Shown: piece by piece, positions 1 through 52,400 of the stretch
How the letters are laid out: every line of letters starts with the position of its first letter
Numbering within the stretch: position 1 is the first letter of the stretch
DNA from: a virus
Direction: 5' to 3' (one strand)
Virus record (IMG/VR): IMGVR_UViG_3300042321_002898
Span: 1 to 52,400 of that record
Length of the DNA: 52,400 nt
The notes under the pieces: model-generated
Databases searched by the model: none
Seen by the model: only the letters and a program-made list of their open reading frames with translations
Told to the model about the DNA's origin: nothing
Translations under genes and position numbers: made by a program

Positions 1-827
1 TTCCAGGCGCTGACCAGGCCGATGCCGGGAATGTGCTTGGGCTTGAAGCTCGCCCGGTGGGTGTCGAAGTAGCAGATGTTGCCGCCGGCCTTGGCCAGGG
101 CCACGTCGGCCGCGTCCTTCGAGTTGCTGATCTTGTGCACGTAGAACATCTTGTCGAGCTTCACCCAGCCCGGCGTGTCGCAGCCCTCGTGGAGGTGGCC
201 CTGCCGGTAGTAGCGGATGCCACGTTCCCTGAGGCGCAGAACGTGCTCAGCACAGAAGGTCTTGCGCAGCAGCTCGACGTCCTTGTGGTGGGCGAGTCGC
301 TGCGTGAGGGCCCAGCGCTCGACGCGCCACTCATGGTTGCCCTCGAGGTAGTGGATGTCCGGGCAGGAGCTTGACTCCATGATCGCGTCGAGCAGCCCGT
401 TTGCCACGGCCATGTCGTCCTCGTAGCTGTCGTCGGCCTCGGACACGTAGCCCAGGACGTGGTGCTCGGCCAGGAATCCGCCGCAGTTGATGAAGTCGCC
501 TCCGATGAAGATCCGGTCGGGGCGCAGGATCTTGAGATCACCGAGCAGCGCCGAGAAGGCCGCGGGGTCGACCTGGTTGCCGTGCACGTCGGAGAAGATG
601 ACCTCGACGATGTCGCCCTTGCCGGCCCTGGGGCTCGAGGGCCTCGGCACCTGGACGGCTTTCTTCCCGGCCGTGCGGGCGCGTTCGAGGGTCTTGACAG
701 TCTCGGCATGGGCCTTCCGCTCGGCCTCGAGCTGGGCCTGGGTCTCGGCCAGCCTGGTCTGGTGATCCGCGGCATGGGCCGCCTGCGCGACCTTGCCCCA
801 GTTGGTGTCAGTGGTTTCTTTTTTCAT
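1..827 (-). CDS. Calcineurin-like metallophosphoesterase (partial, C-terminus beyond window)
   Basis: The reading frame is open from an ATG at 827 to the window's left edge (275 codons), so the C-terminus is missing. Visible metallophosphoesterase motifs are FSDVHGN (D80, H82), GGDF (D111), GNHEWR (N164, H165) and DTHR (H257), the expected two-metal ligands in order. Residues about 12-58 are Ala/Glu/Lys/Arg-rich and probably form a coiled coil before the catalytic domain. A strong Shine-Dalgarno (AGGAGGAG) sits just upstream of the ATG. It is the last gene seen in the left minus-strand block, 12 bases after the endolysin. The family cleaves phosphodiesters or phosphomonoesters; the substrate here is unknown. 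Confidence 0.88.
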   Translation of the reverse strand, partial: MKKETTDTNWGKVAQAAHAADHQTRLAETQAQLEAERKAHAETVKTLERARTAGKKAVQVPRPSSPRAGKGDIVEVIFSDVHGNQVDPAAFSALLGDLKILRPDRIFIGGDFINCGGFLAEHHVLGYVSEADDSYEDDMAVANGLLDAIMESSSCPDIHYLEGNHEWRVERWALTQRLAHHKDVELLRKTFCAEHVLRLRERGIRYYRQGHLHEGCDTPGWVKLDKMFYVHKISNSKDAADVALAKAGGNICYFDTHRASFKPKHIPGIGLVSAW

Positions 828-839
828 GGATGTCTCCTC

Positions 840-1421
840 CTATTGTGTTGCCTGAAAGTGCATCGCGTCTCTCGACCAGAAGGCTCCCGCGGAGAGCCAG
901 CCCTCACGGGCAAAGATCTCCATCACGTCGAGCGGCATGTGGGCCCTGGTCGGCCAGTGCGCGTGGAGGCCATTCCGGCTCGCGTCGAGATCAATCGCGG
1001 CGGCCCGGGCATGCAGACTCGGGAGGGTTCCGCCTCGCATGTTGCGGTTGGCGTAGATTCCAAAATAGCGGTTGACCCCGGCCTCGGTCCTGGCCTCGTC
1101 GGTCCGATAGCGCTTCCCGAGCTCGTTGAGAATTCGAGAAAGACTGGGAGCGAGCCTCTCGTGGACGGCCAGCGTCCGGATGGTCTCCGGCCCGTTGTAG
1201 AGAAACATCCTGTAGGGGACCGAGATCCGGGCGGTCGAGACCGAGCCCGCCGGGCCGTAGAACGCCGTGAGACTCTTCTGATCCTGCTTTGGCCACGGAT
1301 TCGGCCTCGGCATGAGGGCCCGAAGATGGCGCTGACAGGCCAGGATGGACTTCGGTCCCCAGAAGCCGTCGGGTTCGACCCCGACCGACTCCTGGAGGAT
1401 CTGGATCTGCGTCTTTTTCAT
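840..1421 (-). CDS. Endolysin, M15 (VanY-like) peptidase with peptidoglycan-binding N-terminus
   Basis: 193 aa. The first ~35 residues (VGVEPDGFWGPKSILACQ) look like a peptidoglycan-binding repeat. The C-terminal half has the zinc-peptidase signature of M15 enzymes: SLHARAAAIDLD (H137, D144) and RDAMHF (D185, H188). Such enzymes cut the peptide cross-bridge of the cell wall at lysis. There is no signal peptide, so export through a holin is expected. The start overlaps the stop of the upstream lipoprotein gene by ATGA (1418-1421), and a small membrane protein precedes that, giving a complete holin-spanin-endolysin cassette. Confidence 0.9.
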   Translation of the reverse strand: MKKTQIQILQESVGVEPDGFWGPKSILACQRHLRALMPRPNPWPKQDQKSLTAFYGPAGSVSTARISVPYRMFLYNGPETIRTLAVHERLAPSLSRILNELGKRYRTDEARTEAGVNRYFGIYANRNMRGGTLPSLHARAAAIDLDASRNGLHAHWPTRAHMPLDVMEIFAREGWLSAGAFWSRDAMHFQATQ

Positions 1422-1579
1422 CGCTCGGGCTTCACGACCTGCTTGCCGCCGGGCTCGACCGAGACGGTGACTCTCTGGTTGAGAAAGTCATAGCCGAACC
1501 CGATCCTCGGGGTGGCACAGCCCGAGAGCAGGGCTGCCACGATGAAGGCCAGGATGATGACCACGAGCGCCGTCTTCAT
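1418..1579 (-). CDS. Small lipoprotein, probable outer-membrane spanin (Rz1-like)
   Basis: 53 aa. The N-terminus (MKTALVVIILAFIVAALLSGC) is a lipoprotein signal with lipobox LSGC at residue 21, followed by a short mature part. This is the architecture of an o-spanin, which in Gram-negative hosts helps disrupt the outer membrane. The start overlaps the stop of the membrane-protein gene by ATGA (1576-1579). A longer in-frame extension upstream is an artefact of reading the neighbouring gene out of frame. No clear i-spanin partner is adjacent; the protein at 3558-3896, a membrane protein with a helical tail, is one candidate. The role is inferred from lipobox, size and place. Confidence 0.75.
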   Translation of the reverse strand: MKTALVVIILAFIVAALLSGCATPRIGFGYDFLNQRVTVSVEPGGKQVVKPER

Positions 1580-1752
1580 TTGCGCGAGAAGCGGCCGACG
1601 AAGGCCGCGATCGCCCGCAGCGTCTTCTCGGGCTGTTCTCCCGGAATGAGCGCGAAGATCGCGATCAGGGCCACGATGAGGCCGTTGAGGGCCACGATGA
1701 CCTCGAGCCAATTGAGCCGGGTCAGGGTCTGGATGATGTCGTTGATGTTCAT
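1576..1752 (-). CDS. Small single-TM membrane protein, probable holin
   Basis: 58 aa. A hydrophobic segment (about residues 16-37, VIVALNGLIVALIAIFALIP) is followed by a short basic tail ending RFSRK. Size, one membrane span and position directly before a lipoprotein and an endolysin fit a holin. A Shine-Dalgarno (GAGGAG) lies about 9 bases before the ATG at 1752. The stop overlaps the next start as ATGA. No sequence family could be assigned by eye. Confidence 0.7.
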   Translation of the reverse strand: MNINDIIQTLTRLNWLEVIVALNGLIVALIAIFALIPGEQPEKTLRAIAAFVGRFSRK

Positions 1753-1799
1753 TGTTGTTTCTCCTCTGTTGGTTGTTGACTAAAAAATATGCTTCCGGA

Positions 1800-2222
1800 T
1801 CAGGGTTGCTGCAAATCCTGCACAGCCTCCGCACTCGCCTCCGCAAAGGTCGCCTGCGGAACGCCGAAAGACTCCGCTGGTGCGGGTGTCGGGGATGCGG
1901 CCCATGAAAGCATCACGCCTTCCAACCATTGCTTGCAGGCGGTCATCTGCGGGCCGAGGGGTTTGCCTGCTTGGAGCAGGGCCATCTCAAGTCGCGTCAA
2001 TGCTTGGATCTGATAAGGCGAAAAGTAAGCCGCCGCCGCTTCTTCGGCAGTGATGGGGTCTGATTCAATTACTTCTGGTTCCGCTTGCTCCCAGTTGGCC
2101 GGAAGGTCGGTGTCGGGAATGGCGCGGGTGCCTGCGGGCGGTTTCCAGCCCTGCGGCTGGTCGGGGCGAACAAAGGTCACAACCTTGCCGTCTGATTCGC
2201 GGATGATGGCGAGTGAGTTCAT
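1800..2222 (-). CDS. Hypothetical protein after glycine-rich fibre; possible tail-fibre assembly protein
   Basis: 140 aa from the ATG at 2222, which directly follows the stop of the fibre gene (2224). A longer in-frame start inside the fibre gene is less likely. The protein has a short N-terminal beta-like part (MNSLAIIRESDGKVVTF), a Pro-rich centre and a helical C-terminal half (SPYQIQALTRLEMALLQ). A small acidic protein directly downstream of a fibre gene often acts as its chaperone or is assembled onto its tip, but no specific family is recognised. The gene is less GC-rich than the replication genes, like its fibre neighbours. Confidence 0.7.
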   Translation of the reverse strand: MNSLAIIRESDGKVVTFVRPDQPQGWKPPAGTRAIPDTDLPANWEQAEPEVIESDPITAEEAAAAYFSPYQIQALTRLEMALLQAGKPLGPQMTACKQWLEGVMLSWAASPTPAPAESFGVPQATFAEASAEAVQDLQQP

Positions 2223-2223
2223 A

Positions 2224-3561
2224 TCAAAAACAGTTGATGCGGACAAAGGCATCGCCACCGTTGCCGCCAGCGCCACTTAAAAATCCAGTAAGCGCAGCAC
2301 CGCCACCGCCGCCACCACCGCCTAATCCGCCAGCGTTGTCTCCCGCTTGTGCGTTGGCGGTTGTGGAAGCGTTTCCGCCCTTTGCGCCTGTGCCGATTTT
2401 TGGTGAAAGGTTGGGCAAAAGAAAAGATTCACGAATGTCTGTAAAAGAACTGCCCAACAACGCCCCGCCATTATATGCCGTTGGTGTCGCGTCGATGGAG
2501 CCGCCTGCTCGTCCGCCTTGAGTTGAGTTATTGTTTGAGCCGCCACCAGCGTTGCCAGTTACGCTTCCTGCAACTCCTGCACCGCCAGCGCCGCCAGAGC
2601 CAAGTATGGTTGATGCGACTCCTGCTCCAGCAATTCCAGCGGTTCCAAAGGTTGCGGTTCCGCCGCCGCCACCGCCTCCAGCACCAAAACCTGTGCTTTG
2701 CCGCAGCGTAATGTTTGGCGTAACCCAGCGAACAGATGTATTTCCGCCTGCCGTTCCGCTTAACCCGTTGCCGTTGCCCGTGCCAGCCGCCGCACCGCCT
2801 GCTCCGCCTGCGCCGACGAGAACCTCAATCTGATCTCCTCCCGTAATGCGCGTTATGAACGTGCCAAATGCACCAGCACCGCCTGCTCCGCCACCGCCGC
2901 AAACAGTGCCAGAAGCACCTACGCGCCCACTGCCGCCGCCTCCGCCCGCGCCGATCATTGTGATGACTTGCATCGTAGACCATGACGGAATGTTCCAGAC
3001 CCATGCGGAGCCAGAGCCGCCTGTGGCTCCAGACGGGGCTGTGGCGTAGTAGAAGTCGTAGGCTTCGCTTTGCAGGGCGATTTTACCGGAGGCATCGGGG
3101 ACGGTCAGCGTGCGGGTCGTCGCCGCAGACACTCCAGAGACATCGAAGGCAAGTTCCTTCGTGGGATCTGCAGAATCGTAGATCCTGAAATACTGGCTGT
3201 CATTGACCGAGGGGAACTCTCCGGCATAGTCCCAGTCGGCCAGGGTCCCGTTGTTGAAGAGCCTGACGTAGATGCCGGCGGGCTTCCGGTTGATGAACCA
3301 GACGCCGGAGTCCTCGCGAACGAGGTAGGCGGTGTTGACGGGCGGGGTCCCGACGGTGACCGGGAGATCGGCGTAGAACTGGACAGACCCGTTGACGTAG
3401 CCGCCACCTCCGCCACCTCCTCCCTCTGAGATGGCCACGAGGGCCGCGATCATGAGACGGCGCCAGGTGGCGGTGTCGAGGATGGCCGGAATCTGAGACG
3501 GGTCGACCCCGGCCGCCAGGAGTGCCAGGCGGCGGTATTCGGCGGTGTCGAGGATGCTCAC
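2224..3561 (-). CDS. Glycine-rich tail fibre / adhesin
   Basis: 445 aa. Residues 1-45 are a helical head, followed by a run of eight glycines, then a beta-rich region (about 55-165) with VNTAYLVREDSGVWFINRK-type text common in phage fibre stems. From about residue 180 the protein has the glycine-rich pattern seen in phage adhesin domains: an aromatic beta strand ending MIGAGGGGGSG, then many GGAGGAG and GGGGGG stretches to the end. Such regions can form polyglycine II-type bundles in known fibre tips. It is probably a receptor-binding protein. Proline-rich open frames on the other strand here are only the antisense of the Gly codons. Confidence 0.8.
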   Translation of the reverse strand: MSILDTAEYRRLALLAAGVDPSQIPAILDTATWRRLMIAALVAISEGGGGGGGGYVNGSVQFYADLPVTVGTPPVNTAYLVREDSGVWFINRKPAGIYVRLFNNGTLADWDYAGEFPSVNDSQYFRIYDSADPTKELAFDVSGVSAATTRTLTVPDASGKIALQSEAYDFYYATAPSGATGGSGSAWVWNIPSWSTMQVITMIGAGGGGGSGRVGASGTVCGGGGAGGAGAFGTFITRITGGDQIEVLVGAGGAGGAAAGTGNGNGLSGTAGGNTSVRWVTPNITLRQSTGFGAGGGGGGGTATFGTAGIAGAGVASTILGSGGAGGAGVAGSVTGNAGGGSNNNSTQGGRAGGSIDATPTAYNGGALLGSSFTDIRESFLLPNLSPKIGTGAKGGNASTTANAQAGDNAGGLGGGGGGGGAALTGFLSGAGGNGGDAFVRINCF

Positions 3562-3896
3562 GTCTTCTGTTGGTTCACCGATCTCTCGAGAGACTGGATC
3601 GACCTGTCTATATCGTGGAGATTCTGAGTGAGAACATCAAAATTCTTCTGGCGCATCTGTCGTTCTTCGCGGAGTTCTACAAGGAAGGCGTCTCTGGCCT
3701 TGTCGAGGTGGCGGATGAATTCCGGGGCGACCCGGATGAGGACGTAGACGGCCGCGAAGGCGATGATCCCGAAACTGCCGAGCTCGACGAGCGGCCTGAG
3801 CCAGCCAAGATCGACCGGAGTGACGCTTCCCGTGGCAAAGATGCCCGTAACGCCCGCCAGGATTCCCCCGGCCGCGAGTTTTGCCTCGAAGATCAT
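3558..3896 (-). CDS. Membrane protein with C-terminal coiled coil (holin or spanin-like)
   Basis: 112 aa. There are two hydrophobic stretches: a short one near residues 8-22 (AAGGILAGVTGIFATG) and a clear transmembrane helix around 42-55 (GIIAFAAVYVLIRVA). The tail (60-112) is a charged helix, likely a coiled coil. The stop overlaps the start of the fibre gene by 4 bases. The design fits a class II-type holin, or an inner-membrane spanin that could pair with the lipoprotein at 1418-1579. The exact role is not decided by the sequence. Confidence 0.65.
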   Translation of the reverse strand: MIFEAKLAAGGILAGVTGIFATGSVTPVDLGWLRPLVELGSFGIIAFAAVYVLIRVAPEFIRHLDKARDAFLVELREERQMRQKNFDVLTQNLHDIDRSIQSLERSVNQQKT

Positions 3897-3900
3897 GACG

Positions 3901-4056
3901 TTATTCCTGGGTCTCTAAAATCTCCTTCGGCACCGCCACTTCGATGGCGGCCATTAGTCCATTCAGCTTTCCGGCGGCAAATTCCATGAGCATCCGGTTG
4001 CCGCTCACGCGGGCGGCGGCATAGGCTTCGATCAGTTCGGCGAGCTGCTGTTTCAT
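3901..4056 (-). CDS. Small hypothetical protein (51 aa)
   Basis: The frame starting at 4056 (MKQQLAELIEAYAAARVSGN) ends at a TAA at 3901-3903. The start overlaps the stop of the S74 fibre gene as ATGA, the usual coupling style of this phage. It is predicted to be all-helical and amphipathic. A competing frame on the same strand (3893-4078) is Arg-rich and starts inside the fibre gene, so it was rejected. No family is recognised. Confidence 0.7.
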   Translation of the reverse strand: MKQQLAELIEAYAAARVSGNRMLMEFAAGKLNGLMAAIEVAVPKEILETQE

Positions 4057-5594
4057 TGTGCGGCCTCCAGTGCCTCAACTTTTGCCGCCAGCTCCTGCAC
4101 GGCCTTGATAAGAATAGGAACCAACACGCTGTATTTGATCGACTTTATGCCGTCTTGGTCTTGCGAGACGAGCTTGGGCCAAATCAGCTCAAGCTCTTGG
4201 GCGACCATGCCGATCTGCTTGTTATCGGGATCGCCAATGCGGTTAAAGTTGACCACTCGGACCTGCTTCAGCGCGTTGAGTTTCGGCGTTGCGTCTACAA
4301 TGTTTTCCTTAATGGAAGCGTCCGACAACGCGCCATAACTGTTGTTGTAGTTGAGAGCGTTGCCGTCCGCCTGCACGCGGAACACATTGCGTTTCGTCGC
4401 GTCCCAATCTGAGTAATAGTCAAGAATGCCGCTTGCGGCTAATGTCGCGTTACTATAAAGCACATGGTATCCGGTGCTTGTCCAAGATGCGCCGCCCACA
4501 GTTGTGCTGGTGCTAACTGCGGTTGAGTTAAATGACACGTCTCCGGTAGAGCTGACGCGGAGGCGCTCGCTTCCGGCGGTTTCTACTGTGACGGTATCCG
4601 CCGAAGGGAAGCGGATAACTGTGTTGGTGTCGCCGCTGTGGATGATTTTGTCGGTTATCGTAACGTCTCCGGTAAGACTAATGCCCCCAGACGAGCCATC
4701 CATGACGATTGCATCAAAGACAGCTCCAACGGTGTCGGATGGCAGTAACGCCAAGTCAGTCGAGCCATCTGACTGTTTTCGCGCGTGAATCGCCGCAGCC
4801 GAAACATCCGCGCCAAGACCGAAATCAATAAAGCACGCAGTGCTGGCGCCGGTATTGTCGTTGTGGATTCTTAGTCCTGCCCCGTAGCTGCTTGAGTCTC
4901 CAAGGACAAGCGGCATGGTGAACCCTGTGCCGTCTCCCACTTGAAAAAGTTCACTCGGATTAGCCGCGCCAATGCCGACGCGACCGGCGCTCGTAATCCG
5001 CATGCGCTCCGTCACGGCGCTCGCACCATCGGCCGTGGTGCTGAAAACAATTCGACCTGGCATGTCGGCAGTTCCAGGAGAGCCATCGACCTCGATGGTC
5101 ATTCTTCCGGCAACGACCCAGTTGAGCGCGGCATCGCGCCCATCGGCCACAATGTTGGCCAGCAGATCGTTGTTTTGCACAACAGCCGGAAAAGACGCTG
5201 TTCCCCTGCCGCGGCGCAATCTTAAATAAGCAGGATCAGTCGCCGTCGCCGAATATGTATCGGAAAAATAATTCCTCGCGCTGACAGTCCCTGTGGTTGT
5301 CAATGATCCACTGGTGGAAATTGCCGTGCTTCCACCAATAGTTCCGTCAGTGATGGCGCCGCCACCGACCTGTCCGGGAGTCACAAGCTTGTTAAGAGAC
5401 GGATTGGGATATGTTCCGCCAAGAACTCCTCCAGCTGCAGTTCCCTCGCGAATAGACGGAAATCCTCCAGAAGTTAATCCATCATGCACGACCACTGTTT
5501 TTTTGTCAGTGTCAACGGTGACCTCGGCCGGAGCTCCAACGAATGGCGCATGCTGAGCCGTGGTGCCTCGTCTGAGTTGTAGTTGACTTGCCAT
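4053..5594 (-). CDS. Tail fibre/spike with Mtd-type N-terminus and S74 self-cleaving chaperone
   Basis: 513 aa. Residues 1-50 (SQLQLRRGTTAQHAPF, then VTVDTDKKTVVVHDG) match the N-terminal domain type first described in the major tropism determinant Mtd, which probably docks the fibre to the virion. The middle (about 60-410) is repetitive and beta-rich, typical of a trimeric shaft. The last 92 residues are an intramolecular chaperone of the endosialidase type (peptidase S74): SDASIKENI gives the Ser424/Lys429 dyad, followed by GMVAQEL and a C-terminal helix. Known S74 domains fold the trimer and then cut themselves off. It is a receptor-binding fibre with host range as its likely role. Confidence 0.9.
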   Translation of the reverse strand: MASQLQLRRGTTAQHAPFVGAPAEVTVDTDKKTVVVHDGLTSGGFPSIREGTAAGGVLGGTYPNPSLNKLVTPGQVGGGAITDGTIGGSTAISTSGSLTTTGTVSARNYFSDTYSATATDPAYLRLRRGRGTASFPAVVQNNDLLANIVADGRDAALNWVVAGRMTIEVDGSPGTADMPGRIVFSTTADGASAVTERMRITSAGRVGIGAANPSELFQVGDGTGFTMPLVLGDSSSYGAGLRIHNDNTGASTACFIDFGLGADVSAAAIHARKQSDGSTDLALLPSDTVGAVFDAIVMDGSSGGISLTGDVTITDKIIHSGDTNTVIRFPSADTVTVETAGSERLRVSSTGDVSFNSTAVSTSTTVGGASWTSTGYHVLYSNATLAASGILDYYSDWDATKRNVFRVQADGNALNYNNSYGALSDASIKENIVDATPKLNALKQVRVVNFNRIGDPDNKQIGMVAQELELIWPKLVSQDQDGIKSIKYSVLVPILIKAVQELAAKVEALEAAQ

Positions 5595-5599
5595 GGACT

Positions 5600-5755
5600 C
5601 TATTGTTGATCAAAGTCTGGAAAAATGCGAATCTCAGTCATCTTGACAGATCTGATGTCTTCGCGTCCTCCAGTTGGAATGATCGGGGTTTTCAAAAAAT
5701 CATTGAGGACTATTCCGTTTTCATCCAGACATTCACTGTATTCATTATTATTCAT
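5600..5755 (-). CDS. Small acidic hypothetical protein (51 aa)
   Basis: The frame starts at 5755 and ends at a TAG at 5600-5602. Its ATG overlaps the TGA of the GH43 gene (ATGA), and it ends 5 bases before the S74 fibre start, so it fills the gap between two receptor-binding genes. It is acidic at the N-terminus (NNNEYSECLDENG) and ends EIRIFPDFDQQ. It is possibly a small connector or chaperone for its neighbours. No family is recognised. Confidence 0.65.
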   Translation of the reverse strand: MNNNEYSECLDENGIVLNDFLKTPIIPTGGREDIRSVKMTEIRIFPDFDQQ

Positions 5756-7155
5756 ACTTTTTTCCCCCACACGCAGGTGCCAGTTGCGCTCATGCCGGTG
5801 TAAACAATGGCGCTCGTCTCAAGCTCCCAGTCCCACGCGCTGAACACTTGGCACTCAAAAGTCACGCCTGAGAGAACCAGCGTCATGTTGTTTGTTCCCG
5901 ATAGGGACCATGTTCCCGCATTGGCGTTCCCAGGAATGCTGACATTTCCGCCATCCTCTAGGGCAACGGCTGACGAGGTTGCCTGCGTGTCTGAGGTTGT
6001 TGTGTGCTCAATGTGCGCATAGTTTCCGGCAACCTTCGCACTTATGATTTTTTGCGTAAATTCCCCGGCATATCGCTGCGGCATAAACATTGGCCATCCG
6101 TTGCTTGCCCATAGCACTCGGCGAACATGCAGATAGTTCCAATTAAAATCGTTGTCCAGCCGGGCATGGTGAACGGTAAAATAGTCTTTGCCCTTTTGGA
6201 AGATGGCATTATGGCCAGGAGCCACCCATCCAATTGAAGCTCCGAATTTATAGCCGCCCATGAGCTTGGTGCCTATGGCATTGGACGGACTTGAAACAGT
6301 GTCCGTCAATGATTGCCCATCCACATCAACATAGGGCCCGGTTATGGAGGCGGATCGTCCGACTCTTACATTGTAAAGTGGCTCCGGCGGTGTCAGGTCG
6401 TTAAAGCAACACTGCCCGAATGAAATAAAGAGATAATAGTAGTCAAAATCTGCATTATAGATGATATAAGCACCTTCCACCGCTTTGAATCCCGACGCGT
6501 CGCGCCGACAGATATTGGTTTTTGGGGCCCCGCTCAGAATCTTGCCCGTGCTGTCGTCAACGCGAATGACATAGATGCCATTTGCATAGGAGCCGTAAAC
6601 CATCCACCGATTGTTGTCTTTATCTTTGACAATGTTTGGATCAATGGCGTTTTCCGAGGCTCCAAAATTTGTCTTGTATACTTCTCCAAGATTTGTCCAG
6701 GGGCCATTGATTGAGTTGCTTGAAAGGACGCCAATGAACGAGTTCGTCGTGCCAAAGGTTGACGCAGAATAATACAAATAAAATGTGCTCCCGATTTTTT
6801 CGACATGCGGCGCCCACGCCCTCACAACCGAAGGTCCGCAATGCGCAGTGGCATCAGATGGAAGCGCGGAAAGGGCGTTTCCAACCCACTCCCACCTTAT
6901 TAAGTCAGGCGAGCGGCGAATCTGTATGGACAAAGGAATTGTTCCATAAACGGCTTGGTTTCCCGTCATAAAATCTGTCGAAAACGCATAATAGTAATTG
7001 TCGACAAAAATGATGAAGGGATCGCTCACATTATGAATGCGCCACTTTGAGAGGTCTGACGTGAATAGATCGTCGGGATCTCCAAGCGTATACGATGGCG
7101 CCCCGGATATTGTAAACCTTGACGAAGAAACTGCTGAAAGTGCTGGTAAAATCAT
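5752..7155 (-). CDS. GH43-like arabinanase, probable virion-associated depolymerase
   Basis: 467 aa. The five-bladed propeller signature of glycoside hydrolase family 43 is visible: NVSDPF (general base D45), ENAIDPNI (D172, pKa modulator) and AVEGAY (general acid E227), with AWAPHVE, YGSY and APGHNAIF as in endo-1,5-alpha-L-arabinanases. The spacing matches characterised arabinanases. A C-terminal beta domain (about 380-467) may trimerise or bind sugar. There is no signal peptide. The start shares one base with the stop of an Mtd-N protein (TGATG), so the two are coupled and may form one adhesion unit. The gene is visibly AT-richer than the replication genes, suggesting separate acquisition. 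It probably degrades arabinose-containing polymers on or around the host; the exact substrate is inferred. Confidence 0.87.
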   Translation of the reverse strand: MILPALSAVSSSRFTISGAPSYTLGDPDDLFTSDLSKWRIHNVSDPFIIFVDNYYYAFSTDFMTGNQAVYGTIPLSIQIRRSPDLIRWEWVGNALSALPSDATAHCGPSVVRAWAPHVEKIGSTFYLYYSASTFGTTNSFIGVLSSNSINGPWTNLGEVYKTNFGASENAIDPNIVKDKDNNRWMVYGSYANGIYVIRVDDSTGKILSGAPKTNICRRDASGFKAVEGAYIIYNADFDYYYLFISFGQCCFNDLTPPEPLYNVRVGRSASITGPYVDVDGQSLTDTVSSPSNAIGTKLMGGYKFGASIGWVAPGHNAIFQKGKDYFTVHHARLDNDFNWNYLHVRRVLWASNGWPMFMPQRYAGEFTQKIISAKVAGNYAHIEHTTTSDTQATSSAVALEDGGNVSIPGNANAGTWSLSGTNNMTLVLSGVTFECQVFSAWDWELETSAIVYTGMSATGTCVWGKKV

Positions 7156-7601
7156 CAGACAAGACGCCCCGTGGCGAAGATGGTTCCGTTCAAGGCGTAG
7201 ACAAACGCACTTGCGTATTGCTCGCTAACCGCCGTGCCAATCGAATTTAGTCCTTCTGGCGCCGCAATGACAACTGCGTTGAGACCGGTATTGACGACGG
7301 TCACATTGAAACCGTTGGACAAACCAGATCCAGTGAATGTCGCGTTCAACGATCCGCTTGTCGTGTCAAAATGAAATATTTTTCCAGTATCGTCGTTTGT
7401 GAACGAGCGGCTCTGCGAGACTTCGACAATGGGCACAAGACGCAGCACGCTAACGGGAACAATTTCTTTGCCGCCTGGAATAACGCCATCGTGGACACGG
7501 ATAGAAGAACGGTCGGTGTCAACCGTTATTTCAGCGATGGCTCCGGTAAAAATGTCGTTTTCCGCGGTTGTGCCGCGCCTGAGTTGTAGAACTTGTGCCA
7601 T
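7155..7601 (-). CDS. Mtd-type N-terminal domain protein, likely adaptor for the GH43 enzyme
   Basis: 148 aa. The first ~50 residues (LQLRRGTTAENDIFTG, then EITVDTDRSSIRVHDG) are a clear paralogue of the N-terminus of the S74 fibre at 4053-5594. The rest (about 55-148) is beta-rich (IFHFDTTSGSLNATFTGS) and ends in a short stem. It therefore resembles a fibre base without the receptor-binding tip. The GH43 enzyme follows with a one-base overlap and lacks its own docking domain, so this protein may carry it onto the tail. This adaptor role is an inference. Confidence 0.8.
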   Translation of the reverse strand: MAQVLQLRRGTTAENDIFTGAIAEITVDTDRSSIRVHDGVIPGGKEIVPVSVLRLVPIVEVSQSRSFTNDDTGKIFHFDTTSGSLNATFTGSGLSNGFNVTVVNTGLNAVVIAAPEGLNSIGTAVSEQYASAFVYALNGTIFATGRLV

Positions 7602-7603
7602 GG

Positions 7604-7957
7604 CTATGTCAAATTTCCGAGATCATAAATGAAAAAAATGATTGTGTCATTGACGAATCCCATGTCAAAGGGAAACGTGAGAGGCACGATACCAGACGCA
7701 AAAACAGCCCACCGAGCATCGCCTGGGGTTGAATCCATGCACATGTAGACGACCTGTGTTTGCTGATAATCCTGAAGCCAGACAGAACCTCGACGATAAC
7801 CGCGATCGGCATCATCGAACTGGGTGGGTGGACTTACGGACCTTAGATTGCTGCGCCGAACAAACGACGTTCGTCCCTCCAGGCCAACTGCATAATCACG
7901 AAGCGTGGTGGCACCGGGAAGATAGACGGCCGGATCTAGGCTGGAGTCCTTGAACAT
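7604..7957 (-). CDS. Hypothetical virion-associated protein (117 aa)
   Basis: It begins MFKDSSLDPAVYLPGATTLRDYAVG and has a mixed alpha/beta look, with SVWLQDYQQTQVVYMCMDST and a hydrophobic C-terminus (VNDTIIFFIYDLGNL). It sits between the capsid gene and the fibre module, where head completion or fibre-attachment proteins are often found. No Shine-Dalgarno is evident. A strong hairpin lies between it and the capsid gene. No family is recognised. Confidence 0.65.
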   Translation of the reverse strand: MFKDSSLDPAVYLPGATTLRDYAVGLEGRTSFVRRSNLRSVSPPTQFDDADRGYRRGSVWLQDYQQTQVVYMCMDSTPGDARWAVFASGIVPLTFPFDMGFVNDTIIFFIYDLGNLT

Positions 7958-7987
7958 GTCTCAGGTTTTCTTTTCTGGGTCGATTAT

Positions 7988-8031
7988 CGGAGAGGGGGCT
8001 TCCCACTGCTTGCCCGCTGGCCCCCTCCCCG
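7988..8031 (-). terminator. Strong GC hairpin after the major capsid gene
   Basis: Two 12-base arms (7988-7999 and 8020-8031) are complementary except for one G-T pair, with a 20-base loop. It lies between the capsid stop (8047) and the next start (7957). The minus-strand transcript has no U-run after it, so this is not a classical intrinsic terminator. It could be a partial terminator, a processing site or a 3' stabiliser of the capsid message. Confidence 0.5.
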
Positions 8032-8046
8032 ATGTATCGAACCAGA

Positions 8047-9255
8047 TTAGAGTCCCGTTGAACTGGTCAGGCAGGTCTCGAGGCCGGTGTCGAAGGTGCA
8101 GCGCTTGTAGGCGAAGGGCACCACGGCATGCGGCCGGATCGGCTGGTATGCCCGGCTGATCTGGTAGATGTGCTGCCCGTAGTCGAGGAACAGGTTGCAG
8201 TCGTTGTCACGCTGCGCGACCCATTCGAGCTCGCCCATGTGGAGCTGAGGCGCGAACTTGAACGATCCCTCGCCGGTGTAGCGCTCGGGCGTGAGCCGCG
8301 AGAAGCTGTCGCCGGCAACGAGGAAGCCAATCTCATACTGCGCCGAGACCCACGCGGGGTTGCGACGAGAACCCTTGCCGTTGGTGACGGACACGCCAAT
8401 CTCAGGCTCGATCAGGATGGGCTGACCAGAACCGTTGAGGGCGTTGAAGCGGAGAGGCTGACTGTCGACGCCGAGGGCGAATCCGCGATACCCCTGGAAC
8501 GAGTAACCCGTGAGGGCCTCATTGCCGAGGCGGAACGAACCGGCTGTGACGTAGAGCAGGTCTTCTTTGACGTCTGCATCGTTGCGGAAGGCTTCGATCT
8601 GGTCGATCGAGGCGATCACCATGAAGAAGTCACCGCGCTCGGTGCCGAAGGGCTCCGCGAGGAGATCCTCACGCAGGAGAGTTCCGAGCTTGTAGAGCGT
8701 GCGGAAGTTCATCTGCGCGTCGGGCAGCGAGTTGTAGAACGGAGTGTCGATCTGCTGGGAATCGCCGGTGACAAGATTGTCAAAGGAGACGCCCTTCTTG
8801 GCGACGAACTTGACACCGGAGCGACGCAGGAGCGTGGCACGGATGTCGGAGTTCATGATCTGCAGGATTCCTTTTTCCAGGGCCATCTGGGCCTGGAGAT
8901 AGGCGCCCTTGAACGCGGTGCGGCTGGTCTTCACGCAGACGCGAGGACCGCGGCCACGAAGGGACTGCAGCTGATATTGGTATTCGGTCGAGCCGACTTC
9001 ATCCGGGTCGGCGCCGACACCGCAGAGTTCGACGTCGTTGGTGAACGAGGGCTCTGAGAGCGATGCGTTCATCACGGCGCGTTCCTGCACGACTGAGCGG
9101 ACGACATCCGAGACGTTCGGAATGGTTCCGCCCTTGAGGACGTTCATATACGGACTCTTGCGAGCCAGGACCTTTGCGATCTGGCCGACAATACGGTTGA
9201 CGTCCTTGGCCGCGAAATTCTGTACGGCCGACAGATCAATACAATCATTAGGCAT
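8047..9255 (-). CDS. Major capsid protein (probable)
   Basis: 402 aa from the ATG at 9255 (MPNDCIDLSAVQNF); an upstream TTG at 9297 in the same frame is less likely. It has a helical N-terminus, then mixed alpha/beta, with FMVIASIDQIEAFRNDAD and GYSFQGYRGFALGVDSQPLRFN in the style of HK97-fold coat proteins. The call rests on size, high-quality coding, and position downstream of portal and scaffold in the late block. Unusually, five sugar-related genes lie between scaffold and this gene. A 163-base gap upstream suggests its own promoter or processing site. No strong Shine-Dalgarno is seen. Confidence 0.78.
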   Translation of the reverse strand: MPNDCIDLSAVQNFAAKDVNRIVGQIAKVLARKSPYMNVLKGGTIPNVSDVVRSVVQERAVMNASLSEPSFTNDVELCGVGADPDEVGSTEYQYQLQSLRGRGPRVCVKTSRTAFKGAYLQAQMALEKGILQIMNSDIRATLLRRSGVKFVAKKGVSFDNLVTGDSQQIDTPFYNSLPDAQMNFRTLYKLGTLLREDLLAEPFGTERGDFFMVIASIDQIEAFRNDADVKEDLLYVTAGSFRLGNEALTGYSFQGYRGFALGVDSQPLRFNALNGSGQPILIEPEIGVSVTNGKGSRRNPAWVSAQYEIGFLVAGDSFSRLTPERYTGEGSFKFAPQLHMGELEWVAQRDNDCNLFLDYGQHIYQISRAYQPIRPHAVVPFAYKRCTFDTGLETCLTSSTGL

Positions 9256-9418
9256 ATTGCTTGTGCTTTCTAACTGAGGTTTAGGTTTGAATGGCAACGT
9301 GTCTTCAGACGCGTCGTCGTTCTCTCTGTCCTCGGCACGTTAGGACTGTGTGCGGCCTGTTTGCAGCGGCTGGACCGCGGCTCCCCGATCGCTTTCGGCG
9401 ATCAATCGCAAGAGCAAG
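9256..9418. other. Gap upstream of the capsid gene
   Basis: This is the longest gap in the left minus-strand block. It holds a small hairpin (GATCGC at 9388-9393 against GCGATC at 9398-9403) and no T-run. A weak minus-strand promoter could be drawn, but nothing convincing is visible. The plus-strand frames crossing it look like noise. Confidence 0.4.
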
Positions 9419-10171
9419 CTATCCCTGCTGAGAGAGAATGGAAAAGCTTTTTTTCTGCGAAGAAACCAGGCGTCGCCTCGCCCAGTCGCGCGCGGTTGAG
9501 TCCTTCACGCCATGGAGCCAGACGCAGCCGTCTCTCAGCAGATGCTCGAAGACAAACGGCTCGACGTTTCTTGCCCTATAGAGATTTCTGATCTCTGGGA
9601 TGTCCTCCCACCCGAGCTGATGAAAGACGTTGGCAAGATACGTGTCCCAGCAGACTCCTGTCGCGCACCCGGCGAGGCGCGGATCAAGCGTGACCGTGAG
9701 GGGATCAAACAGGGCATTTCCATTGATGTGCCCGACCTCGTGCTCGCCGCTCGGATGCCAACATCCGGCCACCATGGACTCGGCCCGGTCCCATGCGGCA
9801 AGCAGTCTCTGCGGCCAGTCGCGGACGAGCGGGATCGCGTCTGCCTCGGTCGTCAGGACGCAGTCATACTTCCACTCCTTCGACCGGTGCATCGCGGCCA
9901 CGTGCTGCATCGTGTCGCACCACACGCCGTTGGGACCCGCAGGAAATCCGGTCTCATGGCGCCTTGAGCGGTAGGATCTCACGACTGAAAAAGATCCGCC
10001 CAGCAGTTCCTCGAGCTCTCTGGGTCTCGGACAGTCGCGGCGGTAGACGAGCATGGCGTCGACGTCCTGATACGGAGTCTTGTCGGTGATCTCGGCGTGG
10101 AGTCTTGCCACCTCGGTCGCCATGTCGACGTCGCCGTGCCAGACCTGAAGAACGTAAAGGAGGCGGCTCAT
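9419..10171 (-). CDS. Glycosyltransferase-like protein 1 (paralogue of 11801-12553)
   Basis: 250 aa. The N-terminal text (VWHGDVDMATEVARLHAEI) and the C-terminal VWLHGVKDSTARDWA match the protein at 11801-12553 (YWQGDWEMAREVARL; LYHGVKDDSAIRAV). The core has CVLTTEADAIPL, where a DxD-like nucleotide-sugar site would lie, then HINGNALFD and WDTYLANVF, which resemble GT-A acceptor-side motifs. It probably transfers a sugar to a phage or host target. It is the last gene of an ATGA-coupled series starting at the scaffold gene, and overlaps the fucose-synthase gene by 4 bases. The C-terminus is basic and Ser-rich. Family membership is inferred from fold-like motifs, not a close match. Confidence 0.68.
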   Translation of the reverse strand: MSRLLYVLQVWHGDVDMATEVARLHAEITDKTPYQDVDAMLVYRRDCPRPRELEELLGGSFSVVRSYRSRRHETGFPAGPNGVWCDTMQHVAAMHRSKEWKYDCVLTTEADAIPLVRDWPQRLLAAWDRAESMVAGCWHPSGEHEVGHINGNALFDPLTVTLDPRLAGCATGVCWDTYLANVFHQLGWEDIPEIRNLYRARNVEPFVFEHLLRDGCVWLHGVKDSTARDWARRRLVSSQKKSFSILSQQG

Positions 10172-11079
10172 AGACCACGGGGAGGGACGGAATGAAAGTC
10201 ATTCCAGGCAAGAGACAGGCCCTCATGCAGCGAGACTCTCGGGCTCCAGCCGAGGCTCTTGAGTTTTGACACATCAAACGTCTTGCGAGGAATTCCCACG
10301 GGCTGGCTGGTGTCCCACTTTACCTCCAGGTCAAGGCCAGACACCTCTGCCAGCGCCGACACCAGCTCACGGATGCTGTGGCTCAGCCCTGTCCCGATCG
10401 ATATGACCTCTGGCGATTCCCATCCCTGGATCACCGCGTCGATCGCGGAGGCCACGTCGTCAGAATAGATGAATTCACGCACCGCCGAGCCGTCGCCCCA
10501 CACGACGGGCGAACTCGACGTCGCCCGAGCCTCGCTGAACTTGCGGATCAGTGATGGAATGACATGCGCATTGACGCCATAGTTGTCGTTCGTGCCATAG
10601 ATGTTCGAGGGATTCACCGTGATGAAACGTCTGCCAAACTCTTCCCAGTATGCCTTGCACAGTCTCCAGCCGGCTATCTTTGCGATCGCGTAGGCCTCGA
10701 CGGAATCATCCAGTCGTCCGGTCAACAGGGACTCCTCGGGAACTGGCAGGGCGGCGTCTCGCGGAAACATGCACGATGTTCCGATGAAGATCAGGGTCTC
10801 CACGCCGTGGCGCGCGCACGACGAAATCACGTTGTTCTGCATCTGCAGATTGTCGAGCAAAAAAGTCACGGGATGGCGCTTGTTGGCATGCACTCCTCCC
10901 ACTCGGGCCGCACAATGAATGACCTCGTCGGGCCCATGCTGTTCAAAAAATTGCTGAACGTCTCTCTCAATCAGGCAGTCTCCCTGAAAGAGCACAATGT
11001 CGCGCGACTCAGAAAAGTGTCTCACGCACGCAGAACCGAGCAGTCCCCGGTGTCCAGTGATGGCCATCGTTTTTTTCAT
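10168..11079 (-). CDS. fcl: GDP-L-fucose synthase
   Basis: 303 aa, near the usual length of about 320. It is a short-chain dehydrogenase fold: GHRGLLGSA at residues 9-17 binds NADP(H). The text around GTSCMFP and EAYAIAKIAG matches bacterial GDP-L-fucose synthase, with catalytic Y130, K134, C103 and H172 (NAHVIP); the position of E. coli Ser107 is Thr101. The enzyme epimerises and reduces GDP-4-keto-6-deoxymannose to GDP-L-fucose. The preceding enzyme, GDP-mannose 4,6-dehydratase, is not seen here, so the host would have to supply the intermediate. It overlaps glycosyltransferase-like genes on both sides by 4 bases, so fucose or a related 6-deoxyhexose is the likely donor for them. Confidence 0.92.
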   Translation of the reverse strand: MKKTMAITGHRGLLGSACVRHFSESRDIVLFQGDCLIERDVQQFFEQHGPDEVIHCAARVGGVHANKRHPVTFLLDNLQMQNNVISSCARHGVETLIFIGTSCMFPRDAALPVPEESLLTGRLDDSVEAYAIAKIAGWRLCKAYWEEFGRRFITVNPSNIYGTNDNYGVNAHVIPSLIRKFSEARATSSSPVVWGDGSAVREFIYSDDVASAIDAVIQGWESPEVISIGTGLSHSIRELVSALAEVSGLDLEVKWDTSQPVGIPRKTFDVSKLKSLGWSPRVSLHEGLSLAWNDFHSVPPRGL

Positions 11080-11804
11080 GATCTGGTCAGGGTCGCGGCA
11101 TACAGCCGCATCAGCTCGTCCTTGACGCGGGCTGACTTCACGGAGTGCAGGCAGACTGCCCCATGATTGAGCACTCGGTCAGACAAGACCGCGAGCCCGA
11201 GTGGCGTCACCGTCTCGCAGCTCGCGCCATGAGTGAACGGGAGATGCTTCACGCCCGCCGCGGCACAGGCCACAACAAACCACCAGTCGATGAAAGGAGT
11301 GATCGGACAGGCCTGCAGTCCGAACGTGGCCTCGACAATCTTCTCAAGACAGCGGCGAGACATGAAATATGGCGGCTGCATGGCAATGAGAGGAAAACCC
11401 CTGTGGTAATCCATGCTCCACGTGGTTCCTTCGTATGTCTCTCCGGGAATCCGGAAATCTGCGACCTCGTTGCTGTAGACGACTCCCTGATCTGCAAAGA
11501 GATATTCAGGAAGCTGCGCGCTGCACACGAACGAGTCAGAATCATTCATGAGATACCAGTCAAAGTCGTATTCGAGAAGCAGTTTCAACTGCAGCCACTG
11601 GCGATCCCACGAGTCCTGACCGACATATGCCCGTTTTCCGGCAAACCTGCAGATGTGAGGCCCGACTCCAGAGATCGGAGAATCTTCAGGAGAGACGATG
11701 ACCAGCGGACACTGGTGATGCTCAAACACCGGAAGCAGATCAAAGACCTGAGCAGCATCGCCCGCGTAGCCATGCACGGACACCAGTGTCTTGCGGTTGT
11801 TCAT
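11076..11804 (-). CDS. Glycosyltransferase-like protein 2
   Basis: 242 aa. It begins KTLVSVHGYAGDAAQVFDLL. A GT-A type donor site is visible as YLMNDSDSFV (DSD in place of DxD), followed by PPYFMSRRCLEKIV and PFIDWWFV. The C-terminus (VCLHSVKSARVKDELMRL) shares the LHxVK feature with glycosyltransferase-like proteins 1 and 3, which suggests distant paralogy among the three. It overlaps both neighbours by 4 bases and lies between the fucose synthase and protein 3. Donor and acceptor cannot be read from the sequence. Confidence 0.72.
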   Translation of the reverse strand: MNNRKTLVSVHGYAGDAAQVFDLLPVFEHHQCPLVIVSPEDSPISGVGPHICRFAGKRAYVGQDSWDRQWLQLKLLLEYDFDWYLMNDSDSFVCSAQLPEYLFADQGVVYSNEVADFRIPGETYEGTTWSMDYHRGFPLIAMQPPYFMSRRCLEKIVEATFGLQACPITPFIDWWFVVACAAAGVKHLPFTHGASCETVTPLGLAVLSDRVLNHGAVCLHSVKSARVKDELMRLYAATLTRS

Positions 11805-12553
11805 ATCCCGAATCTTTCTCTCACGGCCCTTATGGCCGAGTCATCCTTGACTCCATGATAGAGCACTGGAACTTTTTTTTCCTTTCTGGGAGAAAATAAT
11901 TCTTCAGGAGTTATGCTCTTTCTGCGGTAGTCCAGGTGGATGAGAGGGGTGTCGCGCGCCACGGGATGCAGCCGCACGCCGTGATACCAGTCCCATCCGA
12001 CAGTTCCGGGAGATCCAACCAATGCCGGAACATGCTTAAGGATGTCCCAGCGGTATATCGCGGCCGCGTTGATGTGAAACTTGCCGCCGTTGAAACTTCC
12101 TGGAATGAAACTTCCGCACACGAGTTTTCCCGCGGTCTGGGCGCGGCGCCACTCGTCGATGAATTCATGATTCCAGGTGCGGCTCAGCATGACGCAGTCG
12201 GCCTCGATCAACAGCACACCATCGATGTGCAAAAAATCGTGCCGGTTGCAGAACATGAAATCAAACAGATCGAACGCGAGCTCGTTGCATCCCATGGGAA
12301 AACCCACTCCCTTGCGGCGCGAACGGCGCACATGGACTCTTGCAAATTTTTCTTCGCAGTGGTGCACGATGCCCGTGTCGGGCTTCTCACAGTCGAACCG
12401 TCTCTGAAAAAGAAGCTCGACGTTTGACTGCCGCGACGGAAGCAGGTCGCTCAGCAGCCTGGCCACCTCGCGCGCCATCTCCCAGTCGCCCTGCCAGTAT
12501 GCCAGACAGACCAACAGCGAACTCTTGTCGGAGTCTGACTCTGTCTCGGTCAT
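11801..12553 (-). CDS. Glycosyltransferase-like protein 3 (paralogue of 9419-10171)
   Basis: 250 aa, the same length as protein 1 and sharing both ends with it: YWQGDWEMAREVARL near residue 20 and LYHGVKDDSAIRAVRERF at the end. The core contains DGVLLIEADCVML (EAD at the likely nucleotide-sugar site), GKFHINAAAIYRWD and GWDWYHGVRL. It is one of a series of ATGA-overlapping genes between scaffold and capsid. It is probably a sugar transferase that arose by duplication, with the pair now separated by protein 2 and the fucose synthase. Confidence 0.7.
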   Translation of the reverse strand: MTETESDSDKSSLLVCLAYWQGDWEMAREVARLLSDLLPSRQSNVELLFQRRFDCEKPDTGIVHHCEEKFARVHVRRSRRKGVGFPMGCNELAFDLFDFMFCNRHDFLHIDGVLLIEADCVMLSRTWNHEFIDEWRRAQTAGKLVCGSFIPGSFNGGKFHINAAAIYRWDILKHVPALVGSPGTVGWDWYHGVRLHPVARDTPLIHLDYRRKSITPEELFSPRKEKKVPVLYHGVKDDSAIRAVRERFGI

Positions 12554-13377
12554 AGAACCTCGTCAAGGGCTGAAGTGTGCATGCCATAGACCCCATGACC
12601 GACATGGAGTGCGTGAAGCATCGTGTCGACATGCGGCTGGAATCCGCATTCTTTTGCCCTGGCACAGAAGGCGATGTCCTCTCCTCGGCCATCATTCTCT
12701 GGCTGGAAAAAGTTGAATGGCATCTCGGGATTGGTCGGATTGAGCTCTGGAAACTTGGTCTGCATCGTCTCGAGCACCCGGCGGTGGATGAGCAGACAGC
12801 CGGTCCCGATCCAGTCGCAGGGCATGGTCCCGTCGTGGAACGAGGCCGCCCTCGCCCGGTAGGTCTGGTCGAGCGCCAGACTGTTGACCGCGCGTCCCCT
12901 GGGATGCCTGGTGAAGTAGGTGGCTCCGACGATGTCAGCACCATGGCCGATGAGCCGGTGCGCGACGTGCAGCGCCGTGGGAGCCGTGGGATACGAATCT
13001 GGCAGTCGGCACATCGCACGAAGGAAATCTGGGCGTCCGATCGGAGGAATCATGTCATCGTCGAGAAACAGGATCCACTGGGCCTGGGTCGCAAGAAACT
13101 TCATTGCCAGCTCGTTGCGGGCATGGTAGATCATCGCGTCGCCGACCTGCATGTCAAACCGGACCTTCTCCTTGCCGAGATCGAGCGCGATCGCGAGAAG
13201 ACACCAGGCCGTGGCCGGGTTGGTCTGCTTGTAGCAGGGAAAGCCGACAAACAGGTCACGCCCCAGCCACTCGGCCTCCTGCTTCCAGCCCAGCGGAGCC
13301 TGGGTCTGAATGACAGTCGTGGGCCCGAGATCGAGATCGTCGGGGTCGATCCCGTCGATTCGTCCGGTGTGGCTCAT
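12550..13377 (-). CDS. GT-A glycosyltransferase (family 2-like)
   Basis: 275 aa. The best glycosyltransferase candidate of the cassette: VGFPCYKQTNP at the start of the domain, AQWILFLDDDMIPP with a DDD metal and nucleotide-sugar site, CDWIGTGCLLIHRRVLE on the acceptor side, and GEDIAFCARAKECGF matching the ED general-base region of GT2-like enzymes. The C-terminus has HALHVGHGVYGM. It directly follows the scaffold gene with a 4-base overlap. It is unlike the three other transferase-like proteins, so the cassette holds at least two families. Confidence 0.82.
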   Translation of the reverse strand: MSHTGRIDGIDPDDLDLGPTTVIQTQAPLGWKQEAEWLGRDLFVGFPCYKQTNPATAWCLLAIALDLGKEKVRFDMQVGDAMIYHARNELAMKFLATQAQWILFLDDDMIPPIGRPDFLRAMCRLPDSYPTAPTALHVAHRLIGHGADIVGATYFTRHPRGRAVNSLALDQTYRARAASFHDGTMPCDWIGTGCLLIHRRVLETMQTKFPELNPTNPEMPFNFFQPENDGRGEDIAFCARAKECGFQPHVDTMLHALHVGHGVYGMHTSALDEVL

Positions 13378-14666
13378 GACATGGCAGACTCGGCGGCCAT
13401 GAGGCCGACCTCGATGGCATCCTCGTCAGAGAGCTTGTTGGGATCGGCCGACTCGGTGGCGGGCTTGCGTCCGCCCTGACGGGCAGATGGCGCCTTGCCG
13501 GCGTTCTTCACGGCCTCGAGCGCCTTTTCTGCCTTCTCGGCGCGCTCGTTGGCGGTCTGAAGACGCGCACCCAGATCGGTGACGGACTCGGCAAGCTTGA
13601 CGCTCGCGACGGCGGCGGCCGCGACCTCGGCGCGCGCCTGCGGGGTCTGCGGATACAGGGCCTCGCGGAAGCGCGTCTCGAGTTCCTCGACAGTCTTGTT
13701 GTGCTCAGTGATTCTCTTTGCCTCGTCTGGCTTGGCGCCAGGAGGAACTTCCTGATACCGCGCCCACGGGACCTTCTCGGTCATCTGGTCGACGTGCGTG
13801 AATATCTCCTGTTCGAACTGCTGCAACTGAGCCTGCTGCTGTTGCTCGCGGTATTGGGCATAGGAATCCCGGTAAGACTTGAATTCTTCAAGCGCCTTGA
13901 ATCGACTCTCTGAGACATCTGCGCGTTCGGCCAGCCGCTTGCGGATGCGCTCCTTGTCGACAAATGAGAGCTTGTCAAGAACAGACTCCTCCCACCACTT
14001 GGGAGACACCTTGTCAATGCCAATTTGCCTGAGCTGTTTTTCTGTGTCCTCAGGAAGGCCGTTTTTGCGCAGTATGGAAAAAACGTCTTCTTCGATGCCC
14101 TGAAGCTTGGCATCAAACATTTCCCTGAATTCCGGATCGTTTTCAGTGTCATAAAGAGCCCTGAAGGCACGAAGTTCTGTGAGTTCGTTGATCACCTCGT
14201 CGGGAACCCGCACCGGACTTTTTTGGACCTCGGCGAGCTGCTGCTCCATCTCCGCGGCGCGGGATGCCTGGGCCTTGAAATGACGGGCGACGTCACGCAG
14301 TTTGTCAAAATTGACGAGATTGCGGGGACTGATGTCCGCGGGCGGCTGGATCGCGTCGAGATCGATCTGCTCGAATTCTCTGGCGACGTCCTCCGGAGAC
14401 GGCTCTGGGGCCTTTTCTTCGGCTGGCTTCTCGCCGTCTGGCTGACTGTCGGGCGGCTGCTCGTCGGCAGGCGGCTGATCTGCCGGCTTCTCATCGGACA
14501 GAGGAGCCGCTGAGGTCTCGGGCATCTCTTCTCCCGGATCAAGAATTCCGGCAGCTCGCATCGCCTCGTCGAGACTGTTCATGTTGTCCTGTGTGGGTGG
14601 TTCGACATGCCCGAGGTCAAGTTCCTGGGGCACGCCCTCGCTGGTCACTGGTTTTTCTGCTGACAT
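13374..14666 (-). CDS. Scaffolding protein (probable)
   Basis: 430 aa. The N-terminal third is acidic and Pro/Glu-rich (EEKAPEPSPEDVAREFEQ), the middle and C-terminal parts are long charged helices with coiled-coil character (residues about 120-380, including a Gln-rich EQQQQAQLQQFEQE), and the end has a basic patch (RQGGRKPATES) of the kind that binds coat protein. Composition, length and position between portal and capsid genes indicate the internal scaffold of procapsid assembly. It overlaps the GT2-like gene by 4 bases. Confidence 0.78.
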   Translation of the reverse strand: MSAEKPVTSEGVPQELDLGHVEPPTQDNMNSLDEAMRAAGILDPGEEMPETSAAPLSDEKPADQPPADEQPPDSQPDGEKPAEEKAPEPSPEDVAREFEQIDLDAIQPPADISPRNLVNFDKLRDVARHFKAQASRAAEMEQQLAEVQKSPVRVPDEVINELTELRAFRALYDTENDPEFREMFDAKLQGIEEDVFSILRKNGLPEDTEKQLRQIGIDKVSPKWWEESVLDKLSFVDKERIRKRLAERADVSESRFKALEEFKSYRDSYAQYREQQQQAQLQQFEQEIFTHVDQMTEKVPWARYQEVPPGAKPDEAKRITEHNKTVEELETRFREALYPQTPQARAEVAAAAVASVKLAESVTDLGARLQTANERAEKAEKALEAVKNAGKAPSARQGGRKPATESADPNKLSDEDAIEVGLMAAESAMS

Positions 14667-14671
14667 AGTCT

Positions 14672-14845
14672 TTATTTCTTTTTGGCCGTCCTGGCCGAGT
14701 CACGAAAATCCTTGGCAGAGGGAGCCTTTTTTGATCCTGGCTTTCTCATTCGCTCGCCAGAGCCCGCCTTGATCCGGCGGCGCTTGGCATGGATGTTTGC
14801 GTAGAGGCCCGCGGCGGCGCTTTTTACCTTGTCTGCGTCCTTCAT
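14672..14845 (-). CDS. Small basic phage protein (57 aa) next to the scaffold
   Basis: It starts at 14845 (MKDADKVKSAAAGLYANIHA) with an ATGA overlap to the upstream gene and ends 5 bases before the scaffold start. It is Lys/Arg/Ala-rich with GERMRKPGSKKAPSAKDF. Proteins of this pattern (GLYANIHAKR, then MRKPG) are frequent near portal genes of tailed phages; their function is not established as far as I know. The strong positive charge suggests binding to DNA or to an acidic partner such as the scaffold. Confidence 0.82.
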   Translation of the reverse strand: MKDADKVKSAAAGLYANIHAKRRRIKAGSGERMRKPGSKKAPSAKDFRDSARTAKKK

Positions 14846-15108
14846 GTCATGTCTCGGTATTCAGGGTTGACCTGCTCGCGGCGCTGAACGTCGGCGAGCG
14901 CGAAGAAATTTCTCTCGTAGTCGTCCCAGCCGGCGCGCATCGCGGCCACTCGGGCGACGGCCTCGGCGTCATTCTTGAGAACTGTCTCGGCATCAACGAC
15001 GGCCGGACACATGTCTCGCATCACCTCGGCGATTCGTTCACGCGGGACACGCCGAAAGAACTCGCGCAGGGACGTCGAATCTTCTGAAGACCATGGAACA
15101 GAGCTCAT
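14842..15108 (-). CDS. Hypothetical protein between portal and scaffold (88 aa)
   Basis: It begins MSSVPWSSEDSTSLREFFRR and is mostly helical and acidic, with YERNFFALADVQRREQVNPEYRDM at the end. Its start is 5 bases after the portal stop and its own stop overlaps the next start as ATGA. It could be a minor head or head-maturation factor by position; no family is recognised. Confidence 0.65.
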   Translation of the reverse strand: MSSVPWSSEDSTSLREFFRRVPRERIAEVMRDMCPAVVDAETVLKNDAEAVARVAAMRAGWDDYERNFFALADVQRREQVNPEYRDMT

Positions 15109-15113
15109 TCAGT

Positions 15114-17402
15114 TCATCCTCCTGCGGGCGGGGTGGGACGCGCGGGCGACGCGACAGAAGCGACGGCAGATTGAATTCCTCCGGCCACGCCGGAGGGCGT
15201 GGTCTCCGCGGGCGCGGCAGAAGACGGAGAGACGGAGGTCACCGGGGCCGCACCCGGAGAGGTCGCGGGCGCGACGGCAGCGGCGGCACGTCCCTCGGTC
15301 GTGGGACCCTGGATCAGGGCCCGTGCCTCCTCGAGGATTTCAGTGATCTCTGAGAGCATGGCGGGCTTGATTCCCTTCTGGAGGGCAGACTGGACGTGCT
15401 GATCGGCATGCTGCAGGGAAATCTCAAGAAGCTGCGCGCTCGATCCGAGCGGAATCTCAGAGGAGAGCAGCGGGGCAATCCGGCTGATGATTGCGTTGAG
15501 ATGGACCATGTCGTCGTCGGTGGTGTCGACTGGCACGGGAGTCCCGTTGAGAAGAGTGGTCAGCTCAATGAGCTGCTGGCGATGCTGTTTGAGGGCAGAC
15601 AAGGGACTGAGATCCACGTTGAGCAGACGCTCCGCGGCCGCTCCTCCGAGCTTGGAGGCGATGTCACGGCGCTTGAGCTCGACCGTGTCGATGGTCGGGT
15701 CTGCGGAATAGCGGCTCACGATCATTTCGAGGACACCGGACTGAGAGGCAATGGCATCCTCGACGCTCGCACGGCTCGACGAGTTGGCAAGAATCGCGAT
15801 CTGCGAGACGGTCATTCCCTTTTCCAGCATCTCGAGGACTGCCTCGACGGCATCGGTGTCGAGCGACCGTGGAATCTCGACAAAGAAATACATGGCAGAC
15901 TCTCCGACGGACTCGAGAGACGTCCAGGTCTCGATGTCAAAGATTGGGGTCAGACCGGTCTGTTTTGACTCGATCATGACCTGGTTTGAAAACTGAAGAA
16001 TGTCGGCACGGCAGATGCGGCGCTGCAGCTGGTCGATGAGGGCAAACATCTGGTCGGCGAAGCGAGACAGCATCCCGGCGCGGATCTGCGCGTCGATCGA
16101 GGCCGTGTAGTTCACCTCTGACGCCGTGCGGCGCTGTCCCTGCTGGTCAAGAATCTGTCCGGGCATGAAGGCGCCGACCGCGATCTCGGCCTGCATCGTC
16201 GCGTGGCGGTCGAGCGCAAAGAACGCCTCTGAGTTGATCTCAAAGGAAACCTTCTCGAGAACCTCGTAGCCCTCGCCGACGATCGCAAACGGATGGTTGA
16301 CGGTGAGGCTCGGGGTCTCCACGGAACCGGCGCCGGCTCTGCTCGTGCGGCGCAGGACCATCAGGCCAGAAAGGTGAAGAGCATCCTGGATGAGGTTGCG
16401 CGCCTGCTCGACCGAGACGTGCGTGTTGTAGAGTGCGCGGCCCGCTCCGCGAGAACCATGGAGCGTGCGGTCACCGACCTCGGCAGAGAAGAGACTCAGA
16501 CACTGCTCCATCTTGTCGTAGCGGGCACGGCGGAAGAACAGCGGGACGCCGTCCTCGCGGTCAAAGATGTAGTGATCGACGCCGCCGGCCGGGTTGGTCG
16601 CAAAGATGTGACCCGCCTTGACAACGCGGATCGACGAGGTGAAGCTGCTGGCAAGGTTGTTTTCGCGGATCAGGTCCTCGTAGACTCGCTCGTTCTCGGT
16701 GTTGGCCCGGTCCTCGAACTGCTTGGTCGACGTGTTGAGCTTCTTGACAAGATTCTCGACGCGCCAGCCGGCAAGAGAGGCAACCTCGGGATCACGGATC
16801 GTGTCAACGATGTCGTCAACAAAGAAGTCTTCCTTGAGGCCCCAGATCTTCACTCGGTTCGATTCCTGGGGACAGCCTACGTAGAACAGGGCCTCGTCAG
16901 ACCGATACATCTTCGGCTTCCAGGTGAACTCGTCCTCACGACCGACTGCGGCATAGCCGTAGGTCAGGTTCTCGTCGATGAGCTGAGAGAGAAAATCAGG
17001 CCAGCCCGTCCACTTACGAATGCAGTCCGTGATTGCCGTTCGGAAAGTATCCTCCAAGGCTTCGGTGCCGGAAGCTTCGTTCGGAAAGCGGCTGTAAGTC
17101 AAGAGGGGGAGCTGGTCGACCACCTGCCGGTATGGAGGAGTCAGGCGCTTGATCAGGGATGACATGAATCCCGTGGGCCGATTGCTCCGCCATGATTGCC
17201 CCGCGCCTCGCAGCTTTCGCGGATTCCACGGCTGCTCGCCGTTGATTTTGCGAGCGATCGCCGCGTTCTTGTTGTTGCGCTCCCGGTTGTCCTGCGTGAA
17301 GTTTTTGTAGGTCTGATAGGCCTGATCGAAGGTCAGGACTGCCGGAAGCACGGACCCCGTCTGCGGGTCGACTATATCGGCTGTTGAGGCGTCGTTTGGC
17401 AT
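15114..17402 (-). CDS. Portal protein
   Basis: 762 aa, within the size range of large podoviral portals (P22 has 725). It has an N-terminal SLIKRLTPPYRQVVDQLPLLTYSRFP region followed by WTGWPDFLSQLIDENLTYGYAAVGREDEF, typical of portal clip and wing segments. A long helical part includes RTASEVNYTASIDAQIRAGMLSRFADQM, where portal proteins have their membrane-side helices. The C-terminus (about 690-762) is Ala/Pro/Thr-rich. It lies between terminase-linked genes and scaffold, as expected. It forms the dodecameric DNA channel of the head. Confidence 0.85.
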   Translation of the reverse strand: MPNDASTADIVDPQTGSVLPAVLTFDQAYQTYKNFTQDNRERNNKNAAIARKINGEQPWNPRKLRGAGQSWRSNRPTGFMSSLIKRLTPPYRQVVDQLPLLTYSRFPNEASGTEALEDTFRTAITDCIRKWTGWPDFLSQLIDENLTYGYAAVGREDEFTWKPKMYRSDEALFYVGCPQESNRVKIWGLKEDFFVDDIVDTIRDPEVASLAGWRVENLVKKLNTSTKQFEDRANTENERVYEDLIRENNLASSFTSSIRVVKAGHIFATNPAGGVDHYIFDREDGVPLFFRRARYDKMEQCLSLFSAEVGDRTLHGSRGAGRALYNTHVSVEQARNLIQDALHLSGLMVLRRTSRAGAGSVETPSLTVNHPFAIVGEGYEVLEKVSFEINSEAFFALDRHATMQAEIAVGAFMPGQILDQQGQRRTASEVNYTASIDAQIRAGMLSRFADQMFALIDQLQRRICRADILQFSNQVMIESKQTGLTPIFDIETWTSLESVGESAMYFFVEIPRSLDTDAVEAVLEMLEKGMTVSQIAILANSSSRASVEDAIASQSGVLEMIVSRYSADPTIDTVELKRRDIASKLGGAAAERLLNVDLSPLSALKQHRQQLIELTTLLNGTPVPVDTTDDDMVHLNAIISRIAPLLSSEIPLGSSAQLLEISLQHADQHVQSALQKGIKPAMLSEITEILEEARALIQGPTTEGRAAAAVAPATSPGAAPVTSVSPSSAAPAETTPSGVAGGIQSAVASVASPARPTPPAGG

Positions 17403-17405
17403 TGT

Positions 17406-17657
17406 TCACCATTTTCCCTTCGGGCAGGATTCAGAAGCTAGCATGGTCTTGGCAAGGATAAAACACTCGCAGACCGAGCATTGCATGTCCGATCGATACT
17501 CGCACTCATCGCAGACAGACAGCCTTTTTTTCTTCGTAGAACTATCGACAAGCAGGACCTCCCTGCGAGCGACACGCTCGGCGGCTCTCCCGACGGCACC
17601 GGCAAAGTTCTTGATTCCCTTGGTCGTGATTTCCATGCGGCACCTCTCGCAACTCAT
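17406..17657 (-). CDS. Cys-rich putative zinc-binding protein (83 aa)
   Basis: The start at 17657 (MSCERCRMEITTKGIKN) overlaps the upstream stop as ATGA. There are eight cysteines: CERC at the N-terminus and CDECEYRSDMQCSVCECF near residue 57, then SCPKGKW at the end. The pattern C-x2-C, C-x2-C-x-C and final CPxGKW is common in small phage zinc-binding proteins with no settled function. It sits between portal and terminase genes together with another Cys-rich protein. Confidence 0.8.
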   Translation of the reverse strand: MSCERCRMEITTKGIKNFAGAVGRAAERVARREVLLVDSSTKKKRLSVCDECEYRSDMQCSVCECFILAKTMLASESCPKGKW

Positions 17658-18253
17658 CGCCTCGCCCAGCAGTATCCAGGAAGATCTGGACTCGTGCCGA
17701 TCTTGTCCATGCGCAGCCACACGGCAGACCTGTTCTCGTGATGCAGGATCTGGCAGGCGCGAAGTTCTCGCTCATGGTGGACTGTCTGACCCGCTCGCAG
17801 GATCGCCGACATGCGGTTCACGGCCTCGACGCAGGATCCGCAGTTGCTGTTCCACCTGACGTTGAACCTGCAGCCCGCACAGACATCGGCGCGTCTCTGC
17901 GCCTCCTGCTTCAGCTCGAGATTCTCGGTCGAGTGATCCTGGATCTGCCTGTCCATCGTCTGGATCATCTCGTCTGTGAGAGTGCGGATCGGCGACACGG
18001 AGTGCGCGACCTCGATCCGGGCCACTCCCTCGAACTGGTGGCACATGCGCGGGAAATTCTTGCAAATGTATTCATCGACCTCAGCCCTGACGTCGCCGAT
18101 CGGGATGACGTTGTCGGCCCTGAACTTGATCACGGCATCGATGAGGGCTCGATAGGTCGGGGCACGGATGGGCTCAGGCATGTCGCGGCCGAGACGATCC
18201 TTCTCGGGCTTGTGCCATCCTCCGGGCATCACCATGGATTCGATCACATTCAT
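17654..18253 (-). CDS. Cys-rich hypothetical protein (199 aa)
   Basis: Residues 1-115 look helical (RAPTYRALIDAVIKFRADNVIPIGD). Around residues 124-139 is a putative zinc-binding site, CAGCRFNVRWNSNCGSC, plus CQILHH further on. It directly follows the terminase large-subunit gene (1-base spacing) and overlaps the next Cys-rich gene. It is possibly an accessory to packaging or head-tail joining. No family is recognised with confidence. Confidence 0.7.
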   Translation of the reverse strand: MNVIESMVMPGGWHKPEKDRLGRDMPEPIRAPTYRALIDAVIKFRADNVIPIGDVRAEVDEYICKNFPRMCHQFEGVARIEVAHSVSPIRTLTDEMIQTMDRQIQDHSTENLELKQEAQRRADVCAGCRFNVRWNSNCGSCVEAVNRMSAILRAGQTVHHERELRACQILHHENRSAVWLRMDKIGTSPDLPGYCWARR

Positions 18254-18254
18254 G

Positions 18255-20195
18255 TCAGTCAGTCATGTCGATGAAGTCGAGCTGGTCGACGATTCCGTGC
18301 TCGACGCGCTCTGGTCTCGGTGCCGGCACACGCGCCTCCTCGACCATGCGGCCAGAGATGCCGCCGTTCATGCGGATCGCATGGACTGCGACAAGCAGGC
18401 TGTCGAAGCGGTCAGGCGAGACGTCGTTGTGGCGCTTCTTGAATTCCTTCTTGGGCTCGAGTCTGAGGACACCACGGCCGACCTGCATGTAGCGACGAGT
18501 GACCGTCTCGCGGCCGAGCTGGTTCCAGTTGATTCCCGGGTTGAGCTTGAGAAGGTCTGTCTCGATGAACTTGCGGACACTGAACGCCATCTCGGTCACG
18601 ACGTCATTGTAGCGCTCGGCGCAGGTCTCTGAGTCGTCATCGAGGATGCGAGTGTCTGAGGCAGCCCAGCTGAACATGACCCCAAAGACATCTGGTCCAA
18701 ACATCGACTTGAGAGCATCGTGGACTCCGGTGCCGTTGCCGGTTCGATCGACCGCGAGCCACCTGGGCTTCACTCCCATGTCGTTGCTCAGGCGGATGAT
18801 CGCCCTGGTCTGCTCGATCGTGTCTCTCTTGTCGAGACTGATCTGCTGCTCGACCTGGATGACACGCCGCTCGGACTTGAAGCGCTGGAACGAACCCTGC
18901 ATGTCTGTCCATCCGATCGCCTGGCCGAATCTTGCGGCCGTGAAGAAGGCAAGGTCATTGCCCTCGAAGGCGAGGTCGATCCCGGCTGCCATGACTGTCG
19001 GGCCTGAGAAGGTATAGAGACCCTTGGCCCTCTCGAACATCGACTCGTTGACGATGACGACCGAGGCAGACGACTCGGGGAACCATCCCCTTGCCATCGT
19101 GAAATACTCTGGGTTGTCAGACCCGAGCTTGAGGAGTCGCTCGAATCCCTCCCAGGTCTGCAGGCCAGGATAGACGACCTTTTTCTCGGTGACGTTCTCG
19201 CACTTGGCGCCGTCGAGTCGGATGACGTTGTATCCCCTGCCAGACTCCCAGGTCTCGTCGACATCGATGTCGATCGACGCCCACCCTCTCTTGGGCTCTG
19301 CCAGGACTCCAAACTTGCTGTTGCGGTCCTTGGGGTTCGTGGCCGCAAACACCCTGACGTGGCTGTTGTCGGCTTCTTCTGTCAGCAGCACGTTGTTGAC
19401 GTCCTCCCACACGCCCTCTGGAATCTCTTCGGCCTCGTCAAGGATCAGGGCGATGCGACTGAGCTTGCCAAACCGCGGATGCGGAACTGGGCGGGGAACC
19501 GGGTGAAAGCCACGAAGTCGTCCCTTGCCGTCGTCTCCCATCGGGATCGAGGTGAGGTGGATTCCCTGCTTGTCGTCGTTGTTGACCCTGACTGACTCGG
19601 CCTTGATCGAGAGATTCGGGACAGGCACGAGGACATTGGCGAGCAGGTTCTTGATGTGCGCGAAAACGTTGGTGACCGCATGCTGCCGAGTGACAGACAT
19701 GACCTTGATGCAGGTCCACTCGGGATCGCGAAGAAAATCGAGGCCAAAGAACACGGCACCGGAATACGACTTGGAGAGCGATCCTCCTCCCATGATCAGG
19801 TTCTTGGCATGGTCTCTGAGTCCGTTCCACACCAGCTTCGTGCAGTGCGGCTCTGGCGTGAAGAGCTCTGGCCCCCAGCAGACGATGGCCGCCGCCTGAT
19901 ACTGGTCGAGATCAAGAAGTTTCTGGATGTATCTCCAGATGAGATACTCGCACTCGTGGCTGGCGAGGCGGATCTGTTCCTTCGGCGGGTTCTTCACGCA
20001 GTAGCGAAGCAGATACTCGGTCGGTCCAAACAGGTCTCCGGTCTTCTGGTGAGCCTCTCTCATCGCATAGGCATGCTCGAGATACTGCCGTCCGTCGAGT
20101 GCCTGCTCGATCGATGCCGACTCCTCTGGCGTCACCTCGGGGCGCTTCTTCTTTCGCACCCCGGTCTTGGCGTAGCGGGTGCGGACGACGCTCAT
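18255..20195 (-). CDS. terL: Terminase large subunit (TerL)
   Basis: 646 aa. The ATPase half has a degenerate Walker A (GGGSLSKSYSG, residues 136-146, with K142), Walker B ILDEAEE (D253, E254) and a coupling motif FAATNP (283-288). The nuclease half has an RNase H-like acidic triad: GIDLAFEGND (D407), AVDRTGNGTG (D483) and DRFDSLLVA (D598). It therefore drives DNA packaging and cuts the concatemer. The start overlaps the small-subunit stop as ATGA. It is long compared with many TerL proteins because of an N-terminal extension of about 100 residues. Confidence 0.93.
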   Translation of the reverse strand: MSVVRTRYAKTGVRKKKRPEVTPEESASIEQALDGRQYLEHAYAMREAHQKTGDLFGPTEYLLRYCVKNPPKEQIRLASHECEYLIWRYIQKLLDLDQYQAAAIVCWGPELFTPEPHCTKLVWNGLRDHAKNLIMGGGSLSKSYSGAVFFGLDFLRDPEWTCIKVMSVTRQHAVTNVFAHIKNLLANVLVPVPNLSIKAESVRVNNDDKQGIHLTSIPMGDDGKGRLRGFHPVPRPVPHPRFGKLSRIALILDEAEEIPEGVWEDVNNVLLTEEADNSHVRVFAATNPKDRNSKFGVLAEPKRGWASIDIDVDETWESGRGYNVIRLDGAKCENVTEKKVVYPGLQTWEGFERLLKLGSDNPEYFTMARGWFPESSASVVIVNESMFERAKGLYTFSGPTVMAAGIDLAFEGNDLAFFTAARFGQAIGWTDMQGSFQRFKSERRVIQVEQQISLDKRDTIEQTRAIIRLSNDMGVKPRWLAVDRTGNGTGVHDALKSMFGPDVFGVMFSWAASDTRILDDDSETCAERYNDVVTEMAFSVRKFIETDLLKLNPGINWNQLGRETVTRRYMQVGRGVLRLEPKKEFKKRHNDVSPDRFDSLLVAVHAIRMNGGISGRMVEEARVPAPRPERVEHGIVDQLDFIDMTD

Positions 20196-20689
20196 GCGAA
20201 GCTCTCTGCGAGATTGAGCACTTTCTCAGACACGTCGAGTCTGACCGAGTCCTTGAATTCTCCCATGATGCGGGCATCGAGCTCGAGCGCCTTGAGCTTG
20301 GAGGGAATCTTCACCGACGTCGTGCCGTCAGTGGAGGTTCGCACCTCCTCGGCCAGCTCGGACTCCTCGTCGATGTCTCCGATCGGAGTTCGAACGAGCC
20401 TGGCAAGAAATTCGCGCTTCTCATCGAGACTCAGGAAGCGCTTCTGCTGGGCACGCTCGGCCACGCGGGCCTTGAGTTCCTCGACGTAGGTCTTGGCATG
20501 TTCCTTCTGGAGAATGATTCCACCGGCCCGGCAGGCAGAACCCGCCGTGATCTTGCCGTTGTATTTAGCCGCGATGACGTCATCGAAGGCGAGGAGATAG
20601 GCCCGATACATCGGGAGCCCGTCGAGCACGTGGAGCTCAATGAACTCTCGCTGCTGAGGGGTGAGTCGTCTTGCTGCTCTGCTCGCCAT
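20192..20689 (-). CDS. terS: Terminase small subunit (probable)
   Basis: 165 aa. It begins MASRAARRLTPQQREFIELHVLDGLPMYRAYLLAF, an N-terminal helix-turn-helix-like region as in TerS proteins, with YRAYLLAF similar to the familiar AAYRAG segment. The centre is a helical stretch (about 55-100, Lys/Glu/Gln-rich) and the C-terminus has ELDARIMGEFKDS, a typical phage TerS ending. It immediately precedes and overlaps the large-subunit gene. It recognises the packaging site. Confidence 0.85.
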   Translation of the reverse strand: MASRAARRLTPQQREFIELHVLDGLPMYRAYLLAFDDVIAAKYNGKITAGSACRAGGIILQKEHAKTYVEELKARVAERAQQKRFLSLDEKREFLARLVRTPIGDIDEESELAEEVRTSTDGTTSVKIPSKLKALELDARIMGEFKDSVRLDVSEKVLNLAESFA

Positions 20690-20707
20690 GGTCAGAAGAT
20701 GGCCGTG

Positions 20708-21190
20708 TCACTCCTTCGAAGTAAACGCATCTCTGCTGAGAAGAATCCCGGCCCTCGCGATGAGCGGGGCGTCGCAGGTCTGCAGGGTCAGTCGGGTCCT
20801 GGGCCAGATCTTCTTCGCGGCATCCAGAAGTTGCCGCTTCCTCGCAGAACGCTCACGCTCCCTTCGTGACTGCTCGATGGTCAGATTCATCCACTTCAGA
20901 AGCGAGAGCTCGACCAGCTCAGACCCGCCGTGCATGAGAGCCGCCCCGCACACCAGCTTGTAGTTGCCGTAAAGAACCGCCATGAATGCCGCGGATCGGT
21001 TCTCGCCCGCAAACTTCGGGATCTGCTCGATGAAGAGATGGGATGCCTTGTTCATTTTTTCTCGAACAAGCTCTACCACCTCCCGGTCTGTCTCGGGCAT
21101 CTGGTGCAGACTCACGATTGCCATCGACTCTGGATCGAGGACTGCGATTGCCCCGTGCCTGCCCGGATCTACCCCGATCACGTGTTTCAT
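20708..21190 (-). CDS. RuvC-like Holliday junction resolvase / RNase H-fold nuclease
   Basis: 160 aa. It opens with VIGVDPGRHGAIAVLD (D8), then HLFIEQIPKF (E55) and CDAPLIARAG (D140), the acidic residues of RuvC-type nucleases in the right order. It probably resolves branched DNA before packaging, which fits its place just upstream of the terminase genes. It is the first gene of the left minus-strand block, facing the AT-rich divergent region. The predicted promoter lies so close that the message would be leaderless. Confidence 0.87.
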   Translation of the reverse strand: MKHVIGVDPGRHGAIAVLDPESMAIVSLHQMPETDREVVELVREKMNKASHLFIEQIPKFAGENRSAAFMAVLYGNYKLVCGAALMHGGSELVELSLLKWMNLTIEQSRRERERSARKRQLLDAAKKIWPRTRLTLQTCDAPLIARAGILLSRDAFTSKE

Positions 21191-21197
21191 GGCTCGG

Positions 21198-21225
21198 ATG
21201 CTACATCGGGACCGTTTTTGAGCAA
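21198..21225 (-). promoter_or_regulatory. Predicted promoter of the left minus-strand block
   Basis: Read on the minus strand, TTGCTC (21220-21225) and TAGCAT (21198-21203) are separated by 16 bases. The ATG of the RuvC-like gene begins 7 bases after the -10 element, so transcription would start at or next to the A of the ATG. No Shine-Dalgarno is present. Other AT-rich boxes further upstream could also serve. Confidence 0.5.
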
Positions 21226-21360
21226 ATATCAGACTTCGGCGCAGTAGATATTCAGATAAGTAGTTAGAATACAGACTACAGACTAAGAGTAAGAATATAT
21301 TCGAGGAATAAAGTAGAAGATACCATAGTATAAGTAGTTAATAAAGAATAGGTTATATAG

Positions 21361-21477
21361 AGTTCTCCCTTAATTCGAATGCTTTTCCCATTTTTTAGAT
21401 TTCAACCACTTTTTTTGCATGCCTGAAAAATTGCCCCGCTATAGCTTTTCCCATTTTGTTCGAATTAGGGGAGAACT
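21361..21477. repeat. Imperfect 19-base inverted repeat with internal direct repeat
   Basis: Arm 21361-21379 is the reverse complement of 21459-21477 with a single mismatch (18 of 19). The arms are 79 bases apart. Just inside the left arm is GCTTTTCCCATTTT (21381-21394), and an identical copy lies just inside the right arm (21444-21457), in the same orientation. The unit therefore mixes inverted and direct symmetry. It could be an operator pair that loops DNA or an origin-binding array. Confidence 0.8.
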
Positions 21478-21565
21478 TGTCTCAAGTTGTTGATCTGCAA
21501 CATCCTTATGCCGTGCTCGACCACTTTCATGACAAAAACAGTTCACGCACCCGCCGTTTCGTGCC

Positions 21566-22345
21566 ATGATGGCCTCCCGCACCATGAAACCGCCATCCGA
21601 CCACATCACCGTCCACTTCCCCATGACCTCCTCTGTCCGCCGGCACACCGCCGCCGTCTGGCGCCGCGCCCGACCTTCTCGCTGCATGGCCTTCATGGTC
21701 CTCGTCTTTCTGTCGTATTCCGACTCGCCCGAGCGCCGCTTTGCCGCCAGGTGGCTCATTGAGTTCGGCGCCGCGTCCCGGCTCAACTTCATGGCCACGA
21801 TGGCCGCCATGTTCGGATCAAACTGGCTCCAGTCCCAGAACCACCGAGTCCTCGCCATCCGCAGTCTGAGCGCATCCGACTGCCTCGACGTTGATCCGAG
21901 AGAGGCCGGCATGTGGATGCCCTTCATGCTGTGCATGGTCGGACAGGTGAGAGTAGAGGCGCTGGTCGAGCTCATCCGCGACAACCCAGAACTGTGGGAA
22001 TTTGACCTCCCAAGGGTGAGAGCGATTCCCGGCTCCGATCGCCTCCTCGCCGACATCCAGGCCATCCTCGAGAGCCGCCACGACGAGGTCTCCTGGATCA
22101 GATCTCTGCCGTCTCGCCATGCGAGTCCAGTCCGCGGCGTGACCGACCGCTCTGTCCGCTCGATGCGTCCGGGCGACGCGTTCATCCTTGATCCGGCGTC
22201 GCGAGGCATGTCACTCGCCCTGCTCGTCAAGAAGGTCAACGCGATCGCCCTGCGCTGCTCGGATGACCGCCGTCTCTTCACCGTCGAGACCGTCGAGTTT
22301 CCCGAACCTGACAAGTTCTGCGTGGCAATTCATCGCAGAAGTTAG
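21566..22345 (+). CDS. First rightward gene, early hypothetical protein (259 aa)
   Basis: The frame has the strong G/C preference at third codon positions of this phage, so it is the real one; a 291-aa frame on the other strand is its shadow. ATGs at 21566, 21569 and 21584 are all possible and none has a Shine-Dalgarno. The N-terminus is basic (SSVRRHTAAVWRRARPSR), followed by helices (ERRFAARWLIEFGAASRL; VEALVELIRDNPELWEF) and a mixed C-terminus (LFTVETVEFPEPDKFCVAIHRR). Its place as first gene after the control region makes a regulatory or host-takeover role possible, but no domain is recognised. Confidence 0.68.
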   Translation: MMASRTMKPPSDHITVHFPMTSSVRRHTAAVWRRARPSRCMAFMVLVFLSYSDSPERRFAARWLIEFGAASRLNFMATMAAMFGSNWLQSQNHRVLAIRSLSASDCLDVDPREAGMWMPFMLCMVGQVRVEALVELIRDNPELWEFDLPRVRAIPGSDRLLADIQAILESRHDEVSWIRSLPSRHASPVRGVTDRSVRSMRPGDAFILDPASRGMSLALLVKKVNAIALRCSDDRRLFTVETVEFPEPDKFCVAIHRRS

Positions 22346-22356
22346 CAGTCTTCTTG

Positions 22357-22395
22357 TTTACATCGTGGCAGCCACAGATTAAATGGCAGCCTGTC
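22357..22395 (+). promoter_or_regulatory. Promoter A of the TGGCnGCCA family
   Basis: TTTACA (22357-22362), 16-base spacer holding TGGCAGCCA (22366-22374), then TTAAAT (22379-22384), with 11 bases to the ATG at 22396. A second near copy, TGGCAGCCT (22384-22392), overlaps the end of the -10 box and the predicted start of transcription. No Shine-Dalgarno. Confidence 0.65.
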
Positions 22396-22686
22396 ATGAA
22401 AAAGACACAACCACAGAAGGGCCCAGTGACGGCCGACCAGATTCCCGACGCTCCCCCAGTCGATCGCGGAGTCATGAAGTCTCCCTACAATCACCGGACA
22501 CGCAGTCTCGTTCGGACATTCATCGACACCTTCGAGGACGAGGCGGCAAAGCGCCGTCTCCGTTCTCAGATGCGTGACCTCACCACATTCACCCAGATCC
22601 GCGACTACATGCTGCTTCTCGTCTCTGCCGAGACCATCGACAGCCTCATCGTCAGGTGGTTCGACGACGGAATGAAGGAAGACTGA
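22396..22686 (+). CDS. Hypothetical early protein (96 aa)
   Basis: The start at 22396 (MKKTQPQKGPVTADQIPDAPP) is chosen because promoter A ends 11 bases before it; an in-frame ATG at 22354 lies upstream of the promoter. The N-terminal 30 residues are polar and Pro-rich. The rest is helical (RSLVRTFIDTFEDEAAKRRLRSQM, then YMLLLVSAETIDSLIVRWFDDGM). It may be a small dimeric protein. No family is recognised. Confidence 0.72.
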   Translation: MKKTQPQKGPVTADQIPDAPPVDRGVMKSPYNHRTRSLVRTFIDTFEDEAAKRRLRSQMRDLTTFTQIRDYMLLLVSAETIDSLIVRWFDDGMKED

Positions 22687-22687
22687 C

Positions 22688-22795
22688 ATGCACGTTCTCG
22701 CGATGATTGGTCTCGTCATTTCCTGGACAGGACTCCTGTTCTTTGGCGGCTGGCTTGCATTCACTGAAAGGAACAACCATGACCGCCATGACTGA
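22688..22795 (+). CDS. Very small membrane protein (35 aa)
   Basis: MHVLAMIGLVISWTGLLFFGGWLAF forms one transmembrane helix, followed by a charged tail TERNNHDRHD. It starts one base after the previous stop and overlaps the next gene by 17 bases. Such tiny early membrane proteins are common in phages, but this one cannot be assigned a role. Confidence 0.55.
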   Translation: MHVLAMIGLVISWTGLLFFGGWLAFTERNNHDRHD

Positions 22796-23027
22796 CAGGG
22801 AAAGAAAACAGGAGATCGAGCGACTTCGCGAGGTCCTGCGGAAGGGAAAATTTACCGTCGTCGAGATGGCATCAATTCGAGGCCGCATCGGAGGATTGGT
22901 CGGCGCAGGACATCCCGGACGCCGACTCGGAGGAATACGCGGGGCCGAGGCTCGCTGGGGAAAGACTCGCAAGAGCTCGGACCGGCGAAAGGACCCCGCG
23001 TCACCGAGAGACAAGAGGAAGAAGTGA
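22779..23027 (+). CDS. Basic hypothetical protein (82 aa)
   Basis: The start at 22779 has AGGAA upstream. The N-terminal helix (RERKQEIERLREVLRKG) is followed by a Gly/Arg-rich segment (RGRIGGLVGAGHPGRRLGGIRG) and a Lys/Arg-rich tail. The high positive charge suggests nucleic-acid binding. It is the last gene before a terminator. Confidence 0.65.
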   Translation: MTAMTDRERKQEIERLREVLRKGKFTVVEMASIRGRIGGLVGAGHPGRRLGGIRGAEARWGKTRKSSDRRKDPASPRDKRKK

Positions 23028-23038
23028 GGCCGACCCGT

Positions 23039-23102
23039 GCCGGGCGAGGGAGCTCCGATCGTCGTGGGTTTCGATCCCTCCCTCCCCGGCCAAAACTTTT
23101 TT
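23039..23102 (+). terminator. Intrinsic terminator
   Basis: Stem of 6 plus 7 base pairs with one bulged C (23039-23044 with 23085-23090; 23046-23052 with 23078-23084), a 25-base loop and T6 at 23097-23102. It closes the promoter A unit before promoter B. The distance of six bases between stem and T-run makes its strength uncertain. Confidence 0.6.
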
Positions 23103-23113
23103 GAAAAAAAAGA

Positions 23114-23152
23114 TTCGCATATGGCTGGCAGCTTGGTAGTATTCTCTCTGTC
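23114..23152 (+). promoter_or_regulatory. Promoter B of the TGGCnGCCA family
   Basis: TTCGCA (23114-23119), 17-base spacer with TGGCTGGCAGC (23122-23132), TAGTAT (23137-23142), then 10 bases to the ATG at 23153. It lies right after the terminator. No Shine-Dalgarno. Confidence 0.68.
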
Positions 23153-23656
23153 ATGAGTCAAAAACCCGCAATAGCCACAGGCTCTCCGTGTGCAGTCAAG
23201 ATCAACGGAGAATTCACGCCAGCGACCTACGTCGACTGGTCAGAGAAATACAATCTGCCGATCGTCATGATCGGCGGACGCCGCATGTATCGTCGCATCT
23301 TCGATGTCGATGCCACCGCCGTTCTCAGGGCAAGACCTGCCGACAGGTCCGTGCCGCCGATCGACAGGCTGCCTCCTCCGCCGGAGCCGTCCGAGTCAGA
23401 CCGCCCGAGTCTGCTCGCGATGAACCGCGTCCGAGTCGTGCCACTCAACACGCGACTCCGCGAGGGCGACATCATCGACCACTACGGGGCCCGCGCCACT
23501 GTCGTCCGCGTCAGCGACTGCTCGGCAGACGTCGAGCTGCCTCGTCAGGCGCGCGAGATCACGACCAGAGACGGCGACAGCCGGACGGTGATCGGCAGCC
23601 CGCGCGTCATCCGCATCAGCCCCAACTCCGAACTTCCGATCCTCGGACGCCGATGA
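23153..23656 (+). CDS. Hypothetical early protein (167 aa)
   Basis: Start fixed by promoter B. Two small beta-rich halves (CAVKINGEFTPATYVDWSEK; RLREGDIIDHYGARATVVRV) are joined by a Pro-rich linker (PPIDRLPPPPEPSESDRP, about residues 67-85). The second half, with its GDIIDHYG and later RVIRIS, looks like a small barrel domain. Function unknown. It begins a long run of overlapping genes leading to the helicase. Confidence 0.7.
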   Translation: MSQKPAIATGSPCAVKINGEFTPATYVDWSEKYNLPIVMIGGRRMYRRIFDVDATAVLRARPADRSVPPIDRLPPPPEPSESDRPSLLAMNRVRVVPLNTRLREGDIIDHYGARATVVRVSDCSADVELPRQAREITTRDGDSRTVIGSPRVIRISPNSELPILGRR

Positions 23657-23898
23657 AGATCACCGACACCACGCCCTGCCTCGAGGTCTATCTCGACGAG
23701 GAGACCGGCCATGCGGCTCGCCTGATCGTCGACCGCGAGGGAGAACTGTTCGGCGAGCCAGGGAGATACTGGATCGCCTACCGGCTCGGCCACGGCAACG
23801 GCCAGGACATCACCGAGTTCTCGGCGCACAGGACTCGCAAGAGTGTTAAGGCGTTTCTTCGCGGCATCCGCCAGGCCAGAATGAGGAAGGCAGCATGA
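23653..23898 (+). CDS. Hypothetical protein (81 aa)
   Basis: The start overlaps the previous stop as ATGA. Beta-rich N-terminus (CLEVYLDEETGHAARLIVDREG) and a basic helical C-terminus (SVKAFLRGIRQARMRKAA). No family recognised. A longer frame extending to 23188 is a shadow of the upstream gene. Confidence 0.65.
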   Translation: MKITDTTPCLEVYLDEETGHAARLIVDREGELFGEPGRYWIAYRLGHGNGQDITEFSAHRTRKSVKAFLRGIRQARMRKAA

Positions 23899-24149
23899 GC
23901 GATTCCAAGCCACATCCCAAGTTCATCGGCACGTTTGCTCTCACGCCCACCGAGGCGTGGGAGCAGTATCGTGACACGCTGTTCGCGCACCACATCGAGG
24001 ACATGCCTGACCACATGGACTCGGCGCTTCATCTGGCCTTCATGGTCGGATTGTCGCATGGCGCGATGCTGCAGGGCGAGCTCGCCCGCGGCTGCGTTGA
24101 GTTTGTCAATGACCGCATCCACGAGATGCTTGATCCCACGAAACAATGA
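23895..24149 (+). CDS. Hypothetical protein (84 aa)
   Basis: It overlaps both neighbours as ATGA. It begins MSDSKPHPKFIGTFALTPTE and is mainly helical with HHIEDMPDHMDSALHLAFMVG, rich in His and Met, which might indicate metal contact. No family recognised. Confidence 0.65.
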   Translation: MSDSKPHPKFIGTFALTPTEAWEQYRDTLFAHHIEDMPDHMDSALHLAFMVGLSHGAMLQGELARGCVEFVNDRIHEMLDPTKQ

Positions 24150-24304
24150 GCACATCCGAAGACACCCAGAGACCGCCAGACGAGATCCCATGCCGTGGCA
24201 GCCGCCCGCGACGCACGCCAGAGGAGGACGCCGAGTGGGAGGCAGAAAAGCGCCTCGAGCACGACGCCGACCGCTGCTGCGGCCACGACTGGAGCAACAC
24301 CTGA
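24146..24304 (+). CDS. Small hypothetical protein (52 aa)
   Basis: MSTSEDTQRPPDEIPCRGSR leads to an acidic helix and ends with CCGHDW. Three cysteines and two histidines could bind a metal. The start overlaps the previous stop as ATGA and the stop is 2 bases before the helicase ATG. Confidence 0.58.
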   Translation: MSTSEDTQRPPDEIPCRGSRPRRTPEEDAEWEAEKRLEHDADRCCGHDWSNT

Positions 24305-24306
24305 CC

Positions 24307-25668
24307 ATGGCCGAGTTCCGCCCATACCAGCAGGAGGCTGCCCGCCGACTCTCGGAGATTCTCTCTGAGAGGGGTTTTGCCCTTGATGCCTCTGACACCG
24401 GCATCGGCAAGACCTTCACGGCCATTGCCACGGCACTCGAGTTCGAAGACCAGGACGGGCACATTCCGCGGATCGCCGTGATCTGCCGCGCCCGCGCCAT
24501 CACAAAGTGGAAGGTCGCCCTCGGGCAATTCGGCATCGTGCCAGAGTTTGTCATGAGCTGGGAAAAGGCCCGCGGCGGCCGCAACGAGGACTTCATCCCG
24601 ATCCGCAACCGACTCGGCCGCGTCCGCGCCTTCAATTTTGTCATGCCCCATCCGATGATCCTCATCATCGACGAGATCCACGCCGGCGGAGGTCTCAAGA
24701 GCCAGAACGCCGAGCTCGTCATCGCGGCGCAGCGAAATCCGAATGTCCTCGTGCTCGGCCTCTCTGCGACTCCGGCAGACTCGCCCCTCAAGATGCGAGC
24801 CCTCGGCTTCTGCACCGGCATGCATCGTCTCGACAACGACTTCTGGAACTGGTGCCGCAGGAACGGCTGCGTGCGCAGTCCGTTCGGTGGTCTCTACTTT
24901 CGCAAGGGAGACCGTGACCGAGTGCTCGGCGACATCCACCGAACCCTCTTTGACGGCCCCGACTGCTGGGGACTCCGTCTCCGCAAGAAAGATCTCTTTG
25001 AGGCCGGACAGTTCCCCGAGGCCCAGACCACGGTCGAGCTGTGGGATCTTCCAGATTCCCCACCGTCCTGGCTCGGACCCTGGCTCAGTCTGGTCGACGA
25101 CGACGAGCAGGCCGACGTGGAGCGACACGAGGGAAATCCCAGTCCCGGCATTCTCGCGATCCGAGATCGGCAGCGCGCCGAGCTCTTCAAGGTCCCGGCC
25201 CTGATCGAGGAGATTGAGGACCGGTTCGAGGAGGGTGAGTCCGTCATCGTGTTTGTCCAGTTCACCAGGACGATCCAGGTCATCTCCGAGCGTCTCGGCA
25301 CGATTGACCACAGGGTGCTCGACGGCAAGAGGTCTCGGCGCGACCAGGAGGCGGCCGTGCATGATTTCCAGTCTGGCCTAGTCAGGGTCCTGGTCTGCCA
25401 GGTCGACGCGGGATCCGAGTCGATCGACCTGCACGACACGCACGGGTCGAGACCTCGCCACGTGATCGTGTTTCCGACCTACAAGGCCGTGACCCTCATC
25501 CAGGTCCTTGGTCGGGCGGTTCGGTCTGGCGCAAAGAGTCCCGTCGTTCAGCGCATCGTCTACTCGTCGACCGGCATCGAGTCGAAGATAGCCAGGGCCG
25601 TGGAGCGCCGACTCGAGAATCTTTCCTTGCTGACAGACGGTGAACTCAACATGGAGGGAATGATATGA
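24307..25668 (+). CDS. SF2 DNA/RNA helicase, DEIH-box
   Basis: 453 aa from the ATG at 24307; the longer frame to 23935 runs over three other genes. Motifs in order: FRPYQQEAARRL (Q-tip), DTGIGKTF (Walker A, K35), IIDEIHAGG (Walker B, 121-128), GLSATP (motif III, 151-156), VIVFVQFT (motif IV), and VLGRAVRSG (motif VI). This is a complete two-domain superfamily 2 motor of the restriction-enzyme-helicase type, with a short insertion between the domains. It is likely a replication or recombination helicase acting with the nuclease and polymerase encoded downstream. Confidence 0.92.
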   Translation: MAEFRPYQQEAARRLSEILSERGFALDASDTGIGKTFTAIATALEFEDQDGHIPRIAVICRARAITKWKVALGQFGIVPEFVMSWEKARGGRNEDFIPIRNRLGRVRAFNFVMPHPMILIIDEIHAGGGLKSQNAELVIAAQRNPNVLVLGLSATPADSPLKMRALGFCTGMHRLDNDFWNWCRRNGCVRSPFGGLYFRKGDRDRVLGDIHRTLFDGPDCWGLRLRKKDLFEAGQFPEAQTTVELWDLPDSPPSWLGPWLSLVDDDEQADVERHEGNPSPGILAIRDRQRAELFKVPALIEEIEDRFEEGESVIVFVQFTRTIQVISERLGTIDHRVLDGKRSRRDQEAAVHDFQSGLVRVLVCQVDAGSESIDLHDTHGSRPRHVIVFPTYKAVTLIQVLGRAVRSGAKSPVVQRIVYSSTGIESKIARAVERRLENLSLLTDGELNMEGMI

Positions 25669-25865
25669 AACAAATGATCGATCGAATCGTCGGCTGGCTC
25701 GGCAGGGCCAGTGAGAGTCCGAGACTGCATGCCGCGGGATTCCGCTTCTGCCATGAGCAGTCTCGGTGGATGCTGGAAGACCGGGTCTTTCCGACTCGCC
25801 ACTCGGCCATGGAACACCTGCGTGACCTCACGGTCAGGCAGGCACTGCGGAGGATGGTGTCATGA
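25665..25865 (+). CDS. Hypothetical protein (66 aa)
   Basis: ATGA-coupled to the helicase. An amphipathic N-terminal helix (MKQMIDRIVGWLGRA) is followed by a basic globular part with FRFCHEQSRWMLEDRVFPTRHSAM. It looks like a small folded domain. No family recognised. Confidence 0.62.
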   Translation: MKQMIDRIVGWLGRASESPRLHAAGFRFCHEQSRWMLEDRVFPTRHSAMEHLRDLTVRQALRRMVS

Positions 25866-26053
25866 TGCGGGGATTCAGTCTCAACGCCGTGCTCGCGGCC
25901 CTCTGCCTGTTCTGGGCGGCCGCCGTGTCAATCGCGATCCTGCATCTCGGATCTCGCCACCGTCCAGAACCCGATCTCAGTCTCTGTCCGCTGTGCAGCA
26001 GGCCTGTGCCTCCGTCGCAGACAGAGTGGCAGCTTCATCCAGAGACTCCATGA
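25862..26053 (+). CDS. Small membrane protein with C-x2-C (63 aa)
   Basis: A hydrophobic N-terminus (VLAALCLFWAAAVSIAIL, about residues 10-27) forms a membrane anchor, followed by a short tail with LCPLCSRP, a possible half zinc site. It overlaps both neighbours by ATGA. Unknown role. Confidence 0.6.
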   Translation: MMRGFSLNAVLAALCLFWAAAVSIAILHLGSRHRPEPDLSLCPLCSRPVPPSQTEWQLHPETP

Positions 26054-26595
26054 ACTGCCAGATCGGATCACTGCCTCGGCACCAGTATGTCTGGGTCGAC
26101 TCGAAGTTCACCCACGAGAATCCGTGCGGCTTCGTGCCCGCCGTGTGGTTTGGTCTCGTCTCGATCCCGGGTCGCATGTGGGGCTGCAACGTCATGTTCG
26201 AGTCTGGTGCCGTCTACCGGTCGGTGCCTCCCCATGCCCTGGCATTTTCTTCGACCCCGCATCTGGACTGGCGTCCTGATGACGCGCAGCTGTGGGACTG
26301 CTACGGATACGACTGGCACGCGACCGAGTATACCTATCTCCGCGGAATGCAGTGTGATGCTCTCATCAAGAACAGCGAGCATCTCGGCGCCTATCTCTTC
26401 ACGGCGGCGCCGATCGGAGACGGATTCTCCGATGCTCCTGAGCAGGCAAAGGAGTTCATGTTCATCCGACTCTACAACAACAGACTCACGATCCAGCCCA
26501 CGAACCGGGTGCTGTTTGAGGATCGCAGTTTCACCGATGCGTCAAACGGAGTTCCGCGACTTCGTCTGCAGACAGAGACCTATTCCTGTGAGTGA
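26050..26595 (+). CDS. Hypothetical protein (181 aa)
   Basis: The start at 26050 overlaps the previous stop as ATGA. The sequence is Trp/Tyr/His-rich: GSLPRHQYVWVDSKF, LDWRPDDAQLWDCYGYDWHATEYTYL and EFMFIRLYNNRLTIQP. It looks like a beta-rich globular protein. No known family could be named. Confidence 0.7.
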   Translation: MNCQIGSLPRHQYVWVDSKFTHENPCGFVPAVWFGLVSIPGRMWGCNVMFESGAVYRSVPPHALAFSSTPHLDWRPDDAQLWDCYGYDWHATEYTYLRGMQCDALIKNSEHLGAYLFTAAPIGDGFSDAPEQAKEFMFIRLYNNRLTIQPTNRVLFEDRSFTDASNGVPRLRLQTETYSCE

Positions 26596-26785
26596 CTTTC
26601 ATCCACGTCTTGCCGCGGCCCTTGAGTCGGCAGTCCGGCTGCACGACTTCATCAGGTCGAACACCGGAGAGAACTCCGACTGGCCACTGCGGATCAGTTC
26701 AGACACTCCGGGCGCGGTTGAGAGACTCGACACGCTGCTGCGCGAGTTCAGGGATCTTGCTGTTGCGGCTATCTCAGAGAGATAA
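26588..26785 (+). CDS. Small helical protein with GTG start (65 aa)
   Basis: A GTG at 26588, inside the previous gene, opens a frame with normal coding character: SDFHPRLAAALESAVRLHDF and ERLDTLLREFRDLAVAAI. Two helices are predicted. It ends before the palindrome and promoter C. An upstream ATG in the same frame (26087) would overlap the previous gene completely and is rejected. Confidence 0.5.
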   Translation: MSDFHPRLAAALESAVRLHDFIRSNTGENSDWPLRISSDTPGAVERLDTLLREFRDLAVAAISER

Positions 26786-26791
26786 AAAAGT

Positions 26792-26807
26792 TTTTCTGCG
26801 CAGAAAA
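26792..26807. repeat. Perfect 16-base palindrome upstream of promoter C
   Basis: TTTTCTGCGCAGAAAA is fully self-complementary with no loop. It begins 7 bases after the end of the 65-aa gene and ends 6 bases before the -35 box of promoter C. It is better placed as an operator for a dimeric regulator than as a terminator, since no T-run follows. Confidence 0.7.
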
Positions 26808-26813
26808 TATGCA

Positions 26814-26851
26814 TTTACTTGGCAGCCAGCCACGATAATCTTCACACCGTC
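26814..26851 (+). promoter_or_regulatory. Promoter C of the TGGCnGCCA family
   Basis: TTTACT (26814-26819), 16-base spacer with TGGCAGCCAGCC (26820-26831), TAATCT (26836-26841, overlapping a better GATAAT at 26834-26839), 10 bases to the ATG at 26852. No Shine-Dalgarno. Confidence 0.72.
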
Positions 26852-27328
26852 ATGAGCCCACATCTTAGACCCACCATCGACGAATACGCGATGCTCCTTG
26901 CCTCCGCCGCTGCCCTCCGTTCCGAGGATCCCAGTCGCAAGGTCGGAGCCGTTGCGCTCGACCATGAGAACCGCGTCATTGCCACAGCCTACAACGGACT
27001 CCCATCTGGATGGGACGTCGCCGACGACTGGTGGCAGAACAACGAGCAGCGCCGCAAGTTTGTCGTGCACGCCGAGTCCAATCTTTGCAGCCTGACTCAC
27101 CGAGGCGCAGTCAGGACCGTTGCCTGCACGACGATCCCGTGCGGTCCCTGCGCGCTCAATCTCATCGCGCACGGCGTGAAGCGCGTCGTCTACGGTCTGA
27201 CCTATCCGCGCGACGTCGCCGGCATGGAGATCCTCGACGAATACGGCGTCGAACTGATCCACATGCCACTCATTCACATCAAGAGCTACATTGCTCGCCT
27301 CGCCGATTCCCATGAACTCCCAGGTTGA
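26852..27328 (+). CDS. Deoxycytidylate (dCMP) deaminase
   Basis: 158 aa, starting at 26852 because promoter C ends just before. The zinc-binding deaminase site is clear: HAESN (H73, E75) and IPCGPCA (C97, C100). An N-terminal DPSRKVGAVALD and TAYNGLPSG match bacterial and phage dCMP deaminases. It makes dUMP from dCMP. In this phage the thymidylate-synthase homologue looks dCMP-specific, so the deaminase may feed host dTMP synthesis or drain unmodified dCMP. The 3' end overlaps the nuclease gene by 17 bases. Confidence 0.92.
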   Translation: MSPHLRPTIDEYAMLLASAAALRSEDPSRKVGAVALDHENRVIATAYNGLPSGWDVADDWWQNNEQRRKFVVHAESNLCSLTHRGAVRTVACTTIPCGPCALNLIAHGVKRVVYGLTYPRDVAGMEILDEYGVELIHMPLIHIKSYIARLADSHELPG

Positions 27329-28475
27329 TCACACGTCACGAGGCCACTCGCGCATCAGTCCGTCAAGGCTGAAGCCGCTGCAGATCTGCCCCGGCTACGA
27401 GTCCGACGACACGCCGTCTGCGGCAGCCGCTCGCGGAACCACGCTGCACGAGGTCATGGACACCGGCAAGATTCCTGCCACGCTGCCAGACGAAGACCGC
27501 GAGGTCGCAGAACAGACGCTCGCCCTGCTTGCCGATGCCGAGAGTCAGTCACCCTATGAGCCCCTCAAGGAGGTCGAGCTCGACTTTCGACCCCTCAAGT
27601 TCCGTGACTTCGACAAGGGGCACGCCGACCGCGTGATCGTGCTCGAGGCCGATGCCGACCATGAGCCCGTGTCCGTCGAGCTGATCGACTTCAAATTTGG
27701 AAGATGGGAAGTCGACCACGTGTCTGAGAACATCCAGTTTCGCGCCTACGCCCTCGGTCTGTTCATCTTGTTTCCGACCATCGAGAAGATCCGAGTCCGC
27801 CTGATTCAGCCGGCCCTGAAGGTCGACGACACGCATCTCTTCACCCGCAAGAAGGACTACGAGGTCATCGTGTCGCAGGTCGGAGCAATTGTTCGTCGCC
27901 GCCACCGGTGGCTGGAGACACAGGACGAGTCGATGCTCCGTCCGCATCCAGACATCTGCGGCTTCTGTGCCCGCCAGGCCAGCTGCTCGGCGTGGCAGAG
28001 CTATATGGTCAAGCTCGCCAACGACGCAGACCTGTTTGGCCACGAGATCGCGCCTCTCACGAGTCTCGAGTCGCCAGAGACCGCAGATCCTGAGGAGGTC
28101 GTCAGGGCGTTTCGCTGGGTCAAGCCCATGGAGGACTATCTCAAGAAGTTCAAGCGCTTTGTGCTCGCAGTCCACGACGCGGGTCGTCTCTCCGAGGGAG
28201 TCACGATCGTCGAGAAATCTGGCGACACCTCGATCGTCGATCCCATTGCCGCGGCAAAACTCTTGGAGTCTGAATTTGGCGTCACGTTTGACGAGTTCTT
28301 GTCGGCATGTGATGTCTCGGTCACAAAGATCAAGCAGCTTGTCGGCCAACACGCAAAGACCGGAGAAAAGGGCGGCATGCAGTCGCTCGCGGTCGACCGG
28401 CTCCACGAGACCGGACTAATCCAGCACGGCGCCAGAGTGCGCTATGCACAACTCAGCAGGGGGAAAAAATCATGA
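27312..28475 (+). CDS. PD-(D/E)XK nuclease, DUF2800/Cas4-RecB-like with four-Cys cluster
   Basis: 387 aa from the ATG at 27312. Core: RGTTLHEVMD (H46), GHADRVIV (D106) and ELIDFKFG (D126, K128), then ENIQFRAYALGL, as in RecB/Cas4-type exonucleases. Cysteines C26 (LQICPG) and C216, C219, C225 (CGFCARQASC) are arranged as in the Fe-S cluster of Cas4 and AddB. The C-terminal ~130 residues (EEVVRAFRWVKPMEDYLKKF onward) are helical, typical of DUF2800 phage proteins. It is likely a recombination exonuclease working with the putative ssDNA-binding protein downstream. Confidence 0.85.
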   Translation: MNSQVDHTSRGHSRISPSRLKPLQICPGYESDDTPSAAAARGTTLHEVMDTGKIPATLPDEDREVAEQTLALLADAESQSPYEPLKEVELDFRPLKFRDFDKGHADRVIVLEADADHEPVSVELIDFKFGRWEVDHVSENIQFRAYALGLFILFPTIEKIRVRLIQPALKVDDTHLFTRKKDYEVIVSQVGAIVRRRHRWLETQDESMLRPHPDICGFCARQASCSAWQSYMVKLANDADLFGHEIAPLTSLESPETADPEEVVRAFRWVKPMEDYLKKFKRFVLAVHDAGRLSEGVTIVEKSGDTSIVDPIAAAKLLESEFGVTFDEFLSACDVSVTKIKQLVGQHAKTGEKGGMQSLAVDRLHETGLIQHGARVRYAQLSRGKKS

Positions 28476-28753
28476 GCAGAGAAGAGGCAATGCAAAAATT
28501 TCACGAGGTGCTGCACGAGATGCTGCCAGAACTGGGAGTCATCACCGAGGACACCGACATGCTCGACGACCTCGGTCTGCTCGATCTCGACCTCATCGAG
28601 GTGCAGCTCATGCTCGAGGAAAAATTTTCGATCCAGCTCGACGACGCGGACACTGATGCCATTGGCATCGGCAACTACCGAGTCGGCGACTGGCTCGACA
28701 GGATCATGACGATCCGAACACAGCAAGAACAACAAACCAAGAAAACCAAATAA
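28472..28753 (+). CDS. Acyl-carrier-protein-like protein lacking the phosphopantetheine serine
   Basis: 93 aa. The four-helix ACP pattern is visible: a first helix (AMQKFHEVLHEML), then DTDMLDDLG, and DLDLIEVQLMLEEKFSIQL as helix II, then VGDWLDRI as the last helix. In real ACPs the motif is LGxDSLD; here it reads LGLLDLD, so the Ser that carries phosphopantetheine is Asp38. It therefore cannot carry an acyl chain in the normal way. It may be an adaptor or a mimic of host ACP. It overlaps the nuclease stop as ATGA and precedes the next gene by one base. Confidence 0.75.
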   Translation: MSREEAMQKFHEVLHEMLPELGVITEDTDMLDDLGLLDLDLIEVQLMLEEKFSIQLDDADTDAIGIGNYRVGDWLDRIMTIRTQQEQQTKKTK

Positions 28754-28754
28754 A

Positions 28755-29714
28755 ATGGCACTGATACAGAAACTGTCTCTCCGTCGCAAGACGGCCGAGA
28801 CTCCCAAGACATCCGACGCGCCCGTCGCCGAGGAAACACCAGTCGAGACACCCGAGGTGTCCGAAACACCGCAGCCCGCTGCACAGCCCGCGAAGCGCCT
28901 GATCACCAAGAAGGCACTTGCCCCGGAACCCGATGAAGACATCATCGAGGCCGAGGTCGAGCCGGCTCCCGCGCCATCGAAGAAACTGGCGACTCGCCAG
29001 CCCATCATCGAGGCAGACGAGGACGATGTCGCATCCGAGACGGCCGTCGTGTCCTACCGCCCCATGGCGATGGGTCAGATCGACGGAGCCATCTCCGAGC
29101 GCGATCTCATGCGCCCGCGCGTCAACATGGTGCAGTCCAACAGCTCGGATCTCGAGTCGAAGGGTTTCACCGTCGGACAGATCGTCGTCAATGGCGAGGT
29201 CCTCGTGTGGGACAAGGGCTACGACCCGCTCAACCTGATCCTCATGACCGGGCGCAAGAAGTTCATCCAGCGCCTGACCGATGAAGAATACAAGGATGGC
29301 GTCACCCCGATGATCTTCGACTCGCCAAAGGACGCGGAGAGCGCCGGATTCTCGACCAACTGGGACGGCAAGGAACCTCCCACGGCCGACCCGGGACTGT
29401 TCTGCCTCTTCCTGCTCGAGCAGCCCGAATACATCGAGCCAGACCCGATCTTCAGCCTCGAGCACGCGGAGCGCAAGTTCTGTCTGGCCGAGATGAAGTT
29501 CACCGGCGTCAACTATCGTGCGGCCACGGCGGCGCGCTGGCTGATGACTCAGTCGCAGACCAGCCTGATCCCCGATACCCGCATGTTCATGCTCGGACTC
29601 ACCTGCAGCCGTGAGAAGCAGAAGTCCGGCAACATCGTGACCGTGGCCAACTTCAAGAATCTCGGACGCCACAAGGATCCGGGCTTCGCCGAGTGGGTCC
29701 TCAGTCTGGGATAA
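28755..29714 (+). CDS. Putative ssDNA-binding or replication accessory protein (319 aa)
   Basis: Residues 1-95 are a disordered, Pro/Glu/Ala-rich tail (EETPVETPEVSETPQPAAQP). The rest is globular and mostly beta (GFTVGQIVVNGEVLVWDKGYDPLNLILM; FCLAEMKFTGVNYRAATAARWL). In many phages a protein between the exonuclease and DNA polymerase genes binds single-stranded DNA, and the N-terminal location of the acidic tail would be unusual for that. The assignment is by context only; no family is recognised. Confidence 0.68.
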   Translation: MALIQKLSLRRKTAETPKTSDAPVAEETPVETPEVSETPQPAAQPAKRLITKKALAPEPDEDIIEAEVEPAPAPSKKLATRQPIIEADEDDVASETAVVSYRPMAMGQIDGAISERDLMRPRVNMVQSNSSDLESKGFTVGQIVVNGEVLVWDKGYDPLNLILMTGRKKFIQRLTDEEYKDGVTPMIFDSPKDAESAGFSTNWDGKEPPTADPGLFCLFLLEQPEYIEPDPIFSLEHAERKFCLAEMKFTGVNYRAATAARWLMTQSQTSLIPDTRMFMLGLTCSREKQKSGNIVTVANFKNLGRHKDPGFAEWVLSLG

Positions 29715-29718
29715 ACAT

Positions 29719-30477
29719 TTGGGTGACCGGGCGTCCTCTTTGCAGTGGCGCGCCCGGCAGCTCATGACACCCGCGCTGGCAGACCGCGGCCAAAACGTCT
29801 GCCCCACTTTCATGCTTCTTCCGCATCTTCCATTTCATGTCCACCGTGTCCTCGTGACCGACTGCGAGTTCAAGAAGAACCGCCAGCCGATCGGGGTCAT
29901 CTACAGGTTCCTCGCGAACCTCACCGACGTCGCGACGATTCCCCGTCTCGACGTCACCAATGTCATCATCGGGGGACCGACGACCAGGTCTGAGCCATGG
30001 ATCTGGCGGGCCGCCGCCGAGAATCCGGCCGTCTGCGTCTCTGTCGAGGAGACCTCCGACGCCGGCGCGACTTCTCTCGAGGCCGAGGCCCGCAAGGCCT
30101 GGCAGTCGATGGCCGAAGAGTTTCAGCGCCGCGGACACTGGATGTCGCTCATTGGACTCCATGAGGACATCGTCATGCGGGCCGCCGAGCCGTTCCATCT
30201 GCGCGCCATCGAGATCCGCACGATGCATGACGACATGCTTGCTCGCATGTTCGCGACCGGCTCTGCCGAGATCGCCAGAGTCGCGTCGATGCTGCACTCG
30301 ATCGAAGAAAAACAGCAGGACCGCGAGCCAGAATTCAAGAGCACGCTTCAGCGCTTCATGTGGCCCATCGAGGACGAGATTCCAGACTGGGCCCAGAGCA
30401 GATATGACGAGGCACTTGCCGGAGGCTACACCGTCCTGCAGAGCCGCTTCGCGCCACAGGAGGAGATGAGCGAATGA
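29719..30477 (+). CDS. Hypothetical protein upstream of DNA polymerase (252 aa)
   Basis: The TTG at 29719 is 4 bases after the previous stop; an ATG at 29764 would give 237 aa. The start is uncertain. The protein has a beta-like N-terminal part (FMLLPHLPFHVHRVLVTDCEF), a helix-rich C-terminal half (DDMLARMFATGSAEIARVAS; DIVMRAAEPFHLRAIEIR), and ends with a 4-base overlap on the polymerase start. Coding character is strong. Role unknown, perhaps a polymerase accessory. Confidence 0.65.
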   Translation: MGDRASSLQWRARQLMTPALADRGQNVCPTFMLLPHLPFHVHRVLVTDCEFKKNRQPIGVIYRFLANLTDVATIPRLDVTNVIIGGPTTRSEPWIWRAAAENPAVCVSVEETSDAGATSLEAEARKAWQSMAEEFQRRGHWMSLIGLHEDIVMRAAEPFHLRAIEIRTMHDDMLARMFATGSAEIARVASMLHSIEEKQQDREPEFKSTLQRFMWPIEDEIPDWAQSRYDEALAGGYTVLQSRFAPQEEMSE

Positions 30478-32243
30478 CTCGAGACCACGTCGCCGTCGAC
30501 TTTGAGAGCAGCTTCTTTCCCAAGAAGAGGATCGGGCTGCGCGACATGGGTGTCGACCAGTATCTCCGGCATCCCGACGTCGAGATCTATCTCGTGGCAG
30601 TCCATGCTGAGGAGGGCTCGTTTGTCGGCCATCCATCAGAGTTTGACTGGGAGTCGATCAATGACCGAACCTGGGTCAGCCACAACGCCGCATTCGACTG
30701 GCGCGTCTGGCGACGCCATCAGGAACTCCACCCAGAGGTCGGAAATGTTCGTCCCGCGGAATGGCACTGCACGGCAAATCTGTCCTGCTGGCTCGGTCAT
30801 CCCAGAGATCTCAAGAAGGCCTGCATGGCGATGTTCAACGTCGACGTGTCGAAGGATGCCCGCAAGAAGATGGAGAACAAGACCTACCGAGAACTGCGGG
30901 CGAGTCCCGACTGGCGAGAGGTTGTCGAGTATGCCGAGCGCGACGCCGAGTGGTGCTGGAAGATCTGGGAGTCCCACGCGCATCTGTGGCCAGACGCCGA
31001 GAAGAAGATCAGCCTTATGACCACCCTGCAGTGCCTGCGTGGACTTCCCGCCGATCGCGAGTATCTCGACCGGTCGATCCAGACGCTCGACCGCGCCTGC
31101 TGGGAGGCCCGTAACCTTCTGCCCTGGGCCAACGGAAAGGCCGAGGAGCGTGCCGTTCTCTCTCCGATTGCCGTCGCCGAGGAGTGTCGCAAGCTCGGAA
31201 TCACGCCACCCAAGTCGCTCGCTGAGGACTCGACCGACTGTCAGCGATGGGAGGACGAGCATCCCGAGATCCCGTGGGTGCGCGAGATGCGCCGGTATCG
31301 CAAGGCCAATCTTCTCATGACCAAGCTCATGACGATGCGTGACCGCATCCGCCCAGACGGCCGGATCGACTTCAGTCAGAAATACTGCGGAGCCCACACC
31401 AAGCGCACCAGCGGAGACCAGGGTTTCAATGTCCAGGGATTTCAGCGAGATCCGTTCGAGGGAGTCGACATGCGCCGCGCCATCCACGCGATGCACGGCG
31501 GCCAGATCGTGATTGCCGACCTGGCACAGATCGAACCGCGGACCCTTGCCTGGCTCGTCAACGATGAGCGCAAGATCGAGATGATCAACCGTGGCATCTC
31601 GGTCTACCAGGTCCACGCGATTCAGACACTCAACTGGAAGGGCGCCAGCCTGAAGAAGGAGGATCCCAACCTCTATGCGATGTGCAAGATGCGTGTCCTT
31701 GGTCTTTCTTACGGCTGCGGCGCCGAGCGCTTTGTCGATTACTGCTGGAACCAGTATGGCCACCGAATCTCTCTCAGAGACGCCAAGCTGCAGGTCGGCG
31801 ACTTCCGCCGCAAGGAGCGACTCATCGTGGATTTCTGGAACCGCATCCAGCGCCGGTTCGAGACGTCCGTTGGCCAGGACCTCGAGATCGACCTGCCGTC
31901 ATGGAACACGATGCGCTACCGCGACGTCCGCCGCGACAAGGGGCAGCTCACCGCCACCCTGGCGACCGGCCGGGTCAACCGCATGTGGGGAAGTCTTGGA
32001 GTGGAAAACATCATCCAGGCGACGGCCCGCGACTGCTTTTATGAGAAGCTTCTCAAGATCGAGGAGGCCGGAATCCCGACTCTCTTCGCCGTGCACGACG
32101 AGGTCGTGACCGACGAGATTCCCGCCGACCAAGTCGACGACGCCCTCGAGACAGTCAGAGAGATCATGGCCCAGGAATGTGAATGGATGCCAGGAATCGC
32201 TCTCGATTCGGAGGCCCACGCGAGCCCGCACTATCTCAAATGA
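30474..32243 (+). CDS. DNA polymerase, family A, with 3'-5' exonuclease
   Basis: 589 aa. Exonuclease motifs: VAVDFES (D9, E11), SHNAAFDW (N71, D75), YAERD (Y153, D157). Polymerase motif A is ADLAQIEPR (D349, E354), motif B is KMRVLGLSYG (K405 to G414) and motif C is VHDEV (H541, D542). All catalytic residues are present, so it is the phage replicase. Motif A has Leu-Ala where Pol I has Tyr-Ser, and the residue matching E. coli Phe762 is Leu409. No 5'-3' exonuclease domain is fused. It overlaps both neighbours by ATGA. Confidence 0.94.
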   Translation: MTRDHVAVDFESSFFPKKRIGLRDMGVDQYLRHPDVEIYLVAVHAEEGSFVGHPSEFDWESINDRTWVSHNAAFDWRVWRRHQELHPEVGNVRPAEWHCTANLSCWLGHPRDLKKACMAMFNVDVSKDARKKMENKTYRELRASPDWREVVEYAERDAEWCWKIWESHAHLWPDAEKKISLMTTLQCLRGLPADREYLDRSIQTLDRACWEARNLLPWANGKAEERAVLSPIAVAEECRKLGITPPKSLAEDSTDCQRWEDEHPEIPWVREMRRYRKANLLMTKLMTMRDRIRPDGRIDFSQKYCGAHTKRTSGDQGFNVQGFQRDPFEGVDMRRAIHAMHGGQIVIADLAQIEPRTLAWLVNDERKIEMINRGISVYQVHAIQTLNWKGASLKKEDPNLYAMCKMRVLGLSYGCGAERFVDYCWNQYGHRISLRDAKLQVGDFRRKERLIVDFWNRIQRRFETSVGQDLEIDLPSWNTMRYRDVRRDKGQLTATLATGRVNRMWGSLGVENIIQATARDCFYEKLLKIEEAGIPTLFAVHDEVVTDEIPADQVDDALETVREIMAQECEWMPGIALDSEAHASPHYLK

Positions 32244-32422
32244 ACCCAAACCACAACACCAAGAAGTCACCCGACATCGATGAGGTCAACATGCGCGACA
32301 TGCTTGTCATGTTCTGCGCCGCCGGAATCCTGTCGGGCAAGATCAGCGTCAACCCAACCAAGGCCATTGATCTCGCGATCGAGGCGGCCGACCACTACCT
32401 GGAAAAAAGGGCCCAGTCATGA
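32240..32422 (+). CDS. Small hypothetical protein (60 aa)
   Basis: Starts at 32240 within the polymerase stop (ATGA). It is helical with MRDMLVMFCAAGILSGKISVNPTKAIDLAIEAADHYLE, a pattern seen in small phage proteins near replication genes. A polymerase accessory role is possible but not shown. Confidence 0.65.
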   Translation: MNPNHNTKKSPDIDEVNMRDMLVMFCAAGILSGKISVNPTKAIDLAIEAADHYLEKRAQS

Positions 32423-32910
32423 CCGAACCAAGATCACTCCCAGATCCGCTGCCGCACTTCACCGTCATGGCCGTGCCCTATGATCCGATCACCCGAATGG
32501 TCGCGATGATGTGGCGCGGCGACCGCGTCCGCTCTGCCAAGAACTGCCTGTCGACCCCGGCGGGACTTCTTGAGCACGGCGAACCGTTCGAGGAGGGTCT
32601 TCTTCGTGAGCTCCGCGAGGAGATGGCGATCGAGCCAGACAACTGCTTCCGTGTCGAGTTTCAGACGATCTATCGCAATGACAATGGAGATGGCCTGGAC
32701 TGGGTGATCGGCATATGGTCAGTCGCCGTCCGTGATCTCCGGCTCGTCGCCCGCAACGTCGAGCCAGACAAGCACGACTACCTGGTCTTCATGCATCTCG
32801 ACGATCTCGCCTCACCCAATCCCATGCTTGACGGAAAGCCGGCGATGTTCGCGAGCTCTCTTCAGCCAGTTCTCAGGACCGTCGCCAAGCGCCTGATCCA
32901 GACCCTATGA
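32419..32910 (+). CDS. Nudix hydrolase
   Basis: 163 aa. The Nudix box is complete except for one position: G49-x5-E55-x7-R63-E64-L-R-E67-E68-M-A70-I, with Ala70 in place of the usual Gly. Enzymes of this family hydrolyse nucleoside diphosphates linked to another group, including dNTPs and oxidised nucleotides. It is inside the nucleotide-metabolism island, followed by a kinase, the thymidylate-synthase homologue and a methyltransferase, so a nucleotide-pool role (such as removing a canonical dNTP) is plausible. It overlaps both neighbours as ATGA. Confidence 0.88.
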   Translation: MTEPRSLPDPLPHFTVMAVPYDPITRMVAMMWRGDRVRSAKNCLSTPAGLLEHGEPFEEGLLRELREEMAIEPDNCFRVEFQTIYRNDNGDGLDWVIGIWSVAVRDLRLVARNVEPDKHDYLVFMHLDDLASPNPMLDGKPAMFASSLQPVLRTVAKRLIQTL

Positions 32911-33593
32911 AGCGCCACCCGATCATTGTCCTCGAGGGACCCGATGCCGTCGGTAAGACGACGTGGGGACGCGAATACATGCGTCAGACCGGGGCCCGCT
33001 ACCTGCACCTGCCGCTGCGCAAGAGAATGTATGAGCACCAGGCGATGTCCCTTGCCCTGGCAGTCCACTGGTCAATCGAGAAGCCCGTCCTGATCGACAG
33101 ACACTGGCCTTCGGAGCAGCTGTATGCGGCCGCCTACCGTGGCGGATCTCCGCTCGTTGCCGAGGCGGCCGTGCTCGACCAGATCATGTCGTGCCTCGGG
33201 GTCACTTACGTCGTCTGCCTGCTCTCGAGCCCCGAACGGATGTTCGAGTCGCTGCGCCGTTCTCGAAAAGAGCGTCATGAGATGTATGAGCCAGACGACC
33301 GCTACCGCGACCTGGTCTGCGGCTATTTCGACTGGTGGCACGGAACCGACCACACCGCGACCAATCTCGGCCACTGCGAGACACTACGTGGATTCGGCAA
33401 CGCCCGTCCCCTGATGGCGCACCTCTATGACTACGAACAGATGGGACAGACGTCTCATGACATGTCCATGCACGTCCAGGACGTTCAGGACATCGCTTCT
33501 GCCATGCTCGAGGCCACCGACTTCAACGTGCAGGCCGAGGACCTGGTCCGCGACCGCATGCTTCTTCTCAACGAACTGAATCTCATCAAATGA
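32907..33593 (+). CDS. Deoxynucleoside monophosphate kinase (thymidylate-kinase-like)
   Basis: 228 aa. A P-loop LEGPDAVGKTTW (G11 to T19) opens the protein, followed by LIDRHWPSEQLYAAAYRGG, which corresponds to the DRY/F region of thymidylate kinases, and a lid-like basic stretch RRSRKERHEMYEPDDRYRDL. It likely phosphorylates a deoxynucleoside monophosphate. In T4 the kinase also accepts hydroxymethyl-dCMP; here the neighbouring dCMP-type enzyme suggests a modified nucleotide as substrate. That is inference. The C-terminal 60 residues may be a separate helical extension. Confidence 0.83.
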   Translation: MKRHPIIVLEGPDAVGKTTWGREYMRQTGARYLHLPLRKRMYEHQAMSLALAVHWSIEKPVLIDRHWPSEQLYAAAYRGGSPLVAEAAVLDQIMSCLGVTYVVCLLSSPERMFESLRRSRKERHEMYEPDDRYRDLVCGYFDWWHGTDHTATNLGHCETLRGFGNARPLMAHLYDYEQMGQTSHDMSMHVQDVQDIASAMLEATDFNVQAEDLVRDRMLLLNELNLIK

Positions 33594-34447
33594 ACAACGA
33601 CAAGATCCCAAAGACCGCCACCGAGGCGTGGCTTCAGCTCATCGCAGACGTGTCTCTCAACGGCCGTCGATACAGTCCACGCGGCATGCCGGTCCGCGAG
33701 ATCATCAACAACACGGTGGCAGTCGACATGGCCTTTCCGGTCGTTTTGACAAAGAAGCGCCGGCTGAGCTACCGCTTCATGGCGGCCGAGGCCTGGTGGA
33801 TTCTTGCCGGCCGCCGCGACGTCGAATCGATCGGACGATACTGCTCGGCGATCAAGAAGTTTTCCGACGACGGGGAGACATTCTTTGGGGCCTACGGACC
33901 CAAGATCGCGCGGCAGGTCGAATACATCGTGAACACGCTCAAGAGAGACCGCGACACGCGCCAGGCAGTTCTCACGATATGGAGAGAGAATCCGCCGCAC
34001 ACGAAGGACGTGCCCTGCACGGTGGCAGTCCAGTGGCTGATCCGCGACGGACTGCTCCACTGCGTCGACACGATGCGTTCAAGTGACGTCTGGCTCGGGT
34101 TTCCGTATGATGTCTTCAACTTCTCGATGCTGTCGTGGCACATTCTCGAGGCGCTGCGCGACGAGGGCATGGACCTCCAGCTCGGCACCCTGCATCTCAA
34201 CGCCGGATCTCATCACATCTATGAGAAGGATCTCGAGACCCTTTCCGGTTGGCACAACCACGACTGGTCAGAGGGACATGACTTTGATGCCGTCGCCGGC
34301 CACCGGATCGAGCATGGCTTTGTTTACGGCTACCTCGCCGCGATTATCGGTGAGTATTCTGTCACCCCAAATCTCAACGAGCCTCATGGATTTTTCAAGT
34401 CTTTTGAGGATCGTCTCCTGAACACAAACAACCAACCCACAAAATAA
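33590..34447 (+). CDS. Thymidylate-synthase family enzyme with dCMP-type active site (dCMP hydroxymethylase or methylase)
   Basis: 285 aa. The family signature is clear: DVPCTVAVQWLIRDG with catalytic C143, MRSSDVWLGFPYD, and SHHIY with H209 and Y211. In thymidylate synthases the motif is GLPFN, with the Asn (E. coli Asn177) selecting dUMP. Here the text is GFPYD with Asp174. In T4 dCMP hydroxymethylase the same position is Asp, and the Asn-to-Asp change in L. casei enzyme favours dCMP. The protein therefore probably makes a 5-modified dCMP. The neighbouring kinase and Nudix enzyme fit a pool-remodelling pathway. Ordinary dTMP synthesis remains the alternative. Confidence 0.82.
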   Translation: MNNDKIPKTATEAWLQLIADVSLNGRRYSPRGMPVREIINNTVAVDMAFPVVLTKKRRLSYRFMAAEAWWILAGRRDVESIGRYCSAIKKFSDDGETFFGAYGPKIARQVEYIVNTLKRDRDTRQAVLTIWRENPPHTKDVPCTVAVQWLIRDGLLHCVDTMRSSDVWLGFPYDVFNFSMLSWHILEALRDEGMDLQLGTLHLNAGSHHIYEKDLETLSGWHNHDWSEGHDFDAVAGHRIEHGFVYGYLAAIIGEYSVTPNLNEPHGFFKSFEDRLLNTNNQPTK

Positions 34448-34453
34448 AACGTC

Positions 34454-35311
34454 ATGGCAAACAAAAGAGGAAAAACCGTAGACACGACATTCTTGTCGCT
34501 CGACACCGCCGAGAAACGCGGATTTCTGCACCGAGATTACATCGCCCACTGTCTGAGGTGGAGCCACATCATGCGCCGCCTGTCCGAGGGCAAGGCGTAT
34601 GCCGAGGCGACCATTCTCGACGTCGGCTGCGGCCGTGAGCTCCCGATGGCAAAGACGCTCTACAGCTCTCGCTACATCCCGAAGCGCTACATTGGGATCG
34701 ATGTCGGACCGATCCTCGACGAGGCCATCCAGGTGTTCCACTCGGGCAAGTTCCCGCTCGAGGTCTACGAGAAGACTGACATCTGCGAGGCGACCGACGA
34801 GTTCGCGAACCAGGTCGACATCATTGTGTGCCTCGAGGTCCTTGAGCATGTCGAACCAAGCCACATGCTCCGCATGCTCGACTCGTTCAGAGAGATGCTG
34901 AAGAAGGGCGGCCGGGCGTTCATCTCGACCCCCTGCTGGGACGTCAAGACCTGCGCCGACAACCACGTCAACGAGATGCGCCACGAGACTCTCGGGGCCG
35001 TCTTCGAGCGCGAGGGCTGGATGATCCAGGCCGTCCACGGCACCTTCGCCTCAATCAAGGACTACAAGGAAGAATTCACGCCCGCCCAGCGCGAAATCTT
35101 CGAGCGTCTTCGTGGCTACTACGACACCAACTACCTGGCCACGATCTTTGCCCCGATGTTTCCGCGGCAGTCTCGCAACTGCATCTGGGAGATTGTCGAC
35201 TCTGGGAAGAATCCCGAGCTCGTGGAGTCCTACGAGTGCCAGTATCCCGAGATCGCGGAGGTCCCGGAGCCCTGGGGGTCGTCAGAAAACTGGAAAGAAC
35301 TCGCTCGGTGA
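34454..35311 (+). CDS. SAM-dependent class I methyltransferase
   Basis: 285 aa. The cofactor motif is ATILDVGCGRELPM (about residues 52-65), then GIDVGP for motif II, and IIVCLEVLEHVEP for the post-motif region. The C-terminal half has GGRAFISTPCWDVK and a helical tail. The target is unknown: there is no DNA-methylase catalytic motif such as NPPY or PCQ in the visible text, so a small-molecule, protein or modified-base substrate is possible. It directly follows the dCMP-type enzyme (6-base gap), suggesting a modification role. Promoter D lies 10 bases after its stop. Confidence 0.85.
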   Translation: MANKRGKTVDTTFLSLDTAEKRGFLHRDYIAHCLRWSHIMRRLSEGKAYAEATILDVGCGRELPMAKTLYSSRYIPKRYIGIDVGPILDEAIQVFHSGKFPLEVYEKTDICEATDEFANQVDIIVCLEVLEHVEPSHMLRMLDSFREMLKKGGRAFISTPCWDVKTCADNHVNEMRHETLGAVFEREGWMIQAVHGTFASIKDYKEEFTPAQREIFERLRGYYDTNYLATIFAPMFPRQSRNCIWEIVDSGKNPELVESYECQYPEIAEVPEPWGSSENWKELAR

Positions 35312-35320
35312 AGTCGGCAT

Positions 35321-35359
35321 TTCACAGCGACAGCCAGCCAACCTACAATCGAGCACGTC
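35321..35359 (+). promoter_or_regulatory. Promoter D of the TGGCnGCCA family
   Basis: TTCACA (35321-35326), 17-base spacer with CAGCCAGCCA (35331-35340), TACAAT (35344-35349), 10 bases to the ATG at 35360. No Shine-Dalgarno. It is an internal promoter in the replication block. Confidence 0.7.
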
Positions 35360-35845
35360 ATGAGCCTCGCCCACACCACCGTCATCTTCCTGCAGAACCC
35401 ATGGTTTCCGCCTGAGACAGACCCCGCGATCCTGCAGTCCTACATGCACGACGTCCAATTCCGCCGCGAGCTTCTCGCGACGACGATGACCGGACGCCGT
35501 CTCCTGAGTCTGTTTGGTCCGATGTATCACGACATCTGGTGGGACAACGCCCACCCCAGGCCAGTCCTCGGCGACCACCGCGGAGTCGGAGATCCCGACC
35601 ATGAGCACATGCTGCACGTGATTCTCGAGAGGCGCCCGAAGACCATCGGGCTTCTTGGGAGGCGCGCGGCCGCCGGTATGGACCGGCTGTCTCGGGAGGT
35701 GCCGCTGTTCTTTCAGGGCGACCGCATGCTCGGGGCTCGGATTGTCACGGCCCGTCATCCCAACGCCATGGGCTGCACGACAGAGGAGCTCGAGAGGTTC
35801 AGCAACATCGTCATCAACCGTGCCATCGGCTGTGTCGGCGTATGA
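35360..35845 (+). CDS. Hypothetical protein, possibly uracil-DNA-glycosylase fold (161 aa)
   Basis: Start fixed by promoter D. It opens with TTVIFLQNPWFPPETDP and has KTIGLLGRRAAAGM in the centre and TARHPNAMGCTTEEL near the end. This order (an N-terminal NPW loop, a glycine-rich strand, and a late HPN loop) recalls the uracil-DNA glycosylase superfamily, but the match is loose and the catalytic residues cannot be assigned. In a phage with altered pyrimidines such a protein could act on bases. It overlaps the primase-helicase start as ATGA. Confidence 0.62.
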   Translation: MSLAHTTVIFLQNPWFPPETDPAILQSYMHDVQFRRELLATTMTGRRLLSLFGPMYHDIWWDNAHPRPVLGDHRGVGDPDHEHMLHVILERRPKTIGLLGRRAAAGMDRLSREVPLFFQGDRMLGARIVTARHPNAMGCTTEELERFSNIVINRAIGCVGV

Positions 35846-37956
35846 AGTTTCCGTGCATCACGAATCTCGTCACGCAGGACGTGGAGATGCTCAGGCCGTG
35901 GGAGTTTGTTCCCGAGGTGCCAAAGTTCAAGACCAAGCGGCTCTACAAGGAATGGCTCGCGCAGGACACGACCGAGCACTGCCTCTATTGCGGCTTCACG
36001 GGGCTCATCCCGAGCCTGCGACTGCACAAGGACGCAAATCCGGTCCATTCCATCCACGCCCTGGTGGCCGACTACGATTCCGAGATTGACATCTCCGACC
36101 TCGAGTCGATGCTGGGCAGGTGCGATGCCACTCCGCCGACCTGGGCCCACAGGACACCATCCGGGGGAGCCAGACTGGTGTGGATCCTGGACCGCCCGGT
36201 TCTTGTCGCGTCGGGATCTGTCCTGATCAAGACGCTCAGGGCGGCGGCCAAGTCGCTCGACCTGCGTGGCCTCCTGCCCGGCTTCGACTTTGACTCGGCC
36301 TTTCTCAACCCGACCATCTATTACGACGTCGGTCGCGACTGGATGGAGATCGATGGGGCCCCTCCTCTCGATGCCGCGGTCGTCGAGGGCTGGATGCTGA
36401 AGTCGTCTGAGTCTGTCAAGTGGACCGGCGACATGATTCCGCTCGACGTGATCGAGAACGAGCTCCATCAGCGCTTTCCTGGCCGCTGGAACGGACCGTT
36501 TGTCGAGGGATCTCGAGGAGTGCGGTTCTGGGACCCGATGGCAGACAACCCGACTGCCGCGATCGTCAGGCCGACTGGGATGCAGTGCTTCACCGGCTCA
36601 TCTGGCTTCGTGCCGTGGTCAAAGATCTTTGGAAGCCGCTTCGTCGAACAGTTCACGTCGAGCAGACTCAGCGAGGTGATCGACGGGGTCTGGTATGACG
36701 GCAAGAACTACTGGTATCAGTCGGCAGACGGCAAGTGGGAGGCGCGCGCCGAGAGGGAGATGGGCCGGTGGCTCAAGGTCGAGCAGGGACTGGCGGCTGA
36801 AAAAGAAAAGAACGCGACCTTCTCCGAGGTCGAGCACGCGCTCTACACGGTCGACCAGCACAGGCGCGTCGTGGGAGCGGCCCCGTTCGTCTACCTGCCG
36901 CCGGGCATGATCGAATTCATGGGCAAGCGAGTCCTCAACACGGCCAGGGTCATGCCGCTCAGGCCGACCGAATCGGTCGCCGACTGGGGAGACCGCTTTC
37001 CGTGGCTCAGTGGATTTCTTGAGAAGTTCTTTGACAACGACGAGCAGCTGCTCTATTTTCTGTCGTGGCTCAAGAGGTTCTACTGCTCGGCGCTCGACGG
37101 GGCCCCGAAGCAGGGACAGGCCCTGTTCATCGCCGGTGAGCCCGGGCAGGGCAAGACCCTGCTGTCCAACAGGATCGTCTCTGGTCTGGTCGGAGGTCAC
37201 CAGGACGCGACCCAGTTTCTTCTGGGAGCATCCTCGTTCAACAAGGAGCTGTTCCATCACGGCCTGTGGTCAGTCGACGACGCGACGCCCGGCGACAGCT
37301 CGGCAGACCACAAAAAGTTCTCGAGCCTGCTCAAGAAGGTCACGGCCAACACGACCTTTGAATACCATGCCAAGTTCCAGGATTCGGTCATGGTCGAGTG
37401 GACTGGCCGCGTGATCATCACCGGAAACCTTGACGCCGAGTCGCTCCGCATCCTGCCTGATCTCGACACGTCGATCCTCGACAAGATCATGCTCTTCAGG
37501 GCCGCCACCGTCGACAAGATGTTTCCAGAGAGGCACATCCTCCAGGACACGATCACGAGAGAGCTTCCATATCTCGCGGCGTGGCTGGTCGAGTTTGACG
37601 TGCCCGAGGAATGCATCTCTGACCAGGCGCGCTACGGGATCAGGGGATACCACCATCCAGAGCTGCGGCTCGCGGCCGGTGAGAGCACGGACGCGGCAGT
37701 CCTCGACGAGGTGCTGTCGGCCTTCATGCTCGAGAGATCTCGCAACGGCGAGACCGACGCCTGGTCTGGAACCGCGACAGCTCTCATGCAGGACATCTTT
37801 CTCTATGACAGTCTGCGCAATATCGTCGGTCGCAACTCGGCGAGGTGGTTCGGCATCCAGCTCGGCAAGCTCGAGGCCCAGGGCCGCGGGGTGGTCTCGG
37901 TTCGAATCGGGGGCAAGAAGTCCTACACGATCTTCCCCGAGGGGGCCAAAAAGTAG
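35842..37956 (+). CDS. Primase-helicase (AEP-like N-terminus, SF3-like ATPase)
   Basis: 704 aa. The N-terminal part has LVADYDSE (D77, D79) and WAHRTPSGGARLVW (H103, S107-G109), matching archaeo-eukaryotic-type primases. CLYCGF at residues 47-52 may be half of a metal site. The C-terminal half is an ATPase with FIAGEPGQGKTLL (Walker A, K438), WSVDDATPG (Walker B region) and VIITGNLD (sensor-like), as in SF3/DUF5906 replication helicases. The protein should prime and unwind for the family A polymerase. It starts within the previous gene by 4 bases and ends at 37956. Confidence 0.87.
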   Translation: MKFPCITNLVTQDVEMLRPWEFVPEVPKFKTKRLYKEWLAQDTTEHCLYCGFTGLIPSLRLHKDANPVHSIHALVADYDSEIDISDLESMLGRCDATPPTWAHRTPSGGARLVWILDRPVLVASGSVLIKTLRAAAKSLDLRGLLPGFDFDSAFLNPTIYYDVGRDWMEIDGAPPLDAAVVEGWMLKSSESVKWTGDMIPLDVIENELHQRFPGRWNGPFVEGSRGVRFWDPMADNPTAAIVRPTGMQCFTGSSGFVPWSKIFGSRFVEQFTSSRLSEVIDGVWYDGKNYWYQSADGKWEARAEREMGRWLKVEQGLAAEKEKNATFSEVEHALYTVDQHRRVVGAAPFVYLPPGMIEFMGKRVLNTARVMPLRPTESVADWGDRFPWLSGFLEKFFDNDEQLLYFLSWLKRFYCSALDGAPKQGQALFIAGEPGQGKTLLSNRIVSGLVGGHQDATQFLLGASSFNKELFHHGLWSVDDATPGDSSADHKKFSSLLKKVTANTTFEYHAKFQDSVMVEWTGRVIITGNLDAESLRILPDLDTSILDKIMLFRAATVDKMFPERHILQDTITRELPYLAAWLVEFDVPEECISDQARYGIRGYHHPELRLAAGESTDAAVLDEVLSAFMLERSRNGETDAWSGTATALMQDIFLYDSLRNIVGRNSARWFGIQLGKLEAQGRGVVSVRIGGKKSYTIFPEGAKK

Positions 37957-37968
37957 CCCTCGGAGGGC
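37956..37968 (+). other. Short hairpin after the primase-helicase gene
   Basis: GCCCT and AGGGC (37956-37960 and 37964-37968) flank a 3-base loop, beginning at the last base of the stop codon. A-rich DNA follows, not a T-run, so it is a weak terminator at best. Promoter E begins about 35 bases later. Confidence 0.4.
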
Positions 37969-38003
37969 CCCGAAAAAAAGTTGAAAAAAGTTTCATTCTG
38001 GGG

Positions 38004-38042
38004 TTTACACGTGCCTGGCAGCCAGCTATATTAGCCCTCGTT
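38004..38042 (+). promoter_or_regulatory. Promoter E of the TGGCnGCCA family
   Basis: TTTACA (38004-38009), 17-base spacer with TGGCAGCCAGC (38016-38026), TATATT (38027-38032), 10 bases to the ATG at 38043. The best -10 of the set. No Shine-Dalgarno. The preceding GGGG-TTTAC junction is shared with promoter F. Confidence 0.75.
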
Positions 38043-38897
38043 ATGAGCAATACTGCAAACACAACTACGGCCCAGGTCCTCCTGGGAGAACTGAACGACA
38101 CCCGCCTCCGTGAGCTCGCCCCGGCGATCTTCGCGAAGAAACCCGCCCCCGACGTCTCCGAGCGCTACACGTTCGTGAGCACGTCCGAGGTCCTTCCGGT
38201 CCTGCGCGACCACGGCTTCGTGCCGGTCAATGCGCGCCAGCGCCGCGAGGCCGGGATCACTGGGCAGCACCGCGTGGAGCTGTTTCACCGCAACCACCTC
38301 GAGAAGCTGCAGTCGGGCAAGCTGGAGTCCGCCCCGCGCGTCATCCTCGAGAACAGCCACGACCGCACTCGCCGTCTGTCGGCCATGGCCGGTTTCTACC
38401 GCCTGGTCTGCAGCAATGGCATGGTCGTCGCCTCGGGCATGGCCTCGAGCTTCGTCGCGACCCACGTGTCGCTCGATTCCGAGGCCGTCCGCTCGATGAT
38501 CGCCAACATGGCCAAGCTGCTCGATGAGTCCGAGGGCCGCGTCGAGGCCTTCCGCGAGCGGAAGCTGAACAAGATCGAGCAGAGCATGTATGCGCGCTTC
38601 GCGATCGAGGCCCGCTACAAGGGCTATGCCGACATGCCCATCGAGGCCAAGGATGTCCTCGTCGCCCGTCGCGACGTCGACAAGCATGACGACCTCTGGA
38701 CCGTGTTCAACCGCGTCCAGGAGAACGTCATCAAGGGCGGCATCGAGACTCGCCTGGGTCGTCGCAGCCGCGGGGTCACGTCCTTCCACATGGACACCCT
38801 CGTCAATCGCCGCCTCTGGGCCGGTGCCGAGGCCCTGCTCGCCGGCGGGACCCACGGCCTGCAGAAGTTCCGCAAGGAGATGCTGGCCGCCGAATAA
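38043..38897 (+). CDS. DUF932-family phage protein
   Basis: 284 aa, start fixed by promoter E. Family features: ERYTFVSTSEVLPVLRDHGFVPV near the N-terminus, then PRVILENSHDRTRRLSAMAGF and YRLVCSNGMVV, the hallmark NSHD and RLVCSNG motifs of DUF932 (phage/plasmid-like) proteins. The function of the family is not established; many are strongly expressed from phages and plasmids. A dedicated promoter and a strong terminator make it a monocistronic, probably highly expressed gene. Confidence 0.87.
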   Translation: MSNTANTTTAQVLLGELNDTRLRELAPAIFAKKPAPDVSERYTFVSTSEVLPVLRDHGFVPVNARQRREAGITGQHRVELFHRNHLEKLQSGKLESAPRVILENSHDRTRRLSAMAGFYRLVCSNGMVVASGMASSFVATHVSLDSEAVRSMIANMAKLLDESEGRVEAFRERKLNKIEQSMYARFAIEARYKGYADMPIEAKDVLVARRDVDKHDDLWTVFNRVQENVIKGGIETRLGRRSRGVTSFHMDTLVNRRLWAGAEALLAGGTHGLQKFRKEMLAAE

Positions 38898-38917
38898 TCC
38901 ACGAAAGCCTCAGCCAA

Positions 38918-38951
38918 GGGGGCCCTCCGGGGCCCCCCCCTATTTTTTTTT
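38918..38951 (+). terminator. Strong intrinsic terminator
   Basis: GC-only stem: GGGGGCCC (38918-38925) pairs with GGGCCCCC (38930-38937) around a 4-base loop, followed by CCC and a T-run (38941-38951, one A). It ends the DUF932 transcript immediately before promoter F. Confidence 0.88.
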
Positions 38952-38971
38952 CATTTTTTTGCTTTTTGGGG

Positions 38972-39009
38972 TTTACTTGGCTGCCAGCCATGGTAGAGTG
39001 GTCCTTGTC
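38972..39009 (+). promoter_or_regulatory. Promoter F of the TGGCnGCCA family
   Basis: TTTACT (38972-38977), 16-base spacer with TGGCTGCCAGCC (38978-38989), TAGAGT (38994-38999), 10 bases to the ATG at 39010. No Shine-Dalgarno. Confidence 0.72.
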
Positions 39010-39336
39010 ATGAGCACACAAAACACCCAAACGGGCACGGGGATTTCCGCCGTGCGTTCTATCACCATCACTCGCGAATCCTCCGACATATTTACCGCTG
39101 AAAGCAATTTTGGCTTTTGGGGTGACTCATCCTGTCTTCGCGAACGTCTTGCTTTTGATGACCGCGGGAATCTGTCAGCCGTCAAAGCGCAAACCATAGA
39201 CAGGGCGCAAGGCTTGGAGTATATCCTTATTTCGCCCATGTCATTCCGCGAGGGCGGGAAATACGCTCCCATCATCGCCGCTGCAAGCGGGTTGCAGGTC
39301 GGCGACTCCGCCGTTGTCCCCGTCCATCACGTTTGA
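39010..39336 (+). CDS. Hypothetical protein (108 aa)
   Basis: Start fixed by promoter F. Begins MSTQNTQTGTGISAVRSITI and looks beta-rich (FGFWGDSSCLRERLAFDD; YILISPMSFREGGKYAP). It is less GC-rich than nearby genes, so it may be a recent arrival. No family recognised. A frame running in from 38590 belongs to the antisense or shifted reading of the DUF932 gene. Confidence 0.7.
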   Translation: MSTQNTQTGTGISAVRSITITRESSDIFTAESNFGFWGDSSCLRERLAFDDRGNLSAVKAQTIDRAQGLEYILISPMSFREGGKYAPIIAAASGLQVGDSAVVPVHHV

Positions 39337-39348
39337 TTGTTTCTAGCA

Positions 39349-40071
39349 ATGAACACATCCAACATCATCGAAAAAATCCGCAACCTCTTCAAGATGGCCG
39401 ATCCCTCGAGCGGGGCCACGGCCAACGAGATGGAGGTCGCTCTCCGCAAGGCACGCGAGCTGATGACGCGCCACGGCATCGAACAGATGCAGGTGGGCGA
39501 GGCACGCGAGGCCGAGACCATCAACAAGGTGTCCGTCAACACCGGCCGCAAGAAGCGCGACGAGGATCGCTGGATCCCTGCCGTCATCCACCAGGTCTTC
39601 GACGTCAAGGTCGTCTACTCGGCGCAGTGGGACTCGACCGTCGGCCGCTCTGGCGGCTACCGGCACGTCTACATCTTCGTCGGGGAGTCGCTCGACATCG
39701 AGGCCGCCCGCATGGCGCTGCCACTCGTCTATGACGCGATGAAGACCGGCCTCAACCACCACCTCAAGATGACTGGCAAGGCGTGGAACACGACGACTGC
39801 CAACTCGTTTTTCCGCGGAGTCGCCGATGGATTCATCAACGAGTCGACCCACGGCCGCCAGGCCGCGATGCGCCGCTTCAAGAAGGAGGAGCAGGACCGC
39901 TTCGCGATCGTGATCGCCGATAAAAAGAAACGCATCAAGGACTGGGTCGACCAGAACATGGACCTCCGCTCGAGCCGCAGCCGCAGCCGCGCGAGCCACG
40001 ACGCCGGCGCCCACGAGCACGGCAAGCAGGTCGGGGCCTCGATCGACTTCACCTCCAAGATCGCCGCCTGA
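39349..40071 (+). CDS. DUF2786-domain protein
   Basis: 240 aa from the ATG at 39349; a TTG at 39337 is an alternative. The N-terminus (NIIEKIRNLFKMADPSSGATANEMEVALRKA, then LMTRHGIE) is a typical DUF2786 domain, found in many phages and plasmids with unknown role. The rest holds a mixed domain (HVYIFVGESLDIEAARMALPLVYDAM) and a basic, Ser/Arg-rich tail (DLRSSRSRSRAS) that might bind nucleic acid. Confidence 0.82.
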   Translation: MNTSNIIEKIRNLFKMADPSSGATANEMEVALRKARELMTRHGIEQMQVGEAREAETINKVSVNTGRKKRDEDRWIPAVIHQVFDVKVVYSAQWDSTVGRSGGYRHVYIFVGESLDIEAARMALPLVYDAMKTGLNHHLKMTGKAWNTTTANSFFRGVADGFINESTHGRQAAMRRFKKEEQDRFAIVIADKKKRIKDWVDQNMDLRSSRSRSRASHDAGAHEHGKQVGASIDFTSKIAA

Positions 40072-40073
40072 CC

Positions 40074-40274
40074 ATGACCGCCCTCCGCGTCATCAACTCG
40101 GTCGAGCCCCTGCTCGAGGCCCACGTCAAGATGGCCCGCCGCCACGGATTCGAAGAAATTCGGATCCCGGTCGGCCGGGCGGTCTCGGTCATGAACGAAC
40201 TGCGCCGTCTGAAAGAGACCATCCGCCGCGAACAGCGACCGCGTCCCTTCATGCGCGACATCCACCCCGTCTGA
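40074..40274 (+). CDS. Small hypothetical protein (66 aa)
   Basis: Two bases after the previous stop. Helical with HVKMARRHGFEEIRIPVGRAVSVMNELRRL and a basic tail (RREQRPRPFMRDIHPV). No family recognised. Confidence 0.62.
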   Translation: MTALRVINSVEPLLEAHVKMARRHGFEEIRIPVGRAVSVMNELRRLKETIRREQRPRPFMRDIHPV

Positions 40275-40276
40275 CC

Positions 40277-40405
40277 ATGGACCCCGACATCCTCATCATC
40301 CTGCGAGGCCTCATCCAGATCGCCTGGAACTTCTGGCCAGCCCTGGTCTTCATCGTCCTGGGGCTGGTCGTGGTCCTGGCCTGGGAACGGGCAGACCGAG
40401 ACTAG
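40277..40405 (+). CDS. Small membrane protein at the convergence point (42 aa)
   Basis: MDPDILIILRGLIQIAWNFWPALVFIVLGLVVVLAWERADRD: one or two membrane helices and an acidic end, with coding-like third positions. It starts two bases after the previous stop. Its TAG (40403-40405) lies within CTAG, and the same palindrome provides the stop of the giant gene on the other strand. Confidence 0.6.
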   Translation: MDPDILIILRGLIQIAWNFWPALVFIVLGLVVVLAWERADRD

Positions 40406-43400
40406 CCGCCGCGGATCACATCGCGCATCGTCTCGCGGATGGTCTGCTTCCACTCGTCCTCGGTCGAGAAGTCCTTCCTGGTGATGCCCATGCGATCTCG
40501 CAGATAGGCGATGGTCTTGCGCTTGTCCTCGGAATAGAGACTGAAGTCAAAGTTGCCGTCGTCATCGGTGTAGCGAGGGTTGTAGCCGGGCATGAATCTG
40601 GCCCCAGACAGAGGACCCTGGTCAGTGTCTGGTCCCGTGACTCCGGCAAGACTCTGGTCATCCTGGGATGATCCGGGCATGAATCGAGCGTTTGGTCGGG
40701 CACTCGAGGGTGCCACAAAGACTTCGCCTTCTCCAAAAGCTCCCTCCATGTGCTTTCCGGGCATGTGGGGTTGCTCGGATCGATTGATCCCGAGTTCCTC
40801 GGCAATGTCGTCGATGGCCCCGTCCTCGATCACAGGAAACTTGCCCACCGGACTGATCCTGAGCACCTCGGGTTCAAGACCTCGGCGACTCTCGGCGTTG
40901 GCATAGGCGACCATGTCGGCCATGTCGTAAAACTGCGTGAATGACTTTGCCTGTCGAGTCAACTGAGATCTTTTTTCATCTAGTCCGACTCCTCGATAGA
41001 GTTCGTCCATGCCGCGTTCTTGCAGATTTTCTTGAGACATTGCCAGGAGTCTCTTGAAATACGGGTTGTCTTTCAGCGTCACAAAGACAGACGACAGGGC
41101 CTTGCGGCTATCGACTCCCTTGGAGTGCATGGCAAGTCTCTGCAGACCCGCGATCATCGCGGCCGCGTCGGCATCAGGTTCTTTTGAGGTGACGACATCG
41201 CCGACACGCCACCGGTTCTTGCCAATCTTGACGGGTCTTGGAATCTTGAACGGACGGACTCCCTCGATGTCGATCAGACGGCTGGTATCCGCCGGCATGA
41301 ACTTGGCCCCCGGTCCCGTGCCGCCCGTGCCCTCCTCAGAGTCGGGATTGTTTTCTAGAAACTCACTGATCTTGTCGTAGAACGCATCGAGCATGTCCGA
41401 GGGCTCGCGATACTCGCCCGGGTCGAGCATGAAATAGCCGACTGAGTCCTCCATGCCGGGCTCGACGTAGATGTTGACCCTGGTTCCTCCAAGACCAGAG
41501 GCGATCGGCTCAAACGTGTATTTGCCGAGCGACGTCGTCTCGTCGTTCATCAGGGCCTCGGCGGCCTCGTTGATCATGGCCGTCGTGATCGGCTTGGTCT
41601 TGGTCCCAGGTGCCGTCGGGGCAGACGTGGCTCCAAGAGTCGACAGGGCCTCGTAGATGGCCGCCTCGAGATCCATGGGTTCCATGTTCTGCGATCCCTG
41701 GATCGGGATGATGCCGAACACGTTGCCGTCCTTGTCGTAGCCGGTGATCGCGACAGACCCGACCTCGGTGACGCCCTTTGCAAACTTCTTGCCGCCGACC
41801 TCGACGACCTCGATGTCCGGGTCCATGAGCTGGGCGGCCGCCTGCATCGTGAAGTCTTCCTGTTCTGTTAAGAGCGGCTTTTCATTCTTTGCCGTCGGCT
41901 TGTTCAGAAACTTTGCGGCCTCTCGGATGACGTATGCAAACGGTCCGATCGCGAAATTCTTGTCGTCCTTGATGAACTGATACATTCCGTCCTCCGCGAC
42001 CTGCTTGACAATCTTGACCTCGTCTCCCTGGCCGTTCGTGAGAACCACGGACTTCCATTTGCCATCCTTGGTGGCCTGCGCGTCGTCAAGAGTCACTCCC
42101 AGATTGTCGACAAATTTCATCAGTGCGTCGGAGTCGGCAAGAATCACGGGATCCGCCTCATTCTCCGAGGGTTTCAGATACGGGTGGCTGGGATTCGCGG
42201 CATCGAAGATCGCCAGGGCCGTCTCAGAGACAGACGGAAGGACTCCGTTGTCGGCCCAGTATTGCATGATGGCCGTCTTGTTGCCGGGCGCCCACTCGGT
42301 CACAAACGGATCGCCCTGCTCGTCCTCGTATGGATTTGTCACGGCCGTGCCCGAGTTTGTCGTGAAATACACGTGGTTGGTCCCGCCGATCTCGCCCTCT
42401 TCAAACGGTCCGACCATGGCGGCCGCCTCGGCGACGGTCATGAGGGTGTCGTCTGCCTTGGCATATCCGACTGCCGGAGAATCCAGGGTCAGCCCCTCTT
42501 CCTCGACTTCTTCGACCATGTCGGCCGCCTTGCGCTTCTCAAGCTTGTCGGATGCCCACTTGCCGACGTCGTAGAGATACTTGCCGAGGGCCTCGACGTC
42601 GTTGGGGCTAAGTGCGTCAATGATCTTTGCCTTGGCGAGGCCCTCAGAATTTCCGAGAAGAAGCGACTCCACGAACTCAGCCGAGGCGTCGATGTCGGAC
42701 GGCGGAAGATTCACGAGGTTGGTGTCAACCCACTCCTGATCCTGCAGATTCTCAAGCAGTTGATTGACTCTGTTTCTCGCGGCCCACGGAAGATTCTCAA
42801 GAAGATTGCTGATTCCCTCACTCTGCGCGGGCATCTGCGGCTTCATCTCGGTCTTCAGATTCTGCTGCATCCAGTCCATGACGTTGCCGTAGCCGGCCTG
42901 TTTGGCGCGCATCATCGCGTAGTCGGACAGCCAGTCAACGGCGTCGCGCTTCTTGCCGCCAGGAATCTGGGCCGTGGTGAGAAGATTGCCCTCAGACACT
43001 GAGTCTCCGGCATAGACCTTGAGAGTCGCGACCTTGCCAGATCCACCGGCATTGAGAACCGTGACATCGCCGAGCTTCAGGCCGTTGAATCCGGCGGTCA
43101 TGAGAGTCTCAACAAACTTGTTGAGGTTCGTCGGAGTCGAAACATTGGTCTTTGGCTTGAATGTGCTGCCCATGAACCAGTTCTGGTCTGCAATGGGCTT
43201 TGGCTTCGGAAGCTTGATCTCGACATTCGGGACATTAGACAAAGACGGCTTCTTGCCGGTCACCCGCGGATCCTTGCCCTCGTTCAGGAGCATGCGAAAG
43301 AGTTTCGTGGCGTCTGTCTGCGCGATTCCGATGTCTCCAAAGTGGTCCTGCAGGATCAGACCGATGTGGGCATTCTGGTCCTTCTTGATGGCCTTCCAGG

Positions 43401-46400
43401 CGTCACTGCCCCGTCCCAGATTTCGGTGGATTCCCTCGGCCGCGTTGGCAATGTTCTCATACGGGTTCTCTCGACGGACGCCGCTTGATGACTTGCGATA
43501 ATAACTGCCAACGAGATCCTTGAGCACCTCAATGAACTGATCGGGATCAAGGGCCACGTCCTTGAAGTTCTCTGGCAGCTGTGCCTTGACGCTCTCTTCA
43601 AGATCCTGGGTGAGAGGCGCGTCGGCTCGCATGTCGGCAAACCAGGCGTCGGCCAGTTTTCCCATGGTGCCACTGACGAGCCCGCGCAGTTCACGGGGAT
43701 TTCCCACGTTGGCCTTGAAGTCGAGCATCTTGGCGATCCAGCCGTATCCCTCGGCTCCCATGTAGTATTTCTTGAGCTTGTTGAAGACCGTGTTGGTGTT
43801 GTGCTGCAGGTCGTAGGCACGGTCGATCTCCTGGAACATGGCGCTGTAGGCACCCGGGTCGCGAAACTCGTTGGTCTCAATGACCTGCATGCGGCCGGTC
43901 TCTGGATCGGTCGCGACGGCGCGGACTCGCTCGGTGGAATATGTCGGATCTGACATCTGGGCGAGATGGGCCGCGATGTCGCCCCATGGGTTTCCGCCGT
44001 AGCTCGACGACCAGTCGCCGCGACGATACAGCTGCTCGGCAAAGCGCGCCACGTCGGCGATGCCCATGCCCAGTTTCTTGCGGGCATTCTCCATCGCGAC
44101 AAAAGAAGCCTTATAGCCCTCGCTCTCTCCCTTGTAGCGGCGTGGCCCCTTTTCTTTCTTGAGATCTGGCATGCCCGCTCCCTGGATCGCATACTGGCGC
44201 ATGTATTCCTGATAGAATTCAGACTCGGCCAGGTCGGTCGGCTGTCTGCGCGGAATGGCATGGCGAAGTTCGGCCGCGATCGCAAAATGCAGTGCCTTCT
44301 GGATCTTGCTGTGGAGAGACGGGATGAGCGTCTGCTTGGCCTCATCGAGGGCGTCCTGGTATTTCTCGGCGCGGACTCCGGCATAGCGCCCGGTCGGGTC
44401 TGCCGAGGGAGCATACATGGTGGCCTCGCCACCGAACTTGCCCATGCTCCATCCAGTCGGCGGCGTCGTGATCATGGCGTTGAGCATGTAGAAGTCGGCC
44501 ATGGTCTTCTTGGGATCGTCGGGAAGCGACGTGTAGCGGATGCCGGGAAGGAACCGAGGCATGGCGCCGCCGACAATGTCGTTTTCCACCTCGAGGTCCT
44601 GCGACTGGTCGAGACGGAGCGCGCCATCGGGTCTCTCTGGGAAGAAATTGATTTTCATCCTGCCGTAGTCGATCGGCATCTTGGCGGCGTTGCTGATCTG
44701 CATCTGGTTGATGCGGTCCATGCGCGCCGACATGATGATCCGGTCGGCAGACTCTTTTCCGCGCTGGGCCGGGAGCTTGGTTCTTGACGGATTGGAGGCC
44801 TCGGTCTCCTTTGAGAACATGTTGAAGAAGTCGTTGATGCGGTTCTTCTTTTGCATTGCGATGTCGGGGTCGATGTCGAGGTTGGTCTGCCCGGCGAGTC
44901 CGCGATTGTGATTGTCGAGCACCTTCATGACGTCGGCCCAGAACTTAGAGGTGCTGCGTCCCCAAAGATTGAGGTTCTCGGGCTTCTTCTGGGCCCACAG
45001 GTTCATTTTGTCAAACATGCGGCTGACCGATGCCGTGACGGCGAGCCAGTTGCCCTGCTTGGTGAATCGAAACCCAATCGGCACAACGTCGCGAATCTTT
45101 GGGGCGAGGGCCCGATATCTTCCCTTCTTGAGGGAGGGCTGGTATTCCATAAGGATGCGAGTCCCGTCACGACGCTGCAAGACCTCGCTGAACGCAATCA
45201 GATTTTTCTTGACATACGGGGTGACCAGCGTGTTGGGCAGCGCCATGATGGCCTCGACCTGGGACGGACTGAGCGTCCCGGTATAGTTGCCATTCTCGTC
45301 GCCCCTCATCCGGCCCTCGAAGCCGTCCTCTGGCGCGTTGTCGATCGCGTCCTTGATCATCTGGTCGCGCTGGCGAGCCCGCGCCTGGATCTCTTTGTTC
45401 TGGAGAATCTTGGGACTGCCGTCGGGGTTGCGGGCGATGCGGTTGTCAATGGACGCGCTCGATCCCTCCGGAAATGCCGAGAGATCAATGGCCGGGTCGA
45501 TCGGCGGGAGCACGTTGCCATTCTCGTCGACAAGCTGCCCGTTGACGAGGCGGTATTCCCCGATCGCGGCCGAGTTGGCCACGGGGCTGTCCGGTATCAC
45601 GATCTGTGACAGCGCGTTTCCGTCCTTGTCGCGAATGTCGAGCACCGTTTCCTTGTCCCAGATGACGTCATCCTTGTAGACCTCCTGCAGGGCCCGGTTG
45701 GTCATGAGCTCGGTGAGGCTGATCTCGATGTCATCCTGCAGCGAGTCGCCCACAAACGTCATCGTGTCGGTATATTCAAGAAGCTGCCGCTTGTATTGAC
45801 GCATCATTGCAAGAACTTCAGGAATCGCGACGTTGCTTCCAAAGATTACTGAGCGGACATCGCCCTGCGAGTCAAGCTCGACTCCGACGGCCTCCAGGGC
45901 CTGGCGAAGTCGCCCGAGCATCGAGTTCTGGTTCGCGACCAGCAGCCGGTCGACGACGGCCTGTCCGGGCGAATCCAGGCCCTCGCGCATCGTCTGGTAG
46001 CCACCCTCCGAGATCGCCGCAATTTCTGACATGATTTCTTCACGAATGTATTCGCGCATCTTGTCAGTGTCTGGAAATCCTCTCTTGAATCCTTCCACTC
46101 CACCGACTGTCCGACTGCCATACAGCGGCACAAACACGGAATCGAGCACTTCATCGGTGATCACTCCAGGTGTCACGGGCATCTTGCGGACAGTCCCGTC
46201 GGGCATGAACTGATCGGCATATCTTCCAAATAAAAACTGCCGTGCCGGCTGCTGCATGTCCTGAACTTCTTTGAACTTCGACAGCGCGTGGTTCATCTCG
46301 TGCGACAGGGCATGCCTCAGTCCCGCGGGATTGTTCATGACATAGCCCGCGTTGATCATGACCGTCGGAGACGTGACGTTGGCCGGCCTAAGGTGCGGCG

Positions 46401-48723
46401 GCGTTAGAGTTTCTCCCTCGCGCTCCGTTTCCGGCGCAAGCGCGACATGCGACTGAACGGCCTGTTCAAGTTCCTTGTTGAATTTTTCGATCGTGTTTCT
46501 GGCCCGATTCAGTGTCTCGGCTTCAGATCCGCCGAGTTGTTTTCCGTCGAGCTGACTCACGATGGCCTCGGCCCGCTCAAGAGTGGCTCCCCATTTTTCA
46601 CGAAGCCACGCCGACACCTGGTCGGTATCCACGATCTGAACCTCGATGTTGTTCAGCCCCGCAGAGGCACCTGTCGCCCGGGCCTGATCGAGAACATCGA
46701 TCATGATCAGCTCCACGGCGCGCCGGCGCTCATCGCGCTGCTCCTGGGTCATGTTCTTGGCAGTCTCCTGAAGAGCGGCAAGCTCGTCGGCCCTCTGCGT
46801 GATCTCCATGTCCAGGTCTGTCGTGTCCTGCTCGGCATAGTCGGCCTCGGCCTTGCGCTGAAAAAGCGCGTCAAGTTCCCTCGCGCGCGACTCGATCTGC
46901 ACGTCCGGGTCGGCCATTCTTTCGGCCTGGCGAATCAGCTTCGGATCAGTGGTCACGCGGTAGCGCTTGCGATCGGCGTCCTCGTCCAGCCTGCGATCGA
47001 GCGGGTCGATCTCGGTGACTCTGTTGATTCGGGTGCGAAGATCTGTCGTCGGATCAAGGGCTGCCCCGATGCGCTCGGGCACGCGACCGGCCATGTAGGA
47101 GCCGATGCCAAAGCCCACGCCGGTGGAGCGGCCAAATTCTTCTGCGGTCTCGATGTCGGCCGCCCCAATGATCCCGTTGAGCGCGGCTCCCGAGACACCC
47201 GACTTGGTGAGACTGTTCGCGAGACGCAGACCATAGTCGGCGGTGCGGGCCCGCATGACCCCGCCGCGTCCGGGCTTGATCTCGGGTTTGCCCTCGGCGA
47301 CGCGCTGCTTGTTCTTGCGCTCCATCTTCTCGAGTCGCTTCTGGGCGCCGGGTCCAAAGAGGTCGCGGATCCAGTCGGCCGAGGCGGGGTCTCTTCCGAG
47401 GCGCTCGACGATGCCGGTCCGTCCGCGAATCCCGCCCTCGTCGATCTGGCGGCCGACATCGCGAAGCGTGCGGCCGACTCCCTCGACCAGCTGACCGGGT
47501 CTCTTTGTGAATGCCGAGACGATCGTGCCAGGTGCCGCCAGGAAGGTGTCGGGGCGTCCCGTGATCGCCTGACTGACTCCGGCTCCGACCTTCTCGGCTC
47601 CCTCGCCGACTTTTCGGATTCCGATGCCGACTCCCTCGAGAGGGTTGACGCCTCGGATCGTGGGTCTGGTCACTCCGCGAACTGCGAGTCCGCCCGCGGC
47701 CTCCATGGTTCCGCCAAGGGCACTCGTGACGGGCTTCACCAGTCTGGCCGGAAGACCGACCGGAGACAGGACCTCGCCGAGCATCGAGATGTCCTCGTCT
47801 GGTCGAAATTTTGCTTCAGCGAGAAGAGATTCTTCATAGCCCCTGAGAGCCGCCTGTTTTTCTTCTGGCGTCGTGAATCCAGGTCCCGGAATTGTTCGAG
47901 GCATCCATGGCGAGGAGGGGCGGTATGGCAACTCGATGGGATTGGACATGGCGGCCGCTCCCTCGATCACGGTCCCGGCGAGCGGGTTTCTGGCCAGCAG
48001 GGTCGCGGCGCGATCAGGATTCTCCTGGATGTCCTCGGCCTCGCCGCGGCGCATGTCCTCGCGTGCGAGATAGTTGTTGAAAGATTGTTCTGGCGTGACG
48101 AGCCCGAGCTTCTCGGCGGCGCGGTCGGTGATGCTGGTCCCGAACATTGCGGCCCTCGTTGCGGCGTTGGCCGTTTCTTCCATGTCCTGCGCGACCCCGG
48201 AGGCCAGCGAGCGAACGGCCCGGTTTGCGCCGCCATACGTCTGTGACAGGGCCCGCTCATACTCGTCCGATCCGGGTTCATACTGCAGCCCGGCAAGCAC
48301 GGTCTGACCGATGGGCTTGAGAGCTCCCTCATAGGCAAATTTGCCTGTTCCCCTGACGAGCTGCCCGACGGTTTCCGGGACGGCCTGAATGAAGGCACCC
48401 GCGGCCCCAAGTGCAACATCGGTCAGTGGCCTCGCCCGCTCTGCCTCGAAGGCGATGCGCTGTTGATCGGTCGTGAGACGCTGTCCCTCGGTCCGCATGC
48501 GGCGAACCGTCTCTGGATCTGTCTCGGTCTCGCGCATGACCTGCGCGAGCGTCTCCTCGGGGGTCGGCTCCTTTGAGACCTCCTCGGTGACCTCGTCAAG
48601 AATCGATGCGGGCTTCTTCTTGCGGCGACGCCCGACGGCGCCGCGCGAGACTCCGCCGACCACGCCAGATTTTGGCCTGGTCTCAGACGTGACCTCGTCG
48701 GTGACTTCCTTGAGAACGGCCAT
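40402..48723 (-). CDS. Giant putative internal virion protein (2773 aa) with zincin motif
   Basis: The longest gene of the window. A start at 48723 with GAGGA upstream. The N-terminal ~550 residues are helical and Ala/Gly-rich (ALGAAGAFIQAVPETVGQLV), suitable for membrane or DNA-ejection activity. Residues 808-812 read HEMNH inside LRHALSHEMNHALS, a classical HExxH zinc-peptidase site. The C-terminal third is Glu/Asp-rich, and ARFMPG or close variants (K/R-FMP) occur at about 41294-41308, 40674-40689 and 40587-40604. Very large proteins of this kind are ejected into the host cell by some podoviruses. Placement with smaller virion-like genes supports that; a function is not proven. Confidence 0.8.
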   Translation of the reverse strand: MAVLKEVTDEVTSETRPKSGVVGGVSRGAVGRRRKKKPASILDEVTEEVSKEPTPEETLAQVMRETETDPETVRRMRTEGQRLTTDQQRIAFEAERARPLTDVALGAAGAFIQAVPETVGQLVRGTGKFAYEGALKPIGQTVLAGLQYEPGSDEYERALSQTYGGANRAVRSLASGVAQDMEETANAATRAAMFGTSITDRAAEKLGLVTPEQSFNNYLAREDMRRGEAEDIQENPDRAATLLARNPLAGTVIEGAAAMSNPIELPYRPSSPWMPRTIPGPGFTTPEEKQAALRGYEESLLAEAKFRPDEDISMLGEVLSPVGLPARLVKPVTSALGGTMEAAGGLAVRGVTRPTIRGVNPLEGVGIGIRKVGEGAEKVGAGVSQAITGRPDTFLAAPGTIVSAFTKRPGQLVEGVGRTLRDVGRQIDEGGIRGRTGIVERLGRDPASADWIRDLFGPGAQKRLEKMERKNKQRVAEGKPEIKPGRGGVMRARTADYGLRLANSLTKSGVSGAALNGIIGAADIETAEEFGRSTGVGFGIGSYMAGRVPERIGAALDPTTDLRTRINRVTEIDPLDRRLDEDADRKRYRVTTDPKLIRQAERMADPDVQIESRARELDALFQRKAEADYAEQDTTDLDMEITQRADELAALQETAKNMTQEQRDERRRAVELIMIDVLDQARATGASAGLNNIEVQIVDTDQVSAWLREKWGATLERAEAIVSQLDGKQLGGSEAETLNRARNTIEKFNKELEQAVQSHVALAPETEREGETLTPPHLRPANVTSPTVMINAGYVMNNPAGLRHALSHEMNHALSKFKEVQDMQQPARQFLFGRYADQFMPDGTVRKMPVTPGVITDEVLDSVFVPLYGSRTVGGVEGFKRGFPDTDKMREYIREEIMSEIAAISEGGYQTMREGLDSPGQAVVDRLLVANQNSMLGRLRQALEAVGVELDSQGDVRSVIFGSNVAIPEVLAMMRQYKRQLLEYTDTMTFVGDSLQDDIEISLTELMTNRALQEVYKDDVIWDKETVLDIRDKDGNALSQIVIPDSPVANSAAIGEYRLVNGQLVDENGNVLPPIDPAIDLSAFPEGSSASIDNRIARNPDGSPKILQNKEIQARARQRDQMIKDAIDNAPEDGFEGRMRGDENGNYTGTLSPSQVEAIMALPNTLVTPYVKKNLIAFSEVLQRRDGTRILMEYQPSLKKGRYRALAPKIRDVVPIGFRFTKQGNWLAVTASVSRMFDKMNLWAQKKPENLNLWGRSTSKFWADVMKVLDNHNRGLAGQTNLDIDPDIAMQKKNRINDFFNMFSKETEASNPSRTKLPAQRGKESADRIIMSARMDRINQMQISNAAKMPIDYGRMKINFFPERPDGALRLDQSQDLEVENDIVGGAMPRFLPGIRYTSLPDDPKKTMADFYMLNAMITTPPTGWSMGKFGGEATMYAPSADPTGRYAGVRAEKYQDALDEAKQTLIPSLHSKIQKALHFAIAAELRHAIPRRQPTDLAESEFYQEYMRQYAIQGAGMPDLKKEKGPRRYKGESEGYKASFVAMENARKKLGMGIADVARFAEQLYRRGDWSSSYGGNPWGDIAAHLAQMSDPTYSTERVRAVATDPETGRMQVIETNEFRDPGAYSAMFQEIDRAYDLQHNTNTVFNKLKKYYMGAEGYGWIAKMLDFKANVGNPRELRGLVSGTMGKLADAWFADMRADAPLTQDLEESVKAQLPENFKDVALDPDQFIEVLKDLVGSYYRKSSSGVRRENPYENIANAAEGIHRNLGRGSDAWKAIKKDQNAHIGLILQDHFGDIGIAQTDATKLFRMLLNEGKDPRVTGKKPSLSNVPNVEIKLPKPKPIADQNWFMGSTFKPKTNVSTPTNLNKFVETLMTAGFNGLKLGDVTVLNAGGSGKVATLKVYAGDSVSEGNLLTTAQIPGGKKRDAVDWLSDYAMMRAKQAGYGNVMDWMQQNLKTEMKPQMPAQSEGISNLLENLPWAARNRVNQLLENLQDQEWVDTNLVNLPPSDIDASAEFVESLLLGNSEGLAKAKIIDALSPNDVEALGKYLYDVGKWASDKLEKRKAADMVEEVEEEGLTLDSPAVGYAKADDTLMTVAEAAAMVGPFEEGEIGGTNHVYFTTNSGTAVTNPYEDEQGDPFVTEWAPGNKTAIMQYWADNGVLPSVSETALAIFDAANPSHPYLKPSENEADPVILADSDALMKFVDNLGVTLDDAQATKDGKWKSVVLTNGQGDEVKIVKQVAEDGMYQFIKDDKNFAIGPFAYVIREAAKFLNKPTAKNEKPLLTEQEDFTMQAAAQLMDPDIEVVEVGGKKFAKGVTEVGSVAITGYDKDGNVFGIIPIQGSQNMEPMDLEAAIYEALSTLGATSAPTAPGTKTKPITTAMINEAAEALMNDETTSLGKYTFEPIASGLGGTRVNIYVEPGMEDSVGYFMLDPGEYREPSDMLDAFYDKISEFLENNPDSEEGTGGTGPGAKFMPADTSRLIDIEGVRPFKIPRPVKIGKNRWRVGDVVTSKEPDADAAAMIAGLQRLAMHSKGVDSRKALSSVFVTLKDNPYFKRLLAMSQENLQERGMDELYRGVGLDEKRSQLTRQAKSFTQFYDMADMVAYANAESRRGLEPEVLRISPVGKFPVIEDGAIDDIAEELGINRSEQPHMPGKHMEGAFGEGEVFVAPSSARPNARFMPGSSQDDQSLAGVTGPDTDQGPLSGARFMPGYNPRYTDDDGNFDFSLYSEDKRKTIAYLRDRMGITRKDFSTEDEWKQTIRETMRDVIRGG

Positions 48724-48726
48724 GGG

Positions 48727-50139
48727 TCATTGTCCTCTCTGGCGACGAACCAGCTCCTTGAGCCGTTCTCTCCCGGCGCGATATTCCTCAGAATTCCTGT
48801 CGGGCATGTCATCGAGCTGCTCGGCGAGACTGTTGATCTCGGCAGTCAGATCGAACTGTGACGTGCCGGCTCCCATCGAGGCAAGCTTGCCGCCCCACAT
48901 CTTGATCAGCTCCTTGCGCGCCTTGCTGATGTCCTGCAGATTGCGCTTGAAGATCGGCCAGCTGAGAGACGGGTTGATCGAGCCCTCGGCGGCAGCCAGG
49001 AGGGCAAGTTCTCGGTCAGAGATCGCGCCCAGGGCGCCACCCGTCTTGCTGTTGCGCCGCATGTCGGCCAGCGTCTTGAAGGCCACGTCTGCCTCGATGT
49101 TCTTGATGAGGGCTCGGACGTCACTCGCTCCGGTGGTGACGGGCAGCGTGGCAATCCAGTCAGAAAATTTTCCAGTCGCCGGGAGTCTGGCTCCCTGCGC
49201 CGTGTCGACGATCGTGTCGATGTCTCGCACGACGCGGTTGGCCTGCTCGATGCTCGACTGCATCGTGCTGATCTCCTTCTCCTGGTCCGCGTCGGCCGTG
49301 CTCGGCTCGTAGGTGGTCGAGACCTCTCCCTTGGCGTTGACGGTCACGCCCTTGAGACGGAGTTCATCCTTGAGTTCCTCGGGAAGTCCAGAGGCCGTGG
49401 TCTCGGTCCGTCCGCCGGCTCCCTTGTCGATCGTCGTGGCGCCGGTGGCCCGATTGATGATCATGCGACCCCCGCCAGATTCCTCAGGAATCGGGACCAC
49501 AAGAAGCATTCCTCCTGGACCGGCCGTCGTGTAGCCCTCTGGGGCGGCGCCGGGCGCGGGTTCCTCGCCGGGAGGACGGGCTCCCTGAAGAGGCGGGAGC
49601 GGAACGTCGCCCGACGGGAGTCCTGGCTCGACGTTCTCGGGCGCATTCGGGTCGAATGGCTCAAGAGGCAGATCCTCGGGTCTCAGACCAAGATTTGGGT
49701 CAGGAATGTCGCCGAGTGGCGATGGGCCCTTTTCACCGAGAAACTCGGCATAGGGATCCTCAAGTTTGCGAATCTGCTCGATGTTCTGCAGACGCTGCCC
49801 GAGCAGGCGCTCGCGGTCGAGCGGGCTGAGAATGTTGCCAAGAACGTTGCGCTCGCGGGCAATCTCAAGAGCACGCTGATGAGCGAGCTCGTCTTCCTCG
49901 CGCTTCTGTTTTCGTTCAAGAAGCCCGATTCCGGCTCCGAGCACACTCTCGAGGGCCACGTTGACCCCGGAGAGAAGACTGGCTGTCGCCTGGCGTGATC
50001 CCTCGGTGATGGCATTGATCCCGAGATCTCCCGGGGCAAGCGACGCGCCAGACACAAACGACAATGGTGTCGGGGTGGCGGGCTGAAATTGTGCCCCTCC
50101 TCCCCGTGCCACCGTGAAGCCGCCGGTCTGGATTGCCAT
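48727..50139 (-). CDS. Putative internal virion protein (470 aa)
   Basis: Start at 50139 (MAIQTGGFTVARGGGAQFQP); a longer upstream start reads the neighbour. Features: a coiled-coil segment (about 90-135, LLERKQKREEDELAHQRALEIARE), a Pro-rich linker (150-215), and a helical C-terminus (ANRVVRDIDTIVDTAQGARL; LQDISKARKELIKMW). It ends 3 bases before the giant gene, so the two probably act together in the particle or during ejection. Confidence 0.7.
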   Translation of the reverse strand: MAIQTGGFTVARGGGAQFQPATPTPLSFVSGASLAPGDLGINAITEGSRQATASLLSGVNVALESVLGAGIGLLERKQKREEDELAHQRALEIARERNVLGNILSPLDRERLLGQRLQNIEQIRKLEDPYAEFLGEKGPSPLGDIPDPNLGLRPEDLPLEPFDPNAPENVEPGLPSGDVPLPPLQGARPPGEEPAPGAAPEGYTTAGPGGMLLVVPIPEESGGGRMIINRATGATTIDKGAGGRTETTASGLPEELKDELRLKGVTVNAKGEVSTTYEPSTADADQEKEISTMQSSIEQANRVVRDIDTIVDTAQGARLPATGKFSDWIATLPVTTGASDVRALIKNIEADVAFKTLADMRRNSKTGGALGAISDRELALLAAAEGSINPSLSWPIFKRNLQDISKARKELIKMWGGKLASMGAGTSQFDLTAEINSLAEQLDDMPDRNSEEYRAGRERLKELVRRQRGQ

Positions 50140-50158
50140 TTGTCGGAGATTTCTCTTA

Positions 50159-50716
50159 TCAGGCTGAACCGTAAAGTGCGCGCAGCCAATCGAGACCGGA
50201 TCCACCGCCGAGATTCACGTTGCCGGGTGCGGCCATCATGTTTCCATATTCGGGTGCCACGGGACTGATCGTTGGTGGAGAATACACGGAGGCCGATCTC
50301 CTGGATCTCGAACCTGGGACTGGCGAGAGACCCGGAGCCGCGCCGGCTGACGAGCCGGGCGTGATGGGCGAGATTCCCCCCACGGCCTGCGCGGCGGCAG
50401 CCTGCTGCATTTTTTCATAATTCGTGAGCGCGGCCTGGTCGGCCGTGCGCTGTCTCACGTTATGCTCTTCCTGCGTCCGGCGAGCTTCTTCCTCACGCTG
50501 TCTTTGTTCCTCCGCATTTCGGGCATTTTCTGCTTCCAGACGCATCTGATTGATTATGTTTTCGTTTGCGGCACGCTCTGCCGCAAAGATCGCGGCCCAG
50601 TCTGTCTGTGGCGCGGCGGGTGCAGGCGCCGCTCCGCCCCCGCCCTTGCTCGGCGGCTTTAGAGATCTTGCCGCTCCTTTAATGTCTCCCTTCAAAACCG
50701 ATTTGACGAATCCCAT
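50159..50716 (-). CDS. Putative virion protein with coiled coil (185 aa)
   Basis: N-terminus MGFVKSVLKGDIKGAARSL, a Gly/Pro/Ala linker, then a strong Glu/Arg/Gln-rich helix (about 45-100) and a low-complexity C-terminus (GISPITPGSSAGAAPGLSPV). AAGGAA Shine-Dalgarno-like text precedes the start. The arrangement resembles small structural or scaffold-like proteins next to internal virion proteins. No family recognised. Confidence 0.68.
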   Translation of the reverse strand: MGFVKSVLKGDIKGAARSLKPPSKGGGGAAPAPAAPQTDWAAIFAAERAANENIINQMRLEAENARNAEEQRQREEEARRTQEEHNVRQRTADQAALTNYEKMQQAAAAQAVGGISPITPGSSAGAAPGLSPVPGSRSRRSASVYSPPTISPVAPEYGNMMAAPGNVNLGGGSGLDWLRALYGSA

Positions 50717-50738
50717 GGTATGTGTTCCTTTCTTTTTG

Positions 50739-51023
50739 TTACAGCGCCAGCGCGCCCGCTCTCATTGAGCTATTCATATTGTCGGCCATTCCCGGTTGTG
50801 CCTGTTGTGCCTGTTGTGCCTGTTGTGCCTGTTGTGCCGGCGGTCTCGCGGATCCAAAAAAGTTTTCCACGGGAGGCCGAGCCGGCGGTCTGCCGGCACT
50901 CTCGCCGTTTCCGCTCATGCTAAATACGCCGCCCAGTCTGGGCCGCGATCTGTCTGCGCCGCCGCCAATTGGCAATATGCCAGGCTGAATTATTCCTCTC
51001 CCAAGTCTGCTTGCTCCGCCCAT
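50739..51023 (-). CDS. Small MGGA protein with AQQ repeat (94 aa)
   Basis: Begins MGGASRLGRGIIQPG. Low-complexity Gly/Arg/Pro-rich with a tandem AQQAQQAQQAQQAQ stretch. A good Shine-Dalgarno (GGGAGA) is present. One of three consecutive genes beginning MGGA. Probably a virion-associated or assembly protein; no family recognised. Confidence 0.6.
   Translation of the reverse strand: MGGASRLGRGIIQPGILPIGGGADRSRPRLGGVFSMSGNGESAGRPPARPPVENFFGSARPPAQQAQQAQQAQQAQPGMADNMNSSMRAGALAL
50796..50838 (-). repeat. Nine-base tandem repeat inside the MGGA gene
   Basis: Four full copies of TTGTGCCTG (50796-50831) plus a partial copy to 50838. It encodes AQQ units on the minus strand. Copies are identical, so length variation by slippage is likely. 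Confidence 0.9.
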
Positions 51024-51056
51024 GGTTTTATTCTCCCTATAGTGTTTGGTTGTTTG

Positions 51057-51443
51057 TCAGATGGAATATCCTCCCTGGGATGTCCCAAAAATTGCAGAAC
51101 CCTGTCTTGCTCCCGAAAACTTGGGAAAATTTCCGGCCGGCCCGGTGAATGAAAACGGAGCAGCTGGGCTATAGAACGCTGAAGAATCCACCGAAAAATC
51201 TGGAATCTGCTGTCCGGCAATTGATTTGGCAATCTGGCCGGAGGCGTCTCTGACGGCGCCGCCAAAAAATCGCGCGATCTGAGAATAATCTGGTGCCCCG
51301 CCGGTCGGCTGTGCCCGTGGCACCCATCCCATTCCAGAGATGTTGCTGCCGGTGATTCCGCCGATTGTGGAACGGGCCATTGAGGCCGGACTCGAGTATC
51401 CGCCAGATGCCGCGGCCGCCGGTGCTGAAGAGGCTCCTCCCAT
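51057..51443 (-). CDS. Small MGGA protein (128 aa)
   Basis: Begins MGGASSAPAAAASGGYSS and is Gly/Ser/Ala/Pro-rich with aromatic residues (GGAPDYSQIARFFGG; AFYSPAAPFSF). A strong GAGGTGA Shine-Dalgarno sits before the ATG. A possible fibre-like or head-decoration role; no family is recognised. Confidence 0.62.
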   Translation of the reverse strand: MGGASSAPAAAASGGYSSPASMARSTIGGITGSNISGMGWVPRAQPTGGAPDYSQIARFFGGAVRDASGQIAKSIAGQQIPDFSVDSSAFYSPAAPFSFTGPAGNFPKFSGARQGSAIFGTSQGGYSI

Positions 51444-51449
51444 GGTCTG

Positions 51450-51728
51450 TCACCTCACGCCCATCGGGGCGGATCGCATTGGAACTGTCGGAGGCGGAAC
51501 GACGCTCACGCTGGGGCTGGGTCCTCCGGTCGAACGAAACAGGGGCAGGCGCTGCAGTGCCATCATTTCCTGATCTGAGATCATGCCATACGGCTGCCGG
51601 AGGGCCGTCTGCGACATCTCGGTTGCGCCCTCGCTCATCGGATCCATGAGGGCATATTCTTCACGTGGAGGCAGAGGACGAGTGATCCTCTCCATCTTGG
51701 CCATTGTCTGTCTGTTAGCGCCTCCCAT
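51450..51728 (-). CDS. Small MGGA protein (92 aa)
   Basis: Begins MGGANRQTMAKMERITRPLP and has helical parts (DQEMMALQRLPLF) with a Pro-rich C-terminus. It ends 6 bases before the next MGGA gene. No Shine-Dalgarno. Role unknown. Confidence 0.6.
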   Translation of the reverse strand: MGGANRQTMAKMERITRPLPPREEYALMDPMSEGATEMSQTALRQPYGMISDQEMMALQRLPLFRSTGGPSPSVSVVPPPTVPMRSAPMGVR

Positions 51729-51777
51729 GTCTCTAAGAATCTAATCCATTTCTGCCAGGACTCAGAATCAGAAAATT

Positions 51778-52400
51778 CTATGCAGAATCCTCACGTCCGA
51801 GCCCGCAGTAGGCAAAATCTGGCCTGACCCACGGAACCAGATGTGACACGTTGTTCACGTCGATGCCATACTTGGGACACCTGACAAAGGACGCCGAGGT
51901 CGGGTCGCAGCACTTTGTGCAGGTATGGAAATAATCGGGATTTGTCGAGTCCTTCCCAAGGACTCTTCGATTCTTCACGTCGTAGCGCGTCTCGTCGTGC
52001 GGCACCGAGTGTCTCTCATGGTATTCAAAGACGTCGCCGTCGGTCCACTCGCGAATCGGATAAAGGATCGTCCCGGCGTTCTCGAGCTGGAGCCGGTCGA
52101 CTCGCAGGGGAACCTTTCCAACGGTCGGGTCGTCGTCAGAGGACTTGTGGCCCATGACCATGCAGTCCCATGGAAAGTTGAATGTCCCAAGGGGACGGGC
52201 AAGAAACGTCTCGAGTGCACAGAGAAACGGCCGCCCTTCTTCTGGAACAATTGTCCCGCGCGCCACCATGAGAGGCTGCGAGTTGGACATTGCCATGGAG
52301 TTGACCTGGTAGCATTCCATGATGTCGACTCTGCCCTCTTTTCCTCGACAGAGACTGACGGCCGAAGGAGCATAGTCGTGCGCCTCAAGATTCCACTCGT
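51778..52400 (-). CDS. PAPS-reductase/adenylyl-sulfate family protein (partial, N-terminus beyond window)
   Basis: The frame is open from 52400 to 51778, so the start is off the window; an internal ATG at 52320 is not necessarily the start. Visible: CMVMGHKSSDDDPTVGKVPL, then LYPIREWTDGDVFEYHERH, the W-DV pattern typical of PAPS-reductase-like proteins, and a Cys-rich end (TCTKCCDP, then VRCPKYG). The P-loop half should lie beyond the edge. Members in phages may take part in sulfur metabolism or, as in DndC, in phosphorothioate DNA modification. The function here is open. Confidence 0.72.
   Translation of the reverse strand, partial: EWNLEAHDYAPSAVSLCRGKEGRVDIMECYQVNSMAMSNSQPLMVARGTIVPEEGRPFLCALETFLARPLGTFNFPWDCMVMGHKSSDDDPTVGKVPLRVDRLQLENAGTILYPIREWTDGDVFEYHERHSVPHDETRYDVKNRRVLGKDSTNPDYFHTCTKCCDPTSASFVRCPKYGIDVNNVSHLVPWVRPDFAYCGLGREDSA

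Follow-up and report, generated by a model that had tools for sequence, protein, structure and literature searches.

The stretch of DNA analysed here, a 52.4-kb virus record (the window), carries a cassette of sugar-transfer genes within its head region, and the cassette genes and head genes are all on the minus strand. In the order of transcription, this region comprises the terminase, a predicted portal, two small genes, a predicted scaffold, GT1, GT2, GT3, a GDP-L-fucose synthase homologue, GT4, a leader, a predicted capsid gene, and genes of the fibre region (Table 1). The five cassette genes span positions 13377–9419, from the predicted scaffold to shortly before the predicted capsid, and all five begin with an ATGA overlap, the scaffold/GT1 junction among them (5/5). 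A preliminary description of this DNA reported four glycosyltransferase-like genes and a GDP-L-fucose synthase in one ATGA-coupled run from the scaffold gene; both the arrangement and its coordinates were confirmed, with GT3 as the weaker call. That description also placed the cassette immediately before the capsid gene. GT4 is indeed the last gene ahead of the capsid, but a 163-nt leader separates the two. Because the capsid ORF probably starts at the ATG at 9255, the cassette is coupled by overlap to the scaffold gene and not to the capsid gene. The leader is near-identical in seven relatives, whereas the silent sites of the flanking genes diverge. It has no match in Rfam, and a sigma-70 promoter scan gave one site only, which is below chance.

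Table 1 Positions and basis of assignment of the features discussed in the text.
Feature	Position	Strand	Basis
Terminase	upstream of portal	-	phrog_2 match
Predicted portal, 762 aa	15114..17402	-	Positional inference: size and location after the terminase; conservation across all subclades
Predicted scaffold, 430 aa; opens the ATGA-coupled run	13374..14666	-	Positional inference: between portal and capsid; relatives at 25-87% identity
GT1, core GT-A glycosyltransferase, 275 aa	12550..13377	-	Motifs, AF2 model, Foldseek, synteny, dN/dS
GT2, GT-A-like glycosyltransferase, paralogue of GT4, within the swapped block	11801..12553	-	31% identity to GT4, common motifs
GT3, probable GT-A-like transferase, candidate 6-deoxyhexosyl (fucosyl) transferase	11076..11804	-	Invariant motifs, weak profile match, company of fucose synthase
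GDP-L-fucose synthase homologue (GDP-4-keto-6-deoxymannose epimerase/reductase)	10168..11079	-	PF01370, PDB alignments
GT4, GT-A glycosyltransferase, 250 aa	9419..10171	-	AF2 model, Foldseek; retained in near relatives while the block ahead is swapped
Exchangeable block GT2-GT3-fucose synthase, 2378 nt	10172..12549	-	Replaced in six near relatives
Conserved leader ahead of the capsid gene, 163 nt	9256..9418	-	Near-identical in 7 relatives; can form a stable hairpin
Predicted major capsid protein, 402 aa	8047..9255	-	Positional inference; ranks among the clade's best conserved proteins
Thymidylate-synthase-family protein with cytidylate hydroxymethylase Asp	33590..34447	+	PDB match to CMP 5-hydroxymethylase

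The capsid, scaffold, and portal were assigned from position and conservation. Pfam, PHROGs, and NCBIfam searches of these three proteins returned nothing useful, and comparisons of the capsid and portal profiles with those of P22 and N4 (hhalign, HMMER) detected no homology. Despite this, the head region resembles that of N4 in gene order and sizes. The expectation that scaffold and capsid genes are normally adjacent holds for P22 and N4, whereas in the lineage of the window they are never adjacent (104/104).

Glycosyltransferases and the GDP-fucose pathway

Pfam makes none of the glycosyltransferase calls, and GT2, GT3, and GT4 gave nothing useful in Pfam, PHROGs, or NCBIfam; GT1 has weak PHROGs matches to glycosyltransferases. 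An alignment of GT1 over 38 relatives revealed a conserved D-x-D, an ED motif, and a C-terminal His, which form a GT-A signature. The AF2 model of GT1 has a pLDDT of 83 (above 90 in the core) and is confident past residue 40. Its Foldseek neighbours, at TM scores of approximately 0.5, are the collagen transferases LH3 and COLGALT1, Mnn9, and GalNAc-T2, and protein-acceptor transferases are present among them; these model-based matches are taken to indicate the GT-A fold, not the substrate. The GT1 proteins of one large subclade share a conserved motif at the N-terminus and a low-complexity linker.

The AF2 model of GT4 (pLDDT 91) led in Foldseek to CHSY3 (chondroitin synthase), glycogenin, and GfsA, consistent with GT-A. 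GT2 is 31% identical to GT4 and has the E-x-D and H-G-x-K motifs in common with it, and by this homology it appears to be GT-A-like. GT3 has D-x-D-S and H-x-x-K motifs that are invariant across 12 homologues and a weak colinear match to the GT2/GT4 profile (P 0.013), with no match in Pfam or the PDB. It is probably also a GT-A-like transferase, a weaker call than GT1, GT2, and GT4.

The fucose synthase matches PF01370 in Pfam (7e-53) and GDP-L-fucose synthases in the PDB (1e-65 to 1.3e-71), the best alignment covering residues 3–292. The active-site Cys, Tyr-x-x-x-Lys, and His are aligned, and the catalytic Ser is replaced by Thr. Its match to NCBIfam GDPFucSynFcl (2e-90, 303 bits) lies under the 500-bit equivalog cut-off. 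The predicted protein can thus be regarded as a firm family member with the expected active site, and as a homologue, not a certified equivalog. No GDP-mannose dehydratase was seen in the cassette of the window, and the intermediate would therefore have to come from the host. The third subclade includes cassettes that combine GDP-mannose dehydratase, fucose synthase, and GT3; ten of its 19 fucose-synthase cassettes encode a GDP-mannose 4,6-dehydratase (PF16363, 9e-133; PDB, 3e-130), so that both reactions leading from GDP-mannose to GDP-fucose are encoded in those phages.

Among 125 distinct intervals, 21 contain both GT3 and fucose synthase, nine contain GT3 alone, and 95 contain neither (Fisher 4e-17, with the intervals counted as they stand, shared descent included). 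Fucose synthase thus implies GT3 (21/21 intervals), which makes GT3 a candidate GDP-6-deoxyhexose transferase. A two-way co-occurrence had been suggested by the first set and fails on the third subclade, where the nine GT3 genes without fucose synthase are found.

Conservation of GT1 and exchange of the neighbouring block

A search of IMG/VR with the capsid protein gave 164 relatives, 80 of which were kept, and a third subclade was recruited separately by a search with a capsid protein from that subclade, approximately 46% identical to that of the window. Scaffold and capsid flank a GT1 homologue in 64/64 retained relatives with both genes detected and in 40/40 loci of the third subclade, these being counts of metagenomic records, partly fragments, and not of independent evolutionary events. 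The shortest state seen is GT1 alone between scaffold and capsid (L113). Pairwise distances of GT1 track those of the portal (rho 0.88) and capsid (0.84), with a portal–capsid value of 0.90, whereas the distances of fucose synthase and GT3 track portal and capsid poorly (0.39–0.54). The dN/dS of GT1 is 0.04–0.07. These sequence comparisons mark GT1 as a core gene, inherited vertically and under strong constraint. The preliminary description spoke of an inserted cassette, a view that does not fit GT1, as exchange is confined to the stretch that separates GT1 from the capsid. It had also proposed comparing synteny in relatives with and without the cassette; the comparison yielded no GT1-free locus among these 104 and revealed replacement of GT2, GT3, and fucose synthase in six.

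In these six near relatives, the DNA is 89–95% identical to that of the window as far as 12550 and again from 10171, with no match between. The replacement block is shorter than the 2378 nt of the window, and it is bounded exactly by the stop codon of GT1 and the start codon of GT4. GT2 is absent from L001 and L004–L008, and GT4 is 92–94% identical in near relatives. The GC3 of the exchangeable block in the window is 0.67–0.69, compared with 0.75 in GT1 and GT4. The genes following GT1 vary among relatives and include GT-like families, FkbM and other methyltransferases, heptosyltransferase-like and GT34-like proteins, and an FGE-sulfatase-domain protein; single relatives have a 2OG-Fe oxygenase (upstream of GT1) and a weak sulfotransferase match. 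Judged from their sequences, nearly all of the swapped genes appear to build or modify sugars. INPHARED, searched by DNA and by capsid protein, gave no match. In genome contigs, only one capsid relative was found, in a Ca. Peribacteraceae MAG, a link too weak for host assignment.

Proposed function and alternatives

We propose that the locus builds a glycan on one or more of the phage's own virion proteins, most likely the capsid, with GT1 adding the first sugar and the swappable genes finishing it. We regard this as the probable explanation. GT1 would be translated along with the scaffold protein and use a nucleotide sugar as donor to place the first sugar on an acceptor that does not change across the clade, presumably a virion protein made simultaneously with GT1. 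The cassette genes that follow, up to the capsid gene, would then extend and decorate the glycan: the fucose synthase would convert host-made GDP-4-keto-6-deoxymannose to GDP-L-fucose, and GT2, GT4, and the candidate GT3 would add the remaining sugars, all in the late assembly phase. Recombination with breakpoints at gene boundaries would swap the decorating genes blockwise and leave GT1 and the capsid unchanged. A constrained transferase fixed among head-assembly genes, beside freely exchanged sugar genes, suggests a fixed acceptor and a variable glycan, and near-identical phages should consequently differ in their surface sugars. The acceptor, the linkage, the order of the sugars, and the advantage of such a system (changed recognition or adsorption) are what we infer from the observed gene content, synteny, coupling, exchange, constraint, and homology. 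The Ser/Thr-rich C-terminus of the capsid (TSSTGL) was considered as the acceptor because mycobacteriophage glycans sit at capsid C-termini, and it was rejected since relatives without TSSTGL still have GT1.

A fuller version of this proposal is that a universal, capsid-initiating GT1 is combined with block-exchanged cassettes, full GDP-fucose synthesis included, to give switchable glycan serotypes on a constant capsid throughout a wide lineage of uncultured tailed phages, which would be the counterpart among bacterial viruses of the glycan coat of chloroviruses, and that in one large subclade the N-terminal motif and linker of GT1 may tether it to the growing procapsid. This remains tentative, at somewhat below an even chance.

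The alternative that survives best is glycosylation of the phage DNA by the transferases, with hydroxymethylated cytosines as acceptors and protection against restriction and CRISPR as the benefit, on the model of the T-even phages, which likewise encode their own transferases. Viral glycosyltransferases that place diverse glycans on DNA have been reported (Pyle et al. 2024, as cited in PMC12619734). The thymidylate-synthase-family gene of the window has CMP 5-hydroxymethylase as its best PDB match (4e-23) with the diagnostic Asp aligned, and its product is cytidylate-hydroxymethylase-like, possibly serving hydroxymethylcytosine synthesis. It adjoins thymidylate-kinase-like and NUDIX genes, with a dCMP-deaminase-like gene further up. 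The gene is present in 5/5 inner-subclade records but in 0/34 other records of 57–75 kb, and C5-methylase (4/39) and Tet/JBP (2/39) genes are sporadic, whereas GT1 was found in 19/19 genomes examined; most GT1-bearing relatives thus lack the DNA-pathway genes. Moreover, the glycosyltransferase genes sit among the late head genes, away from the nucleotide genes, and GT1 and GT4 were modelled as GT-A, whereas the T4 DNA glucosyltransferases are GT-B. DNA modification, which the preliminary description had offered as an alternative, is therefore a real rival in the subclade of the window, where DNA glycosylation by some cassette genes is possible, but it cannot explain GT1 across the clade, for which it is unlikely as a general role. 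As an account of the locus we consider it unlikely.

Instead of the capsid, the sugars could be attached to a protein of the tail or fibres, or to more than one virion protein. Both capsid and tail tube are glycosylated in mycobacteriophages, according to PMC12363180 and PMC12619734, and GT2, GT4, and the decorating genes could act on proteins other than the capsid. The fibre genes, however, vary separately downstream of the swapped block, and the conserved slot of GT1 is between scaffold and capsid, not in the fibre region; we give this possibility a low probability. The earlier suggestion that capsid or fibres are glycosylated with fucose-type sugars is thus retained in part: a virion protein, be it of the capsid, tail, or fibre, is the best-supported target, given the GT1 slot in three subclades, the sugar genes, and the GDP-fucose pathway in relatives.

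Phage glycosyltransferases often alter the host surface, and GDP-fucose is a common precursor of O-antigens and capsules. The cassette might change host surface polysaccharide for superinfection exclusion or serotype conversion, and PMC12619734 notes a host-serotype role of phage glycosyltransferases. Against this second alternative of the preliminary description, the cassette proteins of the window contain no membrane segment (maximum 19-residue hydropathy 1.46), such as a gtr-type flippase or membrane-bound transferase would have, no flippase-type partner is among the annotated cassette genes, no integrase is among the matches seen in the window, and the cassette is coupled to the scaffold gene. 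We consider it very unlikely. A last possibility is that the locus is a recombination hotspot whose genes are carried along without adaptive value, as the highly variable contents and the endonuclease VII/HNH-like genes in two relatives might suggest; this is scarcely credible, since GT1 is universal and under strong purifying selection and the contents are mostly sugar-related, not random.

Virion glycosylation by phage and virus glycosyltransferases is already known. PMC11256854, PMC12363180, and PMC12619734 describe glycosylation of the virion by the phages' own glycosyltransferases in mycobacteriophages Che8, Corndog, and Myrna (Freeman et al. 2023). These are tailed phages with their own transferases, as is the phage of the window; their capsid and tail tube glycans have demonstrated acceptors, whereas the acceptor in the window is predicted. 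The closest cultured GT1 homologues (approximately 25% identity, E ~3e-4) belong to Omega-type mycobacteriophages (Minerva, Baka), in which the capsid gene is immediately followed by this glycosyltransferase gene and then by kinase, methyltransferase, and further glycosyltransferase genes. Their cassette follows the capsid gene, whereas that of the window is between scaffold and capsid, and no GDP-fucose genes were seen in the Omega-type stretch examined around the capsid and glycosyltransferase genes. By analogy only, the nearest design is that of the chloroviruses, which are giant viruses of eukaryotes. PBCV-1 encodes GDP-mannose dehydratase and fucose synthase and has sugars on its major capsid protein, and two glycosyltransferases occur in all chloroviruses, which have a conserved core glycan and virus-specific decoration (PMC5408694). 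The mycobacteriophage systems, too, are cited as parallels in mode of action and not as groups to which the locus demonstrably belongs. In the open-licence articles consulted, we found no description of a universal GT1 in the scaffold–capsid slot with exchanged nucleotide-sugar genes. Compared with the mycobacteriophage and chlorovirus systems, the core-plus-cassette design appears to be new.

If the proposal is correct, particle assembly across a broad lineage of uncultured phages would always include a sugar coating, whose chemistry would change by cassette exchange with the capsid unchanged. Variation of the outer surface of a phage without change in the capsid protein, and its effects on adsorption, persistence, and recognition, would become testable. 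The locus would also provide new candidate families of protein glycosyltransferases, some with a predictable donor sugar.

GT1 and its neighbours in the cassette region

In the large second subclade (L022–L079), GT1, the core GT-A glycosyltransferase encoded between the predicted scaffold and capsid genes, begins with the conserved motif SPxExxTxxALDSxDPFxxP, which is followed by a low-complexity linker of approximately 40–100 residues. Apart from one chance-like match, the motif was absent elsewhere in the same loci. This N-terminal extension is possibly a tether to the scaffold or procapsid. The oxygenase of one relative (L011) and GT1 could conceivably form a hydroxylate-then-glycosylate pair because the top structural matches of the GT1 model are collagen hydroxylysine transferases. 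The endonuclease-like genes found in two relatives are possible agents of exchange of the cassette, the sugar genes between GT1 and the capsid gene. The start of the FGE-sulfatase-domain protein of many relatives resembles a signal peptide.

Features of the window and its relatives
Feature	Position	Strand	Remark
GH43 arabinanase-like protein	window 5752–7155	-	PF04616, 7e-45; among fibre genes
Leader 5' of predicted capsid gene	window 9256–9418	-	near-unchanged among relatives
Thymidylate-synthase-family protein	window 33590–34447	+	Asn-to-Asp switch
2773-aa ORF	window 40402–48723	-	phrog_20946 is sole family match
GT1 N-terminus (example)	L054:6410–6530		
Endonuclease VII/HNH-like gene	L150:7555–8019		inside cassette region
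Endonuclease VII/HNH-like gene	L128:6820–7413		inside cassette region
2OG-Fe(II) oxygenase	L011:7055–7630		between scaffold and GT1
FGE-sulfatase-domain protein	L035, L047, L053–L056, L063, L065, L071, L139, L147		immediately 5' of predicted capsid gene

Head genes and the capsid leader

The leader, which contains the hairpin GATCGC-CGAAA-GCGATC, is nearly invariant in relatives, though silent sites of the flanking genes have diverged. Head-gene order and sizes are similar to those of N4; no N4 homology of the window's capsid or portal was detected.

Fibre region and possible DNA modification

An Mtd_N domain is present in a fibre protein neighbouring the GH43 protein. The latter is a possible virion-borne depolymerase. 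Thymidylate-kinase-like and NUDIX genes are located close to the thymidylate-synthase-family gene, and the DNA of the window's subclade may contain hydroxymethylated cytosines.
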